Source: a virus | IMG/VR virus record: IMGVR_UViG_3300013010_000036 | Span: 1 to 35,909 of that record | DNA length: 35,909 nt | Direction: 5' to 3' (one strand) | Shown here: positions 1 through 35,909 of the stretch, in pieces | Layout: each line of letters starts with the position of its first letter | Numbering within the stretch: position 1 is the first letter of the stretch | Notes under the pieces: generated by a model | Told to the model about the DNA's origin: nothing | Database searches by the model: none | What the model saw: the letters and a program-made list of their open reading frames with translations, nothing else | Program-made: the position numbers and the translations under genes

Positions 1-64
1 CAACTGTACCATCTTCCACTGTAGTTAACAGTGTGTTGTTATATCTGTCTATTGCATATGCCAT
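1..64 (-). CDS. N-terminal fragment of a third fibre-like protein (partial)
   Basis: An ATG at 64 on the minus strand opens a frame that stays open to the window edge and encodes 21 residues, MAYAIDRYNNTLLTTVEDGT followed by V. The peptide resembles the first residues of the next fibre upstream (MSYQLNKTDGTLLLDLIDGQ): both start M-x-Y, have a T-L-L run near residues 11-13 and then a D-G pair. I infer a third member of the same fibre family continuing past the left edge. A purine-rich stretch (AGGGG) lies about 11 bases before the ATG, and a late-promoter-like box lies further upstream. The call rests on a very short peptide plus context, so the product is tentative, although the start itself looks real. 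Confidence 0.6.
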   Translation of the reverse strand, partial: MAYAIDRYNNTLLTTVEDGTV

Positions 65-92
65 TATTGTGTAACCCCTAGTGCTATTATAT

Positions 93-100
93 TATTTATC
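93..100 (-). promoter_or_regulatory. Late-promoter box GATAAATA before the third fibre-like gene
   Basis: The minus strand reads GATAAATA in the gap between the stop of the second fibre and the ATG at 64, with 28 bases between box and ATG. It fits the T4 late -10 element (TATAAATA; NATAAATA in marine relatives), which needs gp55 and has no -35 box. Three similar boxes sit before other gene groups here. Such AT-rich octamers arise by chance, so position carries most of the weight. Confidence 0.6.
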
Positions 101-107
101 GTTTTTC

Positions 108-2015
108 TTAGTACGCTGTAGTTGACTGGTGTGCCCAACCTGTTCCGCTTGATTTATATGTCATTAGTGTTCTTGCAGGAGTTAGAATAACATTACCGCT
201 TGCTCCTTCAGCAGCAAAAACAATGTCCTGTACTACTGATTCATTTTCTGTACCATTTGCATCAACTGCAATATAACTTACAACTTTTGCACTTTCTACA
301 TCCACGCCTTCAACTGTTGCTCCAGCATATGATGTTGTGTGTATACGTGCAAGTTTATTAGTGTTTAGTGTTGCTGACGGATACATGTCATTTAAATATG
401 TCGCAATGGCATTTTCTAGTGTTGCACCAGTACCTAAACCTGTAACGTCCATACTAAATGCTAATGGTTCTGTAGAAATTTCTTCATCTACATACTCTTT
501 AGTTGCAACAGTGTCAGCTGTTGATTCTGTTATACTTAATCTTGCTGCTTCTCTTGCGCTAATAGCCTTAGCAACACCAGTAATTTTTTGCGTATCAGTA
601 ATATTAATGTCACCGCCGCCAGTTATAGCAATGCCATTTGTTGATATAAATGCCATATCATTCGTCGAAGTTATAGTCTTACCATTAATTGCAATTTCAT
701 CAACCTGAAGTTGTGTAAGCGTACCAATTCTGTCTAAATCAAGTGCTTTAGTAACATTAACTAATGTATCATTAGTAAGTTTATCTACGCCTCCGATTTT
801 ATAAGTTAAATTAACGTTTGATAAGTCAACGTTTACATTTGAAGTAAACGAATTTGTAGCATTTTTCCAAATTAGGTCTTTACTGCCATTACTACTATTA
901 ACACTAATGCCTGATTCGTCTGCTTGTGCATCTGTAAGTTCTGTACTATCGTTTAGTACGCCGATTTCTATAATCTTATCTTGAACTCTTAGAGTTTGCA
1001 CATCTAATGCAACTCTTGAGCCTTCGACAACTAAGTCTCCGGTAACTCTTAAATCACCTTCTACATCTAATGTGTATTCTGGAAGTCTATTAGTTGTAAA
1101 AATACCTACTCTAGCTGTGCTTGCATCTACATAAATTGCATCTACCGAAATAGCCCCGAACGCACTTGATTTAACTCTTAAACTTAAATCGTGATCTGTA
1201 AGTTGATTTTCAATATAAAAACGTGGGCCAACAACTTTTTGTACATTATTCTGCGATAGGCCAATTGTTAAGCCGCCTGAGTTTTGAATTGTTAGTGTGC
1301 CAGTTGTAATACCACTTGCTGTTGATGGAAGGAAACTGTCAGCAGTTCTAACTACACCTCCTGCTGTAACAAGTGCATTTGCAGAATCTGCAATACCTCT
1401 ATACTTAAAATTAGCAGTATCAATTATGTTGTATCCTACACGAATAATGCCATCTGGATTTGATGCTGTAACTAATCCTAAAATACGCTGTGCATAAATT
1501 GGAGTAAATTCAATTGCACTAATTACAGCCGAAAGTGTGCCGCCAACATATAGGTTTGTTACAGTACGCGAACGACTTTGTTGATCAAGAATACTACCAA
1601 TTTCAAATCCACTTTTACCTTGAGACTCTGTATATTGTGGGCCCATTAGCATTAAATCTGTGCCGTCGAATGCATATACTTGGTTGTTTAAGTTATCAAT
1701 CCATAAATCACCTGCAACCATTTGAGGACGAGTATTTTGTACAATCGGGCCTCCGCTTGATTTCCATACTGTGCCGTTATATACTTTTAATCTTTGATCA
1801 GTACTATCCCACCATAGCTGCCCAGTTAGCGGATTACTCGGAGCTGCTGTATTTGAAAAATTTTCTAATAATTTTATAAAGTTTTCGTTAAAGTATTCAC
1901 CGTAACCACTATAGTTTCTACCAACTAATGTAAGGTTTGTACTAGCTGTATCAATTTGGCCATCGATTAAATCTAGTAGCAATGTTCCGTCTGTTTTGTT
2001 TAGTTGATAACTCAT
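108..2015 (-). CDS. Fibre-like virion protein sharing an N-terminal module with its neighbour
   Basis: A 635-residue protein, probably a tail fibre or baseplate-attached structural protein. About the first 170 residues align by eye with the N-terminus of the upstream collar fibre. Shared elements are an N-(E/T)-N-F-(I/L)-x-LLENF block, a G-Q-L-W-(W/Y)-D-S-T block, K-V-Y-(N/D)-G-T-x-W, and G-D-L-W. This suggests a common virion-attachment domain. The middle (roughly residues 300-480) is rich in short beta-strand motifs such as VTGDLVVEG, typical of trimeric fibre shafts. The C-terminus (about 520-635) is a distinct domain and is not a collar domain, so it may be the receptor-binding or tip part. 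The gene starts one base after the collar fibre stop, with GGAG upstream of the ATG. Fibre identity comes from composition, the shared module and neighbours; no enzymatic motif is seen. Confidence 0.75.
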   Translation of the reverse strand: MSYQLNKTDGTLLLDLIDGQIDTASTNLTLVGRNYSGYGEYFNENFIKLLENFSNTAAPSNPLTGQLWWDSTDQRLKVYNGTVWKSSGGPIVQNTRPQMVAGDLWIDNLNNQVYAFDGTDLMLMGPQYTESQGKSGFEIGSILDQQSRSRTVTNLYVGGTLSAVISAIEFTPIYAQRILGLVTASNPDGIIRVGYNIIDTANFKYRGIADSANALVTAGGVVRTADSFLPSTASGITTGTLTIQNSGGLTIGLSQNNVQKVVGPRFYIENQLTDHDLSLRVKSSAFGAISVDAIYVDASTARVGIFTTNRLPEYTLDVEGDLRVTGDLVVEGSRVALDVQTLRVQDKIIEIGVLNDSTELTDAQADESGISVNSSNGSKDLIWKNATNSFTSNVNVDLSNVNLTYKIGGVDKLTNDTLVNVTKALDLDRIGTLTQLQVDEIAINGKTITSTNDMAFISTNGIAITGGGDINITDTQKITGVAKAISAREAARLSITESTADTVATKEYVDEEISTEPLAFSMDVTGLGTGATLENAIATYLNDMYPSATLNTNKLARIHTTSYAGATVEGVDVESAKVVSYIAVDANGTENESVVQDIVFAAEGASGNVILTPARTLMTYKSSGTGWAHQSTTAY

Positions 2016-2016
2016 G

Positions 2017-4071
2017 TTACTCTCCAGTGTAGATAATATAGTTGACTGCTAAGAAAGGATTCATAACATCAATTGGTGCACCTAATGTTGCATCTGTTTT
2101 GATGCCGCCACTGGATGCAATTCCTTGTGTTCCGCCTAATCCTGGCTCAATAGGCAATGTAATTGCATTATCATCAACAGGTTCGCCTGCTCCAACTCTA
2201 ACACCATAAAATTGTGTTCCGCTTTCGCCTTCTAAATCGTGCTCGTGCTCTGGCAGGTTGCTTGTTGTAATTGCCTTAGTTTCTGTTCCTGCATTGCCGC
2301 CGATAGCATCAGCAGCAAGATTTGTAACTCTGTTTGCACTTGGGCCTCCCATATTGTCAAGACCTAGTGCAAATCTGCCTCTAAAGTCTGGCAATGTAAA
2401 TTTATTTACACCGTTGTCACTAACTAAACTAGCATCTTTAAAGTTATGTTGAATGGCAGCCCATAATGCATTGTAATCGGACTTATTAATTTCTTGTCCA
2501 TCACATAATAGCCAACCTGTTGGGGCTTCTTCTCCACCAAATGGCATCATTGCGCCTGCTGGCACAAGTGGTATTGTCTTTAAGAAATTACGCTTTGTAA
2601 TCCTCTTTACACCAGTAGTACCAGTTGTTACATTTAATAATAATTCATCTGCGTTTCCTGCATCATAAGTAACTTCTTTGTTACTAATAAAACTATTAGC
2701 AATACTTACTGAGAATGTCTTAGTGCTGCCGCCAGTTTGTCCGTCAAATTCAAAACTGTTTGGTTCGACATCACCACTTAGTGCAAATGTTGTAGCACTT
2801 GCTAGTCTATCTGCACTGCCTGCTCTACCACTAACAGTACCACTTACATTGCCTTGGATATTACCAAAGAATGTTGTAGCATGTATTTGGTCATATTTGT
2901 TAATTGCAGTACCAATAGTCCTCGAACTATTGCTGTCAGGGGCAATATTACCTGTTTGTAATACACCGCCAACATCAACGTTGCCGCCAATGTATGCATT
3001 AAGTGCAATGCCCAAGCCGCCTGTTGTTACAATACTTCCTGTGCCGATTGATGAGGAATTTATAACACTTGTAACATTTAGCACACCAGTTTCTGCTTCG
3101 CCTGTTTTGGGTGATATTTTAATATTTCCCTGGACATCAATCGATTGCTCCGGTGCAGCATTATTAAATCCAACATTACCGTCACTATTAATACTCATAA
3201 CCGTTGGAGTTAAGTTTCCGTTACGCATTCTAACGTCAATGCTTGATCCGCTTGTGTTATGTTGTATAACTCCAGTTTCGCCAGAAATTCCTAAACTTAG
3301 TTGGCCTCCGGTACCTATTTTAACACCATCATTACTTTTAACACTTAATTGGAAATCTGTGCTACTTGCTGCGTTGCCTCGTAAAAAGTTACTTGCTGGA
3401 ATTACTGTATTACCGACAATTAGTGCTTCTGCTTTTTCAGAAGTTCCAAAATACTTTAGTGCCTGTAATCCAACAATTGCTTCATCTGCAATGTTCATAC
3501 CAGGCTTAATACCTGTTCTAAATCCTTTAATTGAGACTTTTGGAATAAATGCTTGACTACTAATAATAATTACTGGCTGGTCTTCGACCTTAATTGCAAG
3601 AACGTTGTATGTTACATCATCCGTGCCTGCAATTGCTTGCGATTGTGCACCTGTTAGTAGACCGTCACTAAAGTCCGGTCCAACTAGTACCCATGCACTG
3701 CCTGTAAACAAATATAGCTGTTGGCTTTCTGTGTTTACCCACAAGTCGCCGGCGCTTGAATTTGCTACTGCTGGTGCGGCGCTGGCTTTTTTAAGTCCGC
3801 CGCTGGCAACCCAGTTTGTACCGTCATACACTTTAAGTTGATCAACACCTTGTGTGCTATCGTACCAAAGTTGACCTTCTACTGGGCGTTCTGGTGATGT
3901 TGTGTTTGCAAAGTTTTCTAATAGATGTAAGAAATTAGTATTTACAGCAGAACCGTATCCTGTTTCGCCGCGCCCTGGGAATTTTAATGTAGTTTCTTCG
4001 TTAGTAATATTATCAACAACAGTAATAGATCCTTTATTAACAGTGTCAGTGTAGTTTATTGTATATGGCAT
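2017..4071 (-). CDS. Short-tail-fibre-like protein with phage tail collar domain (gp12-type)
   Basis: A 684-residue fibre. Residues 1-170 carry the N-terminal module shared with the next gene. The centre holds beta-rich shaft sequence with motifs such as IGGNVDVGG. Residues about 497-577 form a tail collar domain, recognisable from PAGAMMPFGGEEAPTGWLLC, DG, and the later TLPDFRGRFALG. It is followed by a His-x-His pair (H609, H611) in LPEHEHD and a terminal NPFLAVNYIIYTG. In T4 gp12 this order (collar, HxH metal site, receptor-binding end) forms the trimeric short tail fibre that binds the cell surface, so host adhesion is the likely role. A good Shine-Dalgarno (AAGGAG) precedes the ATG and overlaps the previous stop region. 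The N-terminal part is unlike T4 gp12, so the name refers to the collar region only. Confidence 0.88.
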   Translation of the reverse strand: MPYTINYTDTVNKGSITVVDNITNEETTLKFPGRGETGYGSAVNTNFLHLLENFANTTSPERPVEGQLWYDSTQGVDQLKVYDGTNWVASGGLKKASAAPAVANSSAGDLWVNTESQQLYLFTGSAWVLVGPDFSDGLLTGAQSQAIAGTDDVTYNVLAIKVEDQPVIIISSQAFIPKVSIKGFRTGIKPGMNIADEAIVGLQALKYFGTSEKAEALIVGNTVIPASNFLRGNAASSTDFQLSVKSNDGVKIGTGGQLSLGISGETGVIQHNTSGSSIDVRMRNGNLTPTVMSINSDGNVGFNNAAPEQSIDVQGNIKISPKTGEAETGVLNVTSVINSSSIGTGSIVTTGGLGIALNAYIGGNVDVGGVLQTGNIAPDSNSSRTIGTAINKYDQIHATTFFGNIQGNVSGTVSGRAGSADRLASATTFALSGDVEPNSFEFDGQTGGSTKTFSVSIANSFISNKEVTYDAGNADELLLNVTTGTTGVKRITKRNFLKTIPLVPAGAMMPFGGEEAPTGWLLCDGQEINKSDYNALWAAIQHNFKDASLVSDNGVNKFTLPDFRGRFALGLDNMGGPSANRVTNLAADAIGGNAGTETKAITTSNLPEHEHDLEGESGTQFYGVRVGAGEPVDDNAITLPIEPGLGGTQGIASSGGIKTDATLGAPIDVMNPFLAVNYIIYTGE

Positions 4072-4081
4072 ATTCTACTCC

Positions 4082-4684
4082 TTAACCTGCTAAACTTTGG
4101 ACACGAACAGTATAATCAATTTGGATTAATCTGTTAAGTGATTTTTGTACTGGGTGAAAAATAACATGTGTCATTAAACGTCCTATGCCAGAAGCACTAT
4201 AACTACGCAATCCTAATTCATCAAACACATAAGGACTGTCTGTTGCGCTTGCAGTATCAAATGCATCTTGTCCATTTGGTTCGCCGTAATCAAGTAAACA
4301 GCTTACAACAATATCAGTATAATTTGTGCCACTGACATGTCTAGTTTCTAGCTTGTTTCTTGCAGGATCAGTGTTGTTTACACTCCTGTCATCAACAACC
4401 TTAGTATAAGTTTGATTGTACAGACTTGCATTTGTTCCTGTACTATTAGGTGTTAAATACGTAATAATTCCTGTTGGATCAACGCTCGTTCCGCCATTTC
4501 CAAAACTCATTTCATATATAAAGCCTGCGCCTGCATTAGACAAACTTTCAGCAAGTGCAATACTCATATTTTCATAGTGAATTGCATTGCGCTTGTCAAT
4601 GTATACCTTTTGTGATTCAGGGTCAAATATCTTAATATGTCCCTGAACTAATACTCCGTTTGTGTCTTGCATGTTATCGCTCAT
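4082..4684 (-). CDS. Small virion-type protein of unknown role between the giant protein and the fibres
   Basis: A 200-residue soluble protein that I do not recognise as a named T4 gene. It begins MSDNMQDTNGVLVQGHIKIF and contains the glycine-rich turn MSFGNGGTSVDPTG (near residue 60). It ends in a predicted strand, LIQIDYTVRVQSLAG. There is no signal peptide, membrane segment or catalytic motif. It sits between the giant protein and the collar fibre and appears to lead its own late transcription unit, with an AATAAATA box and AGGAAA upstream of the ATG. By position it could be a connector joining fibres to the baseplate, roughly where T4 has gp9-gp11, but no sequence similarity to those is visible to me. 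Confidence 0.7.
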   Translation of the reverse strand: MSDNMQDTNGVLVQGHIKIFDPESQKVYIDKRNAIHYENMSIALAESLSNAGAGFIYEMSFGNGGTSVDPTGIITYLTPNSTGTNASLYNQTYTKVVDDRSVNNTDPARNKLETRHVSGTNYTDIVVSCLLDYGEPNGQDAFDTASATDSPYVFDELGLRSYSASGIGRLMTHVIFHPVQKSLNRLIQIDYTVRVQSLAG

Positions 4685-4701
4685 TTATTTTTCCTATACT
4701 G

Positions 4702-4709
4702 TATTTATT
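4702..4709 (-). promoter_or_regulatory. Late-promoter box AATAAATA overlapping the stop of the giant gene
   Basis: The minus strand reads AATAAATA, 17 bases upstream of the ATG at 4684. It overlaps the TAA stop of the giant gene (4705-4707). It matches the NATAAATA late -10 pattern and is the only such box near this gene start. If real, it starts a three-gene unit for the small protein and both fibres. Confidence 0.5.
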
Positions 4710-7700
4710 CAGGTAGCTCAGATGTAGCTGCACGTAAGAATCTTGCAATGCTATTTTCAGTATCACCTAGTGATTCTCCGAAAGTTGTCCAACTTTGTCC
4801 TACTTTTTTCACAACTGTTACTCTTATATCTTTTGCTGGAGTAGCAAGTAATGTAATTGCGTTAGTTTCCGCATCAAATGTAAAGTCTGCTACAACTGTA
4901 GTATCGCCTTCTGGGCTGTCTAGTGCAGTTAACGGATTAAACACATCAATTGCTGTCTTACGCATACGCACACCGCCCACAAACACTTCAATCTCATTAA
5001 TCGATGCTACTGGGTAGCCAATCTCAAACGTTGCTGTAGCGCCGTCTGCTGTAGTGTTGTGCGCCAGTGTCCTATCTTTGTACGGAACAGTTTTACTTAT
5101 GTTTTGATCAAAGACCTTAGTACTAATTGCATATGTATCCTTAACTCCAGTACCCAATGTACCTCTACGCAATTGACGTAATGTATTTTCTTCTTTTACA
5201 AAGTATTCAATACGCTCGCCATCGATAAAGATTACACCTGGCAAGTTTTGTCCCTTGTTTGGTTCACTTAGGCTAGACCCATCTACAAGCTCAATTCTTA
5301 AATCATAGTAATTTAATGTTTGTGCAAGTGTAGAAGCGGGTGTTTCAAGACGCTTAAAGTGTGTTCTATTAAGCATATCCTTAAACTGCCTATATGCAAA
5401 CTTAGGCTTACTAATAGGAGCAGTAAAGTGTATAATGTCAATAACATCATCGGCTGCTGGCTGTCTAACTAGTTGTACTTTCATTCTATCGTCAGTTACA
5501 GAATAGTCTACGCTAGGTGTTAATAGTTCACCGTTTACACTTACCCATACATACTGTGCATCAACAGCAGGTTTGCGTAGTGCAATTTCACCTACAGTTG
5601 TTCTACGATATGTAACATAGTCAATATCTTCTGGTATTAAAGTAGTTCTTTCTACTACATCATAATTAATACGCTCAATATCTAATAAATCATGATTAGT
5701 AAACTGAATTACTTCTATTACTGCGCTGTCTGCTGGAGCAGTGTCTAAAGTAATTGTAGTTCCGTTAAGACGATAGTCTCCGTCTGTGATTACATACATT
5801 TCAAGTAAATCGCCCGGTGCACCGACTTCATCTGTTAATGTAATACTACTGTTTGCAATTTCAAAACGCCACTGTAGCGGAGTAGTAATTTCGACACCGT
5901 TTAAAAATATTTTAATATCAGCGACATCTAAACTACCTGCTGGCATTTGGAATATCTCTAATGGAAATTCTCTTTGACTATTTGCAGGAATTGTATACTG
6001 AATATTATATCCTGCATTTAGTATTTTGTTATTAACTTTTACTAGAATATTATGCTCAGTTGGAATAGCATACAATGGGCTATTTGCTAATACAAATACA
6101 GTGTCTGCGCCATTGCCAGCAAATGTGTCTTTAGTAATTTGACTATAATTAACTTGCTCATCTGCTGAGAATACAGTATAATTAATTATTGCTCCTGATG
6201 CAACCACTTCATCAAATCTAATAACTGTCTTAGGAGTTGTTTCAGATTTAAATGCTACAACTGTTTGTTGCACACCGTCAATACTTACATATACAGTTGC
6301 GCTGGTTTCCCAATCAACTATTGTTTCGAATTCAGTAGTCGATCCATCTCCAATTAACTTTCCAAAATCTAATATATTTTGTGTGCCTTGTGCAACTGTT
6401 ACAATACTAAGTTCTGCTCCTACTATTGCTGTATCAAGTGTTACAGTATTTGCAGCCCAATTAATTGTATAATCTGTTTGCGGTAAGATCACATTAGCAA
6501 CTTTTACAATAACTGCATCACTACTATTTGGAGTAACCCCTAAGTCGTATACAAGTGTACTATCCATAATATAACTTTGACTATTAATAATACCTTGTCC
6601 TGCGCTGTCTCGTGTGAACACTTTGATATCTAATGTATCCAATACTTGGCCTGGAACAATTTCTTCGGGGCCGCTACTTGTTGTTGGAGTAACAAATCCA
6701 TCACCGTCTACAATAATTTCTTCTGCTGCGATGCCACGTGCTGATGTATAAGCTAGATCGCCGCCACTAAGTGCAGTATCATAACTAGTAGCATCAGGTG
6801 TTGTTGCACCGTCACTTGTAGTTTTTCTTACAACAAATACATCACCGTCTAACAACGCTATTTCTAAATCCTGTACGTAAACTATATCAGTTACACCGTC
6901 ACCTGTAATACTATTTGTAATTGCATTTACGTTAGTAGGAGTGCCTGCAATAAAGTTAGGATCGTCAAGTCTTACAAAAGGGTTTGGGTTTGGTACAATA
7001 TCACTTGCTAGTTGTTTGTAAAGATTATAAACAACGCCGCTTTCTAACGGAGCACTTAACTGTACCGCAACCGTACTGCCGTCTGCTATAAATATTTCAT
7101 CTTCAAATGTGCTATCAAATTCGTCCCAATTATCTGTATACCACGGAGCAGTATCAAATCCTGCAGGTCCGTCAAAATTGAAGCTACTTACTTCTACGCC
7201 GCCATAGTCGATGCCGGTCATTAGTTGTGTTAGTTCGCTGCCATACATTCCTGCGGTAGGAGCATATGCAAATTTAATTCTATCTTCTGCACTCAGCATA
7301 CTTAGAGGCAAATTATATTCTACACGTATTACTGCATCTAACTTAGGCGGAGTTGTAAATATTATTTTACCTTTTTCTCGAGTATACAACTTGTCATTAT
7401 TTTTAATATTTTCGTATGTATATTTGCTACGTAACTGTAGTATATTATCTACATATACACTTACCTTTTTTGTATTAAGATCCATTGGCCACTCTAAGAA
7501 GAATCTGTTTTCAAACCCTGTTCCGGTAAATGTTTCAGTTTTTGCAAGTGTACTAAATGTAAATGTTCCGCTTGTTCTATCAAACTTAATTTTAACTGTT
7601 GAACTTCTTACGACTCCATTGCCTAGTACTGCTGTTGCTTTTGCAGGTGTTCCTGATTCTAATTGTGATCCGGAAATAACAACAGTTGGAGCACTAGTAT

Positions 7701-10700
7701 ACCCAGTGCCTGCATTAGTCACTTTAATACTAGTAATTTTTCCGTAGCCTAAGTATGCTTGTGCTGTTGCACCAGATCCACCGCCGCCTACTAGAGTAAC
7801 AATCGGTTCGAATGTAAAGCCACTGCCACTATCGCCTAATTGTATTTCGGTTACTTGGTATCCGTGATTGTCTTTCCAATTTTTACGTGGATAAGCAGTT
7901 GTGTCTAAGTTTTCTTGTTGTATTTCGTTATCTACAATAATTGCTCTGCTTGCATCAATCGTGTTGGTTACACTATTATAAACTGGCGATAAATCAAAAT
8001 CACTAATACTAGTATTAGTTGGGTCTGTAGCTGTATATTCGCTTACAAATTCTCTTATCTTTGTTGAATATGGCTTAAACTCTTGAACAAAATCTTGATA
8101 GTTTTCTAAATTATCATTATTAAATGTTATATCTTGTTGATTTAATGTTTCTTTATTATGTTTTGCTTTTACGAAACTAGTTTTAAACATCCAATCAACT
8201 GCCTGCTGTTCTGACATTACATAACGAAGTGCTGCCATAAACAACTGATTGTATTCAACTTCTAAGTCTCCTACAAAGATATTGTCTCTAATAGTTTCAA
8301 GTATAATTCTTAATTCAACACTAGGATTGTTGTCGTAAAAATTGCTGTCAAAACTACGGTTATCAAATCCTACAGTATTCTTTGAATAGTCATATAATGT
8401 ATCTTTAAATTGTATTGTGCCGTTCTGTCTGCCGATAGTAGCATAGTTAACTGTGTAATCTTCGCTATCTTGTGCATCTATTTTTTGAAGCAACAACCAA
8501 CCACCACTGCCTACGTTTTCAATCTTAACAACATTGCCTATGTTGTTATCTAGGCTAGGTAGCAAATACGACCCTTTAATTGTGTCGTTAATATTAGTAA
8601 ATTGATTGAAGCCGCTAGCATACCAATCTACATAATTCCAGTATGCATCTACATTATAACTTTGAAGCTTTCTTCTATACCAAACACTGTCTACAGAATT
8701 CCAAGAATACAATGCCCATTTATCTTGTATAGTATTATCAGCATTGACTAATACTGTAAGAGGTCTAACAGATATTGTAGTTGCGTTGTCATATCCGCTA
8801 CCTGCGTTAGTAATGTTTACGCTTGTGATTTGGCCTAGATTATTAATAATTACATCAAACTCTGCTCCGGTTCCTTGGCCGTTAATTTTAAAACTAGGAG
8901 CAACTTTGTAGCCTCGGCCTGCATCTGTGATATTAACTCTAGAAATTCTGCCATTAGTAATCACAGGTGTTAATATTGCTTGCGTAATTTTATTTGTACT
9001 AACAAAAGTAAGTTCTGCTAGAGTATCAATTACAACATCGTATTCTTGAGATATCAGTGTAGGCGCATTATCTTTTTGTGTTAGTTTAGAAATATCGTAT
9101 TCATCAACTATAAGAGTACTAGATAATTGTAGATTTATTCTTTCAATTGTCTGCTTTAATGCTTCAAATCTATTTGCAAACATACTTTGTCTTGGACGAT
9201 TTTGTACACCATAACGATTTTTAACAGTTATTGTTGGATCTGGCACAGTTCTATTGTTGTCGTCAAAACCTATTAGACTGTCAAACCATTTACGCTCAAT
9301 ATCTGGATCAGGCTTACTTGTTTTTAAGCCGTCTGATATTAATTTGTATTGACTGTGTAAGTTTTGCACTTTCTTAGGACCAGTTGAATATTTAATGTTT
9401 AACACTAGGTCATCATTGTCAACAAATGTGTCAAAATTGTTAAGAACAAATTTGTTACTGGATAATAAACTTAGGAATGGATATCCCTGTGTCCGAGGAT
9501 TTTCAATTAATGCAGTAATATCACGAATACTAAGTTTTCTATTTTCCATTACAGGAACTGTAACTTTATTAACTACCCAGAAGTAATACTTGTTGCTAAA
9601 TGTTTTGCTTACTTCGTCGTATATAATTTTTGTAGAATATCTAGCATCACCAAATAAACTTATTCCGCTAATAGTAGCAGCAAGTCCGTCGGGTGTATCT
9701 GCAACACTGTCCCAGATACTTGGAATAAAGTTACTTTCGACCCATTCAAATACATCAATTCTTGCACCAGGTGTTAATTTATTCCAGTTATTTTTTTGGA
9801 AGGTAGTTGAACCTTGATATGCATGTGTAAATTTAGCACTTGATATATTCCACCATACTTGACCTACATGCTTGTTAGTCCACGCTCTGTTCGGATCAAC
9901 TGAACTATCCGAAGTATTACCAGTATTGTATACTGCTGGATCAAATGGTGTTTTAAATGTAATTTCTTGATCCGCTGGTCCAGCAATTTTACCTTGTACA
10001 GGATCAATGTAATCAATATAGCTTACAATACTGTTTTCACGCTTGTTATATAAAAATGCGCCGCGGATATTATCTACGTCTACTGGTGTAATGCCTTCAC
10101 TAACAACGTTCCATGCAAATGTGTTTTTATTTTTTCTAAAATCAAGTATCTGACCTTTAGTACTATCGTTAAACTGATCTGGCATACCAATGTAAACGTG
10201 GTTGCCGTTTGCATAAATGTTCTCACCGAAAGTAGTCTGTGTTAATGGATAAACAAATTGCTCTGAATATATTAAACTATTGTTAACTGTTTCGTATACA
10301 TAAACAACGCCTCTGTCAAGTTTTACGTTTGCAAAGTTTGTAAACTCCCTATCAAAAGTAGTTGCAGTAACTTCAATATCAGAATACACACTAACGTCAA
10401 ACGTAGTTGGAATTGTTTGATCTCCATTTAGACTCGATACTACTAAGTTATCAGTTCCAAAGTCCAATCCAAATCCAAATCCTTCACTTTCTTCATTTTG
10501 TGGAGGTGTTAGTGTTTGTGTTAGTACAAAAGTGCCATCGGTTTGTGTATAAACATAAACGACACCTTGATTTATTTTGTTAGTATCTACTAACATTGAA
10601 CTAATTGCAATTTGTGTTCCTAACGGATTTAATACAACTTTATCTGCCCATGCAGTAACATTATCAGGTGCGGTTATTATTTGATCTACTTGATATTGAT

Positions 10701-13700
10701 CGCCGACTGCACGATAAATTACAAGTTTTGTATTTGTTGTACTATCAAGTTCTGCTTCGTGTTGTTTACTTGTTACAACTAGTACTTGTGCATCGTCACT
10801 GATGTCAAAGCTCTTACTAAATTCCAATATGTTTTCAATAGGATCAAATACATCCTCATCATAGAACGCATTTGCAGTTAAGTTCGGCAAATACCCTAAG
10901 TAGTCAACATCTGTAGTAATTTCTGTCCATGAATTGTTTGACGTACTTGGAATTACTGCATTAGTTGATACGTTAGTTGCTGCTTTCCATAATGCATTGT
11001 CTTGTGCAACAATATTATCTTTTTTATAACTATATGTGTTATCAAATACACCACGATAGTTTGAATCTTTACCGTGACTCCAACTTATTTTAGTCCAATA
11101 AATCGGATCAACAATAACATTTTGTTCTGTTGTTGTTGCTTTGCGGCAAAGATAATAATCGTCTTTGTATATTACAATATCGCCGATCGCATATGCTGTT
11201 AGTTGGTATTCTCCTTGGAAACTATCAGTTGCTTTAGTACCATGGCGGAATATTTCTATTGCACCAGGGTGTGTTCTTGTTTCAGTAGAATCGTCACCGG
11301 GCAAGACGACACTATCACTGCCAACTAATAGTGTATAATAGTTTCCAGTTTGAACTATTGCGACGTTGGAGCCAAAATACCTGTTTGCTGCTCTATATTC
11401 TGATGCAAAAGTGTGTTGCAGTCTATAAGTGCCATCATTTAATCTTCTATAAATTGCAACTGCGCCTTCGTTAGACAACCCTGAGCTTGTTCCTGTTTTT
11501 TCAGCAGGAATATTATAAATTTGTGTATAGTCTTTGTTTAAACTAAATGGAGGATTAGGCAGTCGCTGAATTCCTGCTTCAGTTGTTTCAGCAAAGAACC
11601 AGTATTCTTCGTCAACGATTTTTGGAGTTTCAACAATATTAAAATTACTTGTGTGTTCAAACACTACTAATTTACCAATAAGCGAAGTTCCAAGAACAAT
11701 GCTGTTGTTTATATCAGTAACTGTGCCAATAGTACGGTCAGCGTCGGTGGCGCCACGTAAACTAACATTTGCTTTCCTGCGGATTTGGAAGCGACCAATA
11801 TTAGACTGTTCTAACCAATCACCTGTTAGTACCTTTAAGTAAACTCTTACATCGTTAAAGTTACGTTTTATAAACACAACTTCAGCACTACTTGTAGTAA
11901 TAGATGTTAGTGCGAGCCCACCTTGTCCATTGTTAGGAAACTGTATGTCTTCAATTATGTCACCTACTTGCGGTTGAAAGGCAAATCCCTGGAAGTCAAA
12001 TTCAGTTAGTGTAAAGTCAATATATCCATCCCATAAATCAACTATTGTTTGTTGTTTATTTAGAATGTCGTATGTGAAGCCAGCACTTGCAACGTCGATT
12101 ACTCTATTATCTAGATTATATAAACGAAAATCCTGTGTTTGTCCTATTGTCAGTGTATCGCTAAATGTTTTGCCTACTCTAGCTATCCATTTATTACTTA
12201 GAAGATCTACTTCTGCACCATCTTGTGCATCTGCACTAGACGGATCGCCGCGATATGATAATTGTTCAATATAACTTGCACGATTTTTTTCAGTTACAAA
12301 AACACCAATTGCGCCGACTGTATCTTGAATGTTATAATAGTTATTAAGAGATCTTAATTGTATTCCCGGAGTTACAAGATCAGTATCAGTATTAGACAGT
12401 ACATCAGCATATACTAAACCTCTTCCTGCATCGTAATATGTACCGTTGTTCGAATACGTCGGTGCAGCAATCATCCAGTAGCCTCCGATTGCATCACTTG
12501 TAGCATAAGTCGATTCTTCTGTATAAAATCCTACAAAATCTAATTCGTTAATAAACAATTCGCCTGTAATAGCAAAGACACCGTTTGTTTCTTTAAGGTA
12601 AACAACTGCACTATCTCTTCGAGTTCCTACATATGCTACTTTAGCACTACCTGTATCAGATGTTACAATGCTACCTACAACTGGCAATGAAACAAATGTA
12701 TCAATATAAAATACATGATCAATCTTTTCTTGGATAATATGATCTTGACTTATCCATTCAGGAGTTATTTGTGGTATGAGGCCATCAAAAGGCAAATATG
12801 CATCTAGTGTAGGGTATGCATAACTGCGTCTGTTCCAGAATAAATTAGCAGTATCGCCTGCTGATGTGCCGATATACATATCTTTTGGAGCACGTACTAA
12901 TAAATGAGTAATGTTACTATTGTTTAAACCAGAATCACCTGCAACTAATAAATTTAAAGTTGTACTATCTGCATCAGCAGTACTTGCAATATTTACATAT
13001 GTATCGAATGTACTAAATGGTTGATTTGTAATTTGTGGCAGAATTTCTCTGTTTGCTTTCCACAAACTTTCTCTATAACGTACAATATCATTTTTAATAT
13101 ATGTTGCATCAGGTTGGAAATCAAACGTGCTTAGTCCTGTGCTAGCATCTGTTTTATATGCTAGTCGAGTCTTAACATTGCTTGCTTGCGGAATACCTGC
13201 AATTAAATATTCGCCGTCTGGCGATACTGCAATGCTTCTGCCAAAGTCTGCATTAGTAATATCAAACAATTCTGCAGGACTATTTGTTAGAGTCCATTTT
13301 GAAGATGCTAGGTCAGCTTCAAAAGATTCAGAACTAATGTGTTGCACTGCTGACGTGTAGTATCTCGGTATACTATTAATAGTATATACTATTTTTATAC
13401 CTACTGTATAATTAGTATTTTCTTTCCAGCGGTCAGCGTCATCGAGTGTAATTTCTTGGTCTAATACTAAGTTAGACTGTTCTCTGGTTCTTCGATATAC
13501 AGAAATTTTACCATTTAAATCATTTGCAGAAGACACAAACAAATTAGTATTATTTTTTGTTACTGCTACACTATTACTAAACCCTTGATCCGTACTGTCG
13601 TACTCTGATGGATTTATAATTTCTTGTGAATTTAGATATACAGGATTATTTTCTAATACTGCCCATTCAGAATTATATGTATCTATCCATAATTTTTGTT

Positions 13701-16700
13701 TACTGTATATGTCTTGCGCTGTTGCATTATTAATTCCAACAACATCGTCTACTCTTACAGTTCTTAAAATTGATACGGCGAACTGTTCTTCTTCAAAATC
13801 TGCTATTTCATTATCTAGCGGAACTCTTATACGGACAGTGTTTAAATTAATGCTATCAATTTCATATAATCCGTTAGCAGAATACGCTTGAGCATTTCGA
13901 ATGCCTATGTAATCTCCAACATCTAGTATTCCATTTGCCCATTTGTCTAATGTAATTTCGACCAATCTTAAATTGTTATTAGATACTTCAGTAATAAGAG
14001 TATCCGCACTAATGGCATTTATATTTGCGTGTACTAGTTGTTGAATTGTCCAAGATTTATTATCTGTATCTGTTACCCATATTGTTGCACCTAAACTAAT
14101 TTGATTACTATCTATTGCTGATAAATCTAAGAAACTATTGACAATAAAGTCTACATCGTCTTCATTCGCATATCCTGACGTTCTAATATACTCGTTAGTT
14201 AGCGATTTAGTTGGCAACGGTGCATGTGCATAATTTGCAGGACGATCATATACTTCGTTTGGTAGTATTCTATAAATCTTATCAAAGTTAGTTGCAGGTA
14301 AAGTACTTACAAGTTCAACTGCTTGCGGAGACTCTTGCATTTTATCTTGCTTTAAGTTGTATTCGACTTGTTCAACATCATCGACTGCTCCGTAACGACC
14401 AACTTGAATTGCCCACTCTTCGTAGAACTCTAAGTTATCGGCTGTATTACCTAGTGCATCAAACAATTTAGTAAACACATTCATTGTGCCTTTGTCTGCA
14501 ATTGCGCCTCTGTAGAATTTAAACTGACTTACATCATCATTAATAATGTTAGCAAGGTACTGACGCTTTTGATATCCTATCAAATGCTGTGCCATTTTTT
14601 GCTGTTCAGTATCAAAGCTATCTGAATCTAAATCATAAAAGTCTGTAAACTGTGTAACTCTATAATCAAAGTTAGTCATTAGCTGTGACACTGGCTTTTC
14701 GTTTAGCTGATACCAGTTGTTAGAATTAAAGTTTTGTGAACCAGTAACATTAATAGTTGCTACATAATAATATTGTTTATATTTTACAATATCGCCGATA
14801 CTATAATCTTTCCACTGTGACCAATCTGTAAATGACGCATCGTCATATACAAATCCTGGAATATTTAATCCGCCATTCCAGTTGTCGGATCTGTAACCAT
14901 TTACTTTAATACGCTCTTGTCTGTATCCAGTGCTTGGATTATATATTGCATCGTTAAAATCTGTTGTATTATCTATTAACACAACATGTTCTTTTTGTAC
15001 TAACGGTAATGCTATATGATATAATCCTTCTTCAGTTCCAACAGTTTCAATTCCAAAATTATTTTGATCTCTTAGCAAACTATTAAATTCTGAATCTAAG
15101 AATAATCCATCAGCTTTAAAAATGTTATATCCATAGAAATCATCTTTAATATTATCAACTATATAATAGTCTTTCTTAAACTCAAGTAAATTAGCGCCAG
15201 GGCTAATTGCAATTAAAGAACTATTTGCCCAACCTTGTGTTGTCCAGAATAAGAACTGCTTTGCTGCTTGATTCCAGTTTTCAACTTCATTAGAGCCTTC
15301 AATCACATTTTCAAAGCTAAATCCAATTTCTTGTTGTCTTACACTATATCCTAATATAAAGTCAACAACATCTTGTGCTGTGTCCAAACGGCTTCCGTAT
15401 TGCAGAGTCTTAGTTTCAGTAGTAACAAAATTTTTCTTAAATTGTGCTATTCTTCCTCCAGTTAATGGCAATGCAGGAAGTTTAACTATATTATCAGTGT
15501 CAAATGCTCTACTACTAGTAAACGAAGTAATAACTCTATAATATGCATTATTATGTAATAACACTTCTCCACTTATATAAGATTTATTATTGTCCCATAG
15601 AATTGCCTTTTCTGATATGCCTCCAACAGTAACAGTAGATGCCGATGAACCATTAAATGGTTCATAATATTCAAAATAAGGCTTTTCTAAATTATATCCT
15701 CTTACAATATATCCTAGCTCTGTTTTTTCAATAATAATACCACTATAAACTACTAGTTCAGCAGGACTACTTGTATTCAAGAATACTTGATAGTTTTCTT
15801 GGGGGACAAAAATTCCACCTTGGGTAGTAGATTGGACAGGAGATCTGCTATCGAGTATTAAATTAAATTTTTCTTTACTTGTAAATCCTGCAATTTTTAT
15901 ACCTATTTGATTTGTAATACTTGCAAGATCATTTACATATCCATCATATACTGTTAGAATATCACTTGCTACAAGATTATAGATATAGTTTACTAATCCA
16001 GATGTATTAGTACGGATAGCTGATTGAAATGTATTTGGTAATTTTAAATCCTTAATTACAATTGGAGAATTTGTATCAACGTTTGTCCACTGATTTGCTA
16101 GATTCTTAGATATTCTAGAAATATCAAATCCTAGTCCCATTGTTTTTGCAGGCTTGTTTAATAACATTGCAGTTAGTACAGCAAACGGGTACTCAGAACT
16201 TTTGCGCCATGCATTTTCAATTGGTGCTTGGTCTCCAAATTTAAAATTTTGTGTTGCACTTTGTATTTGGAAGTCTTTGGCATATTTACTATCTAATGGT
16301 GATAGTAATTTTCCGGTGCTATCGACTGGTATATAGTTAGTTAATCCAGGGCGGGCATATTTTAAATTAATTCTAGTATTTTTAGGATCTGCAATGCGGC
16401 CGGCTTCTAAGTCTCTCCATAGCACTAAGTTGTCACCTGTGTAAGGTGCCGGTCCGTAAACAGTATTCCACCAACTTGGTTTTGTTGTTAATCCTAACAT
16501 TTCCCAAGGATGGCTGTGTGGACGATCAGTATCAAATGCTGTTACATATAAACCTCTCCAGAAGCCTGGATTTGTATTTCCGTCCGGAGAAGTAGTGTTT
16601 GAATAATTAAATGTCCAGTTATTATTTCTATTATAGAATGCATTTTCAGTATAAGATGCATTATTTAAGTTTTGCTGCAACCATTGTTGGAAATCTCCTA

Positions 16701-19700
16701 ACAGTGTGTTGTCTATTTCAGTTTTAGTAAATTCATTTGTTCTAAATTCGCCGCCGACAAATGCATTAATATCTAATCTATCAGTTGAATATTCAGCTTT
16801 AATATTATTAAAAATTCTTTTTTCTAATTCTAATAATAATTCATCTCTAAAATCTTTATATGCCTTGATATAACTGCCATCGTGACCTCTAATAAATGCA
16901 ACACCAATTGGATATTCATCTATTTCAATATTGTCAATGCCAGCAAGTATTTCATCAGCAACAGGAATGTAAAATAGTTTATTCATCCCCGTAAATGTGT
17001 AAGACTTTGATAATGCTCCTAAACCAGCTGCACTCTTAGTAGTATAAACAGGATAGAACCAACCTCTAGTACCAGTTGCACTATCTTCTCCGTATACTTT
17101 AAATGGCCCAGTCGTCTCTGGCTCTGCTGCAAGTACAGCATCATCAATAGTTAATTCAGGATAATACTTAGGATATAAGCCTAATTTAGTCGGTGTTGGT
17201 GCAACAAAACTTCCGTCAGTAGTTTCGTATTCATGTATTTCAATTACATCATTTTCTACTTGTCCGGCACTAATTGAAATATATCCTGTTAGATTAAAAT
17301 TATAATCTTTAATATTTGTTAATTGTTGACCATTTAAATATACCATTACACTTTTAGTTGATAGTGTAGTTAGATTAAAATTGTCGGTAATTGGATAATC
17401 TGTTACTCTAGAATCTAATACTTTATATTCAATTTTATTAGATGCTCCTGTAGCAAGCATATCTGAAAAGTAAAACGGCTGTGACTTTATTTTATCTGCA
17501 TTTATTTCTCTTAATATAAGATCTACGTGAGTTTTAACAGGACCGTCATAGCCCATGGTATTAGCAGTATCTAAAAAAGTTTTCTTAAATCTTGAATATT
17601 CCTTCTTAGAATATTTTAATGCTTTAACAATATTATAATCTTTATTAGTTACGTGATATAACGGTAGATTAATTGGACCGCTATGCTTTACAAAACGCTT
17701 ACCAAATTTATCAAGATCGCCTAGATCTCGTAGATTACTTGATCCTAAATAGTTGCCTGCATATCCTGGAATATCTTCTAGCATACTATCAACATGATCT
17801 ATAACTTCACCAAGTGTAAATTGATTAACATCGTCGTTAAGCGGGTTACGTTCTAAATTGTAGGGGAATTCATAATAACCGTTAGAATTTTTTATAGTTT
17901 TACTATCTGTTTTAATTTTAATAACATCATTTGCTATTAAATCTTTTGTAAATGTAATAACTGCATTTGTATTAGTTTTATCAATTGTATAATCAGTATT
18001 AATTAATTTTAATTTATTATTAACAAATACAACTACTTTTAAATCAGAAATACTACTTGAATTATTATAAACATTAATTTCAAAATTATTAAGTTGGATG
18101 TCAGTAGCAGCATATTCTTGTATAACATACTGTTTACTAATAGTTGGTGTACTACTAAATCCATTTACATATATAAATTTAGAGAGTGAACTATATTTCT
18201 TTAAATATCCGCCGCTAATTCCTTGTGTAAATAACTCAGTATCAGTTTGATAAGTGAATGTATCATTTAATAAATTAAAGTCAAATACAATGTCGCCTGA
18301 ATTATTAATAGATTTGTAATCTAATGCAAATCCTAGTTCATTATCTACAACACCTTCTCCTACTGCATACGAAAATAATTTAGTACCGTTAAATGTAGTC
18401 GAACCATAATATGTTTCATCGCTATAACTATTACCGTTTATATCACAAACAGCAAATCTCGGTGGCTGATTGCGTATTGTTTTTTCTTGTGCTGCTGTCC
18501 ACTTTTCTCCGTGGTAGTGATAACTTTTACCTGCATTTTTTACACCTTGTGTAACTAATACAGTTTCGAGATCAATTGGAGTAGTATCAGTAGTTTCAAT
18601 TAAACTAATTTGTCTGTTGTTTCCAATTTTAATAAATTTAACTTGATATATTTTTCCACTTACTAATACGTCTGTGTCTTCTGTAAATAAGATACGCATA
18701 TTATCAGCTAAATTAATACCATCGATATTATATCCTGATTGTCCTTCAATAGTACTAAAAACATCAGTTGTATACGTATCGATTAAATCAACGTCTTGTT
18801 TAGCATATGCTCCAAAATTGTCTAGTTTCAAGCCTGCTTCAAATTCTATAATAGGACGGTTTGCACGACTAGATTCATCTACGTCACGCGGCAAATTATT
18901 ATACTTGAAGCTTTTTAAAATTACATCTTTATGATGCCATCTGTTATAACGACTCCATGCATTTCTATCAGGACTTGCTCTATTAACAACAATATAATCT
19001 TTATCTGCTGCATACGCCGATGCATCACTAAAAGGTAATGTATCAAAGTTGTCACTATCAAATGCTATCTGTACGTTATCACTGTATGCTGCTGGGATAA
19101 TTAAATCTTGATCTTTGATTAATTTAATCTTGTCGCCGACACCTTCAACATACCAATCATTAGTATCATATTCAATTGGTAGTACATCGCCTTGGAATCT
19201 AATTTTCATTCCGTTAGACAATTCAACACCATTTGCACTTAGATATGTTTTCTTACCTAAAATTTCTTCTTGTACATTAAGGAAGGCGTTTTCTTCAATA
19301 TCATAAATTCTAAATAAACCGCTGGTATCTACTGCATTTTTACTAATATAATATAATCTGTCAGGCGCATTTAATGGAATAGTAAATTCAATTGTACCTT
19401 TTTCAATATACGCAATTGCTACTTGTTCACCTTCTTCACCTAATTTACGAATACCGTCTGGATAAAGAGTTGACACATTATCATCGGCAGCAAATGTTAC
19501 ACTGCCACCGCTTGGTAGAATAATGTATTCTCCTTGGTCATATTCATTACCATATAATGTTGCATCAAATAATCCCTCGGCACGTAACCCTTCTGATCCT
19601 GCTGTTAATATTGCAGTTCCTGGAGTAAATGTTCTGCTAATAGCAATGGCTATTGGATGACCAGGAGTATCAATTTCAAAACGGTATGTTTGACCGCGGA

Positions 19701-20295
19701 ATAATTTTAAGTTAGGATTGCGTGTTAGACCATCATTAAAAACATAGGCAATATTGTCACCTTGATCTTCTGTAGTAACAGTATATGTACTAACAATATC
19801 TCTGCTTTGTCCTCTTACAGGAATACTAATAGGGCCATTAGGCATCCAGTAGTATTCGCGGAAGTTTACAAACTTATCCCAATCAATATTTGGGTTCCAA
19901 GCATATGTTTCCTGGCTGTTTAACCGACTGTGATTAGCTGTGTTTGCGCCGAATACGCCGAGTTGGCCCATATAGTCGTTGTAGTCTTTGTAGAAAGTTA
20001 CGTTGTCATAGTTGTCTTTGATAACTGTTGCAGGTTCTAACTGATAGTTAGTTCTATCAGATGTTACATCGTCAACATAGTTGTCTGTAGTTTTGTATGC
20101 TTTAGCAGTTGTTCTACCATAATAACCATTAATCTTTTCAGCAACGCCAGGCTGTATAAGTTGATCAAGTGTACCTTGCAAAAACTTCTTATTAGCTTGT
20201 GTTCTAAAGAACTTAGGTAAAAAATCACTCGAAGTAATTTTGTTGTTCTGTCCCGGAACAGGTAGTGCGCTTTCGGTTTGATCATTCTTAGCCAT
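4705..20295 (-). CDS. Giant multi-domain virion structural protein, probable baseplate wedge or fibre component
   Basis: An uninterrupted frame of 5196 residues, about 570 kDa at 110 Da per residue. Order of visible parts: a helical N-terminus (SDFLPKFFRTQANKKFLQGT, ~20-45); a cupredoxin-like beta region (LKLFRGQTYRFEIDTPGHPI, ~190-285); strand repeats of the V-x-V-N-G type (~750, ~980); a Trp/Pro-rich block (HSHPWEMLGLTTKPSWWNTV, ~1250-1290); at least six short GDIV-x-Y...YY...W modules resembling chitin-binding (CBM5/12) folds (~1565, 1822, 2290, 2395, 3030, 3080); FG-GAP-like repeats (~2235-3385); I-T-N-A-G-x-G-Y repeats (~3780-3845, 4145-4210); and a C-terminal run of V-x-V-x-G fibre repeats (~4275-5110). 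Its ATG overlaps the gp6 stop (TAATG), with GGAGG upstream, suggesting translational coupling. Position matches T4 gp7-gp11, so a wedge or host-contact role is inferred. No T4 homologue is recognised. Confidence 0.85.
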   Translation of the reverse strand: MAKNDQTESALPVPGQNNKITSSDFLPKFFRTQANKKFLQGTLDQLIQPGVAEKINGYYGRTTAKAYKTTDNYVDDVTSDRTNYQLEPATVIKDNYDNVTFYKDYNDYMGQLGVFGANTANHSRLNSQETYAWNPNIDWDKFVNFREYYWMPNGPISIPVRGQSRDIVSTYTVTTEDQGDNIAYVFNDGLTRNPNLKLFRGQTYRFEIDTPGHPIAIAISRTFTPGTAILTAGSEGLRAEGLFDATLYGNEYDQGEYIILPSGGSVTFAADDNVSTLYPDGIRKLGEEGEQVAIAYIEKGTIEFTIPLNAPDRLYYISKNAVDTSGLFRIYDIEENAFLNVQEEILGKKTYLSANGVELSNGMKIRFQGDVLPIEYDTNDWYVEGVGDKIKLIKDQDLIIPAAYSDNVQIAFDSDNFDTLPFSDASAYAADKDYIVVNRASPDRNAWSRYNRWHHKDVILKSFKYNNLPRDVDESSRANRPIIEFEAGLKLDNFGAYAKQDVDLIDTYTTDVFSTIEGQSGYNIDGINLADNMRILFTEDTDVLVSGKIYQVKFIKIGNNRQISLIETTDTTPIDLETVLVTQGVKNAGKSYHYHGEKWTAAQEKTIRNQPPRFAVCDINGNSYSDETYYGSTTFNGTKLFSYAVGEGVVDNELGFALDYKSINNSGDIVFDFNLLNDTFTYQTDTELFTQGISGGYLKKYSSLSKFIYVNGFSSTPTISKQYVIQEYAATDIQLNNFEINVYNNSSSISDLKVVVFVNNKLKLINTDYTIDKTNTNAVITFTKDLIANDVIKIKTDSKTIKNSNGYYEFPYNLERNPLNDDVNQFTLGEVIDHVDSMLEDIPGYAGNYLGSSNLRDLGDLDKFGKRFVKHSGPINLPLYHVTNKDYNIVKALKYSKKEYSRFKKTFLDTANTMGYDGPVKTHVDLILREINADKIKSQPFYFSDMLATGASNKIEYKVLDSRVTDYPITDNFNLTTLSTKSVMVYLNGQQLTNIKDYNFNLTGYISISAGQVENDVIEIHEYETTDGSFVAPTPTKLGLYPKYYPELTIDDAVLAAEPETTGPFKVYGEDSATGTRGWFYPVYTTKSAAGLGALSKSYTFTGMNKLFYIPVADEILAGIDNIEIDEYPIGVAFIRGHDGSYIKAYKDFRDELLLELEKRIFNNIKAEYSTDRLDINAFVGGEFRTNEFTKTEIDNTLLGDFQQWLQQNLNNASYTENAFYNRNNNWTFNYSNTTSPDGNTNPGFWRGLYVTAFDTDRPHSHPWEMLGLTTKPSWWNTVYGPAPYTGDNLVLWRDLEAGRIADPKNTRINLKYARPGLTNYIPVDSTGKLLSPLDSKYAKDFQIQSATQNFKFGDQAPIENAWRKSSEYPFAVLTAMLLNKPAKTMGLGFDISRISKNLANQWTNVDTNSPIVIKDLKLPNTFQSAIRTNTSGLVNYIYNLVASDILTVYDGYVNDLASITNQIGIKIAGFTSKEKFNLILDSRSPVQSTTQGGIFVPQENYQVFLNTSSPAELVVYSGIIIEKTELGYIVRGYNLEKPYFEYYEPFNGSSASTVTVGGISEKAILWDNNKSYISGEVLLHNNAYYRVITSFTSSRAFDTDNIVKLPALPLTGGRIAQFKKNFVTTETKTLQYGSRLDTAQDVVDFILGYSVRQQEIGFSFENVIEGSNEVENWNQAAKQFLFWTTQGWANSSLIAISPGANLLEFKKDYYIVDNIKDDFYGYNIFKADGLFLDSEFNSLLRDQNNFGIETVGTEEGLYHIALPLVQKEHVVLIDNTTDFNDAIYNPSTGYRQERIKVNGYRSDNWNGGLNIPGFVYDDASFTDWSQWKDYSIGDIVKYKQYYYVATINVTGSQNFNSNNWYQLNEKPVSQLMTNFDYRVTQFTDFYDLDSDSFDTEQQKMAQHLIGYQKRQYLANIINDDVSQFKFYRGAIADKGTMNVFTKLFDALGNTADNLEFYEEWAIQVGRYGAVDDVEQVEYNLKQDKMQESPQAVELVSTLPATNFDKIYRILPNEVYDRPANYAHAPLPTKSLTNEYIRTSGYANEDDVDFIVNSFLDLSAIDSNQISLGATIWVTDTDNKSWTIQQLVHANINAISADTLITEVSNNNLRLVEITLDKWANGILDVGDYIGIRNAQAYSANGLYEIDSINLNTVRIRVPLDNEIADFEEEQFAVSILRTVRVDDVVGINNATAQDIYSKQKLWIDTYNSEWAVLENNPVYLNSQEIINPSEYDSTDQGFSNSVAVTKNNTNLFVSSANDLNGKISVYRRTREQSNLVLDQEITLDDADRWKENTNYTVGIKIVYTINSIPRYYTSAVQHISSESFEADLASSKWTLTNSPAELFDITNADFGRSIAVSPDGEYLIAGIPQASNVKTRLAYKTDASTGLSTFDFQPDATYIKNDIVRYRESLWKANREILPQITNQPFSTFDTYVNIASTADADSTTLNLLVAGDSGLNNSNITHLLVRAPKDMYIGTSAGDTANLFWNRRSYAYPTLDAYLPFDGLIPQITPEWISQDHIIQEKIDHVFYIDTFVSLPVVGSIVTSDTGSAKVAYVGTRRDSAVVYLKETNGVFAITGELFINELDFVGFYTEESTYATSDAIGGYWMIAAPTYSNNGTYYDAGRGLVYADVLSNTDTDLVTPGIQLRSLNNYYNIQDTVGAIGVFVTEKNRASYIEQLSYRGDPSSADAQDGAEVDLLSNKWIARVGKTFSDTLTIGQTQDFRLYNLDNRVIDVASAGFTYDILNKQQTIVDLWDGYIDFTLTEFDFQGFAFQPQVGDIIEDIQFPNNGQGGLALTSITTSSAEVVFIKRNFNDVRVYLKVLTGDWLEQSNIGRFQIRRKANVSLRGATDADRTIGTVTDINNSIVLGTSLIGKLVVFEHTSNFNIVETPKIVDEEYWFFAETTEAGIQRLPNPPFSLNKDYTQIYNIPAEKTGTSSGLSNEGAVAIYRRLNDGTYRLQHTFASEYRAANRYFGSNVAIVQTGNYYTLLVGSDSVVLPGDDSTETRTHPGAIEIFRHGTKATDSFQGEYQLTAYAIGDIVIYKDDYYLCRKATTTEQNVIVDPIYWTKISWSHGKDSNYRGVFDNTYSYKKDNIVAQDNALWKAATNVSTNAVIPSTSNNSWTEITTDVDYLGYLPNLTANAFYDEDVFDPIENILEFSKSFDISDDAQVLVVTSKQHEAELDSTTNTKLVIYRAVGDQYQVDQIITAPDNVTAWADKVVLNPLGTQIAISSMLVDTNKINQGVVYVYTQTDGTFVLTQTLTPPQNEESEGFGFGLDFGTDNLVVSSLNGDQTIPTTFDVSVYSDIEVTATTFDREFTNFANVKLDRGVVYVYETVNNSLIYSEQFVYPLTQTTFGENIYANGNHVYIGMPDQFNDSTKGQILDFRKNKNTFAWNVVSEGITPVDVDNIRGAFLYNKRENSIVSYIDYIDPVQGKIAGPADQEITFKTPFDPAVYNTGNTSDSSVDPNRAWTNKHVGQVWWNISSAKFTHAYQGSTTFQKNNWNKLTPGARIDVFEWVESNFIPSIWDSVADTPDGLAATISGISLFGDARYSTKIIYDEVSKTFSNKYYFWVVNKVTVPVMENRKLSIRDITALIENPRTQGYPFLSLLSSNKFVLNNFDTFVDNDDLVLNIKYSTGPKKVQNLHSQYKLISDGLKTSKPDPDIERKWFDSLIGFDDNNRTVPDPTITVKNRYGVQNRPRQSMFANRFEALKQTIERINLQLSSTLIVDEYDISKLTQKDNAPTLISQEYDVVIDTLAELTFVSTNKITQAILTPVITNGRISRVNITDAGRGYKVAPSFKINGQGTGAEFDVIINNLGQITSVNITNAGSGYDNATTISVRPLTVLVNADNTIQDKWALYSWNSVDSVWYRRKLQSYNVDAYWNYVDWYASGFNQFTNINDTIKGSYLLPSLDNNIGNVVKIENVGSGGWLLLQKIDAQDSEDYTVNYATIGRQNGTIQFKDTLYDYSKNTVGFDNRSFDSNFYDNNPSVELRIILETIRDNIFVGDLEVEYNQLFMAALRYVMSEQQAVDWMFKTSFVKAKHNKETLNQQDITFNNDNLENYQDFVQEFKPYSTKIREFVSEYTATDPTNTSISDFDLSPVYNSVTNTIDASRAIIVDNEIQQENLDTTAYPRKNWKDNHGYQVTEIQLGDSGSGFTFEPIVTLVGGGGSGATAQAYLGYGKITSIKVTNAGTGYTSAPTVVISGSQLESGTPAKATAVLGNGVVRSSTVKIKFDRTSGTFTFSTLAKTETFTGTGFENRFFLEWPMDLNTKKVSVYVDNILQLRSKYTYENIKNNDKLYTREKGKIIFTTPPKLDAVIRVEYNLPLSMLSAEDRIKFAYAPTAGMYGSELTQLMTGIDYGGVEVSSFNFDGPAGFDTAPWYTDNWDEFDSTFEDEIFIADGSTVAVQLSAPLESGVVYNLYKQLASDIVPNPNPFVRLDDPNFIAGTPTNVNAITNSITGDGVTDIVYVQDLEIALLDGDVFVVRKTTSDGATTPDATSYDTALSGGDLAYTSARGIAAEEIIVDGDGFVTPTTSSGPEEIVPGQVLDTLDIKVFTRDSAGQGIINSQSYIMDSTLVYDLGVTPNSSDAVIVKVANVILPQTDYTINWAANTVTLDTAIVGAELSIVTVAQGTQNILDFGKLIGDGSTTEFETIVDWETSATVYVSIDGVQQTVVAFKSETTPKTVIRFDEVVASGAIINYTVFSADEQVNYSQITKDTFAGNGADTVFVLANSPLYAIPTEHNILVKVNNKILNAGYNIQYTIPANSQREFPLEIFQMPAGSLDVADIKIFLNGVEITTPLQWRFEIANSSITLTDEVGAPGDLLEMYVITDGDYRLNGTTITLDTAPADSAVIEVIQFTNHDLLDIERINYDVVERTTLIPEDIDYVTYRRTTVGEIALRKPAVDAQYVWVSVNGELLTPSVDYSVTDDRMKVQLVRQPAADDVIDIIHFTAPISKPKFAYRQFKDMLNRTHFKRLETPASTLAQTLNYYDLRIELVDGSSLSEPNKGQNLPGVIFIDGERIEYFVKEENTLRQLRRGTLGTGVKDTYAISTKVFDQNISKTVPYKDRTLAHNTTADGATATFEIGYPVASINEIEVFVGGVRMRKTAIDVFNPLTALDSPEGDTTVVADFTFDAETNAITLLATPAKDIRVTVVKKVGQSWTTFGESLGDTENSIARFLRAATSELPE

Positions 20296-23200
20296 TAGTA
20301 ACTGTAGCCTCCGCCTGTTGTATTTGTATTAGTTGTTGGTGTTGATACACTGCTCGATATTCCTGATGTTATGCCAGTCGATACACTGTTAATTACTGCA
20401 CCGCTAGCTTGTAGATTAGTTGCTGTTAGTTGATCAATTGTTTCGATGTCACTCACCTTAGCTGCACTTGCAAATATTTCATCTGGCTCACTCTTTATTT
20501 CAAATAGGCTACCAAACGATTGTGTAGTTTGGCGCGGTACTATTAGTATACTTACCAGTTTTGGAGACAGCTGGTTTATAATATAGGCACTAAGTTCTTG
20601 GAAGTAAAACGTTTCACCAAAGTCCCAATTTTCAATATCAAAGAACTTATTAATAGCTTCGATTATGTTTGATTTAAGTTCGTTGTCATTAATAACTATG
20701 CTAGCATTTTTAACAATCTTAAATTTAACTTGTAGATCAGGAGCTGCTTTATCGCCAAATAGTATTTTATATTTTGCAGGATGATAAATTACTTCATCGC
20801 TAATACTTTTTATTTTGTTTATTTCGCCGCCATAACTTCTAAACAATTCGTCATTGCTAGGCGGCATTGGTCTAACTCCTCGAGAGCCTGTAATAAATTG
20901 TTTTACTTGTGTATCGTATGTTTTTGATAATATGTAAGTGTCAATAATATTACTTGCACTTGGATCAATTCTATATCCACTGTCTGCAACATGGATGTAA
21001 TGGAACTTTAAGTCTGCACGGCCAAAATATGATTTATAGTCTGTATTAATTGTAGTATTGTTTAATGATTTATTAAGCTTTCTAAATATACCTTCATCGA
21101 TTAGATAAAAAATTTGTCCTTCTAATCGTGTACTATACGGCGCAATTACTGTTTCATTTTGTACTACAATAATTTCAGCATTTGTGTTTGCAAAATACTT
21201 AAAGTCTTCTACGCCATCAGTTGTAGTATATTTCTTTTGAAATATAATTTTATCTGCTGTTGCAATTGCAGTATTTTCTTCGCCAACAATTTGTTCAAAG
21301 ATGTCAGGATCGTCTACAACTCCATCGTCGTCTAAGTCAATAAATTGAACTTGGATTTTTCTGCTGTCTAAGTATCCTTCTACGTCTCTGTATGCATCTG
21401 TAATAGTCCAATTAAAATCTCTAGTAAATGGAGTTAGTTCGCCTGGTTGGCGATTAATATTTAAGATGTCAATCTTATCTCTAACAACTTGCCCTGTTGA
21501 AGGGTCATAAATTTTATCAGCAGCATCAAAGAAGAATCTAATTTCATCTGCACTTTCCATTACATAGCGCAAATTGCGGTATGTAATTGTGTACTTTTCG
21601 CCATCTGTTTTAAAGTAAAGCATCCAACTTGCATCTAAATTTTCACCTGTTATGTCTCCTGCTTTACCAGTAGCAAAGTCGCCAAGAGTATTAATGTCTT
21701 CAGCTAGTACAATCTTCCACTGTCTGTTGTATTGGTCATAACGTAAAGCGAAATCTTTGTATTCAAATGCTTGATCAATTAATTGTGTTTTTATATCATT
21801 AATTAATACTTTAGAAAAATTAGGTATAACTTGTTCTAAAATTGCGCCAGTTGGGATAACATCATTTAATTTTATAGGAGCAATACCGTCTTCGTTAATT
21901 ACTGTTCCATTACCTACAACAGACACAACTTTACACCATTTATATGTAGTTTTACCTAGGTGATCAGAATCTCCGTCATCCATTAGTGTTCCGTCGGGCA
22001 TAAAGTGTTTCCCAGACGGTGCTACAAATTTTAATAGTGTGCCTGCTTCTAATAATCTTAAACTATTAGCAGTAAACGTTCCTACTGTATATGAGTTTCC
22101 GTCTACATCATTAAATAATCCTAATGTCTGATTAGTACTTGTACTTGACTGTGTCCACGATGCATTAAGATCACTAACAATGATTTTTGGATATTTTGCA
22201 AGATAAAAGCTTTGGGCGTTGCTACTTCCTAATATGCCTTCAATAGTATTATATATAACGCCTTCGATGTCAGTTTGTGTTGCAAACGTAAATGACTGCT
22301 TTTCTGTAAATTCTTCTTTGTAAATTACACCATCGTCTGAAAAAAGACTTGTGTTTGAATATTTTCCGCTGGCATCCTTCAAGTCAAAGAAACGACTTAT
22401 GCCGCTACTAATCCTGTTTGAACTTTTAGTCTTAATAATATCTTGACTAATTGCAAGAGGCCCAATATTATAATCTTCTCCTGTAATTAATCTATTTTGT
22501 GTATAATATGTTGCTGGAGCATTTTGTTTAATTTCTGTATCGGTTTCTGATTCTGAACTGTTGCTAATTGTATAATTTAATTTAAGTCCAATTGTAAGTA
22601 CCTGGCTAGTTCCGTTTTTTGATTGGTACGGGATTTCTATACTTACTGTGCTTATTGCACTAGGAGTAATTACACTACGTCTATTATTGCTAGTTCTATA
22701 ATATGTCTTGAAGTTTCCAGCAGGTAAGTTACCAAATACACCATCACTAAAGTTTAAATTAATTCTGTCGCCAACTCTAGTAGTTACTGCAAATACATCT
22801 CTAGTTTTATTAAACAAACTATTATAGATAACATTATTGCCTTCTGTTGAGTCAATCTTTTGCCATTCGTTGCTTTCAAAGCCTGCACTGTTTAATGCAA
22901 ATAACCATACATCACTGTCGTTAATATTTTCAGCATCAATTTGTACTGCTTGATTTGGAGTTGGATTACTTACTGCAAAGTTTCCTGTCTCAAGTTTACC
23001 TTGACGGAAGTGCATAAAGAATCCAGTATTATTCGATCCTGCTCCTTGTCCATCATCTCTAAACAAAAATGCAGGACTGTTGCCTGGCAACGGTGCTTCT
23101 TCCAAAATAGTTTGATCTAAAATATCCGAACTTACAATTTCAAATCGTGTACTCACACCTTCAATGCGCTTAGTAAATGGATAAATTGCTTGTCCAGTGT

Positions 23201-23777
23201 TTGTAGCATTTAAGCGATATTTTTGTGTTTGCACGTCTGCAATCAACGAACTCTTTAACGGATTACCGATTGAGTTAGATAATGGCAATGCTGAATTTAA
23301 AATTTTAGTAAACTGTTCAAAGTAATTTGAATTAGTTTGGTCATTCCACTTAACAGTAATGCCTGCCATGTTTAAACCATTTGAATCTAAAAGATTTTCA
23401 GTTGTTTTAATTGTGTCAAATTTAAGCAAGCCGTTAGCTGCTTGATTACGTCTTGGATTATAAGACAGCATACGTGCTAGACGTAATACACTTTCTCTGC
23501 GCTCTGCTGTTTCAAGGAAGTTTTCACGAGCGTTTAAATCAATACGGAATGATAAGTTTTGCCCAAGGAAAGCAATCATATCAATCAGCGCAAGGTATTC
23601 ACTTGATTCAATGTAATCGTTAAAATCTTCTGGATAGTTTTGACGCAAATAGTTAATCATTGTGCGTCTTAGATTATCAAAATCGTAGCTTTGGAAATCT
23701 GCGTTTCTAAAGCTTTGGTAAATTCTTTTCCAGTCCTCAGCTACTAGTAGCCTTGACTGTCTATCATTTGAAGACAT
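20295..23777 (-). CDS. 6: Baseplate wedge protein gp6
   Basis: The gp6 family forms the inner ring of the contractile baseplate, linking wedges around the hub. The N-terminus is diagnostic: a helical region with RNADFQSYDFDNLRRTMINY followed by SEYLALIDMIAFLGQNLSFR and RLARMLSYNPRRNQ, as in gp6/J-type baseplate proteins. At 1160 residues it is much longer than T4 gp6 (about 660), with beta-rich insertions in the middle. The C-terminal part, near the SEYGGE-like turn FRSYGGEINKIKSISD, carries the conserved wedge fold region and ends in a Ser/Thr/Gly-rich tail. I chose the second ATG (23777): AAGGA lies 8 bases before it, but only 2 bases before the first ATG (23783). A GCTAAATA late box lies 24 bases upstream. 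The downstream giant gene overlaps the stop. Confidence 0.93.
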   Translation of the reverse strand: MSSNDRQSRLLVAEDWKRIYQSFRNADFQSYDFDNLRRTMINYLRQNYPEDFNDYIESSEYLALIDMIAFLGQNLSFRIDLNARENFLETAERRESVLRLARMLSYNPRRNQAANGLLKFDTIKTTENLLDSNGLNMAGITVKWNDQTNSNYFEQFTKILNSALPLSNSIGNPLKSSLIADVQTQKYRLNATNTGQAIYPFTKRIEGVSTRFEIVSSDILDQTILEEAPLPGNSPAFLFRDDGQGAGSNNTGFFMHFRQGKLETGNFAVSNPTPNQAVQIDAENINDSDVWLFALNSAGFESNEWQKIDSTEGNNVIYNSLFNKTRDVFAVTTRVGDRINLNFSDGVFGNLPAGNFKTYYRTSNNRRSVITPSAISTVSIEIPYQSKNGTSQVLTIGLKLNYTISNSSESETDTEIKQNAPATYYTQNRLITGEDYNIGPLAISQDIIKTKSSNRISSGISRFFDLKDASGKYSNTSLFSDDGVIYKEEFTEKQSFTFATQTDIEGVIYNTIEGILGSSNAQSFYLAKYPKIIVSDLNASWTQSSTSTNQTLGLFNDVDGNSYTVGTFTANSLRLLEAGTLLKFVAPSGKHFMPDGTLMDDGDSDHLGKTTYKWCKVVSVVGNGTVINEDGIAPIKLNDVIPTGAILEQVIPNFSKVLINDIKTQLIDQAFEYKDFALRYDQYNRQWKIVLAEDINTLGDFATGKAGDITGENLDASWMLYFKTDGEKYTITYRNLRYVMESADEIRFFFDAADKIYDPSTGQVVRDKIDILNINRQPGELTPFTRDFNWTITDAYRDVEGYLDSRKIQVQFIDLDDDGVVDDPDIFEQIVGEENTAIATADKIIFQKKYTTTDGVEDFKYFANTNAEIIVVQNETVIAPYSTRLEGQIFYLIDEGIFRKLNKSLNNTTINTDYKSYFGRADLKFHYIHVADSGYRIDPSASNIIDTYILSKTYDTQVKQFITGSRGVRPMPPSNDELFRSYGGEINKIKSISDEVIYHPAKYKILFGDKAAPDLQVKFKIVKNASIVINDNELKSNIIEAINKFFDIENWDFGETFYFQELSAYIINQLSPKLVSILIVPRQTTQSFGSLFEIKSEPDEIFASAAKVSDIETIDQLTATNLQASGAVINSVSTGITSGISSSVSTPTTNTNTTGGGYSY

Positions 23778-23800
23778 GTGCATTTCCTTGTTTATTACTA
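23770..23800 (-). promoter_or_regulatory. Ribosome binding site that decides the gp6 start
   Basis: On the minus strand AAGGAA runs directly into the first of two in-frame ATGs, giving a spacing too short for efficient initiation at 23783. The second ATG at 23777 has about 8 bases to AAGGA and opens MSSNDRQSRLLVAEDWKRIY, so I favour it. The alternative adds only Met-His. Confidence 0.6.
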
Positions 23801-23801
23801 A

Positions 23802-23809
23802 TATTTAGC
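23802..23809 (-). promoter_or_regulatory. Late-promoter box GCTAAATA before gp6
   Basis: The minus strand reads GCTAAATA in the 65-base gap between gp6 and gp25, 24 bases before the favoured gp6 ATG. It matches the CTAAATA variant of the late -10 element and shares seven bases with the box at 32353. It would start a unit of gp6 and the giant protein. The rest of this gap shows no hairpin terminator. Confidence 0.6.
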
Positions 23810-23842
23810 TGAAAGGAAAAAGTGCGTATTTAATTTTTAGGG

Positions 23843-24277
23843 TTACAAAAGGCCGTTTTCTTTGTCAAATTTAAAGCGTAATTGATCTGTTACACCAAAA
23901 GGTAATACAGAAATTGTACAATCGATTTGAATACCTTGCTCGTAAGTATCAATAATAACATCTTCAGCTTTTATCCTAGGATCATAGTTAATAATCCTAG
24001 TAACGTCTTCAATTATTGCTTCTTGTACTTCAACTGTAAACGGTTCATAAAGTATATCCCATATAATAGTACCGAACGTAGGATCACTTAGTTTTTCAGT
24101 TTGACGTATATGAAAATGATTAATCAAGTCTTGCTTAATAAGTTCAAAATCGTAAACACTAAAACTTTTTGCATCTGCAACTGTCGAAAACCCTCTATAT
24201 TTTCTTCCAGACGATGCAACTTGTTCGGGCTGGCTTACAGTTACTCTTTTGTACAGATTTTTTTCTAATTGGCTCAT
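23843..24277 (-). CDS. 25: Baseplate wedge protein gp25
   Basis: A 144-residue member of the gp25 / GPW family (T4 gp25 is 132 residues). These proteins sit at the inner baseplate and help nucleate sheath assembly. The conserved core is visible: VYDFELIKQDLINHFHIRQT (41-60), the E-x-LSDPTFGT turn (61-70), and the family hallmark WDILYEPFT with E78-P79, followed by a helix and INYDPRI (96-102). The C-terminal half is a beta hairpin ending in LRFKFDKENGLL. It lies 16 bases after the gp5 stop with AAGGT as ribosome site, and no separate late promoter is evident, so it is probably the last gene of the tube cap to gp25 unit. Identification is firm. Confidence 0.95.
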   Translation of the reverse strand: MSQLEKNLYKRVTVSQPEQVASSGRKYRGFSTVADAKSFSVYDFELIKQDLINHFHIRQTEKLSDPTFGTIIWDILYEPFTVEVQEAIIEDVTRIINYDPRIKAEDVIIDTYEQGIQIDCTISVLPFGVTDQLRFKFDKENGLL

Positions 24278-24293
24278 ACTATATTTACCTTAA

Positions 24294-26777
24294 TTATTGC
24301 GGATTAGAATGGGGTGATACTGTCTGTGTAGCAGCACTATTGTCTGTTGGATCTACCGTTGGCGGATTAGCATTTGCCGCATCAATTTCTTGTTGTAAAC
24401 TTCTAAGTGCATCTGCTTCTTCGTTATGAAATCTATTTACAACAGATTGTCGTACTGCGGCTGTACTACTAGGGAAGTGAGCCATGCCGTTGCCTCGGCG
24501 TCGTTCAGCATACACTGCTCTAATTAGGGCAGCGTCAGTAGGAGCTGTTGTAGTCGGCACACTTGGGGGATAATTTAGAGCCGCTAATGCATTTTCAAAT
24601 ATTCTCCTACCGCCGCTTCCTTCGCCATGTTGTATTGCAGAAGAAAATAATGCCTGTTTTACTGTAAGAGATCTTTGGTCAACATCAAGTCCTGTACGGT
24701 CCAATACTTGTTTAACAACAGGGCCATAATATCTTAATCCTGCATATTCACTTTGTACCTGGGCTCCTTGATCAGTTCCCATTACTTGTTGCCATGCTGC
24801 TTTATATGCTGCTGTGCCTGCTTGTCCAGCTGATGGGCCGCCAGCTGCTGCTAGTTGCGATTCTAGAGCAGGGTGCGCTTGGGTAAGCCATGCATGAAAA
24901 GCGTTTAATGCTCCGGTATTTGATGCAAGTTGATATTTTCCATAACTCCAGCCGCCGGTTCTGTCATTTCCAATAATTCCCGGGTTTCCTCGAGATTCGT
25001 ATTTTTCACTCAAAGATCCGATACCCGGAGTATAATCATAGTCACTGGTATAATTGCCTGGCGGCACAGACGGTTGGCCGTTGCCGCCTACGCGACTGGC
25101 ACTGCCTGTACTTATATTGCCGCCGCTTCCTTGCACATATGCACTCGATGTTCTGCCTTGTAAATTTTTATCAAATGTATCCGGGGTAAGTATACGGTCT
25201 GCTGACGGTAATCCGCCGGGTGTTTCTCTATCTGTAAATATTTTCTTAAACGCCATTGGATCCATATTTTCGTGATGTGGCCAAGGCTCATGTTGCGGTG
25301 CTCTTGTAAGTATACTATCGTATCCGTTTATAACTCCGCCAGGTTTTACACGCGGTAATTTGTGTGTACTTAACGGCTCTACTGCGCTTGCTGGGTTTGC
25401 GGTAGGAGCGGTTGGGCCATTCATATGTATATACGTTGCAGTTTCTCTATGTTCCTTTGCACTATTAATAAATGTATTGCCAGCGGCAGTAAGTCTGTTG
25501 TCTTGACCACTTTTAACATGCAATGTTTTTCCAGTATCAATATGTTGAGACTGATTTACTTTTATGTGTTGATTTTGTCCTACAGTAATTTTACTATCTT
25601 TGCCAACGCTTAAATTAAAGTTATTTTTAGATTCAATCTGTACTCTGCCGGTTTCTCCTGATTTGCTATTTCTTCCTGCTGCTTTAATATTAACGTTTCT
25701 GCCTGCTTCCATATTAATATCACGTTCAGCAGTAATGTTTAAATCATTCTCAGTCATAATACTAACACTATCTTGTGCATGAATATCAATTTTACCATCG
25801 CTGGTCATTTCAATCCACGTAGATCCACGAGCATTTCCAATGTAGATTAAATCTTCACTGTTATGCATTAGTATTTGATGACCAGTTCTAGTTCTAAAAC
25901 GCATTAATTCGTTTTGTGGAATAGTTCTATCACCGCCAGGTTCATTATTACCTTTGTTTTTGTAAATAGGCGGACCATCTTCTGCATGAGTTGTACGTAC
26001 AAATCTTTCGTCGCCATCGTCCATTACAAATGCACTGCCGCCTAGTCTGTTAGACGGAACACTTACTTTATTACCTGCTGTTCCAATTTCTACAGTTGGA
26101 GAACCATCTCTGCGATCTTTTGGACCAGGTGTACTTATACCAAATACTGCACTAGGCATTTCACGCCTTGCACTCGTTGTAGTTGTGCCGCGAATTTCGT
26201 CATTAAGTAAACCTTGTATTTCTAAAGATTCTGAAAAATCCTTGTTGTAAGGTTTGGCAAACAACGTAGGATCTACTTTAGAACCACTTTCAATTGCTTT
26301 GTTATATTCGCCTACTGGCAGTTTTCGGCCTCTTAACGGAGGAGGTGTAATTTCAGTTGTGTTTTCTGTAGATGCCCTTCCATCAGGTATCATAAAATTC
26401 ATATAGTCTGCAGGTATACAGCCGATCCAATAGCCAAAGTTTGCATTTCCTTCAGCAAATATAACAAGCACCTTGGTGCCTACATCAGGAGGCACCATCC
26501 ACATGCCGTACGACTTTTGTGTGTGTTCGTATCCATCATTTGCTGTGAGTGCAGCGTTAGGTGTTACTCCGTAAAATGGAGAAAGGTACCTAACATTAAG
26601 TAACTGTCCACTACGTTCCGGTGTGCTGCCTGAGCTAGTATATTTTAATAACTCAACAACAAGACCGCCCATATATTTTGTATCTAAGTTATTAACTACA
26701 ATTGCTTCAAATGGTCCAGAATCTTTAAATGCAACATTCTGATTGCTAGTAGTTCTTGTATATGTTCCGTTTGCCAT
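24294..26777 (-). CDS. 5: Baseplate central spike protein gp5 with a C-terminal peptidoglycan-degrading domain
   Basis: An 827-residue spike protein. Residues ~35-130 form the gp5 OB-fold domain (GGLVVELLKYTS, then LSPFYGV and VPPDVGTKVLVIFAEGNANF). Residues ~130-290 are a linker with no T4-type lysozyme. Residues ~295-450 are a beta-helix / VgrG-like needle with repeats such as ITAERDINMEAGRNVNIKAA. Residues ~585-790 are a separate lytic domain with SLSEKYESRGNPG (candidate catalytic Glu594), GGWSYGKYQLAS (608-619) and a C-terminal VNRFHNEE. This resembles the transglycosylase/chitosanase-like domain on some T6SS VgrG spikes. T4 gp5 (575 residues) carries its lysozyme between OB fold and helix, so the enzyme is of a different family and at the other end. 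Its role is to pierce the envelope and cut peptidoglycan during entry. Confidence 0.92.
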   Translation of the reverse strand: MANGTYTRTTSNQNVAFKDSGPFEAIVVNNLDTKYMGGLVVELLKYTSSGSTPERSGQLLNVRYLSPFYGVTPNAALTANDGYEHTQKSYGMWMVPPDVGTKVLVIFAEGNANFGYWIGCIPADYMNFMIPDGRASTENTTEITPPPLRGRKLPVGEYNKAIESGSKVDPTLFAKPYNKDFSESLEIQGLLNDEIRGTTTTSARREMPSAVFGISTPGPKDRRDGSPTVEIGTAGNKVSVPSNRLGGSAFVMDDGDERFVRTTHAEDGPPIYKNKGNNEPGGDRTIPQNELMRFRTRTGHQILMHNSEDLIYIGNARGSTWIEMTSDGKIDIHAQDSVSIMTENDLNITAERDINMEAGRNVNIKAAGRNSKSGETGRVQIESKNNFNLSVGKDSKITVGQNQHIKVNQSQHIDTGKTLHVKSGQDNRLTAAGNTFINSAKEHRETATYIHMNGPTAPTANPASAVEPLSTHKLPRVKPGGVINGYDSILTRAPQHEPWPHHENMDPMAFKKIFTDRETPGGLPSADRILTPDTFDKNLQGRTSSAYVQGSGGNISTGSASRVGGNGQPSVPPGNYTSDYDYTPGIGSLSEKYESRGNPGIIGNDRTGGWSYGKYQLASNTGALNAFHAWLTQAHPALESQLAAAGGPSAGQAGTAAYKAAWQQVMGTDQGAQVQSEYAGLRYYGPVVKQVLDRTGLDVDQRSLTVKQALFSSAIQHGEGSGGRRIFENALAALNYPPSVPTTTAPTDAALIRAVYAERRRGNGMAHFPSSTAAVRQSVVNRFHNEEADALRSLQQEIDAANANPPTVDPTDNSAATQTVSPHSNPQ

Positions 26778-26808
26778 ATTATTGTGGTCCTGTTTGAGTT
26801 AACATTAA

Positions 26809-28179
26809 TTATTGAGGGCCTACTTGGCTACCTGCTGCTTCTGCTTCTTTTCGCTGTCTTAATCTGCTTCCTGATGCAACTGTAGTTGAGCCAACTGGAA
26901 TACCGCCGTCTAACGGTGGTGTTGTAACTCTTGGAGTTGTAGTAGGAACAGATGCATTGCCTGCTGCATTCATACTTGATCCGCCACCATTAGGAGTAAA
27001 CACTTTTTTGCCACTATTAAAATCATATCTATCAAATCCTCCTTCTAGTGGCTCGTATATATATACATTTGCACTGCTATTAGTTGGTGTTGTTGACTGT
27101 CCTGCTGTAGGTGTAGAAGGTTGCTGAGTTACTGTAGTAGGTGCTGTTGTGGCAACTGCTGGGCCTGCTCCACCAAAGGCATCTAATGCATTTGCAGCGG
27201 CACCTGACGGTGATGATGTTTGCGCAGGAGGAGTATTTTGTTGATTGCGACCTCTTGGATCGTTTGCATCTGGATTTGGTATTACTGATGAAGGAGCAGC
27301 AGCGGCAGCCCTAGCTTGTCTCATAATTGCATCTTGGTAAGGAACACTTGCAGGAGGTGTTGCTCCGCTTCCACCTGCATTGGTTACTGGTGGATTATTA
27401 GGTAAACATGGATCAGTACCTGTTTGAGCGCCTGTTGCTGATGCTGCTGACGCAGGACCAACTGCTGGACCTGCTCCGCCGAAGGCATCTAATGGATCTG
27501 CTGCACCAACTGCTGGACCTGCTCCGCCGAAGGCATCTAATGGATCTGTTGCACCTACTGTTGCACCTGCTCCGCCAAATGCGTCTAATCCCACTTCTGC
27601 AGGTACAGTTTCACTTTCTGTAACTACTCCGGCAGCACCTACTTTAGCAGTTGTAGTAGTTACAACTGTAGTTCCTGTAGTTGTACTCGTAGTAGCTTCA
27701 GATTGTGTTTCTGGTCTATTATCATCTCGTGCAGGATCAGGAACATATACTCGAAGTCCTTGATGCCTTGGCAACCTAATTGCGCCATCAGGCTGTTGAG
27801 TATATTCATTTGCTGTACTAGCCCATCTAGTTCCAAAGTCTTCACGTAACTCATCGTAATAATCAAGTAATGGCATTATATCAGCAGTATTATTTCTATT
27901 CCCAGCGCCAAAACTTACATGTTTTACTACCCAATAATTTTTATTGTTAGGATGGAGTACATCTTCGCCTTCATTGTCAATTACTATAACTAATCCAGAT
28001 TGTCCTTGGCTTATAAATATTTCAGATCCAAATTCATACAGATCGTCAACATTTTGAAAACAAAGTTGTCCGAGACTATTTCTCCACGGTGCACGTGTAT
28101 CTGCTTCAACTGTGTTTTCTTGATCTAATTTTCCTGCTGATTCTTCCGGCAAGCCTACATCATCGTCATCATCTGCCAT
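26809..28179 (-). CDS. Unknown virion-type protein with 16-residue LDAFGG repeats
   Basis: A 456-residue protein not recognised as a named T4 gene. Residues ~1-155 form an acidic start (MADDDDDVGLPEES) and a compact domain with DLYEFGSEIFISQGQSGLVI and NYWVVKHVSFGAG. The remainder is low-complexity Ala/Gly/Pro/Thr/Ser sequence with a 16-residue repeat, (D)PLDAFGGAGPAVG, in two near-identical tandem copies, a degenerate third copy beside them and a separate copy ~80 residues before the end. The same LDAFGG core occurs twice at the C-terminus of the upstream hub-like protein. Position between hub protein and gp5 suggests a role at the hub/spike, perhaps as a flexible linker or chaperone. The SD AGGA lies within the last codons of the upstream gene. 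No enzymatic motif is seen. Confidence 0.75.
   Translation of the reverse strand: MADDDDDVGLPEESAGKLDQENTVEADTRAPWRNSLGQLCFQNVDDLYEFGSEIFISQGQSGLVIVIDNEGEDVLHPNNKNYWVVKHVSFGAGNRNNTADIMPLLDYYDELREDFGTRWASTANEYTQQPDGAIRLPRHQGLRVYVPDPARDDNRPETQSEATTSTTTGTTVVTTTTAKVGAAGVVTESETVPAEVGLDAFGGAGATVGATDPLDAFGGAGPAVGAADPLDAFGGAGPAVGPASAASATGAQTGTDPCLPNNPPVTNAGGSGATPPASVPYQDAIMRQARAAAAAPSSVIPNPDANDPRGRNQQNTPPAQTSSPSGAAANALDAFGGAGPAVATTAPTTVTQQPSTPTAGQSTTPTNSSANVYIYEPLEGGFDRYDFNSGKKVFTPNGGGSSMNAAGNASVPTTTPRVTTPPLDGGIPVGSTTVASGSRLRQRKEAEAAGSQVGPQ
27457..27600 (-). repeat. Tandem 48-bp repeat coding for the 16-residue LDAFGG unit (3 copies)
   Basis: Copies at 27457-27504 and 27505-27552 differ at a single base; the third (27553-27600) is degenerate. 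The period of 48 bases keeps the reading frame and adds 16 residues per unit. A partial separate copy lies around 27160-27200 in the same gene. Confidence 0.9.
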
Positions 28180-28183
28180 TATA

Positions 28184-31159
28184 TTATCCTAATAAACTTC
28201 TAACTCTTGCGGTTGCTGCGTCTGTTGCAGCAGAAACTCCTTGATTTGCAGCAGTATTTACGGCACTACTAGCTCTTGATGCTGCGCTATTGACTGCTGC
28301 TCCAACACCGCCAAATGCATCTAATGGATTTGCTCCGCCAATTGCTTCTCCTACGCCGCCAAATGCATCTAATGGATTTGCTATACGGGGTATGATCTTA
28401 GTTAAATCTGGTACTGCTGCTATTCCAAAATCAACGCCCTTTACTGCTTGAGAAAATTGATCTCCAATTCCGCCAAAGGCAGCAAGTTGGTCCGCTAGTT
28501 GATCAAACGGTGCCGATAGTTGTGCTGCTATATCTGCTCCAATTGCAGGATTTATTTTTCTAATGTCGTCGCGGGTAGGCGCTGGCATACAATCTGTGCT
28601 CGGTTGTCCACTTTGTCCTACTGTGCCATCTGACTGAACTGTTGCTGGACCAGTCTTAGTAGTATTATCAGGCAAAATTGATCCAGAATTTGTATGACTT
28701 GATTCGTCTTCTTGGCCTCTCAATCTAATCATTTTAAGTGTTTGAGTAAATTTGCCGCCGGAAAATTTACTAGTAGCTGCCCAAATTTGAAACAACCCGC
28801 TAAATCCTGGAACAACTAAAGGCATTTCCATAGTTGCACCTGTAACTTGATAATCAAAAGGAGATCTAAAATATACATTAGCAAATACAGGACCTGTCAT
28901 ATATGCCATTGTTCCGTCATCGGTTATTGTAGGCGACTTGCCGCGACGTGCTACATAATTTCCAGTTTCTTGCGGAATGAAATACGGATCTCCCATGATT
29001 TCCATTTCAGCTTGTACCATATCAACTGGTAATTTTGTAACAGTGTCGTGAAATATTTCAGCTATTTGTCGACGTACATCATTATTATGTCCGCCGCCGC
29101 GCAAGCCAATGTCTCCTGTGCCTAGTTCTGCTGGCGTATCATCGTTTGTTCCTGTGCCAGTTGGCAGAGCCGCTGAGGTACCTTTATCTCCAGTTTCTTG
29201 TGTAAGTGCTGTTGAGCCTGCATCTGGATCTCTGCCGGCGGCAGGAGTAGAGCCAAAATCAGAAGTTGCTGCTAGTAAAAATGATTGATTGAATGTAAGA
29301 TCAAAATTTAAAACATCTTCGTTTTTGCCACTATAAATATAATTATATACTTTAGAAGCAGAGTTTTTAAGTCCTTGAATATTGCTTGATTTTCTATCGC
29401 CTGATATGTGAACTGCTTCAGGTACTTCATAAGGCATAATACTATACACATATATTTTTGGACGTCTACCTAATTGTGCTTCAGTTAACGGACTTTCACC
29501 TAAATAAACATGTGTATCAATTTTAAACCATTTGTTTAATCCATTTGTCGCGCCTTCAGTTGCTCGTTCAGCTGCATAAGTAGATTGTAAAACTAATTTT
29601 TCAATAACAGTAGTAATTTGTTCTCCTTGACTAAATTGAAAATCTCTTGCTTTATCAGCAGGCTGAGCTGCTATAGAAGCAGTATCAACTATTCCAGTTT
29701 CTGGATTAATTACCTGACTTGCATCTGCTTCAGCTGAGTTTCCTGGAGCATTAGTGTCTTCATTAAGTGTACTTAATCCTATTGCATTCATTAAATTGGT
29801 ATCTTCGGCAAATGTTTTAAGTATTGCATAGATATTATTAGGAGGAGTAATAGTTATAACTGTTGGATTAAAAGCAGCTCGTAATGCTGGATTAGTTTCT
29901 GCTAAATTAAATCCAGCACGTTGTTCTTCTCTTTCTTCAGCAGTAGTAGTAAATGCACTATCCTGCACAACTTTAGATTTTAATGCATTTTGTATAGATG
30001 CACGGTCCTTAGGAAAACAAATTATATATCTATCATACGGAGCAAGTGTGCCGGCCTCTTCTAATGCTTCAATTTGACTATTAACTCCAGCAGACACTGA
30101 TGTATCATTAGTTTCTAATACTTCGTGTAATCTTAGTCCTGTGGCTTTAACTGGATTTTTAATTTTATTAATATTATCGGCCAAACCAGTTTCGCTCATT
30201 GGAACTGCACTAACTTGGTAAACGCTTCCTTTTCCAGAAACATTAAAATCCATATTAATTATTTGTATAGGTATAAACATAGGTCGTAGAAGAAAGTTTG
30301 CATCAGTCTGACCGTCCAAATTCCATCCTACAAAATCAATTCTTATACAAAATGGTGCATGATTGAACCCCGAATATCCTGCTTCTTTTGCTGATCCTAT
30401 AACTGCTTGTATAAAATTACCCATACTATATGGCTCAGTAATAGTGAAATTCATCGTTGCGCCAGGTGTAACTCGTGTGTTAGGATTTGGAGAAATTAGT
30501 GATTCAAATTCTATATCATCAATATAATATTCAGCGTGTTCACTTTTGCCAGCTCCAGTTTCATCAAAAACCTGGTATCGCTTTTCTGTGCCGCCGCTGC
30601 TTTGTACTATGAAATTTTTAAATCCAGTAGATCTATATATTTCAGGATTATTATATTCTGCTGCATCAAGCACACCTAGCGTAATTTTATAATTAAAACT
30701 ATTATGATCTCTTAGTGGATTCGGTATTTTACTGTCTGAAGATTTGTCGTTAAATGAATTTGTAAATGTATTATCAATAAACTCTGCGCCGAAATCAGTT
30801 TTTCTAAGTTCGTCTAAATATTGTGATTGTATTAAAGATTCTGCTTCGCCGGTTATACCACTAAGCTCTGCTAATCCTCGTTCTACAATTTTTAAAGGAT
30901 TATTTGCTAATCCTGTTAGTTCTTCAGCATTTGCAATTAAACCGCCTAATTTATTTTGTATTCCGCCTAGTAATTCATTGCCCAATGCACCAGTTGCTGC
31001 GCCTAATAATGCGCCTTTGGTGCTTCCTCCAGATAATGCAGTGTTTATTAATTTGCCTCCGAGGCCAGGCACTGCTGCACCAATACTGTTACTAACAGAA
31101 CTTACTACTGCAGATTGTAGATTACTTTTTAAAGAGTTGGTTAAACTAAATCCTGGCAT
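28184..31159 (-). CDS. Large baseplate hub-like structural protein (possible gp27 counterpart)
   Basis: A 991-residue protein. Residues ~1-130 are Ala/Gly/Ser-rich and helical (GAAVPGLGGKLINTALSGGS). Residues ~150-390 are a beta-rich domain: FNYKITLGVLDAAEYNNPEI, YYIDDIEFESLISPNPNTR, then ILLRP-like FLLRPMFIPIQIINMDFNVS and DRYIICFPKDR. A later segment (~560-620) has WFKIDTHVYLG and YSIMPYEVPEAVH. Residues ~735-812 have PYFIPQETGNYV, FDYQVTG, and FSGLFQIWAATSKFSGGKFT, a pattern typical of hub proteins of the gp27/gpD type. The C-terminus has two LDAFGG repeats. It lies between gp53 and gp5, and gp27 binds gp5 in T4, so a hub role is likely. No direct T4 gp27 similarity is obvious by eye and it is more than twice gp27's length (about 391), so the gene number is withheld. 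Confidence 0.7.
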   Translation of the reverse strand: MPGFSLTNSLKSNLQSAVVSSVSNSIGAAVPGLGGKLINTALSGGSTKGALLGAATGALGNELLGGIQNKLGGLIANAEELTGLANNPLKIVERGLAELSGITGEAESLIQSQYLDELRKTDFGAEFIDNTFTNSFNDKSSDSKIPNPLRDHNSFNYKITLGVLDAAEYNNPEIYRSTGFKNFIVQSSGGTEKRYQVFDETGAGKSEHAEYYIDDIEFESLISPNPNTRVTPGATMNFTITEPYSMGNFIQAVIGSAKEAGYSGFNHAPFCIRIDFVGWNLDGQTDANFLLRPMFIPIQIINMDFNVSGKGSVYQVSAVPMSETGLADNINKIKNPVKATGLRLHEVLETNDTSVSAGVNSQIEALEEAGTLAPYDRYIICFPKDRASIQNALKSKVVQDSAFTTTAEEREEQRAGFNLAETNPALRAAFNPTVITITPPNNIYAILKTFAEDTNLMNAIGLSTLNEDTNAPGNSAEADASQVINPETGIVDTASIAAQPADKARDFQFSQGEQITTVIEKLVLQSTYAAERATEGATNGLNKWFKIDTHVYLGESPLTEAQLGRRPKIYVYSIMPYEVPEAVHISGDRKSSNIQGLKNSASKVYNYIYSGKNEDVLNFDLTFNQSFLLAATSDFGSTPAAGRDPDAGSTALTQETGDKGTSAALPTGTGTNDDTPAELGTGDIGLRGGGHNNDVRRQIAEIFHDTVTKLPVDMVQAEMEIMGDPYFIPQETGNYVARRGKSPTITDDGTMAYMTGPVFANVYFRSPFDYQVTGATMEMPLVVPGFSGLFQIWAATSKFSGGKFTQTLKMIRLRGQEDESSHTNSGSILPDNTTKTGPATVQSDGTVGQSGQPSTDCMPAPTRDDIRKINPAIGADIAAQLSAPFDQLADQLAAFGGIGDQFSQAVKGVDFGIAAVPDLTKIIPRIANPLDAFGGVGEAIGGANPLDAFGGVGAAVNSAASRASSAVNTAANQGVSAATDAATARVRSLLG
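28308..28382 (-). repeat. 48-bp-period LDAFGG repeat at the 3' end of the hub-like gene (2 copies)
   Basis: An identical 27-base core occurs at 28308-28334 and 28356-28382, again with a 48-base period, encoding NPLDAFGGVGEAIGGA and NPLDAFGGVGAAVNSA. The unit length and core match the repeat in the neighbouring gene, about 0.75 kb away. Confidence 0.88.
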
Positions 31160-31160
31160 A

Positions 31161-31460
31161 TTATATTCCTAAAGACGAGCGTAATGCTTTTGGATCTGGT
31201 AGGAAAATCTTAGTGCCAGCAACAAAATCAAACACAGGATCTTTCAGTAAATCTAAATTACGCTGTGCAAATACCCACCATAAATCCTTTCTACCATATA
31301 TAATATGTGCTAATAAATCAGGACGATATGTATATTCAGACGTAATTGTAAATAAAATATCAGTAGTGCTAGATGGAACTGGGCGAGGTTTTAAGATATC
31401 TAAATATCCTCTTGGATTAATTGGTGTATTCAAGTACGGACTTAAATTATTATCTGCCAT
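31161..31460 (-). CDS. 53: Baseplate wedge protein gp53
   Basis: A 99-residue protein of the gp53 family, which closes the wedge and contacts the hub in T4. The recognisable core is YRPDLLAHIIYGRKDLWWVF (47-66) followed by AQRNLDLLKDPVFDFVAGTK and IFLPDP, a LysM-like arrangement found in gp53 homologues. T4 gp53 is about 196 residues, so this is a minimal version containing the central domain, as in many marine relatives. The ATG overlaps the stop of the upstream tube-cap gene by one base (TAATG). The SD is AAGGA about 9 bases away. Confidence 0.88.
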   Translation of the reverse strand: MADNNLSPYLNTPINPRGYLDILKPRPVPSSTTDILFTITSEYTYRPDLLAHIIYGRKDLWWVFAQRNLDLLKDPVFDFVAGTKIFLPDPKALRSSLGI

Positions 31461-32329
31461 TATACAAATCCTTCATTGCCACCAACATGCTTTCCGGCTG
31501 CAAAGTCATTTAAACTAAATCCTGATTGCGAACGTCTTGCATATTGTGGCTGTAATGTAACTGTAATCGAACTTTGTGTAGGAACATAATTGGGCTGTCC
31601 ATTTACTACAGCTTGTATATAATCTACATCTACAGGTAAATCTGTGGTAAAATTAGTAATTACAACTGGTATGTTATTTAAAACGTGTTTTCCGTATCCA
31701 TTTAATCTACAAACGACTGGAGGATTACCTAAAGGATCGCTTGCGCCATAAAACATTTTAGTTGCAGTTCTTAAAAAATGTAAACAGGCAAGCCAATATC
31801 TTGCATCTGCTTCGTTTTCTTGATAAAACTCGCCGGTAATTGTTATTGCATCAACTTGACTACTTTCATATGCATTATATGCATAATTTGTGTGTGTAGG
31901 CTGTAGTTGAGAATAATTTGCACTATGACTTAATAATACTGTAGGATTGAATGGGAATACCATTTTATTTCCTGTGTCCCAAGCAGAGTTTGTATTTGCT
32001 AATCTTAATGGAGCAAGTATATCGGCGTTTGATCCTTCTCCTGATAATAAATCAGGCACACTAATACTAACACGCCAATCACCCGGAGTAGTTGAATTAT
32101 TATTAACAGAATCGCTGATAATTGCTCTCGAAATTGTTCTATTATTAATCGACGAGCCAAAGCCGCCGGTTTCGTTAATAAAATTAGCAGCAAGTTTTCC
32201 TAAAGGGCCAAGGCCACCTAACTTTTGACTAATAGTGTCACCAATAGCACTCTTGACAGCACTCTTAGCATCACTCACAATGCTACTTAGAAAGTTTGAT
32301 GCTGCTTTTTTAATGGTAAATTTTGCCAT
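31460..32329 (-). CDS. Baseplate tail tube cap / tube initiator protein (gp48/gp54 type)
   Basis: A 289-residue protein of the gp48/gp54 type, which sits on the hub and starts polymerisation of the tail tube. Residues 1-60 are helical and Ala/Gly/Lys-rich (AKSAVKSAIGDTISQKLGG). From ~85 a tube-like beta fold follows: GDWRVSISVPDLL, then the characteristic MVFPFNPTVLLSHSANYSQL (123-142) and ITITGEFYQENEADARYWLA (162-181), HFLRTATKMFYG (184-195) and VVITNFTTDLP. T4 has two such proteins encoded side by side; only one is visible here, and I cannot decide which it matches, so no symbol is given. It is the first gene of the late unit, with a TAGGAG ribosome site and an ACTAAATA late box upstream. 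Confidence 0.85.
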   Translation of the reverse strand: MAKFTIKKAASNFLSSIVSDAKSAVKSAIGDTISQKLGGLGPLGKLAANFINETGGFGSSINNRTISRAIISDSVNNNSTTPGDWRVSISVPDLLSGEGSNADILAPLRLANTNSAWDTGNKMVFPFNPTVLLSHSANYSQLQPTHTNYAYNAYESSQVDAITITGEFYQENEADARYWLACLHFLRTATKMFYGASDPLGNPPVVCRLNGYGKHVLNNIPVVITNFTTDLPVDVDYIQAVVNGQPNYVPTQSSITVTLQPQYARRSQSGFSLNDFAAGKHVGGNEGFV

Positions 32330-32352
32330 AATTTATTTTACTCCTACACTAC

Positions 32353-32360
32353 TATTTAGT
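32353..32360 (-). promoter_or_regulatory. Late-promoter box ACTAAATA before the tail tube cap gene
   Basis: The minus strand reads ACTAAATA, 23 bases before the ATG at 32329, with TAGGAG between. It matches the CTAAATA variant seen before gp6. It shares base 32360 with the first -35 box of the rightward promoter, so the two directions are back to back. Confidence 0.65.
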
Positions 32361-32388
32361 TGACAAAATTATGTGTGTATATTATAAT
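32360..32388 (+). promoter_or_regulatory. Sigma70-type promoter 1 for gp55 (perfect consensus)
   Basis: TTGACA at 32360-32365 and TATAAT at 32383-32388, separated by exactly 17 bases, reading toward gp55. All 12 consensus bases match. Host RNA polymerase would use it without phage factors, so early expression is inferred. The expected start is near 32395. Confidence 0.9.
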
Positions 32389-32398
32389 TATTCTTCGG

Positions 32399-32427
32399 TT
32401 GACATTGATACAGTTAGCGTGTATAAT
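32399..32427 (+). promoter_or_regulatory. Sigma70-type promoter 2 for gp55 (perfect consensus, tandem)
   Basis: A second TTGACA (32399-32404), 17 bases, TATAAT (32422-32427), offset 39 bases from the first. The transcript would start near 32434, just upstream of the AGGAG site at 32441. Two full-consensus promoters in 70 bases are very unlikely by chance. Confidence 0.9.
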
Positions 32428-32448
32428 ATAAGTTAACTATAGGAGAGA

Positions 32449-33300
32449 ATGATGCGTCCCAAGAATTATCTTAATAATAAAGACATACTTAAAGAAATAC
32501 ACAAATCAAAAAATAAGTTTAACAGTTATTTAGAACCAGAGTTTGGTCAATATGACATTATTTTATCTGATGTAAGTAAAATTAACCGGCTTACTGTTGC
32601 AGAAGCAAAGCGTAATAAAGCAAAGAAGATGTCATCTGCTGAATACGAGCGCCGTAAAGGTCTTGGTGAGAAGGTTAAACAAGCAGAGTGCGAAACACTT
32701 GCATCTGAAATTACAAAAGAAGAATTAATCTTCCGTGTAATGACATTTGAACACATTCCTGACGAGCCCGGGCGCAAAAAGAACCCTAAAACAGTTGCTG
32801 ATACAAAAGTTAAACTTCCTTTTCCACCGTTTAAGCATTACAAGTACAATGACGAAGGTGAAATTATCCTAGTAGGCAAAAGCCACTGGGAAGGTGGCAT
32901 GGACAATGGCAACTTTAATCACAAGCACGGCAAAGCAACAGACAACCTTGCTATGATGTGGCTAAAACTTGTCGATAGATATGCAACTCGAGGCAATGTA
33001 CGTGGTTACACATACAATGACGAAATGAAAGGGCAGGCTATTTTACAACTTTCACAAATTGGACTACAGTTTGACGAATCTAAGTCAGATAATCCATTTG
33101 CATACTACACTGCTGCTGTTACTAATAGTTTTGTACGGGTTATTAACATAGAAAAACGTAATCAAAACATTAGAGATGATATTTTAGAGATGAACGACTT
33201 ATCTCCTAGTTATACAAGACAGAATCAAGGCGAATGGGAAGCAAGTGTAAAGCGGAATGAAGAAGCACCGTTAACAGAATACACCGGAACCAAAAAATAG
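32449..33300 (+). CDS. 55: RNA polymerase sigma factor for late transcription, gp55
   Basis: A 283-residue homologue of T4 gp55, the small sigma-like factor that directs host core polymerase to TATAAATA-type late promoters with help from gp33 and the gp45 clamp. The sigma region-2-like core is at residues ~165-245: LAMMWLKLVDRYATRGNVRG, then MKGQAILQLSQIGLQFDES, NPFAYYTAAVTNSFVRVINI and EKRNQNIRDDILE. T4 gp55 is 185 residues; the extra length is mostly N-terminal and lysine-rich (residues ~1-120, with an EYERRKGLGEKVK stretch). The C-terminus is short and charged. Two ATGs are adjacent; the second (32452) is better spaced from AGGAG (6 bases versus 3). Two consensus sigma70 promoters precede it, so it is expressed before the late genes it would activate. 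Confidence 0.92.
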   Translation: MMRPKNYLNNKDILKEIHKSKNKFNSYLEPEFGQYDIILSDVSKINRLTVAEAKRNKAKKMSSAEYERRKGLGEKVKQAECETLASEITKEELIFRVMTFEHIPDEPGRKKNPKTVADTKVKLPFPPFKHYKYNDEGEIILVGKSHWEGGMDNGNFNHKHGKATDNLAMMWLKLVDRYATRGNVRGYTYNDEMKGQAILQLSQIGLQFDESKSDNPFAYYTAAVTNSFVRVINIEKRNQNIRDDILEMNDLSPSYTRQNQGEWEASVKRNEEAPLTEYTGTKK

Positions 33301-33301
33301 G

Positions 33302-33330
33302 TTGACAGGTGTCAATAATTACTATATACT
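33302..33330 (+). promoter_or_regulatory. Sigma70-type promoter for gp47-gp46
   Basis: TTGACA (33302-33307), 17 bases, TATACT (33325-33330), one mismatch in twelve. It starts one base after the gp55 stop and gives a leader of about 20 bases before the gp47 start at 33357. The spacer length is the same as in the two gp55 promoters. Confidence 0.85.
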
Positions 33331-33344
33331 TTAACAAGTAATAT

Positions 33345-33359
33345 GGAGAACTAAACTTG
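33345..33359 (+). promoter_or_regulatory. Ribosome binding site and TTG start of gp47
   Basis: GGAGAA (33345-33350), 6 bases, then TTG (33357-33359). No in-frame ATG exists upstream of the catalytic TDIHFG motif after the gp55 stop, so TTG initiation is the simplest reading. A TTG start may hold gp47 below gp46 or set the subunit ratio. Confidence 0.8.
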
Positions 33360-34373
33360 TTTAAAAAAGCTGCGGTATTTACAGATATTCACTTTGGTTT
33401 GAAAGGCAATAGTCGTGTTCATAACGAAGATTGCGAAGAATTTATTGATTGGTACATCAAACAAGCACAGGATGCCGGTTGCGAGACTGGCATCTTCTGC
33501 GGTGACTGGCATCATAACAGAAATTCGCTTAATCTTACCACTATGGATGCAACAATTAGATGTATGGAAAAGCTAGGTGCTGCATTTGAGAAGTTTTACT
33601 TCTTTGATGGTAACCATGACTTGTATTATAAAGACAAACGTGATGTAAACAGCACTGCATTTGCTAAACATATTCCAGGTATTACATTTGTAGACGAAAT
33701 TCTTATTGAAGATGACGTTGCACTTGTTCCTTGGCTGGTTGGAGACGAGTGGAAGAAGATGAGTGACATAAAAACAAAGTATTTGTTTGGTCACTTTGAA
33801 CTTCCTAGCTTCTATATGAACGCTCTAGTGCGTATGCCAGATCACGGTGACTTAAAACCTGAGCATTTTAAGCATCAAGACTATGTTTTTAGCGGACACT
33901 TCCATAAAAGACAAAAACAAGGTGCTATTCACTATATCGGTAATGCGTTTCCACACAACTATGCTGATGTTGGTGACGATGACCGTGGTATGATGATACT
34001 TGACAAGGAAAATAACAAAGAGCCGGAGTTTATTAACTGGCCCAACTGTCCTAAGTACCGTACTGTAACACTTAGCAACCTAATTGACAACGCAGATACC
34101 TTTATTAAGAGTAAAATGTACTTGCGGGTAACATTAGACTTACCTATTAGTTATGAAGAAGCAAGTTTTATCAAAGAAACATTCATTACCCAATACAACT
34201 GTCGTGAAATTACACTAATACCACAAAAGCAGTTAGAAGAAATGAGTACAGAGCTTGATATTGCACAGTTCGAAAGCGTAGATCAAATTGTAAGCAATGA
34301 AATCTCAGAACTAGACACTACTAACTTTGATAAAAGTTTGTTGCTGCAAATATATAATGGACTAGAATCATAA
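33357..34373 (+). CDS. 47: Recombination endonuclease subunit gp47 (Mre11/SbcD-like)
   Basis: A 338-residue Mre11-type metallophosphoesterase, the length expected for T4 gp47 (339). It pairs with gp46 to resect DNA ends for recombination-dependent replication and host DNA breakdown. The metal-binding motifs are all present: TDIHFG (D10, H12), CGDWHH (D50), GNHD (N86, H87), GHFE (H146) and SGHFHK (H181, H183). The start is TTG at 33357: GGAGAA at 33345-33350 ends 6 bases before it, the resulting MFKKAAVFTDIHFG aligns with the family start, and the nearby ATG at 33343 runs into a stop after three codons. The C-terminus (~240-338) is the helical cap/partner-binding part. gp46 follows after one base, so the two are co-transcribed. 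Confidence 0.95.
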   Translation: MFKKAAVFTDIHFGLKGNSRVHNEDCEEFIDWYIKQAQDAGCETGIFCGDWHHNRNSLNLTTMDATIRCMEKLGAAFEKFYFFDGNHDLYYKDKRDVNSTAFAKHIPGITFVDEILIEDDVALVPWLVGDEWKKMSDIKTKYLFGHFELPSFYMNALVRMPDHGDLKPEHFKHQDYVFSGHFHKRQKQGAIHYIGNAFPHNYADVGDDDRGMMILDKENNKEPEFINWPNCPKYRTVTLSNLIDNADTFIKSKMYLRVTLDLPISYEEASFIKETFITQYNCREITLIPQKQLEEMSTELDIAQFESVDQIVSNEISELDTTNFDKSLLLQIYNGLES

Positions 34374-34374
34374 T

Positions 34375-35909
34375 ATGATAAAGATTAAAGATCTTACCGT
34401 AAAAAACTTTATGAGTGTGGGCAATCAGACTCAAGCAGTAGACTTTGAAGGTGAACAACTAACACTTGTGCTAGGTGAGAACCTAGACCAAGGTGGTGAC
34501 GACAGTGGATCACGCAATGGTACTGGTAAAACTACTATTATTAACGCATTGTCCTATGCATTGTACGGAAAAGCTCTTACAAACATTAGAGCAAACAACT
34601 TAATCAATAAAACTAACAGCAAAGGCATGTTAGTTACGCTACAGTTTGAAAAAGACAACAATCAATACCGTATTGAGCGAGGACGTGGGCCTAATTTCTT
34701 TAAATTCTACATCAACAACCAAGAAGCATTAGTAGACGAGTCGCAAGGTGACAGTAGACAAACACAAGACGATGTAAACACACTGTTAGGTATGAGTCAT
34801 GACATGTTCAAGCACATTGTTGCACTGAATACCTATACAGAACCGTTCTTGAGTATGAGAGTTAACGATCAAAGACAGATTATCGAGCAGTTGTTGGGTA
34901 TTACCATCCTTTCAGAGAAGGCTGATGCACTTAAAGAGCAAACTCGCCAGAGCAAAGATGCTATTACCGAAGAGACTCTAAAGATTAATGCTATTCAAAC
35001 TGCGAACGAAAAGATTGAAGGTAGCATCGACGGACTCAAGCGCACACAACGTGCATGGATTGCTAAGAACAAGCAAGACCAAGACAAACTTGTTAGTGCA
35101 ATTGATGAACTTGAACACCTAGACATCGAAACTGAACTCGACTCACATGAAAAATTGTCTAACTGGACTGAACACAACAATGCCATACTAGCACTTAGAA
35201 AAGAACTAGGTACACTCGAGCCTGCACTACTACGTGCTACTAAAAGTGTAGAGAAGGCAGAGAAAGAGATTGCTGAACTAGAAGATGCAACTTGTTATAC
35301 ATGTGGTCAAGAACTACATGCAGACAAGAAAGCAGAGATTGCTGAACGCAAAGGCAAAGAACTTGCTGATGCTGTGTCTTATCAGTCCGAAGTTGCTGAT
35401 AAACTTGCAGGTGTGTTAAAAGCACTGGAAGAGATTGGTGATATCAACGGCAAGCCTACTACATTTTATGACGCAGCTAAAGAAGCATACGACCATAGAA
35501 ACAATGTAGACAATTTGAAGAAGGCTCTTGAAGATAAGAAGATCGAAACTGATCCTTATGAAGCGCAGATTGTAGATCTAAGTGAAAGTGCGTTGCAAAC
35601 TATTGATTGGTCAGTAGTAAACGAACTTACAAGTTATAAAGAGCATCAAGAGTTCTTGTTAAAACTATTAACAAACAAAGATAGTTTCATTCGTAAGAAG
35701 ATTATTGATCAGAACCTAGCATATCTAAACAATAGACTTACATATTATCTTGACAAACTAGGATTACCGCATCAAGTGTTGTTCCAAAACGATTTGAACG
35801 TTGAAATTACTCAACTAGGACAAGACCTAGACTTCGATAACTTGAGTAGAGGAGAACGCAATAGATTAATCCTAGGATTAAGTTTTGCATTCCGTGATGT
35901 ATGGGAAAG
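34375..35909 (+). CDS. 46: Recombination endonuclease subunit gp46 (Rad50/SbcC-like), 3' end missing
   Basis: The frame opens with ATG at 34375, one base after the gp47 stop, and stays open to the edge (511 codons plus two bases; T4 gp46 has 560 residues). It encodes an SMC/Rad50-type ATPase that pairs with gp47. Visible parts: MIKIKDLTVKNFMSVGNQ, Walker A GSRNGTGKT (45-53), Q-loop region with KHIVALNTYTEPFL (~145-158), a coiled-coil arm rich in Lys/Glu (~170-300), a zinc hook CYTCGQ (C307, C310), the returning coiled coil (~315-430), and the ABC signature LSRGERNRL (490-498). Walker B and the D-loop lie beyond the window. Partial only because of the window boundary. Confidence 0.95.
   Translation, partial: MIKIKDLTVKNFMSVGNQTQAVDFEGEQLTLVLGENLDQGGDDSGSRNGTGKTTIINALSYALYGKALTNIRANNLINKTNSKGMLVTLQFEKDNNQYRIERGRGPNFFKFYINNQEALVDESQGDSRQTQDDVNTLLGMSHDMFKHIVALNTYTEPFLSMRVNDQRQIIEQLLGITILSEKADALKEQTRQSKDAITEETLKINAIQTANEKIEGSIDGLKRTQRAWIAKNKQDQDKLVSAIDELEHLDIETELDSHEKLSNWTEHNNAILALRKELGTLEPALLRATKSVEKAEKEIAELEDATCYTCGQELHADKKAEIAERKGKELADAVSYQSEVADKLAGVLKALEEIGDINGKPTTFYDAAKEAYDHRNNVDNLKKALEDKKIETDPYEAQIVDLSESALQTIDWSVVNELTSYKEHQEFLLKLLTNKDSFIRKKIIDQNLAYLNNRLTYYLDKLGLPHQVLFQNDLNVEITQLGQDLDFDNLSRGERNRLILGLSFAFRDVWE

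Follow-up and report, generated by a model that had tools for sequence, protein, structure and literature searches.

Interleaving of the promoter of a gp55-type late sigma factor gene with a predicted opposing late promoter in a marine phage clade

Introduction

Late transcription in phage T4, initiated by RNA polymerase with gp55 and activated by gp33 and gp45, is the textbook example of a promoter that has only a -10 box. Phage lambda offers a case of opposed promoters sharing their DNA, with the mutual exclusion of PR and PRM decided by a repressor. Could a late sigma factor decide between two such promoters, if one of them drives its own gene? The locus that raises this question lies in a 35,909-base viral record (IMG/VR IMGVR_UViG_3300013010_000036). 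This is a fragment, and we refer to it in its entirety as the window. An earlier note, prepared from the bases alone, described a compact divergent control region. It placed two rightward sigma70 promoters, for the gene encoding gp55, against one leftward late box. It also suggested that gp55 production switches the region from rightward to leftward transcription. We followed up these claims by comparison with relatives, collected by two routes: via gp55 and, separately, via the left-hand structural protein. Conservation of the gap itself was counted over 76 distinct gaps among the relatives.

Results

The gap spans positions 32330-32448 (119 bases, 74% A+T). Rightward of it, on the + strand, is a gene encoding a gp55-type late sigma factor of 283 amino acids (32449-33300; start codon at 32449 or 32452), with a ribosome-binding site, AGGAG, at 32441-32445. 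The naming of this gene as gp55 was upheld by PHROGs (phrog_12791, 4e-78), a sequence match to T4 gp55 (7d7c, 6.8e-9) and the predicted fold. Leftward, on the - strand, a virion structural protein (31460-32329; phrog_12050, 6e-42) heads the baseplate cluster. Its AGGAG is at 32341-32345. PHROGs assigns the next gene in the leftward run to a gp53-like baseplate wedge protein. Hence, the earlier description of a "first baseplate gene" is fair for the cluster. The tail and baseplate cluster also contains a single open reading frame of 5196 amino acids (4705-20295, - strand).

The encoded gp55 has a sigma region 2 homologous to that of T4 gp55, as expected of the family. It differs from T4 gp55 in having approximately 125 additional residues ahead of the sigma part (residues ~22-150). 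AlphaFold predicts these to form a confident domain, mostly with a pLDDT of ~90. In a Foldseek search of the PDB, only the sigma part was matched; the extra N-terminal half had no match.

Two perfect rightward sigma70 promoters are present in the gap, just as the note had read them. P1 (32360-32388) consists of TTGACA at 32360-32365, a 17-base spacer and TATAAT at 32383-32388. P2 (32399-32427) has the same hexamers, at 32399-32404 and 32422-32427, and the same spacing. Both match the consensus at 12 of 12 positions. Among 200,000 gaps simulated from the dinucleotides of the gap itself, one such promoter arose in 13 and two in none. P2 was found in 10 of 74 distinct gaps, all from the closest relatives; the remainder have P1 alone.

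The leftward late box, CTAAATA, is at 32353-32359 on the - strand, with a predicted start near 32347. On its own, the box is weak evidence because TATTTA[GT] arises in 23% of simulated gaps. We also dropped word counts as support; neither the T4 box TATAAATA, which is uninformative here, nor CTAAATA is over-represented in the window. Conservation is what identifies the box as real. It is invariant in 74 of the 76 distinct gaps, and a ribosome-binding site follows at 5-11 bases in 73 of those 74. It also has the form of a T4-type late promoter: [NT][AC]TAAATA roughly 12 bases before the predicted start and upstream of late genes. The general late motif of these phages was recovered without choosing a motif in advance. 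In the window and eight relative genomes, the 7-mer most enriched upstream of genes is ATAAATA (52 occurrences on the coding strand against 8 on the opposite one). Of 198 occurrences of this word, 53 precede a ribosome-binding site and an open frame; the figure for most similar A+T words is 0.4-3%. For CTAAATA it is 17 of 217, and 12 of these are at the gp55 gap.

Box and promoter are immediately adjacent. The note stated that the late box shares a base with the first -35 hexamer. This holds only if the box is read in the 8-base T4 register, where position -13 is base 32360; CTAAATA itself merely abuts TTGACA. The abutting arrangement is kept in 74 of 76 distinct gaps, though, relative to the window, four-fold degenerate sites of gp55 are as little as 30% identical. 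The 12-mer TATTTAGTTGAC, taken from this block, occurs exactly once per genome in 19 of 20 records. We also scanned IMG/VR with a 19-mer, making no use of gp55. Of 80 loci recovered, 77 have gp55 directly downstream. At the other 3 the contig ends within 90 bases, after a start codon opening a gp55-like N-terminus. We do not take the constant zero-length junction as proof of coupling, since just one insertion slot is available between box and -35. Elsewhere in these phages, 72% of promoters have C or G, and 11% have T, as the base preceding TTGACA. ATAAATA abutting the -35 would place T at this position. The fixed C of CTAAATA at the gp55 site may thus reconcile the needs of P1 with those of the late promoter.

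The 17-base spacer of P1 is unusually conserved. Across the same 71 loci it carries 1.40 bits per position, compared with 0.66 for the control, the sigma70 promoter of the gp47/SbcD-like gene 850 bases downstream (33302-33330, + strand; 11 of 12 consensus). The late strand of this spacer has AWMTACNYASWTWW at 10-23 bases upstream of the box, or approximately -35 to -22 from the predicted start. In the window this element is ATATACACACATAA (32369-32382, - strand). We attribute the twofold higher conservation to it. Two other explanations were considered. An RNA-structure reading was set aside because the spacer is upstream of both predicted starts. A palindromic operator, TAGTTGACAAAATTAACTA, was rejected because the right-arm letters differ in most relatives. 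Two bases in the spacer, 32380-32381, which precede the final T of the spacer region by six and five positions, covary between two states, being TA at 43 and GT at 27 of the 71 loci.

A second late promoter carries the same element. The gp6-like baseplate wedge gene (20295-23783, - strand) is preceded by CTAAATA at 23802-23808, with an orthologous box in 69 relatives. At equal distance upstream, at 23818-23831 on the same strand, is AAATACGCACTTTT. We built a matrix from P1 spacers only and applied it to the gp6 promoter in those 69 relatives, which were collected via the gp6 protein. In 61 of 69 the best fit was at offset 0. No other offset had a mean score above -8.6, compared with +4.05 at offset 0. 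None of 2000 column-permuted matrices reached this score, and 2 of 292 decoy boxes scored at least 6. The two elements agree even at ambiguous positions, with C/G at -14, T/A at -13 and a near-invariant T at -12. Consensus sigma70 hexamers are absent from the gp6 site, which argues that the element belongs to the late promoter. One relative (L152) points the same way: it retains box and element, and its sigma70 promoter is further downstream.

Late boxes in general do not carry the element. When late promoters were pooled and scored with a strict matrix, they differed only weakly from decoys (p = 0.03), and it is the gp55 and gp6 promoters, where alone the element is clear, that supply the signal. 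Two loci (G004 108285 and G007 33451) have an element-like sequence, AATATGCGCACATAAT, shifted upstream by about two helical turns relative to its usual distance from an ATAAATA box; a G+C-rich inverted repeat lies between the two. T4-type late promoters are expected to have no sequence conservation at -35. The gp55 and gp6 promoters do have it and hence represent a variant, rather than a plain T4 late promoter.

These elements are interleaved. Within 36 bp of the + strand the order is late box, P1 -35, late upstream element and P1 -10. We refer to the leftward promoter, box and upstream element together, as PL. Each of P1 and PL has its elements within the span of the other, so one polymerase should exclude the other. 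The note had proposed that polymerases on the two sides cannot bind independently. For P1 and PL the geometry fits this proposal and is tighter than was described. The same does not hold for P2, which the late promoter core does not reach. The T4 clamp adds 13 bp to the upstream side of the late footprint (PMC2988020); a similarly extended footprint would reach towards P2.

The divergent layout is also found outside the close relatives. PA5oct, RaK2, 121Q, Vibrio 2.275.O, XaC1, Hallingskeid, BF, GAP32 and CBB all have the gene order structural gene, gp55, gp47 and gp46 and, in the gap, an ATAAATA box pointing leftward. Atu_ph07 and Phosso differ in that the structural gene has become separated from the gp55 control region by a nucleotidyltransferase-like gene (cytidyl- or adenylyltransferase); the late box persists, now ahead of this gene. 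In all, eleven cultured jumbo phages retain the divergent late box. Together with the conservation in relatives, this gives good support to the proposed early/late layout. The spacing differs between groups. From the box to the start of the gp55 promoter's -10 there are 26-28 bp in seven enteric or Xanthomonas phages and 23 in the marine clade. Atu_ph07 has an exact TATTTAGTTGACA, once in its genome, and no -10 at 17 bases from TTGACA. The corresponding segment of this Agrobacterium phage (L214 2393-2501), TATTTAGTTGACAAATTAACTA, is almost identical to the marine block and likewise has no properly spaced -10. In a freshwater clade the sigma70 -35 of the gp55 promoter is ~40 bases from the late box. 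The intervening space is occupied by a conserved late element particular to the clade, ATAAAARYA...TTTAT. Three genomes of this clade have a second, similar pattern at a distance of 6-7 kb, just ahead of gp6.

Discussion

The region is a real, conserved regulatory region and a variant of T4-type late control. Mutual exclusion of P1 and PL is likely, judging from the order of their elements. On balance, we favour a model in which gp55 turns the interleaved pair from rightward to leftward transcription and so dampens its own expression. Early in infection, host sigma70 polymerase would use P1 and gp55 would be made. As gp55 accumulates, RNA polymerase carrying it would read the box and upstream element of PL, drive the baseplate cluster leftward and exclude P1. 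With P1 shut, the supply of gp55 would fall. The start sites and the dependence of PL on gp55 are predictions of this model, as are exclusion and the change of direction with shut-off of P1. The last step, negative autoregulation of gp55, is its weaker part, because P2 lies outside the late core and the promoters of the freshwater clade are ~40 bases apart. In this phage P2 may keep gp55 expressed and so bypass the shut-off. Moreover, P1 may fall silent late simply through displacement of sigma70 from core polymerase by gp55.

How might the upstream element be read? We suggest, tentatively, that jumbo T4-like phages have a bipartite late promoter. Its -35-region element would be recognised by the extra N-terminal domain of gp55, or by another phage factor. 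Threading the gp55 promoter through such a late promoter could then make both the change of direction and self-limitation direct. A competing account is possible, though less likely than not. Here the element would be an operator, bound by a separate phage regulator at the gp55 region and the gp6 promoter, and no part of the late promoter. Its confinement to these two promoters, when most late boxes do not have it, would fit an operator. So would the behaviour of T4 gp33, which touches solely the DNA backbone upstream (PMC7892883). However, the distance from element to box is exactly fixed at both promoters, and the element is where a sigma -35 element would lie. This suggests contact within one polymerase complex.

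Returning to the interleaved switch, its geometry could also reflect mere economy, an explanation that we consider possible but doubtful. On this view the gp55 gene, with gp47 and gp46, borders structural genes by chance, and a short gap must accommodate a promoter for each side. Overlap would then have no regulatory role; as in T4, replication, together with competition between gp55 and sigma70 for core polymerase, would govern the change from early to late. The arrangement of box and promoter does vary by clade (0 bases apart in marine, 3-5 in enteric and ~40 in freshwater phages), and P2 could bypass any block. Against this, the promoters of the marine clade have stayed overlaid through deep divergence. 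In the seven cultured phages, too, the -10 stays within 26-28 bp of the box, though gap lengths elsewhere vary widely. Finally, it is very improbable that CTAAATA is a chance word or by-product of the -35 flank, with the leftward genes transcribed from elsewhere: such a box is common in simulated gaps, and outside the gp55 site CTAAATA rarely precedes a gene, but its invariance in 74 gaps, the ribosome-binding site close by in nearly all of them, the [AC]TAAATA in the same place in eleven cultured phages and the equivalent box predicted for Aeromonas phage Aeh1 (PMC1524935) all argue otherwise.

The component promoters are of known kinds. As in T4, a -10-type box, [AC]TAAATA, precedes late genes, a gp55-type sigma factor is encoded and the late promoters have no recognisable sigma70 -35. 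The difference is the conserved element at approximately -35 to -22 of two late promoters, a region without conservation in T4 (PMC2988020, PMC7892883). In Aeh1 the predicted late box is CTAAATA, starting at -12 (PMC1524935). The C form is general in that phage, whereas here ATAAATA is general and C is fixed at the gp55 site. CBB and GAP32 have the same divergent gene order. For these phages, an ATAAATA late motif before structural genes was predicted, along with a separate promoter class (TGAAACG/TATA) that includes gp55, Porf_244 (PMC5259590). The relevant passages treat the promoters separately and do not describe opposition or overlap. Both phages have a different -35, which stands 5 bases from the box. 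Neither the opposing overlap nor any upstream late element was described in the literature that we searched, which covered a minority of subscription papers.

The proposed autoregulatory gp55 switch is plausible. Unlike the lambda PR/PRM type, the proposed decider would be a sigma factor, encoded by one of the two transcripts. Interleaving would be a compact way to build a one-way early-to-late switch without a repressor. A second conserved element at two late promoters in a large marine clade, with a version of its own in a freshwater clade, makes the choice among late promoters by gp55 relatives directly testable. Phages with a related layout can be cultured, namely the 121Q type on E. coli and RaK2 on Klebsiella.
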